64,000 nt of DNA, taken from assembly GCA_949358305.1 (NCBI GenBank), contig OX442315.1:35800427-35864426 (forward strand), given 5' to 3'. The notes under the pieces were generated by a model, which worked only from the letters and a program-made list of their open reading frames with translations, made no database searches and was not told the origin of the DNA. The position numbers and the translations under genes are program-made. Positions 1 to 64,000 of this stretch are shown in pieces. Source of the stretch: Strigamia acuminata. Taxonomy: Eukaryota > Arthropoda > Chilopoda > Geophilomorpha > Linotaeniidae. Numbering within the stretch: position 1 is the first letter of the stretch; every line of letters starts with the position of its first letter.

Positions 1-1242
1 TCGGGTTTTGTTACAGATAGCGATTTTTGCGCCCGAGTGGTGACTGTGTCCGAAAGGATGGGCATGGAAATTACAACGACACCAAGTACGTTCGATAGGG
101 ATTTGCGGGTGTGTTTAGTAAAGAATAATCTACACTGTTTGAAACAAACCAGTAAACTTCTCGAGGAATGCATTCAGATTTATCCCGACTTTGTTTGGTT
201 TCGGCATTCATTGGCCGATGCATACTTTTATTTTGACGGAATACCAAAAGCATTGAAAGTTGTGAATTGTGCTTTGGAAAAATTTCCGAATGATTTTAAA
301 CTTTGGTTGTTAAAGGCACTTTTTCTGAATGGATCTGACGAAGATCTTAATAAAAATGTATTGATGCATGCTTGCGAGAAGTATTTGGCTTTGGCGCCAT
401 CCGACGAGAGAAAGCGGCCTCGAATTTATTACGTGATGGGGGTACGAGGCAGTTGTAGTAGAAATGATGTTGACAAGTATTACAAGATGGGTTTGGAAGC
501 GGAGAAGTCATTGTTACCATATTTCTTGCCAGTTGAATGTGAGGAAAAATCCCTTTTGGAGTCCGTTATTGGCTCGTGTATGCCCACGCTGCAAACTGAT
601 GTTGCGCCGGTCGTTGTTGCCGAATTAACTGAAATGAAATTGACCGATCCCGGTAGAGTTGCGATAATAACAGCGCACAGGACAACGGTCAAAGAAACAT
701 TTATTCTTTTTGGGGAGTGTAAGAAGTCTAGTATCAATACGATTCCGTGTCCGAATCAAACTGCACCGTTGAGTTCAGCAGATATCCAACCGATCATGTT
801 TAGAGAAATGTCTCGATTGGCGAACCGAGTTTACGAGCAGCGGGCGTTGAGCTGCGTGGTTATTGACGAGCCCGTGCTTGGACTGAATGGAATCCACGTG
901 ATTGTACAGGACGGAAATGGGGATGTGGAGCGAGTGACTGTTTGCAATAGTAATCAAGATACCTGGGTTCATGATAAGCTGGGCTATGGATGCAAGATTA
1001 CAATTCGAAACCCTTATTCCAAAATTGCGATGGATGGAAAGCAATCGATTCGTGTGGATGATGTTGAAAGTGTTGTTTTTGATGCCGGTCCGGACGTGAG
1101 TCGTTGTCGTTACTGTGGGAAGATCGGTTCAGTATTGAAGTGCAGCAAATGTCACAGAGCGGCTTACTGCTGTAAGCAATGCCAGATCGATGATTGGAAG
1201 ATTTTGAAGCACAAGTTAATTTGTTATTCTAACTTGTCTTAA
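1..1242 (+). CDS. TPR/Sel1/MYND zinc-finger protein, 3' part (cut by window edge)
   Basis: The reading frame is open from base 1, so the 5' part lies outside the window; the first in-window Met (37) is internal. The 413 visible codons align along their length with the C-terminal part of the intact 1072-residue paralogue at 49154-52369. The last ~40 residues form a MYND zinc finger: CRYCG, then CSKCH, then YCCKQCQ, ending HKLIC, which keeps all Cys/His ligands. MYND fingers bind proline-rich partners, and the upstream TPR-like helices are also protein-binding, so an adaptor role is inferred. A 3' flank shared with both other copies follows (about 1243-1370). Function is unknown; the MYND call is sure, the gene identity is not. 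Confidence 0.85.
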   Translation, partial: SGFVTDSDFCARVVTVSERMGMEITTTPSTFDRDLRVCLVKNNLHCLKQTSKLLEECIQIYPDFVWFRHSLADAYFYFDGIPKALKVVNCALEKFPNDFKLWLLKALFLNGSDEDLNKNVLMHACEKYLALAPSDERKRPRIYYVMGVRGSCSRNDVDKYYKMGLEAEKSLLPYFLPVECEEKSLLESVIGSCMPTLQTDVAPVVVAELTEMKLTDPGRVAIITAHRTTVKETFILFGECKKSSINTIPCPNQTAPLSSADIQPIMFREMSRLANRVYEQRALSCVVIDEPVLGLNGIHVIVQDGNGDVERVTVCNSNQDTWVHDKLGYGCKITIRNPYSKIAMDGKQSIRVDDVESVVFDAGPDVSRCRYCGKIGSVLKCSKCHRAAYCCKQCQIDDWKILKHKLICYSNLS

Positions 1243-1429
1243 GTATGTCATTACTTTTTGTAATTTTTAATATTGTATACTTGTTTAGGCGTTTGAATTA
1301 TATTAAAGGGTATAAAAATTATCATCAACGAACACGTTTATTCCGTTCTAATCATTCAAACTACATTTAAAGACTCAACTAACTAATTTGTTTTTTACAC
1401 ATGCTATTTATAATTATCATTATAAGCGA

Positions 1430-2106
1430 TTACTTCAGTTTATCGAACAATTTGTGGCTCACCTATAAAAAGAAATAAAAATATAAATCCCAATAAAAAA
1501 AAATGGCCGATGAATAATAAATATAAATTTACACAATGATCCACACAATGAAGAAAATCAAATAGTTCCTCTTCGCAAGTTTCCGTGGTGCTAGATTTTC
1601 CACTAACACGAGCCTCGCATTCGTCCAGTTTATTCTTACAAGCTTCGCAATCTTTCTTTGCTCCACATTCCTCCTTCAATGTCTGCTGGGGATCCTTCAG
1701 GAAAAATAAAAATACGAAACCAGCGGATTAAGATTGGATTTTAAATTGTTTGTTCCATTTTTCTGATCGATTCGTTTTGTTTTGGAATTTCTACTTCGAT
1801 TTCCGGTATTTCTTCCTCGGGTTCTTCCTCTTTCGGAGCTCTTTTAAACACACTCAATGGGATTAGGGATTTAGTCAGTACATGGAAGGAAGGAAAAGGT
1901 AATTCATAAAAGGAAAAATGTTGGAAATTTGATAAGTTGCGGGATTTTCGTATCAATTGAGTCGTCGCATCTTCTCAACTTACCACTATATCCTCATCCT
2001 AAATTGCAGAAAAGAAAATTAAAAATATGCAAAATGAGTTTTAAAACGCACAATTTAGTTGATTAATACATACAGTAGCATCCAAAGCATGAACTCTAGC
2101 TGCCAT
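1430..2106 (-). CDS. UQCRH: Cytochrome b-c1 complex hinge subunit (UQCRH / QCR6-like)
   Basis: This is a small acidic subunit of mitochondrial complex III that helps cytochrome c1 dock cytochrome c. Coding exons on the minus strand: last exon 1462-1430 (VSHKLFDKLK, stop), previous exon 1694-1533 (DPQQTLKEEC ... CEEELFDFLHCVDHC), acidic exon 1840-1795 (APKEEEPEEEIPEIE). GT-AG borders are visible. The paired Cys pattern, the CxEELFDFLH block and the HKLF tail are family hallmarks, and the Glu-rich stretch is where it should be. The 5' end is less sure: a start near 2106 (MAARVHAL) and a 15-bp exon at 1984-1998 are plausible, but I could not make their phase fit the acidic exon. The gene is head-to-head with FKBP15, about 300 bp apart, so a shared promoter is likely. 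Confidence 0.82.
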
Positions 2107-2405
2107 TTCTATAATTTACAAGAATTATTAGCCCGATTTCACACAAAAATCGCCTCAAAAGAATAGCTCGCGAAAGAGTGAGCTTTCGAAAACGACCGCT
2201 TAAGCAACTTGGCGCTTTGTCCTTGTTGACGTAGAACTTATTTCAGTAACACATGAATTACGAGAATGATATACGTTTTAGTTCCGAGATCATGGGAGGT
2301 CACTTTAATGGGATTATATTGTTTACTTCCGGTTTTCAAGTTCGACGGTAACTCGTGATTTTTTTGAAGGTAGGTGTAGTTCATGCGGGACTATACAAAA
2401 CAAAC

Positions 2406-5400
2406 ATGTTCAGCAACGACGACGATGATGACTTCGCCGCGCCGGGAGGAAAGTAATGGAGAAAATATAACGCTAAATATTGAAGTGAAAGAAAGATTTT
2501 AAAATTTCTTCTTTTGTTTATAGTTCCAAATTAGCATCGCTTTTCGATCTAAATCGGGGTCAGGATGGAAACCAATCACTCATGTACAATGCGCCGAAAC
2601 AGCCGAAAAAATCGAAACAAACTCCCAGTGATGCACCGCACGCGATCCCGACCATGGCGGTTATTCACGCAGTTGCTGTTCATGCATATAAATTGTAAAT
2701 TTTCAAAAAAATATTTAAATTTTTATTTATCTGATGTTATTTTTACGTTTTTTATTTTTTTTTTAAGTGAGAATGGAAGTTATGCAAGCCAAGGAAAATT
2801 AGGTGCTGCAATTATAGGAAATAATGAATCAAAATCAGTAATTTTAGTGAATTTTTTTTTTTTTTAAATTTATGATTTTGATGTTTTTTGTTTTTGTTTT
2901 ATTTTTAAGTATAAATTGCTGTTGTATAAAGGTCAGCAACAACACGTTACTCTTGCAATGATTACCGTAAATTTTAGTTTTTCCGTAAGTTATAAATTTA
3001 TATTTAAATAATGATTTTCTTATACTCCGTAATATTTAATTTTAGGTTCAAGCGAATAATTACGTCAGTTTCTACGATAATCAAACGGTCAGTTGGTCGA
3101 TAAATTTCGATAACGAGGCTGCAATTGTGAATTTCACCAAACAAGTTAATATTTTGGTTTGCGTTTGATTTTTTTCCATTTTTTAAACCTTTGTTTTTCA
3201 TTAGATTTGCATCGCTAAAGCGAATTGTTGCGGAAAAGGACTCGACGCTTTGATTTATCAAGATTTGGCAGTTGGCACTGGTGAAACTGTAGGCAGTGAA
3301 GATTCGGTGGACATTAAATATTCGGTGAATTTAATAACTGATTTCAAAATTGGAGAGGTGAATTATTTAATGCAAAAAATTTCAACGTTTTAATTTTAAT
3401 TTTAATTTTTATTAGTTAATCGACAGCAATTTGTCGTCGGAAAAATGTCTGCACGTTAAACTTAATCAGGGAAAACAAATTAAAGTAAAGAAATTGATGT
3501 TTTGTTGCAAGTTTCATTAAAAAAGTGATTTCTTTTAGGGGTTGGAAGATACGCTTATTGGTATGAGGAAACATGGAAAGCGATTGGCGATTATTCCGCC
3601 GATTTTCGGCTTCGGGAGCAAGAAAATGGACAATCCGGCGTTGAAAACTTGTAATTTGCTTTACGAAATACATGTCGTTAAAGTGCAATTCGGGAAGGAG
3701 GCCGATTCCAGTTCGAGATTGTCACCAACTTCGCTGCCAATGGTTGAGAAAGATGCAGTTGGGAGAAATTCCTCCATTAGGTAGATAGGAAATAAGCAAA
3801 TTGGAATTTTTAATTTGATTTTTTTTATTTTTTAGTTCTAATGATGAAGTGAGTGTGAGAGCTCGTGGTGCTTCTTTGTCTGAACAACTTTCTCAAGTAT
3901 TTACCGTAATTGATTTACTTGATTTGTTGATTAAAATTGAATTTTAAACGACAAAATTGGATTTTAAACGAAAAAATTGAATTTTAAGCGACAAAATTGG
4001 ATTTTAAACGAAAAAATTGAATTATAAACGAAAAAATTGAATTTTAAACGAAAAAATTGGATTTTAAGCGAAAAAATTGAATTATAAACGACAAAATTGA
4101 ATTTTAAACGAAAAAATTGAATTTTAAACAAAAAAATTGAATTTTAAACGAAAAAATTGAATTTTAAACGAAAAAATTGAATTTTAAACGAAAAAATTGA
4201 ATTTTAAACGAAAAAATTGAATTTTAAACGAAAAAATTGAATTTTAAACGAAAAAATTGAATTTTAAACGAAAAAATTGAATTTTAAACGAAATTGAATT
4301 TCAAACGAAAAAATTGAATTTCAAACGAAAAAATTGAATTTTAAACGAAAAAATTGAATTATAAACGAAAAAACGGAATTTTAAACGAAAAAATTATATT
4401 TTTTAACCAAAAAATCTTAAATTCATCCAAATATAAATAAGTTTGTACGGAAAAATGAAATTTGTTTTTAGAACATTCAATTTATCCGAACAAATAATTT
4501 TTTTAAGGTGGAGATTGAATGTTTTAATATAAATGACTAATTATTTGCAGAGTCCAGACAGAAAGAAAGCGACCATCATATCCCGCATAGTCAAAATGGG
4601 CCAACCGATGATCCCCCTGCAAGGCGCTATAATTGCCCAACCATCAGATTCCGACAACGATGAAGAAATAAATACCAGAACTTTGTCGCCAACCACCTCG
4701 GACGGCGACGTTAGTATTTCAAGCGACACGGGCAAACCCGTCCCTAGACCAAGACCACATCATTCGACCGTTCCTCCTGCACAAATAGTTCAACAACAAA
4801 CCAGTACCGGTAATTAATATTTAAAAAGAAAATTAATTTGCATAAAACGATTTCAAATGACATTCTATTGCAGCCCCTCAATCGTTGTCCGTTTATCAAC
4901 CGCAAGTCAATTACCCAGTTCAATACCAAGTAATAAAACACGAAATCTCGACATTTTTTATGGCAGAAACCGCGAATTTTGTAATATTTGCAGCCTCTTT
5001 CGTCAAGTCAATTTGGAATGTACGGCCAATCGCCGTTTCCGGTTCAACACGTACCGTCGCAAGTTGTTTTGAGTTCCGATAACCAAATGCTCGCAGTGGA
5101 GAGCAGGGGACAAATGTTGGAAATGCGTCTGCAGATGTGCAAAATGGCCGATAAATTAGATTCGGTTTTGTCGAGGGTAATTTTGTTTAATTTTTCTTTT
5201 TATTGGATTTTGGAATTGCAATTTTTTTGTTTTATTTTTTTAAGTTGGATCAACCGTCGCAGCTTTCCATTCACACAATGGGATCGGTCGATACCACTTC
5301 GTTGAGTTACAACATTCAGAAGTTGATTTCGGAGAACGAGAGGCTGAAAACCGACGTTTCGGAGAAGAATTCGAAAATCGAAAGTCAGAATGAAAAGATT

Positions 5401-6806
5401 TCCGATTTGTTGCAGAGAAATCACAAGTATTTGGAATTTATTATTATTATTTTTTTTTTTTAAATTATTTTTTTTTTTTTTTAGAATTATAGAACAGAGT
5501 CACGAAATTTTAGAACAGCGGGCGAATACATTGCAGACGAATTCGACCCAAGCCAGCGCACGAATTGGCGTTTTAGAGCACGAAAAGGTTCGAATTGAAT
5601 CGAATTAAATGTTTATTTTCGTTAATAATTTAATTTATTTATTTTTAAAACAGATGAAATACGCGACCGACTTGCAGGAAGCTCTGGACAAATTAGTTTC
5701 CACGGAAAACTCCTTGAAAAACTCCGAACAGCTCGTCAAGGAAGTAAAACTCGAAATGCAAGATTTGAAAACGGAAATGGAACAACTGAGCACCCACAGC
5801 GGAAGTTTGCAAAACACGATCGAAGGTGGAATTTTAATTTAAAAAAATTTAATTTTTAAATAATTTAATTATTATTTCATTTATTTTTAAGCCTTAAAAA
5901 CCCAACGTGACGAATTGGAAGCCATGGTCGAAACCGCGAATGCGATTAGAGACGAGAGAGAACGCGATCTGGAGAGATTTAAGGAACAACTCGTGGATGA
6001 ATGCAGTAATACGGTCCAAGTACGAACTAGTGAAATTTATGCAGATATTGAAATGAAATTGAAATTGAAATTGAAATTACAGTTTGAATCGCTGAAATTG
6101 AAATACGACGAAAGTGTGGCCAAATTAAACGAAGAATTATCGAAAGCCAAAGGCGTTGAAACTAGACAACCCCAATTACCTAATGTAGTCGCCGAGGTAA
6201 AGTATAAGTACAATTATTTTATTTATTATGAAAATATTAATTTTTATTTATCTAAAAGGTGAAACGAATTATGAATGGCGTGTACAGGAAACTACAGGGC
6301 GAATTCGAACCGGATTTTGAATATGCCGGTCGAGACGTTTGCAACGTCATCAAAGATACAGTTTTGGTATAAAATAGCACTATTTCTTAGCTTTGAATAC
6401 CGTCGTGTGATGGCGGTGTTAGAAAAATGGCTTTTTCCGTCTTTTTTCCAGACTGTGACTCTGAAATTGGTGGAAAAATTTGAAGGAAGTTCTATAGGCT
6501 CTACCAGTCAATCGTCGGACACATCTACTCCGACGACTTACCTCGAAGGAGATTCGGATGATTGTAGTGAGATAAGTCAATCTAAAAGTCGAAAACTTGA
6601 CAAATCAGCGATGTAAAAACTTAGCTCGAAATGTGTAAATTTGTAAACAATGATTTTGATTGTATCGCTGTTTGGTCACTAGGGATGTTTACTCTGAAAG
6701 TGAAAAGGACGTGGCTGCCGCAATTTCATTTTGGAAACCAAACCCACCCCCGGCGCCTTATTTTTCCACCGAAGACGAGGAGGAGGATGAGGATTGGTTA
6801 AAATAA
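2406..6806 (+). CDS. FKBP15: FKBP15-like protein (WAFL; WASH/actin-linked endosome protein)
   Basis: Nineteen exons: 2406-2452, 2524-2694, 2768-2837, 2910-2984, 3046-3144, 3205-3357, 3416-3484, 3539-3780, 3836-3896, 4551-4809, 4874-4929, 4994-5176, 5245-5426, 5485-5587, 5654-5825, 5892-6196, 6259-6366, 6452-6612, 6683-6806. The order matches vertebrate FKBP15: acidic MFSNDDDDDF start, KLASLF and PKQPKK motifs, a PH/EVH1-like N-terminal domain (NNYVSFYDNQ ... VNFTKQ), an FKBP-type domain (QIKGLEDTLIGMRKHGKR), a SLSEQL and SRIVKMGQPM segment, then long coiled coil and an acidic tail ending DEDWLK. FKBP15 links early endosomes to actin. The FKBP pocket looks degenerate: the usual Trp after the VI-G position is Leu and the Tyr-Thr-Gly motif is absent, so isomerase activity is doubtful. 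It is shorter than the human protein (about 1200 aa). Confidence 0.93.
3935..4400. repeat. Intronic minisatellite, 20-bp unit
   Basis: Roughly 23 tandem copies of a 20-bp unit (AATTTTAAACGAAAAAATTG and close variants) fill most of FKBP15 intron 9. Central copies are nearly identical and edge copies are degenerate, as expected for slippage or unequal exchange. One copy is shortened near 4290. No coding or splice role is visible. Confidence 0.95.
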
Positions 6807-7519
6807 TGATAACTTCCTGTTTGATTTGTGTTAAATTATTTACGATTGATTATTGATTTTGATTTTGAAATTCTTTGGACTCACGAAATAAGCAAAGATA
6901 ATGATAATTTAATTTTTCTGATGTGGTTTTGGTAAAGTAATCTTCAAAAGCAATTTTGTAATATCTGATTTTATTAGGGTTTCGATCTTTATTGAATAAA
7001 CTTTAGATTAAATGATGATTTATTTGTCCCAGTCCTGTTCGTGGAAATAATTTACGAAACCTGGTTTTAGTTTCCACGGAGATTTGCGGAATTTTATCTT
7101 TATTCACTGAAATAAGTAATTTGAGACGAGATTTTTAATTTCCACGGAAATTTACGGAATTTTATATTTATTCACTGGAATAAGTAATTTGAGACGAGAT
7201 TTTTAATCTCCACGGACGATTCTTTCGATTATTTTATTTTCGTTCAAAGTAACGCCCGATTTGGTTTTTCCCGAATCAGGTTTTATCAATCTTAATATTT
7301 CCTTAGCAACCAAAGCGTCCTTAGCAACAAAAATGAACTATAATCGCTCAACTCACTTGTCAGTCAACTGTAATAGGAAAAGGGACTTAATTGTCCTTGT
7401 CCTATAATTCAGCAAATCTAATGTCCTTTAAACATTTAAATTAGTAAGTATTTCCTATTACCAAAACGAATTAATTCCTGCAGTAAAATTGTTTGATCTT
7501 CTCTAACCCTAGCTAAAGA
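6807..7519. other. FKBP15-CFAP157 intergenic region with dispersed 3'-flank repeat
   Basis: No gene is seen. About 6820-7010 carries a segment (including TTCTGATGTGGTTTTGGTAA) that recurs near 30120, 48930 and 60530. A short internal repeat follows: the phrase TTTACGGAATTTTAT... and GAGACGAGATTTTTAAT occurs twice between 7080 and 7210. Sequence just before 7520 would be the CFAP157 promoter and 5' UTR. Confidence 0.6.
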
Positions 7520-10500
7520 ATGGCGCCGAAAAGCAAAATGGGTTCTCCGACCGGTTCACCTGGAGAATTAGCAAAAGAAATCGAGTTAATAAGTATCTCT
7601 GATCTTGAAGACAAATTAGCAAGGTGAAAAACAATAATATAAATATAAAAAAAATAATTATTATTATTATTTATAATGTTTTTTTTAGATCGAGGCGACG
7701 ATGCAGAGCTTTGGAAGCCGCAAACAAACATTACCAAGAACAATTTGAGCAATTGGAAGACGATCGTCGTGACGTGGTGACGTTTTTGAAGAGAACATTG
7801 GAGCAACGTGCGGATGAAATCGTCGAGTTGCAAGAACGATTGAATGGCGTCACCCAGACGTTGGACATCGAGCGCAAAAGCCACGAAGATCAATTCAAAT
7901 TGATGACGAAACAGTTTCAGGACGCCAAAGATCAAATGGTGGCGCAAATTACGGTGTTAACTGGGAAATTAAACACGTTGGAGGAGTTTAAACTGCAAAA
8001 AGGCGAATTGCTGGCAAAGTTTTCACAATTAGAGTCGAAACTCGAGTTCGATCAGGAGAAATTCAAGGAAGATTTGTACCAAATGGAGCGGAAGAATATT
8101 TTGGATAAAGACAAAATGAAGAAGGATTTGCTTCATCGTGTCAATCAAATAGCGGCCGATTTCCGGAAGGTGTCGAACAAGCAAATGGCGGACACGACGA
8201 AACGAATGATGCGCGAAAATGTGAACATGAGCGTCACTTTGACCAAGATATCCGAGAAAACCGCCGAGTTGGTCGAGGAAAACCGGAAACTCAAGTCGCA
8301 ATATCACAGTCGCCAGCTGAAAATTAGCATGTTGGAAGCCACCGAGATGGAATTGGTGAAGAAAAACCGGAGTCACATGAGGGTATTCAATATAATTACT
8401 CTATTTACGTGTTTGTAACTTTGTATTATTTATTTTTACTTCTTTTCTAGGTTATAAAATTACTAAATGCGAAATGTAACGCCCAGGAATTAGTAATTGG
8501 AATGTTTGAAGAACTGCATGAGAAGTTTATTAAACTTTTAGAAGAAGTGCAGTCAATGTTTCATCAGGTGAGTGCTTTTATCTATTAAAACCTCAACGAT
8601 CATTCCAAGTATTTTCGTCTAAATGTATCACGTTAGCCGTTAAAAATGCAGATTCTCGTTTAAAAGTATCACGTTAGGGTTAGCACGTTAAAATGCACGT
8701 TTTTTTTGTCTAAAAGTGTCATGTTGCACTTCAACATTCATTTTTTTGTCTAAAGTTCCTTTTTTGCACGTAAAATTACAGTTTTTCGTCTATAATGTCT
8801 ATTTATTAGCCCTGGCCTACGGTATATTTAATTTCGAGTCGAGACAGTGGAGTCGATATTTTAGAAAACAATAATATAGTCTTACGTAGTTCTGGGGTGT
8901 TGCAGTTGATCATCCAGTTGTGTTCTCTTGATTCTTGATAATAGTGTGAAGCAATTCAAACTGAATTGACTGCGCTTGAAGATCGACATAGCGCAACCGA
9001 AATTGAGCTCAACAACACGTCACTCGCTTTAGTAGAAAATGAGAAAAAACTAAATCAACTCGAAGTAACTGTTACCGAAGCTGCAAGAGCCATTTTGGAA
9101 TGTCTTCAAGTAAATAATAATAATGATGATAATAAGGATTTTGCTTTATTCACTTTGAATTCTCATTTCCCAGCTGGACACGGGTCTAGAGCCTTACGAT
9201 AAATACGAAGCTCAAGGCAAACGAAGTGTCCTTTTAATTCAATTGCTCAATCTTCTTGGTAAAGCGACCGTTGGGTTGAGCAAGAAACCTGATTTTGGCA
9301 CTGTTGGGTAAAACAGGTTTTTGATATTCAAAGTTTCTGTTTTTGAAGCTTTTAGTGTTTCTATAAACTAGAAAATGGAACCTAAACAGCCATAAACCAT
9401 CACAACTAGAGTGGATTTTTGAGTGGTTTATGCCTTATGCAAACTGGTTTTGGTTTATACAAATTCAAAATGTCTACTCTACGAGTTGAAAGAAGTGGCG
9501 CATAATTTGGCCAGTTTTAATTGCTGTTTACATGTAAATGTAAAACCAAAAAAAACAAAACTACTGTACAACTATAAATCAAGGATAACATGGACACGTA
9601 TCCACATGTTCAGTGCGTTTTGCCACCGATGGCGCTACATAATGTATAGCCACAATAGGTGCATTCAATTCTAAAATGGCTTTCAAAAACCGTTTTTTAT
9701 CGTTTTCCGAAAACGATGAAAACGGTTTTCAACATTGAGCACAGAATCGGCCAAAATCGGCAGCTTTCGATCGCGCAAATGCGGCCGAAAATTGCCCGCA
9801 TTCGACGCGCAAATGTGGCTGAAAATTGCCGCATTTGACGCGCAAATGTGGCCGAAAATTGGCCGATCTATTCGATTACAAAATGGCGGCTCGGGAAAAC
9901 GATTTGAAAACCACGAAAACCACGATTTTCTGGTTTTCATGAAAACTGGTTTTCAGGAAAACCGATTTCCGAAATGTGACGTCAAATGCGTCTACATCCG
10001 GTGTGGGAAAACGGCGAAAACGACGAAAACGGGGAAAACCATTTAGAATTGAACGCACCTACTGTATTCTGGGATGACAACAGGTAACAAACACGGGGGT
10101 GCAACTTGGACACTTTGCCGTCATTGGTCGAAAAGCGTGTTGTCATCAAAGGGTCTAGCAACGTATGTAAAAGTACTAAAATATACTGGTATGTGATATC
10201 ATATTGTTATGGGTATTTAATACCGAGAGTTAATACTCGAATTAACATAACATAAAATAACATAAAATAAAATAAAATTGAGACTAATTTTATGCGTGTG
10301 AATTAAATTAAATTTAAAAATCTGTGCAGTAATTTGACGTCATAAATGGCGGGGGATACAGCAATACAGATTATAATCTGTGACGGCAAGTGCGTAAAAT
10401 TGTTAGCTTTTTTCTCCAAGTTGCGCAACCTTATAGTATTCATGTAGCCTCGTAACAAACATGTTTAGTTGGCAAGTACGTGATTGCGGTCATCCAATCA

Positions 10501-10934
10501 GCGCACAGAACAACAAATCAATTGGAAATAACACACGGTTACGCGTCCATGTTATCCTCGTTTCGTGGTATAACCATGCACAAAAAGGAAATAATGTCAC
10601 ATGCAAGGTGTGATGTAAACAGAAACTATGAATGCACGATGTTTGTTGAGTGGAGAAAATGTGAGTTGCATTTTGCAGATTATTTAAAGAACTGAAGAGT
10701 TACGCGGATCATTACAAACTTGGTGATCTAGGTCTTGTTGGAAAAACCGAGTCGGGGGTTAATGGTGCCAACGGAATTTCAAAACGAGTATGATGTTGAG
10801 TGATTATAAGGCAGATTTTGAAAAGTAGTTTGTTGTTTTAGGATAAAGCCTCTCACGGGGTTGAAGCGCAGGAGTACGAGATTCCCAGGGGTGATCTGTG
10901 CATTTGCACGCGAGCTATGCCGCAGATTTATTAA
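7520..10934 (+). CDS. CFAP157: Cilia- and flagella-associated protein 157
   Basis: Seven exons: 7520-7623, 7689-8382, 8451-8567, 8945-9109, 9174-9307, 10679-10787, 10842-10934, with consistent phases. The protein starts MAPKSKMGSP and is coiled coil throughout. Recognisable CFAP157 blocks are ISDLEDKLAR, FEQLEDDRRDVVTFLKRTL, GKLNTLEEFKLQK and DKDKMKKDLLHRVN. The C-terminal LGDLGLVGK corresponds to the conserved PGDLGLVPR of vertebrates and shows that the gene continues past the tempting stop at 9309: exon 5 ends with a GT donor overlapping that stop. CFAP157 is a basal-body and axoneme protein needed for sperm flagellum formation in mouse. Intron 5 (1.37 kb, others are short) contains the MITE at 9658-10059. 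Human CFAP157 is about 520 aa; this one is about 470. Confidence 0.92.
9658..10059. mobile_element. TA-flanked MITE with internal tandem repeats
   Basis: Terminal inverted repeats of about 22 bp (GGTGCATTCAATTCTAAAAT at the left, its near-complement ending GAACGCACC at the right) are flanked by TA on both sides, as in Tc1/mariner-type insertions. The 402-bp element has no coding capacity. Its middle (9770-9870) holds three diverged copies of a unit containing GACGCGCAAATGTGGC and GAAAATTG, and its ends are rich in AAAACGGTTTTC-like palindromes. It lies in CFAP157 intron 5. Confidence 0.85.
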
Positions 10935-11472
10935 TATTTTGCAATTTACGTTTGAATTATGAGTAAATTATATGAAAAATTTTAGTTACTGTTATTCTAT
11001 TGGACATTTCAGTTTTTGTTGTTGTTCAGCATCTTACGTGAGAAATTTGAAATTTGTTATGGTGAAATAAAATGCATTGTGATGGTGGCTTCGTTTACTT
11101 AGGCCTTTTTCTATGTCTACGTATTTTATTTATGCGCCGTCTTGAGGGAGTTCTCTGTACTCAACTTCTCCAGTCGCTTATAAATTAATGTTGAGTTGCC
11201 AGTTTGATGACTAAATTGGACATTTGCTTAGTTACTGTGTAACCTTTTACTCTTAATTAAATAAAAGAATCCATGTAGACAGAAATGCTCCGTGTTGTTG
11301 CCTGAATAATATCCTCATTCAAGATTACTGTACAACAGTCACATACAATAAGTTTTGTTTTAATTTCAAGATCAAGACTTTATTTGTGAAAATAATGTTG
11401 GTAAAACAGTAAACACACAGAAATAAAACAAGTGATAATGTGACCAATGCAGAAACTGTGTTTAGGAATGCA
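10935..11472. other. Intergenic, CFAP157 to DEG/ENaC (convergent)
   Basis: This holds the 3' ends of two convergent genes. AATAAA-like signals occur at about 11067 (GAAATAAAAT) and 11258 (AATTAAATAAAAG). I see no gene or repeat otherwise. Confidence 0.5.
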
Positions 11473-13289
11473 TTACTGATAATTGTTAACATTGTTTAAA
11501 TATTCGAGAAAAGAAAAAGTTGCAAGGCCAATCATAATACCAATGATAGATCCAATGTCACAGAGTAATTTTATTAATGAAATTATTATTTCTTCTTTGA
11601 TGATTTCGCGAAGATTATTTTGTATACTGTAGTATACGATGGTACTGCTATAGGGTGTGGCCGCGATCACAGTTGGAATAAATATGTTTTCTACACAGCG
11701 CACAGGACAAGAACAGTCTTTTCGTGGATCAGTCTTAAATTGATTTTGCAAAAATAGTTTTTGAGTTTTTCCAGCTGTTTCTGCAGTTGTGCAAAGAGGC
11801 TCGTTCGTTTTCATTGAGGGTAATCTAATATAACCATTTCAACAGTTTTAAACGGAGTTGTCACTTCTAGTGAAAAATGAAGTAAGAATTGCAGACTACT
11901 TACTTGCAAATGAATTGCTGCTGCATGAGAGCTTTGCTGTAACATTCTTCCTCGCAATTCATTGCTTCATCGTTCTGTCCACATGGTCTTTTTCGGGTGT
12001 TTATTCTTACAAGCTAAATTTATTAAGAGAGAAAAATGTTTTGCTGTTGGTGCTTAAATTTAGTAAATTTACCGTTTGCCGGGTAAAATCGATTTGAGTT
12101 CTGAATAGACTGTCCACGTAGAATATGTGTTTAGGGTGAAAACGCATACCATCTTGTAGTATAAAATGCTGCAATACCAATGTTATAGTAATGGAAGAGT
12201 TTTATGATTGTGATATGATTTTGATATAAGAACGTTATGCTTCTTACTTTAAAAAATTTGTCGCAATTTGATGTAAGAGGAATTCTGGTATGAAACCAAT
12301 TTTGTTTAGGAACAAATTGTTCAGCTTCTGTGTGTACGATAAAGATATTTCTGGCACAATATCATTTCAAATTGTTATCTATTATAGTCTTACTGATTGT
12401 CAGCACTGAACACACTCCAAACTCTGTTGACATATCAGTATCATTGATATGCACATCTTTATAGCCCCGTCGTTTCTAAACATGACAATGAATTAAAACA
12501 TTTAAAAAGTAAGTTTAAATTATTGGTATCTATTTATAGTAAACTGAAATTAATGAAACCTTCTTTTTACGAGTTCTGCTGACTGAATACTGCAGGAATT
12601 TGAAGCTGGATTTAACATGCAGTGTGTGGATGCAGTCGCAAAAAGTCATACAGATTACTGCACGACTGTTTCTAGATTTTTATCATTTAAAACATTTGCA
12701 ACAACTGACTGACAGTGTTGGCAACATGACAAAGTGATGATTAAGACGTGAAATGTCTTGTTGTGTTGGGAAATCGTATTTTAGAACTTTTAAACGCAAT
12801 TTAACACGATTTTTCGTAGGCTGTTTAAAGGTGCGCAGTAGTGTTGTGTCGTGTGCTACAGAAAGCCTGCCTGCAGTGTTGCTTAAAGTCCTGCAGGACA
12901 GTAAATATTTTAATTATACTACTAACCACCAATAGCGTTTTTTGTGCGTCAGAAATATTCCACAAGGATAAAGGGTTATTTGCAAATTCAGATGGTTGAT
13001 TGAGCAAATGAAAAAATTGATACTTATCACACGTAGTGTGTGTCTTTTCGGCTAATCTTTCTCTAGCTGACATTATTTTTTTGCTATTTGTACAGTCTAC
13101 GACAACTGGATATGTAACTTTATCATCTCTGGTCAAAATGACAGCAATAACAACTGGGCACTCAAAATAGAGGTTAATTCTGTGGTAAATTTGATGAAAC
13201 GAGCAACAAAGTAATATTGCGTACCGGTACATGATGGTAGTTGAAACGTTTGATTTAATCCACTTCAAAAAAGAGAGCTTTTTCCTGTT
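11473..13289 (-). CDS. DEG/ENaC channel, second module (C-terminal in the fusion)
   Basis: Amiloride-sensitive sodium channel family: two membrane helices and a large Cys-rich extracellular domain per subunit. TM1 is near 13230-13150 (MYRYAILLCCSFHQIYHRI, then YFECPVV and TYPVVVDCTN, the family's post-TM1 pattern). Later exons are visible near 12360-12251 (FIVHTEAEQFVPKQNWFHT), 12180-12085, 12030-11885 (CEEECYSKALMQQQFICK, followed by GTAAGT) and 11827-11473 (CSCPVRC, then LLCDIGSIIGIMIGLATFSF, the pre-TM2/TM2 signature with the G-x-S-like filter region, ending at a stop). Exon borders in the middle are approximate. There is no start codon or stop separating it from the preceding module, so I treat both as one transcript. 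The ligand, if any, is unknown. Confidence 0.8.
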
Positions 13290-16200
13290 TTCTGTCGTCT
13301 TTTTAATAATTATATTTGTTATTCTTTTTCTGAGTTCTTTTCGGATTTTGTTTTTCATTCTTGAAGTTTTTCTAAGTTTAATGAGACTGTGTACAAATAT
13401 TTCTGCAATAGTCAAACAACTGATTCCATAATAGAAACTAAGGATTCCTCCAATATCGCATAACAATGCAACAATATCGTAGATCAAATATTCCTGCATG
13501 GTGCGAATTTGATTACTGGGTACGTAAACTTCTATAACGCCCTTGCCAGATTGGAATTCATACAAAAATGTTTGAGGTAAAGTATAGTCACATACATCGA
13601 CACAATTGCAATCTTGTTGTAAGTTTGTATTGGTCAATTTGTCTCCTTTAGCAAATAATTTTGCACTGTCAGTGCATTGAGGCCTGTTTCTTGCTTCATA
13701 AAACGGAATGCTGAAATTGAATTCAATATTATAATATTGAAATGAATTAATGAATTCATAAAAAAAATAATTAAGAAGTTGACACGTCGGATAACGACTT
13801 TAAACAATGTTTTCGAAAAATCAAGTTTTCTGAGATTGTAGTAACCAAAAGATTGCGGGTCCACAGGCGCCGCAACTCTTAATACGTCACCATGGGGGCA
13901 GCTCCGTAAAGACAGCGTCTGTTCGTGAAATCTAATATTTTGGGCGCAGAATATCAGTCCGGGCGCTGCGTAAAATGGCGAACAATGGTATCCGAATTGG
14001 GATCGAAATACCGTGCCTTACTGAGGGAGAACGTCGTCACTCGCTAAGCGCCCCTATGAAGAGAATATTTCTTCTCTTGAGTTCGCGCAAACGTTGGGTG
14101 TACGCGCAGACGGGTGCCGGACAGCAAACCGCGTCTTCAAACTGTTGATAATGAAATAAATGCGCAATTGAGACGGCAAATAACTTCAAAATGTCTAGTA
14201 TGAGGAGGAAGTCACAGTCGTGGCTAAAAAGTGTTGGCGAATTAAGACCGCTCAACACGCCTTTTCTTCAATAAATTTAACGCAAAATACGGGCAAATGA
14301 ATAGGGCGCTGGTTAGATAGCCAACCATGAGAATTCGGGCTGCATAATGGCCTAATGCGTTGCGACTTGCGACGCACTTTGAAAACCCCTATAATTGAGA
14401 CAGGAGTTGTGACTGTGTCAAAGGCAAAAGTTATTCTGATTATTTTTAGTGATTTGGTTAAACAAGTCACCTCTGATCACATGTCTCAGGCCAAGTCTAT
14501 TCCCAAGGGGAATTGGTCAATAAAAACAGGCGGTCAGAGGGAGATATTCAAATGAGCAAAGTGCGAATGTATTAATTTGTGGGTAAAATTCTCATGTATG
14601 TCTGGCAGAATGTGCTAGTGTTGTTAAATAATTATTATGGGTGCGAGAGTAATTTTGAAATTTGTATTGCATTATGGGATAGCTTGAACTGAGGCGTTTC
14701 TCGCGTTATGTTTGTACGAGCGAATTCATGTAATCTGTGATCTATATGTTGGACAGTAATATTCGTTATTCTTAATTGCAAGTTGCTGGACTATTTATTT
14801 GTGTACAACAAACAGAATGTTCAAAACCAGGCAAAATAAAAGAAAATGGCAAAAATAAACAAAGGAAAATAATAAAATTTGAATTTGAGGAAAATAAAAC
14901 AATTTGAAGAAATTAAAACAATTCCTAATTAAAATGGGGCGAAATAAAGGAAAAGGCGCAAAATGCGCACAAAATTTTCAAAAATTTTTACTGTCAGGAC
15001 CGTGACAAAGTCAATTAATTAAGAAACCTTCAAACCTGCAATTGATTTCCATCTTCGGCAGGACTTTAGTCATTACACAATGATGCAGACATTTGTGCAA
15101 GTTATCAATGTCAGTGCAAGGATTTCGTTCAGTGTTTACTAAACGATACTGAAAAATTAAATTAATAAATTAAATTTTAAAATTTAAAATTTAAAATTTT
15201 CTGTCAATGAATTTGTCAGTAATTGTTACCCTTTTGAAATTTGTAATGATGTGTGTTTCTTGATTTAAGTTTATAAGGTATCCATTAAGAGGATTGATGT
15301 GGTATGTGGGAGATAAGGTTTCAACAACGACCTGTCATGTACAAAATAAGTTAATAAATATGTGAGGATGGACGAATACCATTTGGACTCGGGGTCATTT
15401 TAATAGCGCCGAAAACTCAACTTCTGTTATAGACATATACATAACAAACTTGTTTATGGTCTAGGGCCGTTTGTTCAGTTTTCCAGGGGTCAGTATCTCA
15501 TGCCTTATCCCTGGTGCGTGTGTCACTTTAAGACGATGCAGTCGTGACTAATATACTTGTGACCACTTGGCCACCCAAGGGTGACCTGCATCACTGACAC
15601 ACACTGCCCAATGGCCCCAGAGGTCAGCCCTTAACTTGTGGCGTGGACTGTAGTAAGGCAAAGAAGGAAGTTGAGTGGTGCAGATAGTTGAGAAGAGAAA
15701 GAGAGTAAGAATTGGTACTGGATGCCAGCAAGAGCAGTCATCGTCTGTGCTGCTCCACCCTCCTCCACCACAGCCTCCATGAGCTGCCTCTTGGGCAGAG
15801 GTAAGTTCGGCAGAACAGCAAGCATATCGACCACGTCACCCACGAGGATAACCTCCCTGTGTGTGAAAGGCTGGTTGCTGGTGTGGCATGCCCAAGAGGC
15901 ACGGTCAGCGTGTGAGTGAGACCCGGACCTCCAACCCCTAGACAAACGATTAAAGGCCACCAAACCCAACAATCTGGAGTCCTAGTCCGTTGTTTACGCG
16001 AGCGTGCATCCCACCCCAGTGTATTTTGTCCCTAGTTACTCTGGTAAAGACCACGCCATCACATACTAACTAAGTGATTGCATAACTGCGTGTCATATTT
16101 TATTGCCTTTATTTCCAACAAACATTTGACTTGTTGCTCTAGATTATTTCATTCCAGGCTTTAGGTCCAGCGAAAGAGGCCACGAGAAAACTCTTACCGG

Positions 16201-17459
16201 TCCATTGGCGTTAAAAGTATGTTCTCTGGATTCACACCATATAGATCAAGGGTGTCCAACATCTCGGCTTCCCTGGGCCACATTGGAAGAAGAGAAATTG
16301 ACTTGGGCCGCACATAAAATACACTACCACTAACAATAGTTGATGACCAAAAATAAATAAAGGTCCATGCATTATTTTCTTGACATACATGTACACCACC
16401 ACAGATAAGCAAAAAAGTCCACGCATAAAATTCTATTTGTAATGTTGTTTGCTCTATAAATCTGAATTTTTTTTTTAAATTAGTGTGTTGGGCCACATTC
16501 ATAGCCATCCAGGGTCGCATGCGGCCCACAGTACGCGGGTTGGACACCCTGATACAGATATTTTACTGAGATATTTATTTACATTGCAGATACAGCCACA
16601 ATGTTTTTCTTATTTTAGATTATTATAAAAATATTTAATGTTAGGGGGCCCAGCCCAAGATCTGCTCAGTCCCCCTCTTAACTGTTGTGCACGTTCTATT
16701 AACACAATAGACTCACTGGAACTGTTCCAGATCGTCCGGCAGGTTGAGTGTTGATTACCATTTTGAATTTCATATTTCCTACTGTTACAGGAAAATCTAA
16801 TTAAAAATTGATGTAATGTTAATAAATCATTATGACATTGAACGTTGTATGAATTACCATTGTACACTTGCACAGACCGCAGGTAAAGTGTATCATGATT
16901 TTCAATTGTCAGATTAATTTCAATTTTATTCTGGAAAACGGGCGTGTTTAATAGCAACTGATCAGCCCAGAAAATTTTTTATCGTGATTACCATTGCGAA
17001 ATATGCATCAGTTAGGTAACTTGTTGATGACCAATGTTTCATAACATCATAAAAATTTAAAAATTTGAACGCTTTTCTATTTTCCGTAAAAGCAATTCTT
17101 GTAATTTTGAACTTGTATTTCTGAGCCACTTTTTTCATGTACTCGTCGAGTTCGTGCGTAGTTGGAGGGTAAAAAAAGAGTCGAGGAAAAAAATTGTGAC
17201 TATTCTCAACGTTGTGTAAGTCAACCGCTGTTGGTTGCTGCAAATAAAAATGAACACGATCAATAATTTGGAAAATGCAAGCCGCTAAATTGATGACGAA
17301 TAATGCGAAGAGTAAACTACGAATGAGTTTATTTTTTTGGTGAATTAATTTTGTCAAAGCAGTCAACATTGGTGGGATCTGTGCTTGCTCCGTCAATTCT
17401 TCAGCAACGACGCATCGAAGAAGCTTCTTAAAAGCCTGTCGACTTCGATTAAACTGCAT
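13290..17459 (-). CDS. DEG/ENaC channel, first module
   Basis: The N-terminal exon 17459-16962 has TM1 (LLFALFVINLAACIFQIIDR) and the post-TM1 FFPRLFFYPP. The frame then shifts at an A-run near 16980, and the extracellular domain continues to about 16610. Further exons: about 15335-15227 (NPLNGYLINLNQETHIITNF), about 15150-15042 (NPCTDIDNLHKCLHHC ... INCR) and about 13711 onward (RNRPQCTDSAKLF, CNCVDVC, then TM2 IYDIVALLCDIGGILSFYYG). The Cys spacing and the LLCDIGG TM2 signature are diagnostic of DEG/ENaC. The exon continues through a basic linker (KIRKELRKR) without a stop into the next module. The Met at 17459 may not be the true start. A hAT MITE lies in one intron. Confidence 0.78.
13712..15041. 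other. Long intron of the DEG/ENaC gene, content unexplained
   Basis: No channel exon is recognised here. The part 13865-14360 is distinctly more GC-rich than its surroundings and contains short open frames without family resemblance; an old mobile element is possible but I found no terminal repeats. The part 14820-14990 is A-rich low-complexity sequence. Confidence 0.4.
15340..16240. other. DEG/ENaC intron with a GC-rich insert of unknown origin
   Basis: The stretch 15480-16020 has a base composition unlike the AT-rich introns and an open frame of 113 codons on the minus strand that includes PNLPLPKRQLMEAVVEEGG. I do not recognise it. It may be a fragment of a mobile element; no terminal repeats were seen. 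Confidence 0.35.
16247..16551. mobile_element. hAT-type MITE with 8-bp target duplication
   Basis: The left end is CAAGGGTGTCCAAC and the right end GTTGGACACCCTG, near-perfect inverted repeats. Flanks are ATATAGAT (16239-16246) and ATACAGAT (16552-16559), an 8-bp duplication with one mismatch, the length expected for hAT insertions. The subterminal GCGGCCCACA and GGGCCGCACA are also typical of non-autonomous hAT elements. It is 305 bp, non-coding, within a DEG/ENaC intron. Confidence 0.85.
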
Positions 17460-19819
17460 TGCTTCAAACTGTCTGGGATTTGTAACACTACAAAGTATGA
17501 AAAATGATTGATTTTATTTTAAAATTAATTGTAAGCCTTCCAATCACCGTCAAAATCGTGAGAAAAAGCATAAGTGTTGGTTTTGCAAGAAATGGGCCAT
17601 AATTTACTGAGGAATTTTGATTGGCATTTACTTGTAAAACCCAAAAACCCAAAAACAGACACAAGAACGAAATATAAACAAGTTTAAATGACTTTCTGAA
17701 TTCACCTACTGTTTACCGAAACATTAAAAATCAAATACTGTAATAAGAAACTTTGAATGCTCACAATTGTTTCCTTGATTGTGCACCATTCAGCTTAACT
17801 TGTTTGACTGTTCACACACAACTGTTACTGAAGTTGAAAATTTGTTTGTCGACTTAGATAACGTATGTTGGTTTAAATATTTTTTTCCCGGTATAGCTTG
17901 TTTATCTGCCTTATTTATGCAGCAAGTTGATTTTATTTGGTCAACGAGCTTTAATGTTTGTCTGTAAATAAGTAAACTTATTTCACTTACATCATATTGC
18001 ATAAGTTGTTTGCATTTAAGTGTCAAAGATAAATTTCCCTACCTCCAAGCAAATCCAAGTTGCTTTATTGATCACTTTAAGTAAATACAAATATTGTAAA
18101 TTCAGATCTTGTATTTGCACTTTTCGCTCCATAGTTTGTTTTACTGTATGTACTTACACTGTATAAGCTCAATAACGTGTAAACAAATGCACTTTATTAA
18201 TATATTTTTTTAAGTGAAATCAGCGCTAATTGCAGTCAAGAGAGTCATATAGCACCACTGACTCTATCTATGGTTCCTTGTCCAATTGGTTGAATGAAAT
18301 CTAGTGGTTTTCAATGCTCAAAGCAATTTATGTAAAAATAACAGAAAGAGGACACTTGATTTGTTTTATAATCAATTTAATTAATTCCAAAAAAACCCAA
18401 AAATGCAGGCACCCAAGAAGACCCAAAATACCAAATCACCAAAGAAAACAACAAAATAGCAAAAATGAAACACACTTAACAAAACACAATCCCAAGCTGT
18501 CTGAATGGTGGGATTACTTCTGGTCTCTTCGAGGTGTTATCTTCTTTGATATGAGTCTGGAATGTGCTCCCTCCTTGCTGGTGAGTTCTTTGTTTTGGTT
18601 GGGGCAATCTTGTTGTTGATGCCTTCTCTTTTGATGTACTGCTGGGCAACTCTGCCGTTCAAATGGCTGCCACCAGCTAATGCAGTTTGTTGATCAGCGA
18701 CCGGACTCCATGCAGTTCTTATACAGGTGGCTGCAGTCTCCTTCCGACCAACTGTGAGGGTAAGTTTAATCTGTAAAAACAAACTCGGAAGGGTTAAACA
18801 ACTGTTATTAAGCTATCCCTGAACACTAGTGTCATTCTGTTCACCTCATCAGTTTGGTTGCCGTCCTCATTTTTCATAATCATAACCAAACATTTACAGT
18901 TGTTTCTTATTTGGCCAAAGGGCCCACTCAGTCTTATCAGCTTTATGATAGTTACATTTTTGTGGCAATTTTCCAATTAATATTTAATTTCTTATTCCAT
19001 CCACATCCCGGATACACTTATTTCAACTACCCATCTAAGTTTTCTTTGTCCAAATAACCCGTTTTTGATAAATGTTTCTTTATTCACCTTTTAACTTAAA
19101 TAAAAACAAAGTGTATACTGTATTTGTTAAACGATCTTTTTATTAAAGGCTTTTATTTAACTTGACATGAATGTTTGTGCGGTGTTTCAACTTCCGGTTT
19201 ATGTAATTTGGAAAAAAAAGAATTAAAAAATTAATCGTAAGATTGGAAAGTAGACTTTTCTGGTGCGGTTTTTGGTCTACTTTCCAATTAATATGATAAA
19301 ATTGATATTAACGTCCTGCTGCATACTACAATCCAAAAATAGCATTGGGGCCAATGGACAATCTCCCACATATAACTACCATTGTCCATTAATTCAAAGA
19401 GCCAATTTATTATCAATAGCGGGCAGTTTTTTTCGTTTTCTTTTTATTATTTTAAACATTTTTCTATAACAAATCAGAATTACTGCTGCTATCGTACAAT
19501 TCTACGAATTAATTCCACTTTTTATCCATCAAAAATTAAATGAAATCTTTCTTAAAAAACGATAAACATGTTTTTTATATGACTTTTACTTCCAAGAAGA
19601 CTCGCACTTTGACCCTCAAGTGTCAAGTCAGTCGTTCAGGATCTCCCACAGAGATACTGATAGAAGTCGCATCCAATGGCGCAGTTAAATTCGAGTCTCT
19701 TGCAGTTATTGATGATTTTTTATGTCGTTTCCTTTCACGGATTCAACACATCAGGTTATATGGAAATATACACGCAGTCACGAAATGATTTTTTTTCTTT
19801 CTCTCGTGGTTATAAACAG
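17460..19819. other. Intergenic region between DEG/ENaC and sushi genes (divergent)
   Basis: No supported gene. Two small inverted repeats are visible: 19242-19255 with 19275-19288 (ATTGGAAAGTAGAC and complement), and about 19351-19391 (AATGGACAAT and complement). The 5' exon with the start and signal peptide of the sushi protein should lie in 19540-19810, but I could not fix it; an ATG at about 19783 followed by a hydrophobic run (IFFLSLVVI) is a candidate. Confidence 0.5.
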
Positions 19820-22800
19820 GAATCAAATGCGTAAAGAATTGGGACAAACTGAGATCGGAAGATCGAAGCTGTGGAAATTCGTGCTCACGGTTGCCCTGCA
19901 AAAATCCGCGAGCAAAATGTATCTGCGACGGTCCTTGCGGTTTCGTCTGCGTCCCACCAGGTAAGAATCTCACAAGGATAAATTATAATCAACAACGTTT
20001 AATTGTGAGACAGATTTAAGTTGCGCGGTCGATTTGGAGGATCCCGTACACGGCAATTTCACTACGCCAAACGGTAAAAAATACTACGCGTTAGCGCTGT
20101 ACGTCTGTGAAACGGGATTTGATTTGATTGGTCCCAATACCAGCATTTGTCAAAGCAATGGGAAATGGAGTGGAAATCCGCCATTCTGTACTCCAGAAGG
20201 TAAAATAAGGATAATCGCCGATAACTTCACTATTCGTTAATTTTGGTTTTATTTAGGCATTCGTTGTGCGCCACCTACATTCGAATTTGAGCATGCGTTC
20301 ATGATGTACAGTACTGTGAAAAATGAGTACTATTTGGGTGATCAAATACAATTTACGTGTGATTTGGGCTATTACAATTCACGAGGAGACATTTTAACTT
20401 CAAAGTAATCCAATAATTTCACTAAGTAAATTTAAAAGCTTAATTTCTAGTTAAATTTCTGTATAGGTGTGAAAGAAAAGAAGATGGCGCTGCTTGGACA
20501 CCAGTTGCATTAACTTGCAGACGTAAATAATTAAATAAAGAAATGACTTAGTATTATCATCTCATTAACTATTACTTTTATATATCAGCCGTTTCCTGTA
20601 GAAAACCAGAAGATATAGATAATGGATATTACGAAGGAACTGGCTTGATTCTTGGCAGCGAAATTACGTATCACTGCAACAAAGGGTATTACCTGATCGG
20701 ATTCACCACCAGAGTTTGCTTAGCTGAAAGAATATGGTCGAGCAGCGAACCCCGGTGTGAAAGTACAGAATTAAATTATAGCATTACCTCATTCAGACTT
20801 AATTGCTGCATTATTTTTTAGTTATTACGTGTTTGGAACCATCGAAAATAAAAAACGGTGACGTTCATTTTGACAACTTACACTATTTATCATCTATTCG
20901 ATACACTTGCAATTTCGGATACGTTTTGGATCGTTCATCATTACGTCAATGTGATCATTTTGGTCAATTTACTGGAGACGAGCCGAAATGTTTAGGTTTT
21001 ACTGTTTCAATAAGGTGGAATCACATTATTAAGCCAGCTAATTTATGGTTTGTTTAAACAGAAATAGATTGCGGTCGGCCTGAAAAACCAAATAATGGAG
21101 ACATTAGCCGTCTCGAAAGAACAACGTTGAATAACAAAGTTTATTACTTTTGTTATGAATATACTAGCATGCATGGTTCGAGAGAAGCGACGTGTGTCTA
21201 TGAAAATAAAGTTGCTCGTTGGTCACCACCACCACCAATTTGCATCGGTAAACCAAACCGTGGGGACTTTGCTCTTTATTTTTGAAACTGGCGCATTACC
21301 TGATCGCGGCGCCAACTGGTGTCCAAATTGAAAAACAAATACACAAGTATCTAAATCTTATGAAATACGGTACCTGTAATAAATTCGGTATTGTGTTGAT
21401 AAAATCGCAAAGTCCCTTTCCGAATGCTGAAATGATAACCATAAGCTAACATATTATAAATTCTGCAGAACATTGTCAAGTACCCAGTATTCACAACGCC
21501 ACTTTCGAGTATAGGACTCGCGAGGTATTTACAGTTGGTTTGAAGGATGTACATATTCTATTATTATTATTAATATTAAACAGATATTTCCAGAAGATTA
21601 TATTGCTCATATGGAAAGTATAAAACTCAACTGCGACTCGGGATTTGAAATAATAGACATCACTAACGGCGCGTCAACATCTGGAATAACCCTAACATGT
21701 ATAAACGTTAAATGGAGTGATCAAATCCAATGCCAACCAGGTAACCGATAAAACAAATGAAATAAAAAATCTCAAAATGATAAACCACCACTTAAATAAC
21801 AGCCAGGTGTTCCATCGATGACTTAAACGTGGAATACTTAAGCGCCCAACATTGGTCAACGCATAATATCCCACACATTGTGAATAATGGCGACAGTATA
21901 CCTTTAGAATGCGATTCCGCCTATCCTGAAGTAGATGCTACTAACTTTCTAAGCTGCGCTTATGGCATCTGGCAATTACCTAACGATGAAATCAAATGTC
22001 GGAAAAGTAAGTTTCACATATCAGGATGTGCAGGCTGTGCAGAATAAACTCTAAATCGATTTTCTTGCTTGCAGAATCCTGCGATGTCGGCCTTATATCT
22101 TTTGAACATGGACAAGTTTTCTTTTACGGGAAAAATGCCCGAAAAGTACATTTTAATGCATTACAATAATATGTACGCAACTTACCACTTTCTCCTCGTA
22201 GCTTGGCAAAATATATGACGGCGAATATCTGGAGTTATCGTGCAGTAAAACCAACTATGAATTGTATATTGACGCTCGTTTAGTGCCTTTTCACTCTTCC
22301 CATGTTTTTTGCAACGATGGTGCGTGGTCGTATAACCAATTTGAATGTTTACCGGGTAGATGTGAGTGCAGTGTACTGGAAGAGAAATTGATAGCCAAAG
22401 GAATGAAACCAATGCCTTGCGACTTTGACAGTGGCATTAGCAGTGGACGAACAGTGCCCTTAAAGTGTTTGGAAGGATATTCTAATCGCACGCACAGAAG
22501 CGCTAAATGTGTCAATACAAAATGGCGAATAGACGATGATGCCAGATGCAAAAGTAAATCTATTTTTTTTTGTTTGTGTGTTTTGGAATTCCCATTGAGA
22601 AGACAAGAACTCACCCACTCAAGTAGTAATTACTCCGTAATTATTTTAAATAGGAAAATGTGATTGTAGTGCATTGAAGCTGCCTGCTTCGATTAATTTA
22701 AAGAAACCATGCTATGATAACTTGAGAAGCAACTCTTCATTGACATTAGAGTGCACAAAATATTTTAGCCAATATTTTGGAAGTAAAGAAGCATTTTGTA

Positions 22801-25466
22801 ATGAGGGTGATTGGATTGTGGATGGATTTTGCCATGGTAAGACAAATTTTGAGGATGAGTATAATTAGTAGTTACTTCACCTCTTGATGACATACAACTA
22901 ATGAATTACCTTATATTAATAGCGTCATGTTTTCAACCAAAAATACCAAACAGTTTTATTTATGGGATTAAAAAATGGGTAATTAAAAAATGTAATAATT
23001 TTTCTTTTGAAATTGTAATTTTATTATAATTCTTCCAGAACTGGGATGCAATTATTGATCACATGACCAGAATTGAAATTATATGTAAAAGTGGATATCA
23101 TTTAGAAAGCAGTGAAAACGCAACTGTACTTCTACAGTGCATTAATGGACAATATGATAACGAAATTCCAAAATGCATCGAAGATATTAGTACCGGTAAG
23201 GCTTTTTATTGATTGAATTGAGCAGTTGTTTTGCTAAGGGGACGATCGGCCAAGTCCCAAAGGTGCTGACTGCCCAATCTAGGCTGGTGGTAGAGAAACT
23301 ACATATGAAATTTGTAAATTGGGTCGATTATTTATTTAAAAAATGGGCCATTATTCACAATAATGCCCGGGCCGATATTTCTTGTCAATCTGCCGCTTGT
23401 GACACATAACAGGTGAGGTGAGTCCTGATATGCGTCTTGTAGTGTTTAAGTGTTTTGTTACCAGTCGGCACTTTGATCATGTGAACAAATAAACATCTCA
23501 GTTCATTACTGTAATACCATGTTCACACTAAGCTTTTGGATCTCATCCGAAACTGCGGATCTAAATCCAAGATTGGTGTGAACATTGAACTCCGTTCACG
23601 GATCTAGATCCGTGTGCCCCACAACTCGAGACGATTGGATTCGGATTGGAATTCATTAAATAATGTCAGCAGTCTGTAGCATTCCATTGCTGCGCATTAC
23701 TAAAACCCAGTTTGGTTTGATGGAATCATATTTTGGTGTGAACACAACTCCATCCAAGTGAATATTGGAACTCTGTTCAGTTGGATCTGATCGGGCAGAT
23801 CAGATCCAGCCAAACTCATCTGTTGGTGTGACTGTGAACATGGTATTACTCGACTAGTACACTTACTATAATACAAGGACATTACACGTCTCACACAGTA
23901 ATTTTTTGCAAGTTTGGAGACCGTCAAAATCCCCAAAAAAGAATGATTTTTTATCTATTACAGAACAGACAACAAAAGTTGATAGCGTGGAAGAATTATT
24001 AAGTCTTACCGAAGATGTCACTTTGCTGACTACTAATTTTCCTGATAAAACACCAAGCTACAACTCTTTTCTACCACACAAGGACAGCCTTCTTGCTTTT
24101 CTATTTGGAGGCGATGAAACTGTTTACCCTGTGGAATCAAAAATAACTAAAGACATTACTAATGAAGACCCAACTAATCTTCCATTTGAAGGAGTAAACA
24201 AAACCGGTTTCTCTTATGAAACAACAATAACTAAAGACATTACTACTGAAGTTCCAACTAATTTTCCATTGGTGCCTAATACTTTTCATCACAATTGGTT
24301 TAACAATGAGCTGTGGAGGTGGACCAAAATATATCTGTTTAGGAATTCTCCAGAAAAAACAACAGCGATTGAAGAGCATACCACAAAAGAGATTAATCTT
24401 GTTGATGAAACAACATATTTCAATATTTTTCCATCTGCATCAATAGATGTTGATAAAAATAGTCTTCCTTTTCCAAGAACTGCAGTAGAAGACATTACTA
24501 CGGAAGTGCCGACAACGACAACTAAAATTAAACATACCGGTAATCGATATAGTGATCGTAAATGCACATACGAACCGAAAGATAAAAACTTACTTGCATA
24601 TTTTAAAGGAAAACAATTGGATGGTGTGTATGGTCAATATCTTTAATTTTTGTTTGTTAATTTACCTGACTGGTTTTTTGGTAGATACTAAGCCAACAAA
24701 TATCAGCTTTAATGAAGTAATTACATTTCGGTGTTACGAAATAACGGACTTCTTGCTAGATGGAGATAAATCTGTTAAGTGTAATTACCTTAAGTGGAAA
24801 GGAATAATACCAACTTGTAGAAAGTTACAGCTACGCAGTGGTAAGCATTGGTGTTAGTCGCCATTCCTCTTACAAGCTCCGCCATCTGGCGGTCGATTGC
24901 CAAACAGATTGCCAAATGCATCCTGCTTTGAACAGCTTTAATTTAAATTTGCATTTTTGTTAAAGCAAAAAAAATAATAGTTAGAATATTGTTTTCATTT
25001 TCCTTTAATTATTTCAACAGTTGAAAACGCTCCTGTTATTACTTATGAGATAGAAGAACGAGACAAATTTGTGGACTACGAAGGAACTTTACACATTCCC
25101 CATGATTCAAAACTTTCACTTAGATGTTGGTGGTTTAAAATAAATGGGAATCCAAAATGGAAGTGGAATGGACAGGAAGTAAATTTTGAAAATGCTCAAC
25201 AATGTGAGTATTGTATAATTTTAAAGGCAAAAAAGTCAATGTAAAATGTTCATATTTTTATAGACTGGAATAATGAAGAATATTACGAATTAGAAATCAA
25301 AGGAGTATCATCAGAACACACCGGAAACTTTACTTGTACAAGTCCACATAATAAAAAGACACATGGAATCGACATTAAAATCGACGAAAGGCCAAAACTA
25401 AAGCGAACGACATCAACATTTCCAACAACTGCTAAATCCTGGTTGCATTCTTGCAGGGATAAATGA
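19820..25466 (+). CDS. WAP-like, 12-sushi, Ig-domain secreted or surface protein
   Basis: Exons: 19820-19960 (Cys-rich module SCSRLPCKNPRAKCICDGPC), then sushi/CCP exons 20014-20199, 20257-20404, 20467-20522, 20589-20762, 20822-20995, 21062-21247, 21469-21524, 21584-21740, 21803-22006, 22075-22145, 22202-22553, 22654-22836, 22923-22978, 23039-23195; Thr-rich linker 23964-24623; last sushi 24685-24840; Ig-like 25021-25203 and 25264-25466 (SSEHTGNFTC before the stop). I count 12 CCPs by their C...G...C...W...C pattern. The start is not resolved. A WAP module before many CCPs is the plan of nematode LEV-9, which clusters acetylcholine receptors; the extra linker, CCP and Ig are not in LEV-9. Function by inference is extracellular adhesion, receptor clustering or complement-like control. 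No C-terminal membrane helix is seen. Confidence 0.85.
23514..23846. mobile_element. TA-flanked MITE in sushi-gene intron
   Basis: The ends are ATACCATGTTCACA and its exact complement TGTGAACATGGTAT, flanked by TA on both sides. The 333-bp interior has repeated GGTGTGAAC and GGATCTAGATCC / CAGATCAGATC palindromes and no reading frame. It lies in the 0.77-kb intron before the Thr-rich linker exon. Confidence 0.82.
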
Positions 25467-26254
25467 TGTAATAATTGTTGTAATATATGTATCGATGTAA
25501 AAAAAAAAGTATAACATTTTATTTCAGTGTAAAAAAAATGGCGCACGTCAATACACGAACACAAAAGTACCGCACTAAATATAGAATACGGTATCTCATG
25601 GGAGCCAGCAATAAAATTAACAAAATAACAAGTTTTCAATTTAATATTTATAACATCTAACACCATTAATGGATCCTCAACGATACTTTTGAGTAATCAT
25701 GTGATCCCTCAACTAAATAAGGAAGAAGTCAATTTCAAAATAAAATGTTTTATACTCACTAAAATATGCCTAAAATAAATTATTTACTATTTACAAGCTC
25801 AAACAAACAACAAACATACAATAAATTTAAAGTGGCATCCGAATTTAGCGATTGTATTTCCTTTTTTAAAATTGCTGATTTGTTTGTTTTTGCTGTTGAC
25901 AACGAACTAAAGAATTTAAATTTTAAAACACTCGCTCTTTAACGGCTAAAAACATTTCAATTCATGATGGTTTACCTGGAACGGAGAAGACGGAACATTG
26001 TCCCAGCCGGGTGAAGTGGTGTAAATCTCGTTGTTCATCTTTGTGTCTGAAATTGAAATCAAATCAAACATTTTAAAACCAACGCACTTCGCGGTTTAAA
26101 AACTCAATTGATGACGTCGATACCACGTGACACAAATATGACGTCACTAAGCTGCATGGCTGGTTTCTGCAGGAATGTATTGAGACCTGTGATTGGATGT
26201 CTCCCCCCTTTACGGAACTAGGCGGGAATCACGTTTTCTCACAACCAAACTACG
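25467..26254. other. Intergenic, sushi gene to PPWD1
   Basis: AT-rich, with no gene recognised. Poly(A)-signal-like AATAAA occurs at about 25608. The last ~100 bases before 26255 would be the PPWD1 promoter and 5' UTR; part of this (CACGTTTTCTCACAACC) is duplicated near 60147. Confidence 0.5.
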
Positions 26255-29200
26255 ATGGCGGACAGCGATGCTAAATCCAAATCTGTCGACACAAAAACAG
26301 AGCTTAAACGACCTAGAAAAGAAGAAATTGAAGAAGACGATGACGATTCTTCCGATTCAGGTTGCATCGGACCGTTGCCCGAAGAAGCAGCGAAGCCAAA
26401 AAAGCGAAAAGGTTTAAACTCACGACATTTCTTGTTCATTTCTCTACAAATGTTTGAATCACGTTTCTTTATTTCCAGTTTTACCTTACGGCCAAGTATA
26501 TTTAAGCAATATTCCATCAACAGAGGTGTATGAGAAAAGTTACATGCATCGAGAAACAGTAACTCACATCGCTGTCACAAAGTAAACATTTTATTTTATG
26601 AAAATTAAATAAAATAATTTATGTTTGATTTATTTTTAGAACGGAATTTGTCATTACAGCAAGCAGTGATGGCCACGTGAAATTTTGGAAAAAAGACGAC
26701 GAGGGAATTGAATTTGTCAAGCATTTCAGAAGTCACATAGGAAATATTCAATGTTTAGCAGTCAGTTCGGACGGGATGTTACTATGCACAGGATCAAATG
26801 ATAAATCGTTGAAAGTTTTTGATGTCGTTAATTTTGGTGATTATTAAGAAATATAGCGTCCGATTTATTTATTGAATAATTTTTCTTCGTAGATATGATC
26901 AATATGATGCGTTTGGATTATGTTCCCGGCTGTTGTGAATGGGTTTATTGCTCTGGCGATGCAATTTCAGCCTTAGCAGTGTAATTTCTTTGTGAATACG
27001 AATGTGAAAATGTATTTTTGACCTCTTTTTGTTATTTTTAAATTTTAGATCCGACAGCGAAAGCAGTAAAATATACGTGTACGATGGAAATGGGACTAAC
27101 AAGCCGTTAACGGTTTTAGACACGCTTCACAAGCACAAAGTTGTCATCATAAAAGTAATAAAATAAAATCTGGAATTAAAATCTGCTTGGAAATAATGCA
27201 TTTTTAAAGAAGTAAAACTATTTTTTTGCGTCAAAAAACGCTGAATTATAGTTTTATTTATACTTTTTGTATAAAAATGTCAAAAAATTCATTTTTGCAA
27301 TGAAAAATAACTTTTATTGGTCAAAAATGAATGTAATGAATGTATTTATCATATAATTCTAAAACATTCATTTTGTATTTAAAAGTGTATTTTTGTGCTA
27401 AAAAAAAAAGCAACTTTTCATCCATAATTGAATTTTTATGCCTGAAAAAATGCATTTTCTATGCAATTTTGTTGGGAATAATAACTAATTTTTTTTAAGA
27501 GACATTTAAACGATTCATGCGGTTAAAATAAATGCTTTTTAATGTTTGTTTACAGTACAATTCTGTGTACGAAGTCGTGGTTTCGGTAGATAAGTCAGGT
27601 ATGCTCGAATACTGGACCGGCCCAAAGAAAGATTACCGATTTCCCAAGAATTTCTTCGAGTCTAAACTCGACACAGATTTGTACGAATTTGTCAAGGTAT
27701 TTTTAGAAAATTAGAAAAAATTGTTCTAAGAAACCTTTATAAATTAATTTCGATTTTTGTTTATTTTTTAGAATAAAACTCACCCGACGGGTATCGCGTT
27801 TTCCAATGACGGCAAACAATTTGCCACGATTTCATCCGACAGAAGAGTCCGCGTTTTCAAATTCCTAACGGGCAAACTGAGCAAAGTATTCGACGAATCT
27901 CTGCAGCAATTCACCGAGCTCCAACAAGTGAGGCTTCGAAACGAATTTCAAAATTGTCTAATTTAATATTCGACACTTATTTCACTTTAGACTCAACAAT
28001 TATTACCTAATATGGAATTCGGTCGACGAATGGCCGTCGAAAGAGATCTAGAAAAATCGGAAGCGCTTCATTTTGCCAATATAAGTAAATTAAATGGACA
28101 AAATAAAAATTTAAAAGTATAATTTATTAATAATTTTTTTTGTTTACCACAGCATTCGACGAAAGCGGCCATTTTCTTCTCTACGCTACAATGATCGGCG
28201 TCAAAGTGATCAATTTATACTCGAGTCGGTGCGTTCGTTTGATCGGAAAACCAGAAAACATCCGATTCTTACAATTAGCGATATTTCAAGTACGAAATCA
28301 GTTTAAAACATCGAACCGAACATGAAAAAAACAATTTATTTGTATTTTTAAACAGGGAAGGATAAAAAAACTGAAAGCCGCAGTCACGGTGGAGATGCAG
28401 GCGTCCGACAATCCGAATTTGGAAGGCGGTCTGTGCGATCCGACGCTCTTTTGTACCGGTTTCAAAAAGAATCGATTTTACATGTTTACGAAACGTGAAC
28501 CCGAAGACACAAAAACGGTTGACAATGAACGAGACGTGTTCAATGAGAAACCGTCCAAAGAAGACATCATTGCAGCAACAGAAGTAAATCAACGATTAAA
28601 CAAATTTGTATGAATATTTAAAATTTTGCACATTTCAGTCGTCCGGTGCAGAGAGATTATACAATAATTGCATTATTCACACGTCGCTCGGAGATATTCA
28701 TTGTACCCTTTTCGCCAAAGAGTTGAGTATTAAAAATGTCGGAGTTTTGATGGATTTAAAATTAATTGAAAATCGTTTTAAGGTGCCCCAAAACTGTGGA
28801 GAATTTCTGCGTGCACGCAAAAGGCGGGTACTACAACACTCACGTGTTTCATCGAGTTATTAAAGGGTTCATGATTCAAACTGGAGACCCCGTTGGGTGT
28901 GGAACGGGCGGCGAATCGATTTGGGGCGGCGAATTCGAGGACGAATTTCATCCGGCGTTGAGACACGACAAACCGTACACATTAAGCATGGCCAATGCCG
29001 GGCCCAACACGAATGGCTCGCAATTTTTCGTCACCGTTATACCGACTGTAAGTCTCTTGTTTACTGATTTTTATATCATTTCAATACGTATTAAATTTAT
29101 TTGTTTTGTTTTTCTTTCCAGCCGTGGTTGGACAATAAACATACGGTGTTTGGACGTGTCACACGAGGCATGGAAGTTGTTCAAAACATCAGCAATGTCA

Positions 29201-29265
29201 AAACAAATCCGAAAACAGATAAACCATACGATGATGTCATAATTGTTAGCATTACTATGAAATGA
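26255..29265 (+). CDS. PPWD1: Peptidylprolyl isomerase with WD40 repeats, PPWD1
   Basis: Thirteen exons: 26255-26411, 26479-26581, 26640-26836, 26893-26980, 27049-27154, 27556-27696, 27772-27927, 27991-28084, 28153-28289, 28356-28583, 28639-28721, 28783-29047, 29122-29265. Acidic N-terminus with [14 protein letters not shown], a WD40 propeller ([38 protein letters not shown]), the linker KREPEDTK and [12 protein letters not shown], then a cyclophilin domain. Active-site residues are present: [28 protein letters not shown] and [17 protein letters not shown]1 is a nuclear cyclophilin of activated spliceosomes; it isomerises prolyl bonds in splicing factors. Length is close to the human 646 aa. 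An exon-1 fragment is duplicated at about 60147-60240. Confidence 0.96.
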
Positions 29266-29664
29266 GACGTTTTTATTCATTTTTATTTGTTAATAAATTG
29301 ATTGGCTTGACTTTTGCGTTGTTTTTTTTTTTTTTTTTTAGTTCAGATAGACGTTATGAAATTATTTCTGACTCGAAACTGCTGAGTAATGATTACTGCT
29401 ACAATTTACAGTTGTCTTTAATATTTATGGGATGATTGATATTTATTCAGCTCGCCAGATATTTTTACCGGCATTTATCGTCGCCTATTGGTACAAATTA
29501 TAAACATTAAAAACCAATGGCCGTGCTGAAAGTAAGTATGGCCGCTTCGAGTCGAGTAAGAAACCTCAGGTCGGGTCGTTCCGTTCGCAGTTAGCTCGAC
29601 TCAATTCAAGCCACTAAAAGCACGATAAATTCGATTGTGCTAATAATTATTTTCCCATTGGCAG

Positions 29665-30061
29665 ATCTGTACGAAAACAGCGAAGATATTTTAAAAATAG
29701 TCTTTACCAAAGGTCGGTTTTTTCGCCCGGTGGTGAATTTCGAGATTAAAATAATAAAAACAAAATAAAATGACATGACACGAAATGTTTAATAAATATA
29801 TTTTTCCAGACCCGACGGGGAATGTGAAGGAAACACTGCGGAATATTATCGACAGGGAATATGTGCACAAGACGAAGAAGTTGGCCTATTTGAGTGGTTT
29901 AGTCAAGTTCAATCAAAACGTCCAAAATATACGTGAAATTAAATTGAGTTTGGAGGAAATATTAGTTTGGTAAGCGAGAAATTAAACGTTGTGATGATTT
30001 TTGATTCGATTTATTTAGAATGTTATTTTTTAGCGTTTATTTAATGAGGCGCGTGAAGTGA
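29665..30061 (+). CDS. Small gene of unknown function, 3' exons
   Basis: Three exons with clean splice sites and phases: 29665-29712 (LYENSEDILKIVFTK), 29810-29969 (DPTGNVKETL ... SLEEILV) and 30034-30061 (CVYLMRRVK, stop). A short ATG exon at 29518-29532 (MAVLK then GTAAGT) is possible but out of phase. The protein looks helical and charged; I do not recognise the family. A diverged copy with a frameshift lies at 48640-48800, in the same position relative to the paralogous MYND gene. Confidence 0.55.
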
Positions 30062-30333
30062 GGGCAGCAGGTCGGCGAGCAATGATAATTTAAAAAAAGA
30101 AGAAATGTAAATATTTTTCTGATGTGGTTTTTGTAAAGTAATCTTCAATAGATATTTTTAAAAATCTTGTTTAATTGGGTTTTGTCAAAACCCAATTTGA
30201 ATGATTAGAACGGAATAAACGTGTTCGTTGATGAATATTTTTATACCCTTTAATATAATTCAAACGCATAAACAAGAACACAAAATGAAATATAAAGGTA
30301 CAATATTAAAAATTGCAAAAAGTGATGACATAC

Positions 30334-31820
30334 TTAAGACAAGTTAGAATAACAAATTAAGTTGTGCTTCAAAATCTTCCAATCATCGATCTGGCATTGC
30401 TGACAGCAGTAAGCCGCTCTGTGACATTTGCTGCACTTCAATACTGAACCCATCTTCCCACAGTAACGACAACGACTGGCGTCTGGATCGGCATCAAAGA
30501 GAACATTTTGACCATCATCCACACGAATCAATTGTTTTCCATCCATCGCAATCTTGAAATAAGGGTTTCGAATAGTAATCTTGCATCCATAGCCCAGCTT
30601 ATCATAAATCCAGGTATCTTGATTAGTATTGCAAATTGTCACTCGCTCCACATCCCCATTTCCGTCCTGTACAATCACGTGGATTCCATTCATTCCATGC
30701 ACGGGTTCATCAATAACCACGCAGCTTAACGCCCGCTGCTCGTAAACTCGGTTCGCCAATTGAGACATTTCTTTTAACGTGATCGGTTGCATATCTGCCG
30801 AACTCAGCGGTGCAGTTTGCTTCGGACACCGAATCGTATTGATACTGGACTTCTTACACTCCCCAAAAAGAATAAATGTTTCTTTGACCGTTGTCCTGTG
30901 CGCTATTGTTACCGCAACTCTACCGGGATCGGTCAATTTCGTTTCAGTTAATTCGGCAACAACGACCGGTGCAACATCAATTTGCTGCGAGGGCGCACAG
31001 CAACCAATAAAAGACTCCAAAAGGGATTTTTCCACACATTCAACTGGCAAGAAATATGGTAACAATAATTTCTCCGCTTCCAAACCCATCTTGTAATACT
31101 TTTCACCATCATTTCTACAACTGCCCCGTAACCCTGTTATGTAATAAATTTGGGGTCTATTTATCTCGTCGGATGGCGCCAAAGCCAAATACTTCTCGCA
31201 AGCACGCATCAATACTTTTTTATTAGGATCTGCAGATGCATTCAGAAAAATTGCCTTTAAAAACCAAAGTTTAAAATCATTCGGAAACTTTTCCAAAGCA
31301 GCATTCAGCACTTTCAATCCTTTTGGTATTTCGTCAAATTGAAAGTGTGCAGTGGCCAATGATCGCCGAAACCAAACAAAGTCGGGATAAATCTGAATGC
31401 ATTCCTCGAGCAGTTTACTGTTTTGTTTCAAACAGTTTAGATTATTCTTTACAAGACACACCCGCAAATCCCTATCGAAGGTACTTGGTGTCGTTGTAAT
31501 TTCCATGCCCATCATTTCGGTCACAGTCATCACTCGTCGGCAAAAATCGCTATCGACAGCAAACTCCGAAATGCAAATACTTTCAGCAAGATGGCGAATA
31601 CACTCATCCAAAAGACCTTGTTGAAAGAATTCAACAGCCAGGTCAAAGTGAACGAGCACCTTAATTAGTACTTTGGCGGTCACCGATCCCTTTTTTGAAA
31701 ATTCCTCCAGAACTTCAACATCAAAATCGTATCTCTTGTTAGAAAATGGAATATATTGTTTCTCATATGTCTCAGCCATTTCCGAAATGGTTTGATACAA
31801 TTTGCCACTTCTTCCATGAC
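30334..31820 (-). pseudogene. TPR/Sel1/MYND gene, 3' half, separated by 10-kb insertion
   Basis: This is the C-terminal half of a gene whose N-terminal half is at 41825-43546. It begins, after the insertion, with GHGRSGKLYQTISEMAE, which corresponds to GSGKLYQTISEMAE in the middle of the intact paralogue. It ends with a complete MYND finger (CRYCGKMG, CSKCH, YCCQQCQ, HNLIC). No stop or frameshift is seen apart from the insertion, so the disruption looks recent. An internal Met (31800) would allow a 488-residue product if a new promoter were used. Confidence 0.85.
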
Positions 31821-31822
31821 CG

Positions 31823-33541
31823 TGTGACGATGACCTTTCGATGACGCTATCCGCTCAAAATGTGTATTTTGGCATAACAAGCAAGTCTATCAATTCTAGT
31901 AGTTGAGAGATAAGTTAACAAACCTAAAGTGTGAACTGGGTAAAATAATGAAACCGGTGGTTATCAAGACATAACATGATTTATTGATATATAAATATAA
32001 TCACCGTGAAGTGATTATATTAATCAATTCGCATAAACTACAGTTATACATTAACTATGCCGACAAGTGGCCGTATAAATGGGTAGATAACTATACATAC
32101 AGTTGCCTAACCGGCGCTATGATAATATCAAGTCGGCTTCATCGGGTCAGTAAGATGTCGTCTGAATCGGTTGATTATTTGGTCCTAATTGCACATCGGG
32201 GTCTGGTTCAAATCTGTAATGAAAAAGTTAGTATCCGAGGACGTCCGGTTGACGGTATCTGCATCGCCACAAACTTGGGGCGGTTATTGGTTTAAATGGC
32301 TTGTGAGAGCCATTTACCAATTGACCTCTTATAAGTGGTTTAAGACATTTATAATTGGTGTGATACGTCAAATTGGTTCTTCATACGAGAGTAAACTGTT
32401 GCGAGTTTACAATCATAACTTCTGGTTCCGTGCAATGGATGCATTTATTAGAGTATTACTTTTCAGTAAATACTCGTAATAATTCTGCTTACATAAAGTT
32501 GGCAATTTAGCTACACATTTACTGGCAAGTAAATGCTAATGTAGCTAGTCTTCAGTTTTGTACAGTTCTGGAAGAAGTATCCATGTTTATGCACAATGCT
32601 GAGTTGTGACATAAACTAGCTGGGGATTTAATCTAACTAAACTTTTCCGAGTTTAGTTATTTCAACCCTAATGTTACATTTTTGACACGCTGTTCGGCAG
32701 CCGTGGTTTACTGTAACTGGCAGGCCTTGTGGAACACTTGTTGAATTATATCCGGCCCGACGGGATTCTTACCACTCATCGCCGCGACCTGATCTCCTCA
32801 CGGCCACACAGCCGTCATCGGGCACCCGGACATGGAGGCATCATATCACCCATCTCCACGTCAAGTGTACGCCGTATGTAGGTTGTCATAGGCCCGCAGT
32901 ATAAGGGGCATTGACTGCGCAATCAACAGACAAGCAAGTGTCTGCGCAATCAACATGACAACCGGAGTAGTAGAAAGGGCTCAAGAAAACATATAGTCAA
33001 AATATCTGGTCAAGAGCGAGCTACTTCCTGTTGCGAGGAAGTATATACTCGGGGAAAACAATAGCTTGACCATTGCTCCAATGAGAGCAGTGGTCCCCTG
33101 AATCCCTCCAATCACTGGTCAGAGTGATGGGATACTCAGGACACATTTCCAGTCCAGGTGGTCAACAGGAACTGGATACACAGGCCATAGCTCTCTGCTA
33201 GGTCAGGACAGGAACTGGATAGCGAGGAACACTTTTGGATTAAGTCTTTCAACTTAACCAAGGGGGGTCCGAGCTGGAAGCAGGTGCAGAGGGGTGAGTT
33301 AATCCCCTAAACCTAGTTTTGTGATAACTTGACAAGAGTTGTCACAAAACAGTTTAATATCAATATTTACTTCAATAAATAAAGATAAAGTTGATTCTCT
33401 ACATTGAAATCACATAAAAGTTGCATTTTATGTGATTTTACATCAAACTGGAAATTCTGTTCGAATTTGCCACTTTTGGTCGTCAGCGCCATCTATTGGC
33501 GAAATTGTCGTTATATCGAGTGGAGAAGGCCGTGACCGTCA
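31823..33541. repeat. Left terminal direct repeat (LTR-like)
   Basis: It matches 40104-41822 at a constant offset of 8281; the open frames in both copies translate identically. It contains TATATAC at 33042-33048 and AATAAATAAAG near 33376, which would fit promoter and poly(A) roles for plus-strand transcription. Many hexaloop hairpins occur, for example GTAAACT/AGTTTAC (32391-32410), AACTAAACT/AGTTTAGTT (32635-32658) and ACTTCCT/AGGAAGT (33023-33042). Open frames of 103 and 96 codons have no family resemblance and are probably not genes. Confidence 0.88.
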
Positions 33542-34009
33542 TACATCCCCCTTAATCACTGGAATTATGTAAATAATTACACGTGATTTTCGCCGATAAT
33601 CGTCTCGATATACGACACTGTTCATTGTGGATCAGCAAACGTTACGTATCTTGTAAAAGATATCTAACAATGCAAATATAATAAAGAGTGAGGATTATTC
33701 ATTTCAAATTATATTTTTGACCATTAATAATTTATTCAATCATTAACCGTTCAGGTGACTTCGGAGATGAATTGTTTTCCTGAATTTATACAAAATCAGA
33801 AAAACAACCAATCGTGAAAACTGGCATCGAAAGTATTTAATAATATATTTTGTACAAAATATAAATTAAATCACGTCTTTAGAATATTCTTAATAATTTT
33901 AAGATTATTAATAAATGTTCAAAAATCCGTTTTAATCTTTGAGATCAATCATCAAGTCGACATTCAAAAAAATTAATAATAATTTTTTACAATCATTAGT
34001 AAGTGTTCA

Positions 34010-35541
34010 AACGGATGTTTCATTTCTTTTAATATTTTGATTAAAAATATTAAAAAGAAACCTGGTCCAATTTCTTAGTTTATTTCTCAGAAAAGAAAGT
34101 AAACACAAGAAATTAATCTTCTAATTTTCAAAAGAAAATTTGCTGTTTCATTTCTTTTAATATTTCAATCAAAAATATTAACAAGAAACTCGGTCAAATT
34201 TCTTAGTTTATTTCTCAGAAAAGAAAGTAAACACAAGAAATTAATCTTCTAATTTTCAAAAGAAAATTTGCTGTTTTCATTTCTTTTAATATTTCGATTA
34301 AAAATATTAAAAAGAAACCTGGTCAAATTTCTTAGTTTATTTCTCATAAAAGAAAGTAAACACAAGAAATTAATCTTCTAATTTTCAAAAGAAAATTTGC
34401 TGTTTTCATTTCTTTTAATATTTCGATTAAAAATATTAAAAAGAAACCTGGTCAAATTTCTTAGTTTATTTCTCATAAAAGAAAGTAAACACAAGAAATT
34501 AATCTTCAAATTTTCGTGAGAAAATTGCTGTTTCATTTCCTTTAATATTTTCGATCAAAAATACTAAAAAGAAATCTGGTCAAATTTCTTAGTTTATTTC
34601 TCATAAAAGAAAGTAAACACAAGAAATTAATCTTCTAATTTTCAAAAGAAAATTTGCTGTTTTCATTTCTTTTAATATTTCGATTAAAAATATTAAAAAG
34701 AAACCTGGTCAAATTTCTTAGTTTATTTCTCATAAAAGAAAGTAAACACAAGAAATTAATCTTCTAATTTTCAAAAGAAAATTTGCTGTTTTCATTTCTT
34801 TTAATATTTCGATTAAAAATATTAAAAAGAAACCTGGTCAAATTTCTTAGTTTATTTCTCATAAAAGAAAGTAAACACAAGAAATTAATCTTCAAATTTT
34901 CGTGAGAAAATTGCTGTTTCATTTCTTTTAATATTTTCGATTAAAAATACTAAAAGGAAATCTGGTCAAATTTCTTAGTTTATTTCTCAGAAAAGAAAGT
35001 AAACACAAGAAATTAATCTTCTAATTTTCAAAAGAAAATTTGCTGTTTCCTTTCTTTTAATATTTTCGATTAAAAATACTAAAAGGAAATCTGGTCAAAT
35101 TTCTTAGTTTATTTCTCATAAAAGAAAGTAAACACAAGAAATTAATCTTCAAATTTTCGTGAGAAAATTGCTGTTTCATTTCTTTTAATATTTTCGATTA
35201 AAAATACTAAAAGGAAATCTGGTCAAATTTCTTAGTTTATTTCTCAGAAAAGAAAGTAAACACAAGAAATTAATCTTCTAATTTTCAAAAGAAAATTTGC
35301 TGTTTCCTTTCTTTTAATATTTTCGATTAAAAATACTAAAAGGAAATCTGGTCAAATTTCTTAGTTTATTTCTCATAAAAGAAAGTAAACACAAGAAATT
35401 AATCTTCAAATTTTCGTGAGAAAATTGCTGTTTCATTTCTTTTAATATTTTCGATTAAAAATACTAAAAGGAAATCTGGTCAAATTTCTTAGTTTATTTC
35501 TCAGAAAAGAAAGTAAACACAAGAAATTAATCTTCTAATTT
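34010..35541. repeat. Tandem array, ~128-bp unit, 12 copies, two subtypes
   Basis: Units start at about 34021, 34149, 34279, 34407, 34534, 34664, 34793, 34920, 35049, 35177, 35306 and 35434. Subtype A has TTCTAATTTTCAAAAGAAAA, subtype B has TTCAAATTTTCGTGAGAAAA. The right part alternates A and B, so it has grown as ~257-bp dimers. Each unit carries hairpins with 6-nt loops, such as TTTAATATTT-cgatta-AAAATATTAAA and TTTCT-cataaa-AGAAA. Confidence 0.93.
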
Positions 35542-35799
35542 GCAGTTTGATGTTTTCTTGGGAGGAGAAAATGTAACTGTCCAGTTGAAGTTTTTCCCCC
35601 TTTTGCTCCATTCTTCGAATGACTGCACCTCAGGCGACGGTAGGTGTCTGTCTGACGGTTAATTGTTCTCGCGTCCTCAGGGAGTTTGTATTTCTTCACA
35701 TTGTCTGGCATTTGCAAGATGACAAACAAACTTTATGGATAGAAAATTTGCTGTTGTTTTTGTTACTTCTAATATTTCTATTGGAAATATTAAAAAGAA

Positions 35800-37700
35800 A
35801 CCTTGTCAACTTGCTTACAAGTAAGTCTGATTTTCAGTAGAAAAGCAAACCTGAAAAATTATTTCTAGATTTTTTGAGAAACTAGAGCATAATTCATTTC
35901 CAGTAGATTTATTTTAAGTGTTATAAAAAGTTTCATTCTTATATACACCTCTTTATTTCCAAATTTTTTGAGAAAGGGTTATAAAGAGTTTCATTCTTTA
36001 CCCCTTCCCCCTTTTTCTTCAGAATTATCAGATTCTGTAGAAATATCAAAAATGAAACTCAGTTAAACTTCTTAGTTTAATTTTCAACAAAATAAACATA
36101 AAAAATTTAATTCCCAAAATTTTCGGGAGAAAATTATCGTTTTGTTGTCTTTAGTACTTCTGTCGAAATACTAAAGTCAGACCTTATTTCCACATTTTTA
36201 TTAATCACATTCCTGATTAACAAAACGTTGTTTTGATTCTTAAAATGTTTCTTGTGAGAGAAAACATTATAAAAAGGTTGAAGGTTGGGTGGATGAAAAG
36301 TGACCTTTTGGGGTCAACTTAGTCATTCATCCCCCTTTGCTGGGGTTCCCTCTAAGTTTCCATTGTTTCCAACAAATCTTGTCGGTGCGTCATAATAATT
36401 TTTATTAAAAAAAAAAATGACTCTTCAATTTTACTTTTATTTCTTGCGAAATAATAAATAAAGTACGGTAGTTTCTAATCAATACGAATAATTCCGGGAA
36501 CAATGGTTAATTATTATTTTGATTAGAAATAATAATAACATGGTGATCTGGCAGCTATATTTCCCTGGTTTTAAAGAGAATTTCCTCTAGTTTGTGAGTC
36601 GTTTGCTCCTAGAGGGAGAAAGAGTACAAACTTCGAAAAAAAAACTCTACTTTGAACCAGAATCAAATTTGTATCAACTTTCTTGTAAAAAGAATTTCCT
36701 CCAGTTTGTGAAATCGTTTGCTCCTAGAGGGAGAAAGAGCACAAACTTCGAAAAACTCCACCTTACCAAAAAGTTGATTTCACGTTAAGTCTTAGTTAAT
36801 GTGAATAAATTTGACAGGAAGAAGTTTGATTAATATTTCGATTAGAAATAATAATAACACAGTGGTGTTGTAGTTATATTTTTCTTGTAAAAGAGAAAAT
36901 ACAACAACAAACAATGGTTATAATTTTCTCGCGAAAGAAAAATTACAACACAAAATGTCAAAATGCTCAAATATGAGTTTTCCAACTTCTATCCAAGTTG
37001 TAGAATCTTCAGTTGGCTTTCTTAGTCAAACTTTTTATTCAAAAGAAATTGACTCAAGAAAATCTTCAATTTATTTATATTTCTCGCAAAATAATAAATA
37101 AAGTACGGTAGCCTAATTATTACATTTTTTGTGCAAAAAATGCAACTAGACGGTTGTTACGAATAAATTCGTGGCAGTGTTTAATTAATATTTCGAATGG
37201 AAATAATAACAACACGGTGAATTGTCATCATATTTTTCTTGTCAAAGAGAAAATACAACAAACAAAACAGTGGTTCTAAATTTCTTGTTAAAGAAAAATT
37301 AAAACATCAAAACGTTGGTTATAATTTTCTTGTTAGAGAAAAATTAAAACACAAAACGTCGGTCTAAACTAAAATGGCGACAGTACGCCCTCAAAAATAA
37401 TTTTCCAACATCTGAGTAATATTTCCTTAGCTTAATCTTTTTCGAGAATTAAACTTTTGAAATTTATTAACTCCAAATTTACGGTTTTCCCCTGGCTAAA
37501 TAACTCTTGAAGTTATAAACTAGTGAGAATTCTACATTAATATTTCTACCAAAATATTAAGTAACAAAACCGCTGCAAAGTTCCATGGTTAAATTTTTTG
37601 TATAAAAAAGTAACCTTTGAATTCTTATTTCTTGATTTTTCTTAAAATATTTTTTGCAAAAATATCTCACGGGAATATTTGTGGAAATACAGTTTAATTG
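35800..37700. repeat. Array of diverse short hairpins, first block
   Basis: This has no gene. It is a run of different imperfect palindromes about 25-30 bp long, many followed by ACAAC or AAAAC. Examples: TAATTTTCT-cgcgaa-AGAAAAATTA (36921-36945), TAATTTTCT-tgttag-AGAAAAATTA (37322-37346). ATAATAAATAAAGTACGGTAG recurs near 36450 and 37095. A longer pair, CTCCTAGAGGGAGAAAGAG, occurs near 36606 and 36721. Confidence 0.8.
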
Positions 37701-37771
37701 GGTTTATTTTCTTGTAGGAAAATAAACTCTACAATCTCGCTTTTTCTTGATGCTGAAAAATGGTATCACAT

Positions 37772-38560
37772 CTAACTGGAAGTGACTACCATAAAACTTC
37801 CAAATCGTTCGCGATCACTTATTACAATGTCCAAACGCTCAGGGTTAGATTTATTGTTAGATAAATTCTTTTCCCCTTGTTTTCTTGCTTCGAATAAATC
37901 GCGTCGGTTTTGCCATAATAATTTTTGTTCAAAATTAAATATGAACAGTGCAAATTCAAACATCAGCGATAGTTCGACCACCGGTGGAGGTGGAGGAACA
38001 AGCCGTCTTGGTGAAGTCGAATACGTACGTCGTTCGGGAGTGGAGTTTCGCAACTCTGCCCTCGAATTATTCGCTACAGGTGAAGTTCGTTGGTCCTGTC
38101 GGATCGGTGTACCGACTCGGGGTTGCTGCACATCCGTACGTTCAGTCGACGGAGCCTCGTGGGACTTTGGAGTCGATGCACGTGGCGCCGAAGTTCGTTC
38201 TCGTCTCGGTGAAGACGATTTATCTACGGGTAATGGCATTGGAGCGCGTGGCGGCCCACGCGACTTCTTCTAAGTTGCTGGCGGTCTTCCGTTAATACCT
38301 CCGTGGTTCAGTTCCAAACCGTCCGCTGACTGAGCGGAGCGATCTGACGAACTTCCGGGTTGCTGGTTACGGGCCGTGAACTGCTTAGTTTCGGCCAGCG
38401 AATTGAAGGATCGTATGTCCAAATTGAAATGGCAACAATACGCCTGTAATTCTTCGTCGTCTCGTAGCGTGCGTTCGTCTACGCGTGGAGTGAATGGGTT
38501 GTGAGACCTGTTCTCCTCCTCCTGATTCATCGTCGCGAACAAATCGTGTCGGTGTGTCAT
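37772..38560 (-). pseudogene. Pro/Ser/Arg-rich open frame with one in-frame stop (possible gag-like remnant)
   Basis: Minus-strand frame from Met at 38560, with a single TAG at 38272-38270, continuing in the same frame to 37772. The first part has DERTLRDDEELQAYCCHFNL and a Gln/Ser-rich stretch; the second part has many SP/TP and RR motifs (SSSPRRERTSAPRASTPKS) and five prolines in a row. Composition suggests a disordered, nucleic-acid-binding protein. No zinc knuckle or capsid motif is seen, so gag is only a guess. Its GC content is well above the surrounding element. The phrase AATCG(C/T)GTCGGT...AAAATTAA flanks it at 37900-37940 and 38540-38580. Confidence 0.4.
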
Positions 38561-38607
38561 GGTAATTTTTATTCAAAATTAACAGATACAGGGTGAACTT
38601 CAAAAAA

Positions 38608-38815
38608 AAATCGGCGATAGATTCGGTGTGAGATTACGTACCGTTTAGTACGTAACCGACAAAATCGAACAACAACAAAAATTGGCGATAGGTTCGGTGT
38701 GAGATTACGTACCGTTTAGTACGTAACCGCCAAAATCGAACAACAACAAAAATTGGCGATAGGTTTGGTGTTAAAACGTGTACTGTGGGGTACACGAAAA
38801 ACAACAAGAAAATAA
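38608..38815. repeat. Three ~75-bp tandem copies, each with a strong hairpin
   Basis: The unit contains TTGGCGATAGGTTCGGTGTG, a palindrome and AACAACAACAAAAA. The palindrome is TTACGTAC-cgttta-GTACGTAA in the first two copies (first at 38634-38655). In the third copy it is CGTGTAC-tgtggg-GTACACG: sequence changed on both sides, pairing and loop length kept. Confidence 0.85.
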
Positions 38816-39399
38816 CGCCCAAAAAATAGATTGGAGTACGAAGGATTTTAATACAACACTAGCGCGGAGAAACAGTCACGCCTAAATTAAAACTAGAGAA
38901 AGAATAGTACAACTGATTCTTTAAACTTGGTGTGGGCAAAACACACTTAAACTACAAAAATGAAAATACACTTTTTATACTAAACTAGCGCTTAGGGAGG
39001 TGCGCTTTAAACTACAATGTTTTAACAAAATTACACTTAACTTTACGGCTTTTCGGATGCAAAATGGTCCAAACGAACAAGGTGGTCACGGTCCAAAATG
39101 GTGGTCAAGAGACGTCCAGTCAGTGTGGATGCAAGAATGCAAGTGGTCTTCACACTTCCCAAAAAATGAATTTTGGGGGTTAATCCGTTCAGTGGGATTG
39201 GACAAATAAAAAAATGACACATTTGACGTGTGCCACTCATTCATCACCCAACAATGCATTTCCTTTTCTGGATATGCCACCCACTGAGTTTTGGTCCAAA
39301 TTCTTTTTCGAGAATTTGAACTTTGCCATTCTTGTCAGCAAGATTAACCTGTTTTTTAAGACAAGTCAAAATCGCCCATTCTCCACAGCTGCTTGACAA

Positions 39400-40075
39400 T
39401 CTCCAGTCTCTTTGTAAAGAGAAAATTGTTTTTATTTCTTTTTCGGGAAATAATCACAAAATACTACCATTAGTCACATTTTTGGTGAGAAAATATGACC
39501 TCTTCAGACTACCATCCCAGTGTCGTTAACTTTTCGTACAAAAAGTTAAAGTTCAAGCATTTTGATTAGAAATAACTTAGACAATGGACAGCATCGTAAA
39601 TTCTTCTAGTTGTAGAAACTTCTGTTTGTTTGTCGAGAATCAAAACTTTTTATTCAAAAGAAATGATCCAACAAACGTCTGGCACATTTATTTATATTTT
39701 TCGCGAAATAATAAATAACGTACGGTAGTCTACTTGTTACACATTCTTGTGAGAAAAATGCAACTAGACTCGGGAGACAGTGTTCAAATAATATTTCGAT
39801 TAAAATATTAACAACACTGTGAAATTTGTAATTATATTTTTCTTTTTCGAGAGAAAATACAACAAACAAATCAAAAATCGTAACTTTCTCGTTAAAGAAA
39901 ATCACAACACGAACAAAACGGTTATAAATTTCTTTTTTAAGAAAATTTACAACACGGACATTTAGTCATAATTTTCTGGTTAGAAAAAATACAACTCAGC
40001 CATAATTTTCTTGGTAAAGAAAAATTACAACAAAAATGTCAAAATTCAAAATTTTACCTGAGTTCACTTTTAGCT
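39400..40075. repeat. Array of diverse short hairpins, second block
   Basis: It continues the pattern of 35800-37700. Examples: TAACTTTCT-cgttaa-AGAAAATCAC near 39888, AATTTCT-ttttta-AGAAAATTT near 39928, TAATTTTCT-tggtaa-AGAAAAATTA at 40003-40027. Most are followed by ACAAC. No gene. Confidence 0.78.
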
Positions 40076-40103
40076 TGCAACCTATCTCGGTGGAACCTCC
40101 ACG

Positions 40104-41822
40104 TGTGACGATGACCTTTCGATGACGCTATCCGCTCAAAATGTGTATTTTGGCATAACAAGCAAGTCTATCAATTCTAGTAGTTGAGAGATAAGTTAAC
40201 AAACCTAAAGTGTGAACTGGGTAAAATAATGAAACCGGTGGTTATCAAGACATAACATGATTTATTGATATATAAATATAATCACCGTGAAGTGATTATA
40301 TTAATCAATTCGCATAAACTACAGTTATACATTAACTATGCCGACAAGTGGCCGTATAAATGGGTAGATAACTATACATACAGTTGCCTAACCGGCGCTA
40401 TGATAATATCAAGTCGGCTTCATCGGGTCAGTAAGATGTCGTCTGAATCGGTTGATTATTTGGTCCTAATTGCACATCGGGGTCTGGTTCAAATCTGTAA
40501 TGAAAAAGTTAGTATCCGAGGACGTCCGGTTGACGGTATCTGCATCGCCACAAACTTGGGGCGGTTATTGGTTTAAATGGCTTGTGAGAGCCATTTACCA
40601 ATTGACCTCTTATAAGTGGTTTAAGACATTTATAATTGGTGTGATACGTCAAATTGGTTCTTCATACGAGAGTAAACTGTTGCGAGTTTACAATCATAAC
40701 TTCTGGTTCCGTGCAATGGATGCATTTATTAGAGTATTACTTTTCAGTAAATACTCGTAATAATTCTGCTTACATAAAGTTGGCAATTTAGCTACACATT
40801 TACTGGCAAGTAAATGCTAATGTAGCTAGTCTTCAGTTTTGTACAGTTCTGGAAGAAGTATCCATGTTTATGCACAATGCTGAGTTGTGACATAAACTAG
40901 CTGGGGATTTAATCTAACTAAACTTTTCCGAGTTTAGTTATTTCAACCCTAATGTTACATTTTTGACACGCTGTTCGGCAGCCGTGGTTTACTGTAACTG
41001 GCAGGCCTTGTGGAACACTTGTTGAATTATATCCGGCCCGACGGGATTCTTACCACTCATCGCCGCGACCTGATCTCCTCACGGCCACACAGCCGTCATC
41101 GGGCACCCGGACATGGAGGCATCATATCACCCATCTCCACGTCAAGTGTACGCCGTATGTAGGTTGTCATAGGCCCGCAGTATAAGGGGCATTGACTGCG
41201 CAATCAACAGACAAGCAAGTGTCTGCGCAATCAACATGACAACCGGAGTAGTAGAAAGGGCTCAAGAAAACATATAGTCAAAATATCTGGTCAAGAGCGA
41301 GCTACTTCCTGTTGCGAGGAAGTATATACTCGGGGAAAACAATAGCTTGACCATTGCTCCAATGAGAGCAGTGGTCCCCTGAATCCCTCCAATCACTGGT
41401 CAGAGTGATGGGATACTCAGGACACATTTCCAGTCCAGGTGGTCAACAGGAACTGGATACACAGGCCATAGCTCTCTGCTAGGTCAGGACAGGAACTGGA
41501 TAGCGAGGAACACTTTTGGATTAAGTCTTTCAACTTAACCAAGGGGGGTCCGAGCTGGAAGCAGGTGCAGAGGGGTGAGTTAATCCCCTAAACCTAGTTT
41601 TGTGATAACTTGACAAGAGTTGTCACAAAACAGTTTAATATCAATATTTACTTCAATAAATAAAGATAAAGTTGATTCTCTACATTGAAATCACATAAAA
41701 GTTGCATTTTATGTGATTTTACATCAAACTGGAAATTCTGTTCGAATTTGCCACTTTTGGTCGTCAGCGCCATCTATTGGCGAAATTGTCGTTATATCGA
41801 GTGGAGAAGGCCGTGACCGTCA
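40104..41822. repeat. Right terminal direct repeat (LTR-like)
   Basis: This is the second copy of 31823-33541. Shared sequence extends two bases beyond the CA end (to 41824) before the flank ACTGTTCATC, which belongs to the interrupted MYND gene. Near-identity of the two repeats indicates recent insertion, or recent recombination between them. Confidence 0.88.
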
Positions 41823-41824
41823 TA

Positions 41825-43546
41825 ACTGTTCATCTTGTATCTCTCTCTCCGCCCCTTCATCGACAGATCGGCCGTAGCTAATCCGCTAGTTTCTTCCCAA
41901 CTTTTTATTTCTTTATCAATTTTCGCAAACTTCTCTTTCAATTTCCTAACTTCGGCCTCAAATCCGTCCGATTTTGAAATTGCTTCCAAACTACCGTGGG
42001 ACACGGCCCGCTGATGCCATTCCATCGCTTGCTCGGCATCTTCTGCATTCGTCAGATAATATCTTGCCAGAGTCCACATTGCATCGAAATCAAATTGCTT
42101 CGCTGCATGATTCAGATATTGCACGCCCTTCAGCTCATTTCTTTCCACGCCTGTTCCATTCAGGTAACACAAACCCAGGTTTGAAGCGCCCACAGCGTAT
42201 CCATTATCAGAAGCCCTTTGGTAAAACTTGACCGACTCTTCTAAATCGATGGGCAAACCAATTCCCTTCCTATACATACAACCCAAATCGTTTTCTGCAA
42301 AGGCTATAACACTATTATTGCAAATATCAGATGATTTCGGACTCGATGCAACTTGTTTAAGCAATTTAATGCTTTTTTCTAAGTCTATCTCAACTCCAAC
42401 GCCTAATCTATACATGTTTGCAATATGGTAGAGTGCCTGCGTGCTTTTTTGATCTGCCGCTTTCCAAAGCAAATCCAAAATTATTTTGAAATCCGGTTCA
42501 GGTTCTTCATACACTATCAAGTACATCGCCTTCATTAGGAAAAAGTCCGGAGAACTTTCGTCTCCAGAGTTTATTATTTCTTTTAGTCCGTTAGGAGGCA
42601 TTCCTATTCCAAATCTCTTGTTGACGAGGTCTTTCACGTCTCGAAAGTGGTTTTGAAACAAAATCTCGCGAGGTGATTTCGGTTTCGGGATCCTTCGCTC
42701 GCAGTCATCACGCAGCGAGACAATTTCCATTTTATCCGGTTCCAATTGCAAAGCGATGCTGAAATATTTAAAAGCCTTTTCGTATTTTCCTATAAGTCGG
42801 TAAACGCGGCCTAAACGGTAATAACTGCGAAACCACGCCGGCAACAGTTGAACGGCTCTTATCGCGTCTTCTAAGGATAACTCTATGTTTACGTCATTGG
42901 CAATCATTAAGTAAACAGCTGATCGGTTGGAATATAATTCTCCCAGCAGTTGATTCGAGATTTCCGTCAGTTCGATCGCTTGACTGTAGCATCGGATCGC
43001 CTCTACAAACTTCTTTGCCTCGAATAATGAATTTGCCACGTCTTTCAAGCGGTGGGCGGTCAATTCATTCTCCGGGTCTTGAAAAGTCAGTCTGGCGAAT
43101 AGGTCTTCCACAGATGGTCGAAATTCATTTAAAATGTCTTCAACTTTTCGGGTCTTTCTCTTGTACTCGGCATTCGACATGACCATTTTGTAATTGCGGT
43201 AAACGTCATTCTGCAACATCGACAAGTTGGTTAAACGTAATTTTTGACGTTTGCTCAATCCATTTCCGGCGCCGAAATCCGTCTTCTGGAGGACGTGGTT
43301 GCAAAGTCTCAAATCCCAGAGAGAAACGTTGCCGCATTCGAGCAATTTCTTCTGCCTGCCACTGCTCGTTATCCACGCTCTTCTCCCGACTCCCATTGCA
43401 AACGCTGTTCCTTGATGTGGGATGTTTTTCCACACTCCATTCGAACACATTTTCCATTGTTTCAAAAGAAATTGTCGAATTACGTGATTTGCTTCAGGTA
43501 GACGGAAACAGTTCAATTTAACGTAGTTTTCTTTGTTGGAAGCCAT
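41825..43546 (-). pseudogene. TPR/Sel1/MYND gene, 5' half, separated by insertion
   Basis: The Met at 43546 (MASNKENYVKLNCF) follows directly after CTCTTGCAG, a splice acceptor, so the five codons upstream (MLLLLQ frame) are probably intron and the first exon is non-coding. The frame has three TPR-like repeats (about residues 160-290: DVANSLFEAKKFVEAIRCYS, YYRLGRVYRLIGKYEKAFKY) and four Sel1 repeats (about 370-530: ALYHIANMYRLGVGVE, ENDLGCMYRKGIGLP, GASNLGLCYLNGTGVE, MWTLARYYLTNAEDA). It runs into the element at NSYDGHG, where a stop follows in the terminal repeat. No other lesion is seen. Confidence 0.85.
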
Positions 43547-44094
43547 CTGCAAGAGAAGAAGCATTTTCTTGTTAAATTCACAAATTTATTTTTTGCATTT
43601 ATTCAATTCTTATCAATAAAAAATTAACTGTTACGTGGCATGTAAAAAAGATTTTTAATTTTTAATAATCAAAATACTCTGTATTATCATTTGGGGGGGG
43701 GGGGGGGGGTGTTTCAGTTTTCTTATGTAATTCGGAAGCGGGGGTCGGAAATTTGTTACAACCATGTTAGAGAGGCGGGGGGGGGGGGGGGGTCTAAAAA
43801 TCCCAAATTTTGCGTTACGTAATTTATGGATGTCCCCTAATTATTTCGACCAGATTCATCATGACTGGACATATTAGAATAGAAGAAATACGGTAAATTA
43901 CGCCGTGTTTATCCACTTAAAAATGAAATATATATTTTATATCTGTCAGTTACCGTAATCGTAATCCTAATTGAGAGTCAATAACTTATTCAAAAGCTGC
44001 TTACGGTATGTGCTACTCTGGTTTGCTTCACCTAAAAGAGAAACAAGTTTTCCTTTTCAAGTGTCAAAGTTGATCCTTAAATTACCGTACTGCC
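43547..44094. other. Upstream flank of the split MYND gene, with a half MITE
   Basis: Homologous to 52370-52930. It holds two G-runs (about 43693 and 43779) and a sequence ending GTTACGTAATTTATGGATGTCCCC near 43838; this resembles one end of the MITE family at 63445-63966. No gene. Confidence 0.6.
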
Positions 44095-44405
44095 TCGATT
44101 TAACGCCGGGGCGTTTATTCATTTTTTCTAGTTGACCCCCCCGGCGTTCATTCAAAGCCCGGCGATTATTCGCGCCGGGCGTCTACCCGAAAAAAAAAAT
44201 TGGAAAGCCACTCATTGCTAGCTATTCTTCGATGTTTCGACCAAAAGACCTCTCAAAACGTTTAAAAAACGTTTCAACCCGGCGTTTAAACAAACCCGGC
44301 GTTCATTTAAGGCCGGCGTTTATTGCCATTTCGTCCTCAGTTTGCCCGGCGCTTAATCAGGAGCCGGCGTTTAGATACGACCGGCGTTAAATCGAGGCAG
44401 TACGG
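44095..44405. mobile_element. 311-bp MITE with TA duplication and an empty site
   Basis: Inverted ends CCGTACTGCCTCGATTTAAC and GTTAAATCGAGGCAGTACGG, flanked by TA. The interior repeats the word CCGGCGTT (and complements) about ten times. The duplicated flank near 52928 lacks it: CCTTAAATTA runs straight into ACACAAGTGC. So the element came in after the segmental duplication, or was lost cleanly from the other copy. Confidence 0.92.
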
Positions 44406-44689
44406 TAACACACAAGTGCTTTGCTCATCATATATTTTACCTCAAAGTAGTTCTATGCGAAAATGTCAAGCTTAAACGAAGCAACGACTAAATCGAAACT
44501 AATGGAAACATATGACCAGCACAACGAAGTTCAAGGTTGAATTTTGTCCAGCCAATAAGCTAGCTCATCATTAAATCCCTACTAATACCTATTGCCATCT
44601 AGCGTCACTATAAAGAAACTATAAAGAAACTTTTCTGCATAGCTCCGCGCTTGTTCAGTACAATAATTCAGTCATGAAATGTGGAGTAT

Positions 44690-44765
44690 GTTTGTAATTT
44701 TTTCCATTTTTTTTTAGATCCTGTTTAAGGAATTCAACAGCCAGGTTAATGTTTTACTTTGAAAT
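44690..44765 (-). pseudogene. Short relic of a TPR/Sel1/MYND gene
   Basis: GAATTCAACAGCCAGGTTAA matches the part of the MYND genes that encodes LAVEFFQQ-like sequence (compare near 31630). The homologous place in the other copy, 53255-53500, holds a longer relic, so the relic predates the duplication. Confidence 0.6.
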
Positions 44766-45107
44766 CAGGTATGTTCTTATTTTTAATAAAGTACGAAAAT
44801 AAAATATATTTATTTATCGGAATTATCCGTGGCTGGTTTAGATTCATATTTCAGAATCCAATGACTTTTTTAATCTTATTTCGAATTCCTTCGAATTTGC
44901 GATTTCTTTGTAATCTTCTTTGCTGTGTTATCCAACACATGTTTTCTTAATCGACGGTATCATCGTGTTTTCTAGGTGGACATGATTATGTTCGGATACA
45001 GATGATATTAATTAGGCCTGTGCGAGTTTGCGATTAATCGCAATGCGATTTTTTTGGGCGAATATCGCAGCTACTTAAGTCACTAGCTGTCGTTTGCGAT
45101 ATATCGC

Positions 45108-45206
45108 ATATTGCGATTATTGCGATTATTGCGATTATTGCGATTATTGCGATTATTGCGATTATTGCGATATTGAGATTATTGCGATTACTGCGATTAT
45201 TGTGAT
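45108..45206. repeat. Microsatellite, 9-bp unit GCGATTATT
   Basis: About ten tandem copies of GCGATTATT with a few changes at the right edge. Translated it gives an Ile-Ala-Ile run, which is an artefact. Confidence 0.95.
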
Positions 45207-45654
45207 TTAACTTAAATCGCATATAGAATGAGTGTGGACGTGGAGTGTGGACCAACAGTTCAACAGGCGCGAATTGTTGATCAAATTTAAGCGCCCTCCC
45301 AACTTCAAACCGTGCAAATGGATGGATTTTGTTGCTCAACATCAACAGGTGATGAAATTTGATAGTGCTTAAAAGAACAAGATGGTTGCTTGGTTAGAAT
45401 TACATTTAATGCGTTTTTTTTTAAATAATGACTAGAAATAACTTATTGAAATGTATTTTCTGCTGGGCACCGAAATTGGAGTGATAGTGAAGATTGAACC
45501 GGACACGGAAGCAGACTGCACCGCGAATTGCAGCGTCGAGACTCGAGAAACTTCCGTTTTATTGCGAAGGATTCGACTTCTTCGAGCATTCGACAGTTGC
45601 GTTACGTCGATCCCACTTCTGGAAAAATAACGTGTTACTTCAGATCGCATTATA

Positions 45655-46893
45655 CAGGGTGGAACAAAAGTCTGTTCCCCTCAAATATTTCCTCAGCAAT
45701 TGCATCTAGGCTAACTTTGATGAAGCGATCGTATAGGAAGTTGGGTGAGAGCAATCCAATGATGTCATCAAATTTGACCTTGACGGCCATTTTCAAGGTT
45801 ATTCACTTGCTAACTTCTAAACCAATCAGGTTAGAGCAAAAAAGTCAATTACAAAGTTGTAGAGCACCATCAAATTAGTACTATCCAACTTATCTTAGTC
45901 ATCTTAAGTTAAATGTTTTCCTTTTAAAAAGGAGACAAATCAGCTGAAATAAAGCCAGCCATTGTAACAAAACTTAAATTTCTATCACAAAAATACTGAA
46001 TTACTTAAATAAACAAGTAAACAAGAAAAACCACTGCCTTTTTTCAATGCCTCAATAATTACTCTATCACAAGATTAACCCTTGGCTATACGGATTTATG
46101 GACAAGCTTTTTCTTGAATAGGAAAATTTTTTTTCCAATGAATTTTTTTTGCTGAAAATTTGTGTCTTTGTTTATCTGATAATAAAGTAAATCTCAGGTG
46201 AAATTTGTAATGATTCATCATTTACTTAATTAAATATTCAACTTGGAAATTTTCTGCCCCTTAAAACTCCAGCATAACTTTTAAGCTGGCTTTGCTGTAT
46301 TTGTAAACAGCGCTTCAGTGAACAGCTTTTCGCATTTACCATTGCAATGTCGCGCCTAGCTATGTCGTGCTCTGTACGCATCACCGTGATTAAAACCACC
46401 TCCAGATGGCTCAAATCTATTTATTTTTATTGTTTAGGCATTACATCCTCAATAAAATTAGTTCCGAACTAAAAATAAACTAAATGGCGCTTTAACCAAT
46501 CGATTTAAAAATTGTCCATCAATCCGTAATGGCTTAAACCAGAACGCCACATTTTATCCTTATGCCTCCGAGGATTAAAAAATTTCACTTTGCTGATTTT
46601 TTTTCTGATTTGTCTCCTTTTTAAAAAGAAATCATTTAACTTAAGATGACTAAGATAAGTTGGATAGTACTAATTTGATGGTGCTCTACAACTTTGTAAT
46701 TGACTTTTTTGCTCTAACCTGATTCGTTTAGAAGTTAGCCAGTGAATAACCTTGAAAATGGCCTTCAAGGTCAAATTTGATAACATCATTGGATTGCTCT
46801 CACCCAACTTCCTATACGATCGCTTCATCAAAGTTGGCCTAGATGCAATTGCTGAGGAAATATTTGAGGGGAACAGACTTTTGTTCCACCCTG
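45655..46893. mobile_element. Foldback mariner-type element with ~290-bp inverted ends
   Basis: The ends CAGGGTGGAACAAAAGTC and GACTTTTGTTCCACCCTG lie between TA dinucleotides (45653-45654 and 46894-46895). The inverted repeat extends about 290 bp on each side (45655-45945 with 46605-46893) with few mismatches. The ~660-bp middle has no transposase frame. The CAGGGTG terminus and TA target are typical of Tc1/mariner; the very long arms make it a foldback non-autonomous form. Confidence 0.9.
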
Positions 46894-47464
46894 TATATTA
46901 GAAATGGAGCCAACGAGCATCAAAGACAGCAAAAACTGCAACCATTTCACGAGTATAACACGAGACAAACTAAATTTTTCATGTTTTATTATTTTGTTTT
47001 TGTTTCCAGGGGATTATTTGGGCGATTTTATAATAATATTGTTTTTGTTTATTGGAACTACTACCAGAGTAATCCTGTCCCTCCCAACAGCCTAAGCCTA
47101 CAGGGGGAGAGACAGGACATAATTAATACAAAAAACAAAACTGCCCACAAACTTGATAAGCATAACGACAAAAAATAAAAGTTTTTACAACAACTATTTC
47201 ACCACTAAATAAACAATTAATCAATACATTAAACAAAAAAGTCATACAGTTCACGTTTAAGATCACAACCCGACAACCCAAAAATATCGATATTGAACGG
47301 CAAATCATTAACACAAGTACACAATCGATATACAGAACTCACCCTCGAGGGGACGAAAACATTATGTAGACGTGTAAAGTAGCCAGGAACATGAAACCGG
47401 AATTGACTCAACAAACTATTTTCTGAAATTCAAGAATAAATCGGCCGCTTTTAAGGACTTCGAC

Positions 47465-47951
47465 ATGTCCGTCGTTGCTGCGTCGGGCGCGAAAGACTGC
47501 ACGAATGTGCACGACTTCTGCAGACGTCAACGCGTGCAAGCAAAGCGTTTGAAATGTGCTCGCCGAGCACGCAATGTCGAATTTTGGACTCGAGTAAAAA
47601 AGCGACCAGGAAGTTGTACGACGATGCCAGTTGCGACCATTACACGAGTATGTGTTGAACGAGCATTTCGCAGTAAAAAATATTCAAATTTTTGTTTTTA
47701 GGAAATAATTTTATTGCTGAATGCTGGTCATCGGGATTCGGAACAAATCGCATTAACGGCAGTTGGGTACAGTAAAGGTACAATAAAAAATCAGCTTTTA
47801 CAGTGCAAATTTTTGTTCAAATTAAATTTTCTCAATTATATTTTTAGGTGCAATGGCTGGATTAGCCTTTGGGTATGATAATTCTCGGTTTGCTGATTGG
47901 AAGTGGCGTTGTGCGATTGGTTTCATGAAGTACAAAGTCATGGAGCGATAG
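47465..47951 (+). CDS. Small three-exon gene, 120 residues, function unknown
   Basis: Exons 47465-47647, 47702-47777 and 47848-47951 join in phase with GT-AG borders. The protein starts MSVVAASGAKDC, has a basic Cys-containing middle (FCRRQRVQAKRLKCARRARN), then EIILLLNAGHRDSEQIALTA and ends DWKWRCAIGFMKYKVMER. Upstream in-frame codons (47426-47464) could extend it. I do not recognise it. Poly(A)-signal-like AATAAA follows at about 47980. The basic part could be read in other frames, so exon 1 is less sure than exons 2 and 3. Confidence 0.5.
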
Positions 47952-48513
47952 TGGGCAAATTACAGCATAGAAATTCTGAATAAATACACGTTTAACGTTT
48001 TAAAGCAATTTCTTGCGTTTTGTTCGTTTTTTTAACGAAAAAATGTCTAAATATTATTAATTACGTACAAGTATGTAAAAAATAAACGCTATCAACCATA
48101 AAAAGTAGTAAAGCTGTTTTACGATAATATTTCTCGTGTTGTTGGGTGTTTTTTCTTTTTTTCTTGGGAAATTGGGCACTCGCTTGCACTTCCATCACCA
48201 TCAGACCATCAACATTCTCCTTCGATGCATTGCAGTGAAGCCAAGGCGGAGTTTGTTGTTTTTCATCAAGTTCCCGGTCAATATTTCTGGTGCTGGCGCC
48301 CCCCGGTGGGGCCTTTACGAACCAAGCATCAAACGTCAAATGTGGTTTGTTACGCACATCGGGTTTGGTCAGCAAAACGATTGTTGTTGCTTTACAAACC
48401 AAGCATCATGGCGGCCGCCTCTTTACGATGGGGCGAGGCCAGTTAGGATACGATTGACGATCTACGTTAGTTTCTATCGATAAATTCTCGTATCAAATAC
48501 ACCTCGCGCTTGA

Positions 48514-48593
48514 GTAATTGTCGGGATTAGGTCAGCACTCATCTTCTTGTCAGATAAGAAGATTCGTGCTGACCTAATTATCCCGACAATTAC
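48514..48593. repeat. Near-perfect 80-bp palindrome (hairpin)
   Basis: The left arm begins GTAATTGTCGGGATTAGGTC and the right arm is its complement, ending CCCGACAATTAC, with arms of about 35 bp and a short loop around TTGTCAGAT. One or two small bulges are present. Size and structure would suit a MITE relic or a small-RNA precursor. Confidence 0.9.
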
Positions 48594-48639
48594 ACGTCGC
48601 GCTCGGTATATTACCTATGAAATAAATATATTTTTCCAA

Positions 48640-48800
48640 ACATGACGGGGAATGTGAAGGAAATACTGCGGAATATTATCGACAGGGAATGTGAGCACAA
48701 ACCGAAGAAGTTGGCCTATTTGAGTGGTTTAAGTCAAGTTCAATCAAAACGTCCAAAATATACGTGAAATTAAATTGAGTTTGGAGGAAATATTAGTTTG
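48640..48800 (+). pseudogene. Diverged copy of the small gene at 29665-30061
   Basis: ACGGGGAATGTGAAGGAAAT and the following ~150 bases match exon 2 at 29810-29969. The splice acceptor CCAG is changed to CCAA, and an extra A in GGTTTAAGTCAAG shifts the frame, so it is probably dead. Confidence 0.8.
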
Positions 48801-49153
48801 GTAAACGAGAAATTAAACGTTGTGATGATTTTTGATTCGATTTATTTAAATTATTATTTTTTAGCGTTTATTTAATGAGGGTCGGCGAGCAATGATAATT
48901 TAAAAAAAGAAGAAATGTAAATATTTTTCTGATGTGGTTTTTGTAAAGTAATCTTCGATAGACATTTTTAAAAATCTGGTTTAATTGGGTTTCGTCAAAA
49001 CCCAATTAAACCAGATTTGAATGATTAGAACGGAATAAACGTGTTCGTTGATGAATATTTTTATACCCTTTAATATAATTCAAACGCCTAAACAAGAACA
49101 CAAAATGAACTATAAAGGTACAATATTAAAAATTGCAAAAAGTGATGACATAC

Positions 49154-52100
49154 TTAAGTCAAGTTAGAATAACAAATTAACTTGTGCTTCAAAATCTTCC
49201 AATCATCGGTCTGGCATTGCTTACAGCAGTAAGCCGCTCTGTGACATTTGCCACACTTCAATACTGAACCCATCTTTCCACAGTAACGACAACAACTCAT
49301 ATCTGGACCGGCATCAAAAACAACACTTTCGACATCATCCACACGAATCAATTGCTTTCCATCCATTGCGATTTTGGAATAAGGGTTTCGAATCGTAATC
49401 TTGCATCCATAGCTCAGCTTATCATGAACCCAGGTCTCTTGATTACTATTGCAAACAGTCATTCGCTCCACATCCCCATTTCCGTCCTGTATAATCACGT
49501 GGATTCCATTCATTCCAAGCACGGGTTCATCAATAACCATGCAGCTCAACGCCCGCTGCTCGTAAACTCGGTTCGCCAATTGAGACATTTCTCTTAACAT
49601 GATCGGTTGGATATCAGCCGAACTCAATGGTGCAGTTTCCTTCGGACACCGAATCGTATTGATACTGGACTTCTTACACTCCCCAAAAAGAATAAATGTT
49701 TCTTTGACCGTTGTCCGGTGCGCTATTATTCTCGCAACTCTATCGGGATCGGTCAATTTCGTTTCAGTTAATTCGGCAACAACGACCGGCGCAACATCAA
49801 TTTGCTGCGAGGGCGCACAGAAACCAATGAAAGACTCCAAAAGGGATTTTTCTGCACATTCAACTGGCAAGAAATATGGTAACAATAATTTCTCCGCTTC
49901 CAAACCCATCTTGTAATACTTTTTACCATCATTTCTACAACTGCCCCGTAACCCTATTATGTAATAAATTTGGGGTCTATTTCTCTCGTCGGATGGCGCC
50001 AAAGCCAAATACTTCTCGCAAGCACGCATTAATATTTTTTTATTAGGATCTTCAGTTCCATTCAGAAAAACTGCCTTTAAAAACCAAAGTTTAAAATCAT
50101 TCGGAAACTTTTCCAAAGCACAATTCAGCACTTTCAGTCCTTTTGGTATTTCGTCAAAATAAAAGTATGCAGTGGCCAATGATTGCCGAAACCAAACAAA
50201 GTCGGGATAAATCTGAACGCATTCCTCGAGAAGTTGACTGGTTTGTTCAAAACAGTTTAGATTATTCTTTACAAAACACACCCGCAAATCCCTATCGAAA
50301 GTACTTGGTGTCGTTGTAATTTCCATGCCCATCATTTCGGACACAGTCATCACTCGGCGGCAAAAATCGCTATCAACAGCAAACTCCGAAATACAAATAC
50401 TTTCTGCAAGATGGCGGATACACTCATCAAAATGGCCCTGTTGAAAAAATTTAACAGCCAGGTCAGAGTGAACGAGGCCTTTTATTAGTACTTTGGCGGT
50501 CACAGATCCCTTTTTTGAAAACTCCTCCAGAACTTCAACATCAAAATTAAATCTCTTTGTAGAAAATGGCATATATTCTTTATCATGTGCCTCAGCCATT
50601 TCCGAAATGGTTTGATAAAGTTTGCCACTTCCTGGATAACTGTTCTTCAGGTATCTCTCTCTCCGCTCCTTCATCGACAGATCGGCCGTGGCTAATCCGC
50701 TAGTTTCTTCCCAACTTTTTATTTCTTTATCAATTTTCGCAAACTTCTCTTTCAATTTCCTAACTTCGGCCTCAAATTCGTCCGAGTTTGAAATGGCTTC
50801 CAAACTACCGTGGGACACAGCCCGCTGATGCCATTCCATCGCTTGCTCGGCATCTTGTGCATTCGTCAGATAATAATTTGCTAAAACCCACATGGAACCA
50901 ATATCAAATAGCTTCGCTGCATGGTTCAGATATTGCACGCCCTTCTGCTCATTACATTCCACGCCTGTTCCATTCACGTAACACAAACCCAGGTTTGTAG
51001 CGCCGGTCCCGCAGCCATTATCAGAAGCCCTTTGATAAAACTTGATCGCCTCTTCTACATCGATGGGCAAACCAATTCCTTTCTCATACATAACGCCCAA
51101 TTCATTTTCCGCAAAGGCTATGCCACTATCATTGAAGAAATCTGATGATTTCGGACTCGATGCAACTTGTTTGAGCAATTTAATGCTTTTTTCCATGTCT
51201 ACCTCAACGCCAACGCCTAATTTATACATGGTCGCAATGTGGTAGAGTGCCAGTGTGCATTTTAGATCTGCCGCTTTCCAAAGCAATTCCAAAATTATTT
51301 TAAAATCCGGTTCAGCTTCTTCAGAAACTAGCAAGTACATCACCTTCGTTATAAAAAAAGCCGGAAAACTTTCGTCTCCAGAGTTTAATATTTCTTTCAG
51401 CCCGTTAGGAGTCATTCCTGTTCCAAATCTCTGGTTTATTGAGTCGACGAAGTCCTTTACGTCTCGAAAGTTGTTTTGAATCAAAAGCTCGCGAGGTGAT
51501 TTCGGTTTCGGGATCCTTCGCTCGCATTCATCACGCAGCGAGATAATTTCGATTTTATCCGCTTCCAATTCCAAAGCGATGCTGAAATATTTAATAGCCT
51601 CTTCGTATTGCTCTAGAAGTCGGTAAACGCGGCCCAAACGGTAATAACCGCGAAACCACGCCGGCAACAGCTGAACGGCTCTTATCGCGTCTTCTAAAGA
51701 TAACCCTACGTTTATTTCATTGCCAATCATGAGGTAAACAGCGGATCGGTTGGAATATAATTCTCCCAGCAGTTGATTCGAGATTTCGGTCAGTTCGATC
51801 GCTTGACTGTAGCATCGGATCGCATCTACGAACTTCTCTTCTTCGAATAATGAATTTGCCACGTCTTTCAAGCGGTGGGCGGTGTATTCATTCTCCGGGT
51901 CTTGAAAAGTCGGCCTGGCGAATAGGTCTTCCACAGGTGGCCGAAATTGATTTAAAATGTCTTCAATTTTTCGGGTCTTTCTCTCGCACTCGGCGTTCGA
52001 CATGACCATTTCGTGATTGCGGTAAATGTCATTCTGCAACATCGACAAGTTGGTTAAAAGTGATTTTTGACGTTTGCTCAATCCATTTCCGGCGCCGAAA

Positions 52101-52369
52101 TCCGTCTTCTGAAGGACGTGGTTGCAAAGTGCCAAATCCCACAGAGAAGTGTTGCCGCATTCGAGCAATCTCTTCTGCCTGCCACTGCTCGTTGTCCACG
52201 CTCTTCTCCCGACTCCCATTGCGAACGCTTTTCCTTGATGCGGGATGTTTTTCCAGACTCCATTCGTACATATTTTCCATTGTTTCAAAAGAAATTGTCG
52301 AATTACGTGATTTGCTTCAGGTAGAAGGAAACAGTTCAATTTAACGTAGTTTTCTTTGTTGGAAGTCAT
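49154..52369 (-). CDS. TPR/Sel1/MYND zinc-finger protein, intact
   Basis: A single 1072-codon exon from Met at 52369 (MTSNKENYVKLNCF), which directly follows the acceptor CTCTTGCAG; the first exon is then non-coding. TPR-like repeats at about 160-290 (DVANSLFEEEKFVDAIRCYS, YYRLGRVYRLLEQYEEAIKY), four Sel1 repeats at about 370-530 (LYHIATMYKLGVGVEVD, ENELGVMYEKGIGLPID, GATNLGLCYVNGTGVE), a helical region resembling further TPRs (720-800), and a C-terminal MYND finger (CRYCGKMG, CGKCH, YCCKQCQ, HKLIC). TPR and Sel1 repeats bind proteins and MYND binds proline-rich partners, so it is likely an adaptor. I do not know an orthologue. Two relatives lie in the window (1-1242 and the split copy), so the family is expanding locally. 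Confidence 0.9.
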   Translation of the reverse strand: MTSNKENYVKLNCFLLPEANHVIRQFLLKQWKICTNGVWKNIPHQGKAFAMGVGRRAWTTSSGRQKRLLECGNTSLWDLALCNHVLQKTDFGAGNGLSKRQKSLLTNLSMLQNDIYRNHEMVMSNAECERKTRKIEDILNQFRPPVEDLFARPTFQDPENEYTAHRLKDVANSLFEEEKFVDAIRCYSQAIELTEISNQLLGELYSNRSAVYLMIGNEINVGLSLEDAIRAVQLLPAWFRGYYRLGRVYRLLEQYEEAIKYFSIALELEADKIEIISLRDECERRIPKPKSPRELLIQNNFRDVKDFVDSINQRFGTGMTPNGLKEILNSGDESFPAFFITKVMYLLVSEEAEPDFKIILELLWKAADLKCTLALYHIATMYKLGVGVEVDMEKSIKLLKQVASSPKSSDFFNDSGIAFAENELGVMYEKGIGLPIDVEEAIKFYQRASDNGCGTGATNLGLCYVNGTGVECNEQKGVQYLNHAAKLFDIGSMWVLANYYLTNAQDAEQAMEWHQRAVSHGSLEAISNSDEFEAEVRKLKEKFAKIDKEIKSWEETSGLATADLSMKERRERYLKNSYPGSGKLYQTISEMAEAHDKEYMPFSTKRFNFDVEVLEEFSKKGSVTAKVLIKGLVHSDLAVKFFQQGHFDECIRHLAESICISEFAVDSDFCRRVMTVSEMMGMEITTTPSTFDRDLRVCFVKNNLNCFEQTSQLLEECVQIYPDFVWFRQSLATAYFYFDEIPKGLKVLNCALEKFPNDFKLWFLKAVFLNGTEDPNKKILMRACEKYLALAPSDERNRPQIYYIIGLRGSCRNDGKKYYKMGLEAEKLLLPYFLPVECAEKSLLESFIGFCAPSQQIDVAPVVVAELTETKLTDPDRVARIIAHRTTVKETFILFGECKKSSINTIRCPKETAPLSSADIQPIMLREMSQLANRVYEQRALSCMVIDEPVLGMNGIHVIIQDGNGDVERMTVCNSNQETWVHDKLSYGCKITIRNPYSKIAMDGKQLIRVDDVESVVFDAGPDMSCCRYCGKMGSVLKCGKCHRAAYCCKQCQTDDWKILKHKLICYSNLT

Positions 52370-53254
52370 CTGCAAGAGAAGAAACATTTGGTTGTTAAAT
52401 TCACAAATTTATTTTTTGCATTTATTCAGTTCTTATCAATTAAAATTAATTGTTACGTTCCATGTAAAAAAAAATTTTAAATTTAAAATTTAAATAATCA
52501 AAATATTATCATTTTATATATAATTTTTGGAAAAAGTTTTGTTATGTAATTAGGAGGTGAGGGGAGGGGTTCAGGAATTTGTTACAACCATGTTAGAGAA
52601 AGGGGGGGGGGGGAAGGTCTAAAAATCTCAAATTTTGTATTACGTAATTTATGGATGGCCCCTAATTATTTCGACCGGATTCTTCTTGACCGGGCGTATT
52701 AGAATAGCAGAAATACGGTAAATTACGCCGTGTTTATCCACTGAAAAATGAAATATATATTTTCTATTTGTCAGTTACCGTAATCGTAATCCTAATTGAG
52801 AGTGAGAGTGAGAGTGAGTGTGGGCTTGTGATGTGGGCAAGCTGCTTAGGGTGTGTGCTACTCTGGTTTGCTTCACCTAAAAGAGAAACAAGTTTTCCAT
52901 TTGAAGTGTCAAAGTTGATCCTTAAATTAAAACACAAGTGCTTTGCTCATCATATATTTTACCTCAAAGTAGTTCTATGCGAAAATGTCAAGCTTAAACG
53001 TGTTAAACGAAGCAACGACTAAATCGAAACTAATGGCAACATGACCAGCACAACGAAGTTCAAGGTTGAATTTTGTCCAGCCAATAAGCTAGCGATTCAT
53101 TAGATCCCTACCAATACCTATTGCCACCCAGCGTCACCATATAGAAACATTTATTCAATAGCTTTACTGCATAGCTCCGCGCTTGTTCAGTACAATAATT
53201 CAAGTCTTGAAATGTACAGTATGTTTGTATTTTTTCTCCATTTTTTTGAAGATC
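52370..53254. other. Upstream flank of the intact MYND gene
   Basis: Homologous to 43547-44760 without the 311-bp MITE. It has a G-run near 52605 and a (GAGAGT)-like microsatellite at 52798-52820 absent from the other copy. No gene. Confidence 0.7.
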
Positions 53255-53510
53255 TTGTTTAAAGAATTCAACGGCCAGATTAAAGTGAACGTGTGCGTTC
53301 AGTTTTTTGATGAAAACACACCTAGATCATTAAAATTGTTACCCTTTTTAGAAAATGACAGATATGATTGTTTGTCGATTTCTTCAAACTTGCTTTTCAA
53401 TTTCCTAATTGCGTCCTCGTCAGATTTTGAAATGACTTGCAAACTGGGACACTGGGACACTGCCCATTTATGCTATTCCATCGCTTGCTCGGCATCCTGA
53501 CTGAAGAATT
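53255..53510 (-). pseudogene. Degenerate TPR/Sel1/MYND gene fragment
   Basis: Two blocks from the middle of the MYND gene are recognisable in reverse orientation: near 53258-53290 (compare 50451-50475), and 53370-53500, where TTGCTTTTCAATTTCCTAAT and CCATCGCTTGCTCGGCATCC match 50740-50860. Blocks are separated by deletions and small insertions. Confidence 0.8.
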
Positions 53511-54893
53511 CTGAGCTTTCACCAAGTTAACTTGCTAGAATCACTGTTGTCATTGCTGCAATCCCATAGGCCCCAAATTAATGATTTAATAGTGAACAAA
53601 CCATGAAAACGATTGCATATACCCAAAACAATCAAATATTCACTAATCGATAGTAAGCGTGTTGATGGTTATGACATCATTCAAATAAAGAGCTAAATTT
53701 TACCCATAGATGACGTTATTTATTTTAGCGGTGAAGTGGTTCAAACGAAGGAGTTATTTAATTTTCACACTTTTACATTTTACATTTTAAAATGAATACA
53801 GGTATTTTTGACTTTGTAGTGACCCTAGTGGTCACTAGTGAAGTAACAGAAATAAGTCTGAAAAGTATCATTTAATTTATTTTGAGTTTTATATTTTTTA
53901 TGTATGCTGACAAGGAAGTTGGCAACAGTGGGAGGAAATGTGGATGGTTGCCAGGGCAACCAGCCCACCAGCTGATAGAGACAGGAAATGAGTCCTGAGA
54001 GGAGAATTTCTTCTCAGTATGAATTCAACTTTTGCCAGAGAACAACCACAAAACTACCCAGAGAAAACTTCCAGTATTTTGTGATTCCTCCAAGAGTTGC
54101 CATATTCCTGAGTTAGCCAGCTGCTAATTTGGGAGCTTTTCCTACTGTTGTAACAGACAACAGCGGGATATCACGGTCTTGCCGCATTTCACGTGCGGTG
54201 GGATTTATTTCTTGAGCCAGCTCATTGTTGGCTCGGGATTTCGCCTCGCCGTGAAGAGAATCCGGCTAGACGCTGTGCGAAAGAGTCGCAAATACGTCGC
54301 CACGACGACGGAGTTGCGAGAACACGAGAGAGTAGAAGTTACGGAATAAGTCCGGCTGATCAAGCAATTCGCCAGAATTGCGCTGGAGCTTTTCCACGGA
54401 GTGTGAGTCGGAAATTAGTCCGAGTCATCGAGAACGAGAGACGGGAGCGAAGAACGAAGATCGAGCGTCGAGAACGAATCGTGATCGTCGCCGAAACGTC
54501 GGAAACGTCAAGTCAACGTTCCCGAGAGAACCGAAGATTTCGTATAATTTCTATTTTATTTCTAATTTCATGTATTATTCTATCCTTGTAATTTCTTCTT
54601 TTATTCTAAGTCAGAATAAATAATTGTGAGTTTAATTAGAGAGTATTTTATGATAAGTCCTGTCACGGCATCAATAAGTGAGTTATTCTTTATTAATTTA
54701 GAGAATAATTCAGGCTTTTTACAACTTTTTAAAATTCATTTTTCCAAGGCAAACTCATGTTTTTTCAATGTTCAATATTTCAATAATGTCACCCTATTTA
54801 TTGCGAACCCCCCCTCCCCTGTCGTAACAATTCGTAACAGAATTTGCAACTCCCTCCCACCCTTAAGGCGTTACGTAAATTATGGACAGCCCC
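53511..54893. other. Intergenic; possible solo LTR and MITE end
   Basis: About 54147-54640 is GC-rich, begins TGTTGTAACAGACAACAGCG, has AATAAATAAT near 54615 and contains repeated CGAGAACGA words; it could be a solo LTR, but no target duplication or second copy is present. It ends in sequence whose last bases (CGTTACGTAAATTATGGACA followed by GCCCC) resemble the MITE end at 63945-63966. Confidence 0.4.
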
Positions 54894-55008
54894 TTAGTGG
54901 AAAATCTAGTACCACTGAAACTTGCGAAGAGGAACTATTTGATTTTCTTCATTGTGTGGATCATTGTGCAAATTTATATTTATTATTCATTGGCTATTGT
55001 AGTAATGA
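54894..55008 (+). pseudogene. UQCRH exon-4 fragment (genomic duplicate)
   Basis: Encodes GKSSTTETCEEELFDFLHCV as in the UQCRH gene on the other strand (1533-1620). It continues into the intron of the source gene (ATTTATATTTATTATTCATT), so it is a genomic, not a processed, copy. The donor GT is changed to GC. Confidence 0.88.
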
Positions 55009-56600
55009 TTCTCAGTGGAGCAGTACAACTGCTTCTGTGCACATTCCTGGCTGCTTGGATTAGTCTGCTGGTTGAAGCAATATTTTAATTTTAATTTGCC
55101 TTAGCATGTAAGCAGAATGATGTTACCACAAATTTCATCTATCACTGTTTGTCGAAAATGAACCACTGCTCTTAACTAAAGAGGATGAAAAACGTGATGG
55201 TCCTTAAAATCAACATATTATTACTTTATTTTTTTTTATTTATGTTACTTAGTTGTTTGCAGTGTGAATAAATTTAAATTTCACTTCCAGTTAAGAATTC
55301 TTTATTTTTGTTTATCATTTATTCTCATATTTTTGTTTATGATTTTCTATTTATTTTTTAATTTTATCTTTAAATCCCATTTATTATTATATTTTTTCGC
55401 AATATTCCATTTGTTTTCATATTTCTTCACGATTTTTTTGACTTACTCCCCCTCAACCTTTCCCACAAGCCCTCAATCACTGGCGATCTCAGCTGCATGG
55501 CGAAGTAAACTGGACCACACAATCTCCACATGCAAATTCAAGCGAAATCACAACACAAGGTCGATTCTTAAGTTAATTTCCAACTCTGTTTTGAAAAATG
55601 CCGGAAAAACAACGTCCTAAAAAGCAAGCAAAGAAACCGGGTCCACAAAAATATTCAATTGCACGATCTAGTTGAAAAGGTTTACTTAATTAGCAATCGC
55701 TAGATAGAATGCAACGTTTTGCCATTTGGATTTTCACAGTGGGATATTTCCAGTATAAAGTATTAGAAGAAATAAGTTCACAAACTGCACAGCCAAAATT
55801 GAATCGACAAAGGCTTAAAGATTGAATTATTTGAAATTGGAAATTAAAATAGTTATTATCAAGGACTTATCAAGTCACTACTAGAAGCAAAAGGAAGAAA
55901 CATCCTACCAAGAACTAGACTTGAAACTGCCAGTAAGACAAAGGAAACAGCCTATTGTACCACAAGCACCAGTAGCCCAAACATTCTAATACTAGTAATG
56001 GCTCATTCGTCGATTTGAAAGATTGATTATTTGGTTAATCGTTCATTTTTTGCCTTGTTGTGATTAGTGATAGCTATTTTGGGATATTTACAGTATACAG
56101 CATTAGAAGAAATAAGTTTACAGGTTTTTGACCCGTTTGAGGGACGAGATTTCGATCTTTATTGAATAAACAAACTTAGAAACATTTTTTGACTGTTGTG
56201 TTTTTAACTGTTGAGGTTTAGCGTCGCTCTGGTGGGAACAACTGTTATTAACTGTTAGAGAAGCGTAACGCAATTCCTTCACGTTGATTCCAAACAATAG
56301 CAATGCTTTTTCTCCCATAGCAACAGTCAACAGTCAGTCACGTGTTTGTGTTCTTCATTCCATTTCCTGGTTGTTTTCTCTCGCATTCGTGCATTTGCGG
56401 TTGATATTTTCATTTCTTTTCGCTGATGTTATTCTACGTTAGTTTAAGTTTAATCTATTCTTTTGTACAAGAGTTGGTTGATTGGTTTCATAAACACGGA
56501 GAATCCGCGCATTACTCGGCAAGTTAAAATTCGTATTTCTTTGAAAAATGATCCATTTTAAGCCTACTTTATGCCTAGTTCGAAATGTATCTCCTTTTGT
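55009..56600. other. Gene-poor region with small internal duplications
   Basis: No gene is supported. The phrase GTATTAGAAGAAATAAGTT occurs near 55757 and, slightly changed, near 56100. The block 56140-56530 (GATTTCGATCTTTATTGAAT ... GTACAAGAGTTGGTTG) is repeated at 60590-60890. Confidence 0.5.
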
Positions 56601-56629
56601 ATTTCTTCATTTATGTGGCGGTTGAGTAT

Positions 56630-56792
56630 TTATTTGGCACTCTAGGTGTAAATAAATACACCATATCTCCTTGTGCACAGCTTCAGGACGCAAATGGGGG
56701 TTTCTAAACCAACATGCATTGGCGGTATGCCCCGATTTCTTGCAGTAGTCACAAGTCACCGGCAACCGGAACTGCACAAAAAAAGCAGAGTA
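56630..56792 (-). pseudogene. CCHC zinc-knuckle fragment
   Basis: The minus-strand frame contains PVTCDYCKKSGHTANACWF, a perfect C-x2-C-x4-H-x4-C zinc knuckle, in an open frame of 63 codons. Such knuckles occur in retroelement Gag proteins and in cellular RNA-binding proteins. Neighbouring Gag or Pol sequence is not seen, so this is probably a retroelement relic. Confidence 0.6.
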
Positions 56793-57239
56793 TTGCATTT
56801 TGCCCAGCCAATCAGCAATCGCCTTATAAATTTACATCCATTGCTTTTACTTTTACTTGCGGAAGAAAACATGTTTACTAAAATGAAATAGTGCAGTTAC
56901 AATATTACACAAAACAATAAAAGATTACATAATTGAGACAAATTAGAATAACAAATCCAAGTGTAATTAATCTTATAATTCAACTTTTACGAACTCTTAA
57001 AAACATGTATACTAAAACGGAATAGTGAAGATAATATTACAAAAAGAAATTAATGATTACACAAATTTCCCATCTCGAGAACAACTCTTCAGAAGAAAAC
57101 ATGTAATCAGCCAAACAAATAAGCTGCAATATCTGTCAATGTATTCAACATGCAACATATTGCAATGAGAAGAAAAGTTATAACTCGCCAATCGTAGGGT
57201 TGATTAGGTTGAGTTGTTCAAATCTTTTTTATGTGCAAC

Positions 57240-58640
57240 CATTCTGAAATAACTTGGATTGATTGAACCGACACATCGAACCTGTGATAAAAGACACTAA
57301 CTATTCCTCTTATCTTTTATGGCAAAGAAAGTAACCAAATGCTGCTTAGAATAACAGGCTAATGATAGGGCTAGCTTCATTGGTTTCACCGTGCGCACGA
57401 TGTTTTCTGGATTCTAGCACCAGATTCAGTTTGCGATTCTTGTATCCGTGGTCGGCCTACTTTGTTGGCCAATTTCTGAAGAATGTCGCATCTCACTTTT
57501 GCTATTTAAAATTGAACAATTATTGTGAGGATGCTTATTTCTAAGACTTACACGATTATAAATACCACTATGACTACTTAATTTAATTTATATCAACACA
57601 ATACTAACTTAATTTAATTCTTAATAAGAAACAGACTTGAGATGATTTACAACCATAAGAGTACGAAATGGACCAGACGCTCTTGCCCCAGCCACTCCTC
57701 CAGCTCTTGTTGCTGTAGCCAGTCGCTCTGGCGGTTCTGGGTGTGGCCTAAATTTTGGCCGTGGTCGTTCAGGAAATGAACCAAGTACTGGCCTTTGTCT
57801 AAGTTCTGGTTAGGCTTTCTTCTTCCGTTGTTTGCGAGATTTTCTTCCGTTTTCGTGTTTTTGATGGTCTTGCTTATTGTTTTGGGCGTGGCCTAAGTTC
57901 TGGCCCTGGCAGTTGTCCCGCATCACGTCTGGCTCTTGTCTTTCACACGCTTTTTGATAATTTTGCAAATGGAATTTTTTTGGACCCATTCTTGCCGCAT
58001 GGCATTACTGAATACCTAATCGGTAATACATAATCTAATTTATGACACTGAAACTAATATAACTAATATAATTAATCGCTGTAATTACTTCTCGTCTCGG
58101 TGAAATTGAAATCACTTAATTGACTTATAAAAGTGACTTATCTCTTCTAACAAGCACAGTAATTATCTCAGCTCCTGTTTTTTGCATACTCTAGTCGTAT
58201 TTTGTTTTCTGGAAAAATTTGAATTATATTTGCAGGCTTTATTGCCTAATCGTCTTTAAAGGTTATACTTCATCTTTCGGGGTTTTCTGTCCAGTTATCC
58301 TGGTGGTCCATGGTTACGATGATCCTACTTTCGTATTTTTTTTTTATTATAGTTACTTCTTCGTTGCTCAATGATTGGTGGATTTTCTCCCCAAAGTCGT
58401 ACACAAAAAATCGCAAACTGTAACCAATGATTAGAGTTGAAATAATAACCGCGCAGAAGTGTAAGCTTGGAATATGTATTGCAGTGTAGTGAAAGTAATG
58501 AAAAACCGGCCCAAAGACGCAGCTTTTTTACCAAAGTCAGAGTAGACTATTGATGACTGTTTGACTGAAAACTATATGAAAAAGAAAGAAGTTTGGCAGG
58601 TGCATAACCCATATCATGATGGCAGTAATACCATGACCAA
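57240..58640. repeat. Locally duplicated unit, copy 1
   Basis: Contains in order: GACACTAACTATTCCTCTTA, GGGCTAGCTTCATTGGTTTC, GAAGAATGTCGCATCTCACT, CTGGCCCTGGCAGTTGT, AACAAGCACAGTAATTATCT and GGTGCATAACCCATATCATG. The same words recur in order in copies 2 and 3. No gene. Confidence 0.75.
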
Positions 58641-59019
58641 ATTAAAATGAAATTTGGGTTAAAAATGAGCAGTTTACATCTGAAAATTGCCAACGTTAGC
58701 AAATGTTTTTAAAATGTTTTTGCTACGGGAAATAATTACAATTCTTTTTCAAATACTTTTGGCAAATTATAGCAAAATTTGCTAAAATGCAGTAAAAACC
58801 AACAAATTTTCGAAGGATTTACCTAAGTGTAACACAAATTAGTGAGAAAAAAAAAGTAAAAAAGCAATGCAAAATAAACAAGACAAGAAATCGTGCAAAT
58901 TAAAAAATTTAGCTCAATATATGCAAAAGTTACACAAAATCAGTGGCCCATTCCTTCAATTAAGCTTCGCGACTATTCTTTCTATTAAAGACACGAATAA
59001 GTCAAGTTAAAAAATCAAT

Positions 59020-59900
59020 TCAAACTCGTTGACTTGGTACTCTGATTACAACAGGATTACCGAAAAAAGAATTCGGTGGTTGCGGTGGTTCAAAAACAAA
59101 GGGAGATGTTGCCCGATCCGCCAAGATGGGAAAAGGCGGTGACGCACCAGTGGCCCGATCGACAGTTGTCAGTGTCGCAACTCCTTGGTCGCGAACGACG
59201 ATGGCAATTGCACACCTGTTGCCCATCTTGATCAAACTTGGTACTCTGATTACAAGTCAAAGCGTGCAATAGAACGTGTAAAACAGCAATCGTACAGCAA
59301 TCGTTCTTCCGGGCTCGTTGCTTCTTCTGGATTGGAGAATCCAATACATAAGACACTAACTATTCCTCTTATCTTGTATGGCAAAGAAAAGAAGTAACGA
59401 AATGCGGCTTAGAATAACAGGTTAATGATTGGGCTAGCTTCATTGGTTTCACCGTCCGCATGATTCTTGTGGTATCAGTGGTTGGCCTGCCATTTTCTGA
59501 AGAATGTCGCATCTCACTTTTGCTATTTAAAATTGAACAATTATCGCGGGATGCTTATTTCTAATAAAACTACTATGACTTCTCAACACAATGCTAACTT
59601 AATTTAATTCATAATAAGAAACAATTATCCTCACGACTTGAGATGGCAGCGGTTGTTCTGGGAGTGGCCTGAGTTCTGGCCCTGGCAGTTGTTCGGCATC
59701 ACGTCTGTTTAATTATTTTGGCAATCTTCTTTTTTGCAGCCATTCTTGCCGCATGGTATTACTGAAGAAAAAAAAATCTACCATAATTTATGAAAATGAT
59801 TCTAGACTTGAACTATTTCAGACTGTTTAAAATATAAGCTTAGGAAACACATTGCAATATAGAGCCCAGTCAAAGTCAGAGAATGCGGGTAGACTGAAAG
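59020..59900. repeat. Locally duplicated unit, copy 2
   Basis: It shares GACACTAACTATTCCTCTTA, GGGCTAGCTTCATTGGTTTC, GAAGAATGTCGCATCTCACT and CTGGCCCTGGCAGTTGT with copy 1, with deletions. Open frames of 70-88 codons at 59020-59400 on both strands have no family resemblance. An inner repeat CTTGGTACTCTGATTACAA occurs twice (59034 and 59238). Confidence 0.72.
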
Positions 59901-60140
59901 TCATAAGCTTTATTGAGGATCTTTTTTCTTTAATCTCCTTTAGTGTCCTCCTTTAGCTGCTTGTAGTGAATTATTATTTTGTAATTACTGTACAACACTG
60001 TCAAACACTTGAATTGTAAATTTGATTAGTATGTGGGTAGGGTGTCTTTTTCTTTTGCTTCTTGTAGATAATAACTGTTTAATTTCCAACTTCCAATAAT
60101 CATCTATGGTTTATGTCTCCCCTTTTGCAGAACTATGCGG

Positions 60141-60393
60141 AATCACGTTTTCTCACAACCGAACTGTGATGGTGAACTGGGATAACAGAGCTTAAACGAC
60201 CTAGAAAAGAAGAAATTGAAGAAGACGATGACGATGCTCTGTGGAAACTTCAGTTTGATCATCTTATTGCAAGGTTTTATTTTTGTGGGAATTGGGCACT
60301 TGTTGACTCGTGATATGTCTGGCGATCGGTAATGGGCCGTTCCCTTATTTTTCCACCGAAGACGAGGAGGAGGATGACGATTTGTTGAAATAA
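60141..60393 (+). pseudogene. Composite relic: PPWD1 exon 1 next to FKBP15 last exon
   Basis: 60147-60240 matches 26229-26350 (CACGTTTTCTCACAACC, then ACAGAGCTTAAACGACCTAG and GAAGAAGACGATGACGAT), with an internal deletion and a mutated start codon. 60343-60393 matches the FKBP15 end (CTTATTTTTCCACCGAAGAC, acidic run, stop) and continues into the FKBP15 3' flank to about 60620. Confidence 0.88.
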
Positions 60394-61950
60394 TAGTAAT
60401 TTCCTGTTTAATTTATGTCACATTATTTACTCATGATTAATGATTTTGATTTTGAAATTCTTTGGACCAACGAAATAAGCAAAGACAATGATAATTTTAA
60501 AAAAGAAGAAATATAAATATTGTTCTGATGTGGTTTTGGTGAAGTAATCTTCATAAGAAATTTTGTAATATCTCATTTTATTAGGGTTTCGATTCGATCT
60601 TAATTGAATAACAAACAGGTTTGAGCGTCGCTCTGGTGGGCACAACTGTTATTAACTGTCAGAGAAACGTAATACAATTCCTTCACGTTGATTCCAAACA
60701 ATAGCAATGCTTTTCCTCCCATAGCAACAGTCAGTCACGTGTTTGTGTTCTTCATTCCATTTCCAGGTTCTTTTCTCTCTCGGATCGTGCATTTGCGGTT
60801 GATATTTTCATTTCTTTTCGCTGATGTTATTCTACGTTAGTTTATGTTTAATCTATTCTTTTGTACAAGAGTTGGTTGGAGAATCCGCGAATTTCTCAGC
60901 AAGTTTGAATTCGTATTTCTTTGAAAAATCTCCATTTTAAGCCTACTTTATGCCTAGTTCGAAATGTATTTCTTTTTGTATTTCTTCATTTATATGGCGG
61001 TTGAGAATTTATTTGGCAAGAATATTATTTGATTCCCCTTTTGGTGCTTTTTGGTGCTTTTTCAAAGTTTGGTTTGAATTTTTCATTTGAAATGAAATTT
61101 GTCTTTGGGTTTACGTGATCGCTAATAGCATTTTCCATTTTTCATGACATCATTAAATGTTTAGTTTGGGATTAGATTTCTGAAACCTGGTTATTATTTT
61201 CAAAGTGATCAGTAGCTCAGGATGGTCATAAATTTCAAAAATAACATTTTCAAGCAAAACAAAAAAATTTTCAAATGGAAAATATGCATTTGCAGATGAA
61301 AAAAATGAATTTAAGAAAGAAAATGCATTTGCGAGTGGCTTTTGCAGGTGTACTGACATTCCACCAATTTTCATGTTTGATTCTCTTATTTCTGTATATG
61401 AAATCTATTTCTTGAGTGACAGTATGAAGAATACTTTAAAGCAAAGATTGTGGTTCTTAATCTCTTGCATGTGTGGCAAAGTGGTTTCTTTGGTTCGGTG
61501 GAGATTAAGAATAAAATCAAGCACACACATTGTAAAATGGAAATAAGAAAGGAAAAATGTTTATTCAATTTCTACTCACTAATAATTAATTAAGAAAAAG
61601 TATTTCATTTGTCTTTTTGATAAAAGACTGGTTCACACCAAAATAAATGATCTAACAATTCTACCAAATGATATATGTTGTGCAAAACAATATCATACTA
61701 ATCTAAACCCTTGCACATTCAACTAACAATTTGATTTGTCTATGTAATACAAAGAACAAGAAAATTAGCAAAATGGTGGACAACAAACTGGTACTCACTA
61801 TTTCCTTTGTCAACTGGCACAAAGACACAAAAACACTCATTTCTCAGCAAGTGTTCAAAGTTCTCCTTTTTGCCTGAAGATTTCTTGGTCCTTTAGTAGA
61901 AAGTTTCTTGTGGTTTCTGGATAGCTTCTTGCCTGGCCATACTTCTATTT
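60394..61950. other. Duplicated FKBP15 3' flank, then AT-rich unassigned DNA
   Basis: 60394-60620 matches 6807-7010. 60590-60960 matches 56140-56590. From about 61010 to 61950 I see AT-rich sequence without gene or clear repeat. Confidence 0.55.
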
Positions 61951-62460
61951 GGTGTAGAATTTGACTGGAAAATCTGGTCCTGAAGTGGCTCCACTTCTAC
62001 TTCTTTGTCATTCTAGACTGGCTTTGTCACTGCTTGCTGCTCTGGACTACTGCACATACTACTGCTCTGAAGGTTGCACTGAGACTGACTGCTGCACACT
62101 CTGTGATTTCACTGTGTCTTTCACAGGTGCAGGAATGTTAGTTCCCACCCCTGCTAATCCCGACAGTGTCATCACATATGCTAATCTATATGCACGACTG
62201 AGGGTTGGTGACTCACCAAGCTCCTCCCTTCTATAATCCTTCAACTGATTGGCTCTTTGCTTTTCTTGGTACCAAATGACTCATCCATTAGTCATTACAC
62301 AGGTGTCCAAATGTTTCAAAGTGAGGCTGGCCAATCACAATGTAACATTGATGTGTCCTGCAGAGATGTATGGACAGCCAATGATTGCTCTCCGACTCAT
62401 GTCTTATATTACCACATGGGCTGACATTGCAACTGAAATGATTTCTTTGAACAATAAGGA
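61951..62460. other. Unassigned, less AT-rich stretch
   Basis: A 91-codon open frame (61961-62236) is Leu/Cys/Thr-rich with no domain pattern; its composition looks like non-coding sequence. I see no repeat ends. Confidence 0.35.
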
Positions 62461-62463
62461 TTA

Positions 62464-63320
62464 AGATTAAGTGAAATTGAAATCACTTCATTGACTTTAA
62501 AAGTGACTTATCTTTTCTAACAAGCACAGTAATTATCTCAGCTTAAAGTGATGTTACTTCTTCAATCTGACCTCCTGTTTTTTCAAGCTTGTGCACTTGT
62601 GCATTATTACCTCCGCCTAATCTAGTTTAAAGGTTGTACTACATCTTTTGGGGTTTTCTGTCAAGTCATCCTGGTAGCCCATGGTCACAATAGTTATTTT
62701 TGTTAACGTAGTTTTGACCCCTACTTCTTACTCTTCTGGCCATTGCCACGATTCCTGATCCTAATGGCACACTTTAAAGGTGTCAGACTATTTGAAGTCT
62801 AAGCTTAGAAAACGTATTGCAGTGTAGAGAAAGTAATGAATAGCTAAAGACCTAGTTAGCGTTTTTACTGGAAACATGGTAAAAAAGAACAAATAAGTTT
62901 GACAGGTGCATAAACTATATCATGATGGCAACCATGCTTAATCAACTTATTGGATCTACAAGTACTAGTAGCATGAAGTTATATAAAGAACAAGTTTTAT
63001 TAACAAAATAAGTCCAAGTTACAAAATCAATTCAAACTTTAAATACTAAAGATCTTTGAGTGGCGACCAAATAATCCAATTCCTATTCAATTGACCACTC
63101 ACAGATACAGCAGTTGTAACCAAATGCGGCTGAGAATAAGAGGCTTATGATTGGGCTAGCATCATTGGTTTCACCGTCCGCACGATCGGTGGTCGGCCTG
63201 CCATTTGTTGAAGAATGTCCATCTCACTTTTCCTATTTAAAATTGAACATTTATCGCAAGGATGCTTATTTCTAAGACTTACAATTATAAATACTAGTAC
63301 TATGACTTCTCATAGTAGAA
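62464..63320. repeat. Locally duplicated unit, copy 3
   Basis: Contains AACAAGCACAGTAATTATCT, GTATTGCAGTGTAGAGAAAG, CAGGTGCATAAACTATATCA, and then GATTGGGCTAGCATCATTGG, matching words in copies 1 and 2, but with the two halves in the opposite order to copy 1; the duplication register is therefore circularly shifted. Confidence 0.7.
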
Positions 63321-63444
63321 GTAGCTAGGTTAAAATCGGAAAACACTATTCACTTGTCGGATGTAGGTAATCACTGTTCTGACACGAAAGATTTGTGTTC
63401 ACATAGACGTTAATCGTACGCACAGTCGAAGAATTCGGTCATCT

Positions 63445-63966
63445 GGGGCCATCCATTTACTACGTAACGCTGAAATCGGCTTTTTTTAGACCCCCCCTCC
63501 CCCCATGTCACGCTAAGCTTCACCCCCCCTACCCCCTATGTCACAGTCACAGTTTATTATCATTGGGTCTTTGTGGTCTGGATGGTGGTTAGATTTATTT
63601 TTTACTCAAGAGGGTGTCCTTCTCCCATTGGCCGAGCCGTATCACTGGTGTAGTGATCCAAAAATGAGGTAGGAGTAATGCGGCTCGGCCAATGGGAGAA
63701 GGGCACCCTCTTGAGTCGAACCAGAGTACTATAGTAGCGCTGCTAATAACAATGCAGCTGATGAAATGAACACTGTGACGTCTTGAATTTCGCTATGATG
63801 ATGATGAAATTTGGGGGCAACGTGCATATATGAAATGTGCATTAAGATCTTTGCTTGTGACGTCACATTTCCAAGAACCCCCCCTCCCCCTACGTCACAA
63901 TTTGTCACGAGATTGGCTTACCCCTCCCTCCCCCCTAAGGCCGTGACGTAGTAAATGGATGGCCCC
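63445..63966. mobile_element. MITE with GGGGCCATCCATTTAC ends
   Basis: The left end GGGGCCATCCATTTACTACG and right end CGTAGTAAATGGATGGCCCC are exact inverted repeats over 20 bp, followed on both sides by C-rich runs next to GTCAC words. TCT flanks both ends and may be the target duplication. Ends of this kind (GGGGC-x2-TCCAT...ACGT) resemble ISL2EU/IS4EU-type elements of invertebrates, from memory. Related half elements lie at about 43838 and 54893. Confidence 0.8.
63604..63716. repeat. Palindrome nested inside the MITE
   Basis: Arms of 36 bp (ACTCAAGAGGGTGTCCTTCT... and ...AGAAGGGCACCCTCTTGAGT) with about one mismatch, separated by a ~41-bp loop. It sits in the middle of the element at 63445-63966 and is unrelated to that element's ends. 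Confidence 0.9.
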
Positions 63967-64000
63967 TCTTCGGGTATGCCCGGACGAAAACAAAAATAAA

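Follow-up and report, generated by a model that had tools for sequence, protein, structure and literature searches.

The 64,000-nucleotide stretch of Strigamia acuminata DNA analysed here (the window) holds a non-coding, LARD-like, non-autonomous member of a Ty3/Gypsy LTR retrotransposon family, in which short hairpins with mutually unrelated stems and a loop of exactly six nucleotides (hexaloops) are far denser than in the flanks and far exceed their numbers in dinucleotide-shuffled sequence. We tentatively propose (probability about 0.4) that the RNA of the element bears dispersed stem-loop signals, which would be read in packaging by an RNA-binding protein, most likely its own Gag. New beyond the initial annotation of this DNA are the loop pattern of the sense strand, the minus-strand sense of the element, the hexaloops in coding relatives and the differences in loop size among sister families.

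The element ends at 31823 and 41824, with termini TGTGACG...CGTCATA in window orientation; the initial annotation had the left end correct, and the right end, given there as 41822, has been moved. Its assignment as an LTR element is borne out by LTRs, a target duplication and a polypurine tract, with a putative primer binding site:

31819..31822, no strand: left target duplication, ACCG, with 1 mismatch against the right copy ACTG
31823..33543, minus strand: left LTR (3' LTR in sense), identical to 40104-41824; termini and 4-bp duplications recur in other copies
33544..33553, minus strand: polypurine tract, sense AAGGGGGATG, preceding the 3' LTR in sense
34016..35541, no strand: array in which a 129-bp unit bearing a hairpin recurs about 12 times
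36430..37352, minus strand: region repeating leader hairpin segments, in pieces 75-88% identical to pieces of the leader of coding copy L057
38270..38572, minus strand: gag-start relic, 63% identity to L057 gag over 104 columns
38677..40103, minus strand: leader with hexaloop hairpins, 99.1% identical to the L057 leader
40084..40101, minus strand: putative primer binding site, sense TGGAGGTTCCACCGAGAT; the same stretch adjoins other LTRs
40104..41824, minus strand: right LTR (5' LTR in sense), identical to the left copy
41825..41828, no strand: right target duplication, ACTG

All 13 other paired elements, among which one element present on two contigs counts twice, have an exact 4-bp target duplication, and these duplications ruled out an early reading of insertion without one. 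The putative primer binding site, which the sister families share, lies 2 bases away from the LTR and presumably matches tRNA-Gln. Its 14-mer occurs at 109 sites, and no tRNA gene was found at the six 14-mer loci inspected. The sense strand of the element is the minus strand of the window, a plus-strand sense being ruled out by the coding relatives, which run the opposite way. The interior of 6,560 bp between the LTRs is non-coding, with no open reading frame longer than 165 aa, no pol and only the gag relic. Screening against Rfam gave 0 matches above the gathering score in the window, and neither known RNA families nor tRNAs were found there as a source of the hairpins.

Sister copies carry gag-pol and have LTRs and a leader related to those of the window element. 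The pol of L054 shows reverse transcriptase, RNase H and integrase in Gypsy order, with a protease match slightly below the curated cut-off, and L057 has a Gag domain with a CCHC knuckle. Among homologues of the reverse transcriptase, the best match was 46% identical.

All seven hairpins quoted in the initial annotation were found where it had placed them. The four from the LTR each occur twice, 8281 apart, hairpin TTACGTAC occurs twice, at 38634 and 38705, and the two remaining ones once each; that at 36921 is imperfect, with arms of 9 and 10 nt and one bulge. Individual hexaloop hairpins, all on the minus strand and with loops given in sense, are catalogued below; each LTR hairpin has a second copy at +8281.

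33407..33438, minus strand: LTR, stem 13, loop TGCAAC
33022..33043, minus strand: LTR, stem 8, loop CGCAAC
32634..32659, minus strand: LTR, stem 10, loop CGGAAA
32391..32410, minus strand: LTR, stem 7, loop CGCAAC
32293..32316, minus strand: LTR, stem 9, loop CTCACA
31994..32021, minus strand: LTR, stem 11, loop TTCACG
39789..39810, minus strand: leader, stem 8, loop TAATCG
39526..39549, minus strand: leader, stem 9, loop TGTACG
39297..39318, minus strand: leader, stem 8, loop CGAAAA
39158..39177, minus strand: leader, stem 7, loop TTCATT
38777..38796, minus strand: third 71-bp repeat, stem 7, loop CCCACA
38705..38726, minus strand: second 71-bp repeat, stem 8, loop TAAACG
38634..38655, minus strand: first 71-bp repeat, stem 8, loop TAAACG
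37702..37727, minus strand: interior, stem 10, loop CTACAA
37537..37560, minus strand: interior, stem 9, loop TGGTAG

Hairpins were counted as non-overlapping perfect stems of at least 6 bp with loops of 3-20, with dinucleotide shuffles as control and with the 129-bp array excluded. The LTR contains 20 hairpins, 10 with a loop of 6 (means of 60 shuffles, 6.3 and 0.35, with a maximum of 2 hexaloops), and the interior without the array contains 63, 15 with a loop of 6 (60 shuffles, 30.0 and 1.57, maximum 4). The left flank gave 216 hairpins and 14 hexaloops (6 shuffles, 168.7 and 9.3), and the right flank 113 and 4 (6 shuffles, 104.7 and 5.0). The abundance of six-nucleotide loops noted in the initial annotation is confirmed. 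In a plainer count, in which overlapping hairpins were retained, the 11 hexaloops of the LTR were reached or exceeded in 0 of 1000 shuffles and the 16 of the interior (35542-40103) in 0 of 400. Furthermore, every one of 26 LTR rows has 8-11 hexaloops, one element on two contigs (L018 and L019) contributing two rows both here and to the stem and loop variability given below. Loops of 4 are also elevated in the interior (14 vs 2.4 in shuffles), so that 6 nt is the peak and not the sole favoured size.

Chance or base composition can be given practically no weight as the source of these hairpins. In its favour, a 5-kb control slice of the flank (20001-25000) contains 7 hexaloops against a shuffle mean of 1.26, a number equalled in 0 of 200 shuffles, so the shuffles understate local variation and are an imperfect null; most of the hexaloops in this slice are without the Y..R edge pattern. 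However, the LTR has about 11 hexaloops per 1.7 kb and the window outside the element 25 per about 54 kb, and the hexaloops are retained in 26 of 26 LTR rows with a common loop pattern. The same flank count agrees with the earlier remark that the neighbours differ from the element, and it rules out a general property of the region.

The coding relatives also carry hexaloops. The gag frame of L057 contains 5; the 300 codon-preserving shuffles gave 0.45 and never reached that number. In the pol of L057, 5- and 9-nt loops are elevated besides the 6-nt ones. The frames of a nested, different Gypsy element have 1 hexaloop each, against 0.63 and 0.47 in shuffled sequence, which rules out a general property of the Gypsy elements there. 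Sister families are hairpin-rich too, with differing loop sizes, one favouring 4-nt loops; their LTRs do not share the hexaloop.

Sixty-one distinct hexaloops (L019 excluded) were compared, and the motif described here was defined after inspecting them. Read in sense, position 1 is C or T in 50 of 61, position 5 is G in only 2 of 61, and position 4 is A in 37 of 61, compared with 7 of 61 in antisense. The loop edges are C..A or T..G in 33 of 61 and A..C or G..T in 3 of 61 (flanks, 5 and 6 of 32, respectively). Hexamers of the pattern with stems of at least 6 numbered 16 of 480 in sense, 0 of 441 in antisense and 2 of 1604 in the flanks. Multiple stem-loops with a common, post hoc loop motif are spread along the element RNA, and the pattern (a pyrimidine at position 1, A at position 4 and T..G or C..A at the edges), present in sense and absent in antisense, suggests that RNA is the relevant molecule. 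RNA editing is a conceivable source of the T..G and C..A edges. Of 35 distinct hairpins read in sense, 11 have inner four loop bases that conform to the tetraloop classes GNRA or UNAC, the background being 5.6%; in antisense, GNRA occurs in 5 of 34. A strand test on G.U versus A.C gave 31 to 15 in the families, yet 28 to 17 in the flanks.

The strand data also bear on a role at the DNA level, in which cruciforms or single-strand DNA hairpins would serve strand transfer, integration or chromatin. The T..G and C..A edges are mutual reverse complements used about equally (19 and 14), and the LTR folds equally strongly on both strands (mean z, antisense -1.73, sense -1.56), as such a role would allow; the strand bias of the A at position 4 and the spread of hairpins across leader and gag, beyond the element ends, make it very improbable.

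In the 26 LTR rows of the window family, stems of at least 7 vary at 4 of 116 sites, loops (in a wider set with stems of at least 5) at 17 of 66 and the remaining sequence at 249 of 1458. Stems vary less than loops here, and the hint of a constrained structure in the initial annotation stands as a hint. Its statement that stems vary while pairing stays is borne out between paralogous or sister hairpins, but within these rows the stems hardly vary at all. In sister family 3, stems are as variable as the remainder (12 of 180 vs 90 of 1265). The covariation count for the window LTR, 15 double-paired cells, lies within the 0-17 obtained with the partners slid. The compensatory changes among copies for which a search had been suggested were modest in family 2 and nil in family 3.

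Template switching in reverse transcription or replication could perfect imperfect palindromes without selection, the loop size then reflecting the geometry of the switch. Single templated events could account for the double changes at neighbouring positions in L062 and in the third 71-bp repeat, family 3 is hairpin-rich yet has unconserved stems, and the near-equal use of T..G and C..A edges is what a strand-blind process would give. Such a bias need not make stems less variable than loops, as they are in the window family; moreover, the two strands differ in the middle of the loop, and the nested Gypsy, which is reverse transcribed too, has no hexaloop excess. We consider this origin improbable.

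Against shuffled controls, mean RNA folding z in sense ranged from -1.56 to -2.93 in the LTR, interior, array and L054 gag-pol, and was near zero in the flank (-0.09) and ORF3. Folding stronger than in shuffled sequence was seen for the nested Gypsy too (z -1.18), which has no hexaloop excess, showing that structure alone needs no loop reader. Genome-scale ordered RNA structure exists in some RNA viruses, and selection for folding throughout (for stability, shielding or compaction), with the 6-nt loop as a family habit and no protein reading it, would fit these energies as well as the other loop sizes of the hairpin-rich sister families. Folding alone does not demand the narrow, strand-specific loop length and bases of the window family, and we regard this explanation as rather unlikely.

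In the reading that we prefer, the element RNA (window minus strand) would carry many dispersed stem-loops as weak sites, recognised during packaging by a protein that is most likely the family's Gag with its CCHC knuckle. A protein reading the loops would require of the stems only that they pair, whereas loop length and key bases would be kept. The non-coding copy, which retains LTRs and leader and in whose interior leader hairpin segments appear re-duplicated, would ride on Gag-Pol from coding relatives. Evidence for this reading comes from the hexaloop excess and its presence in all 26 LTR rows, the loop pattern, the excess in the L057 gag frame, the low stem variability, the 99.1% leader identity, the repeats at 36430-37352, the Gag domain with its CCHC knuckle and the precedent of dispersed packaging stem-loops with a loop motif in RNA viruses (PMC6281560). 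Against it stand the post hoc motif, the window covariation, the unconserved stems of family 3, the equal LTR folding on both strands, the nested Gypsy that folds without hexaloops, the raised 5- and 9-nt loops in L057 pol and the sister LTRs without the hexaloop. A bolder version is doubtful: degenerate stem-loops in LTR, leader and gag would form a family-specific code marking the RNA for its own Gag, other loop sizes would keep the RNAs of sister families apart, and the non-coding element would be a parasite copying the signals.

The LTRs, 4-bp target duplication and polypurine tract, together with a putative primer binding site and the gene order of the coding relatives (gag, reverse transcriptase, RNase H, integrase), are those of Ty3/Gypsy elements; the spread of hexaloop hairpins over LTR, leader and gag sets the window element apart. 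We know of no Gypsy element described with dispersed hexaloop hairpins, our literature search being limited and prior publication possible. Large retrotransposon derivatives (LARDs), for example those of barley, have LTRs around a long structured non-coding interior and are thought to be moved by helpers. The window element likewise has LTRs flanking a long non-coding interior, but differs in retaining a relic of gag along with a fresh leader, and its structure is made up of numerous short hairpins that share a single loop size.

In RNA viruses such as MS2, dispersed packaging stem-loops share a loose loop motif on differing stems, as shown for viral coat proteins (PMC6281560). The RNA of the window element resembles these in its many stem-loops, loose common loop motif and differing stems, and differs in belonging to a retrotransposon. 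Kissing hairpins in Ty1 RNA, likewise within a retrotransposon, are tied to dimerisation and packaging; they are few, near the 5' end and based on complementary 7-nt sequences, unlike the dispersed series with fixed loop length seen here (PMC5454406). How LTR retrotransposons select their own RNA among cell transcripts is little understood, as stated there for Ty1 (PMC5454406). If our proposal is true, a dispersed, family-specific loop pattern would offer a testable answer, would explain the helper-borne travel of non-coding LARD-like elements and would extend to retrotransposons the concept of packaging signals that exists for RNA viruses. Should the packaging function not hold, these families would still offer a clear natural example of how hairpins accumulate in an RNA intermediate.

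The element lies within a host gene:

30334..43585, minus strand: TPR/Sel1/MYND gene, split by the element (ORFs 41792-43585 and 30334-31854)

The insertion site is empty in two paralogues of this gene, L070 and L071, and the insertion is recent.

Hairpins with loops of exactly 6 nt (hexaloops) are in excess within the element, as the initial annotation had claimed. Counting perfect stems of at least 6 bp, and taking the interior without its 129-bp array, the loop is 6 nt in 10 of the 20 LTR hairpins (shuffles, 0.35 of 6.3) and in 15 of 63 interior hairpins (shuffles, 1.57 of 30). By a plainer count, the observed number was reached by 0/1000 shuffles for the LTR and 0/400 for the interior, and each of the 26 aligned LTR copies of the family holds 8 to 11 hexaloops. 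The element stands above both shuffles and flanks (25 hexaloops in ~54 kb altogether), though one 5-kb flank slice (20001-25000) provides counter-evidence, with 7 against 1.26 in shuffles. Several hexaloop hairpins in this slice have A/T-run stems.

The orientation of the element was deduced from coding relatives. Long ORFs in six sister interiors, from elements of ~11-16 kb, lie on the strand corresponding to window minus. Among these, L057 matches Retrotrans_gag and has a CCHC knuckle; in L054 the order is RT, RNase H, integrase, and a protease match falls slightly below its cut-off. The sense strand is therefore the minus strand. In this direction, the 5' LTR is followed by CG and then TGGAGGTTCCACCGAGAT, which probably corresponds to the 3' terminus of animal tRNA-Gln, and AAGGGGGATG directly precedes the 3' LTR. 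In the window copy no ORF exceeds 165 aa; it retains a gag-start relic at 38270-38572 (63% over 104 columns) and is a non-coding, LARD-like member of the family. An additional ORF of ~650 aa lies past pol in the longest coding relatives (L056:3162-5117, L058:878-2845); no clear Pfam family was found for it, and its RNA structure is not above shuffles. L049 and L050 represent one 23-kb copy with a second Gypsy nested in its interior, itself holding a gag-like ORF, pol and a further 933-aa ORF.

Hexaloops extend into coding sequence. The gag frame of L057 contains 5 against 0.45, with none of 300 codon-preserving shuffles reaching 5. Its pol contains 3 against 0.72 (P 0.037), where loops of 5 nt (5 vs 1.15) and 9 nt (4 vs 0.87) are also raised, and the pol of another copy, L062, has 4 against 0.98 (P 0.01). 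ORF3 gave 0 hexaloops in the coding-frame count, and two frames of a different, nested Gypsy showed no excess (1 each vs 0.63 and 0.47).

Loop sequences were compared for 61 distinct hexaloops of the family, lacking a Watson-Crick edge and with some stem mismatches allowed. In the sense reading, 50 begin with C or T, 37 have A at position 4 and 2 have G at position 5; in the antisense reading, A occupies position 4 in 7. C..A or T..G edges occur in 33 loops and A..C or G..T edges in 3, the same classes accounting for 5 and 6 of 32 flank loops. In the LTR and interior of the window copy, A and T have about the same frequency; a hand count of the 29 loops of this set that come from there gave A at position 4 in 18 and T at position 3 in 4 (16 to 2 with two loops having both dropped; binomial P 0.0013). 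Hexamers fitting Y N M A (A/C/T) (G/A/C) have stems of at least 6 bp in 16/480 sense and 0/441 antisense cases, 2/1604 in flanks and 0/221 in the nested Gypsy, counts that are descriptive rather than an independent test, the motif having been fixed after inspection of the loops. T..G and C..A are the two wobble-type edges with a 5' pyrimidine, and are similar in shape. Since hairpins in which T-A closes a four-base loop are also present (9 of 14 tetraloops), a better statement of the rule may be four bases flanked by a weak pyrimidine-purine edge.

The PBS 14-mer occurs 109 times in the genome, and the six loci given are all PBS sites adjoining LTRs, of which one belongs to the window family, four to a second and one to a third. 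The five sister LTRs (L064, L063, L065, L067 and L068) share the PBS and LTR start and are hairpin-rich with other loop sizes, holding 12-18 hairpins (5.6-6.5 in shuffles of the four tested) and 0-1 hexaloops each. The third family favours 4-nt loops, in 8/18 LTR and 8/15 interior hairpins (shuffles, 0.25 and 0.55). In the second family, the closely related leaders of L065 and L068 contain 4 hexaloops apiece among 15 and 12 hairpins respectively (shuffles 0.40 for L065), with different loop sequences; loop size is therefore not cleanly set by family.

Across the 26 LTR copies, variable sites number 4/116 in stems of at least 7 bp, 17/66 in loops (from the wider set of stems of at least 5 bp) and 249/1458 in the rest, a stem result matched by 0.2% of circular shifts. 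When six other copies served in turn as the reference, stems remained less variable than the rest; with L045 the counts were 13/160 and 278/1508, and with L020 17/134 and 271/1532. It had also been proposed that stems vary while pairing is kept. Some units show this clearly: relative to the first two 71-bp repeats, the third has three adjacent paired double changes and a changed loop edge, L062 has a paired double change from G-C to A-T, and family 2 has them at several pairs. Formal counts are weaker. In family 2, double-paired cells numbered 20, against 4-15 when partners were slid (10 vs 1-5 for stems of at least 7 bp), and broken cells 58, against 56-73; for the window LTR there were 15 double-paired cells against 0-17, and for family 3 none. 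The excess of G.U over A.C in stems (31 to 15) is little informative because flanks show likewise (28 to 17). A copying bias is a serious rival explanation for the hairpins, and family 3 fits it better, having hairpins without stem conservation (12/180 variable sites in stems vs 90/1265 in the rest).

General RNA structure is the other serious rival. When 120-nt stretches were folded, the strongest z among the regions tested came from the 129-bp array (34016-35541), a run of about twelve hairpin-bearing units within the non-coding interior.

Folding z by region and strand (120-nt stretches).
LTR: sense -1.56, antisense -1.73
Interior: sense -1.81, antisense -1.17
Array: sense -2.93, antisense -1.99
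L054 gag-pol: sense -1.56, antisense -1.34
Nested Gypsy: sense -1.18, antisense -0.79
ORF3: sense -0.12, antisense -0.19
Flank: sense -0.09, antisense -0.19

Over its first 1,427 sense bases, the interior of the window copy shares 99.1% identity with the L057 leader, whereas the gag relic reaches only 75% in the same comparison, and leader segments recur in pieces at 75-88% within interior bases 2752-3674 (window 36430-37352). The leader has therefore been kept in step with a coding copy and its hairpin-bearing parts duplicated. Because the loops are strand-specific, the stems conserved in the window family and the leader duplicated, the account that best fits is that a protein recognises the hairpins as a series of stem-loop signals in the RNA. 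The likeliest reader would be Gag, in packaging, by analogy with dispersed packaging signals (PMC6281560) and with the hairpins involved in Ty1 packaging (PMC5454406).

The direct repeats 31823-33543 and 40104-41824 are identical and enclose 6,560 bp. A search of the genome (237.5 Mb, 157 contigs) with the LTR gave at least 42 matches at 83-100% identity, 40 of 624 candidates being scored. The 4-bp target duplication is exact in 13/13 other paired elements, two of these being one element on two contigs. Ten of the 13 show 0-1 differing sites between their two LTRs, the doubled element shows 7 and 8, and one element 19 plus gaps; the window pair has no differences, and is thus young. Despite this, its left duplication reads ACCG rather than the ACTG found on the right, and the two letters preceding the left LTR (31821-31822) are the same as those preceding the right.

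The insertion splits a minus-strand TPR/Sel1/MYND gene (30334-43585). Joining the flanks with a single ACTG restores an open frame, and the site is uninterrupted in both paralogues compared, L070 (95%) and L071 (92%). The gene belongs to an expanded family: 24 additional DNA matches were obtained, of which 21 lie at 35.63-35.86 Mb of the same contig, one being within the window (50651-51436).
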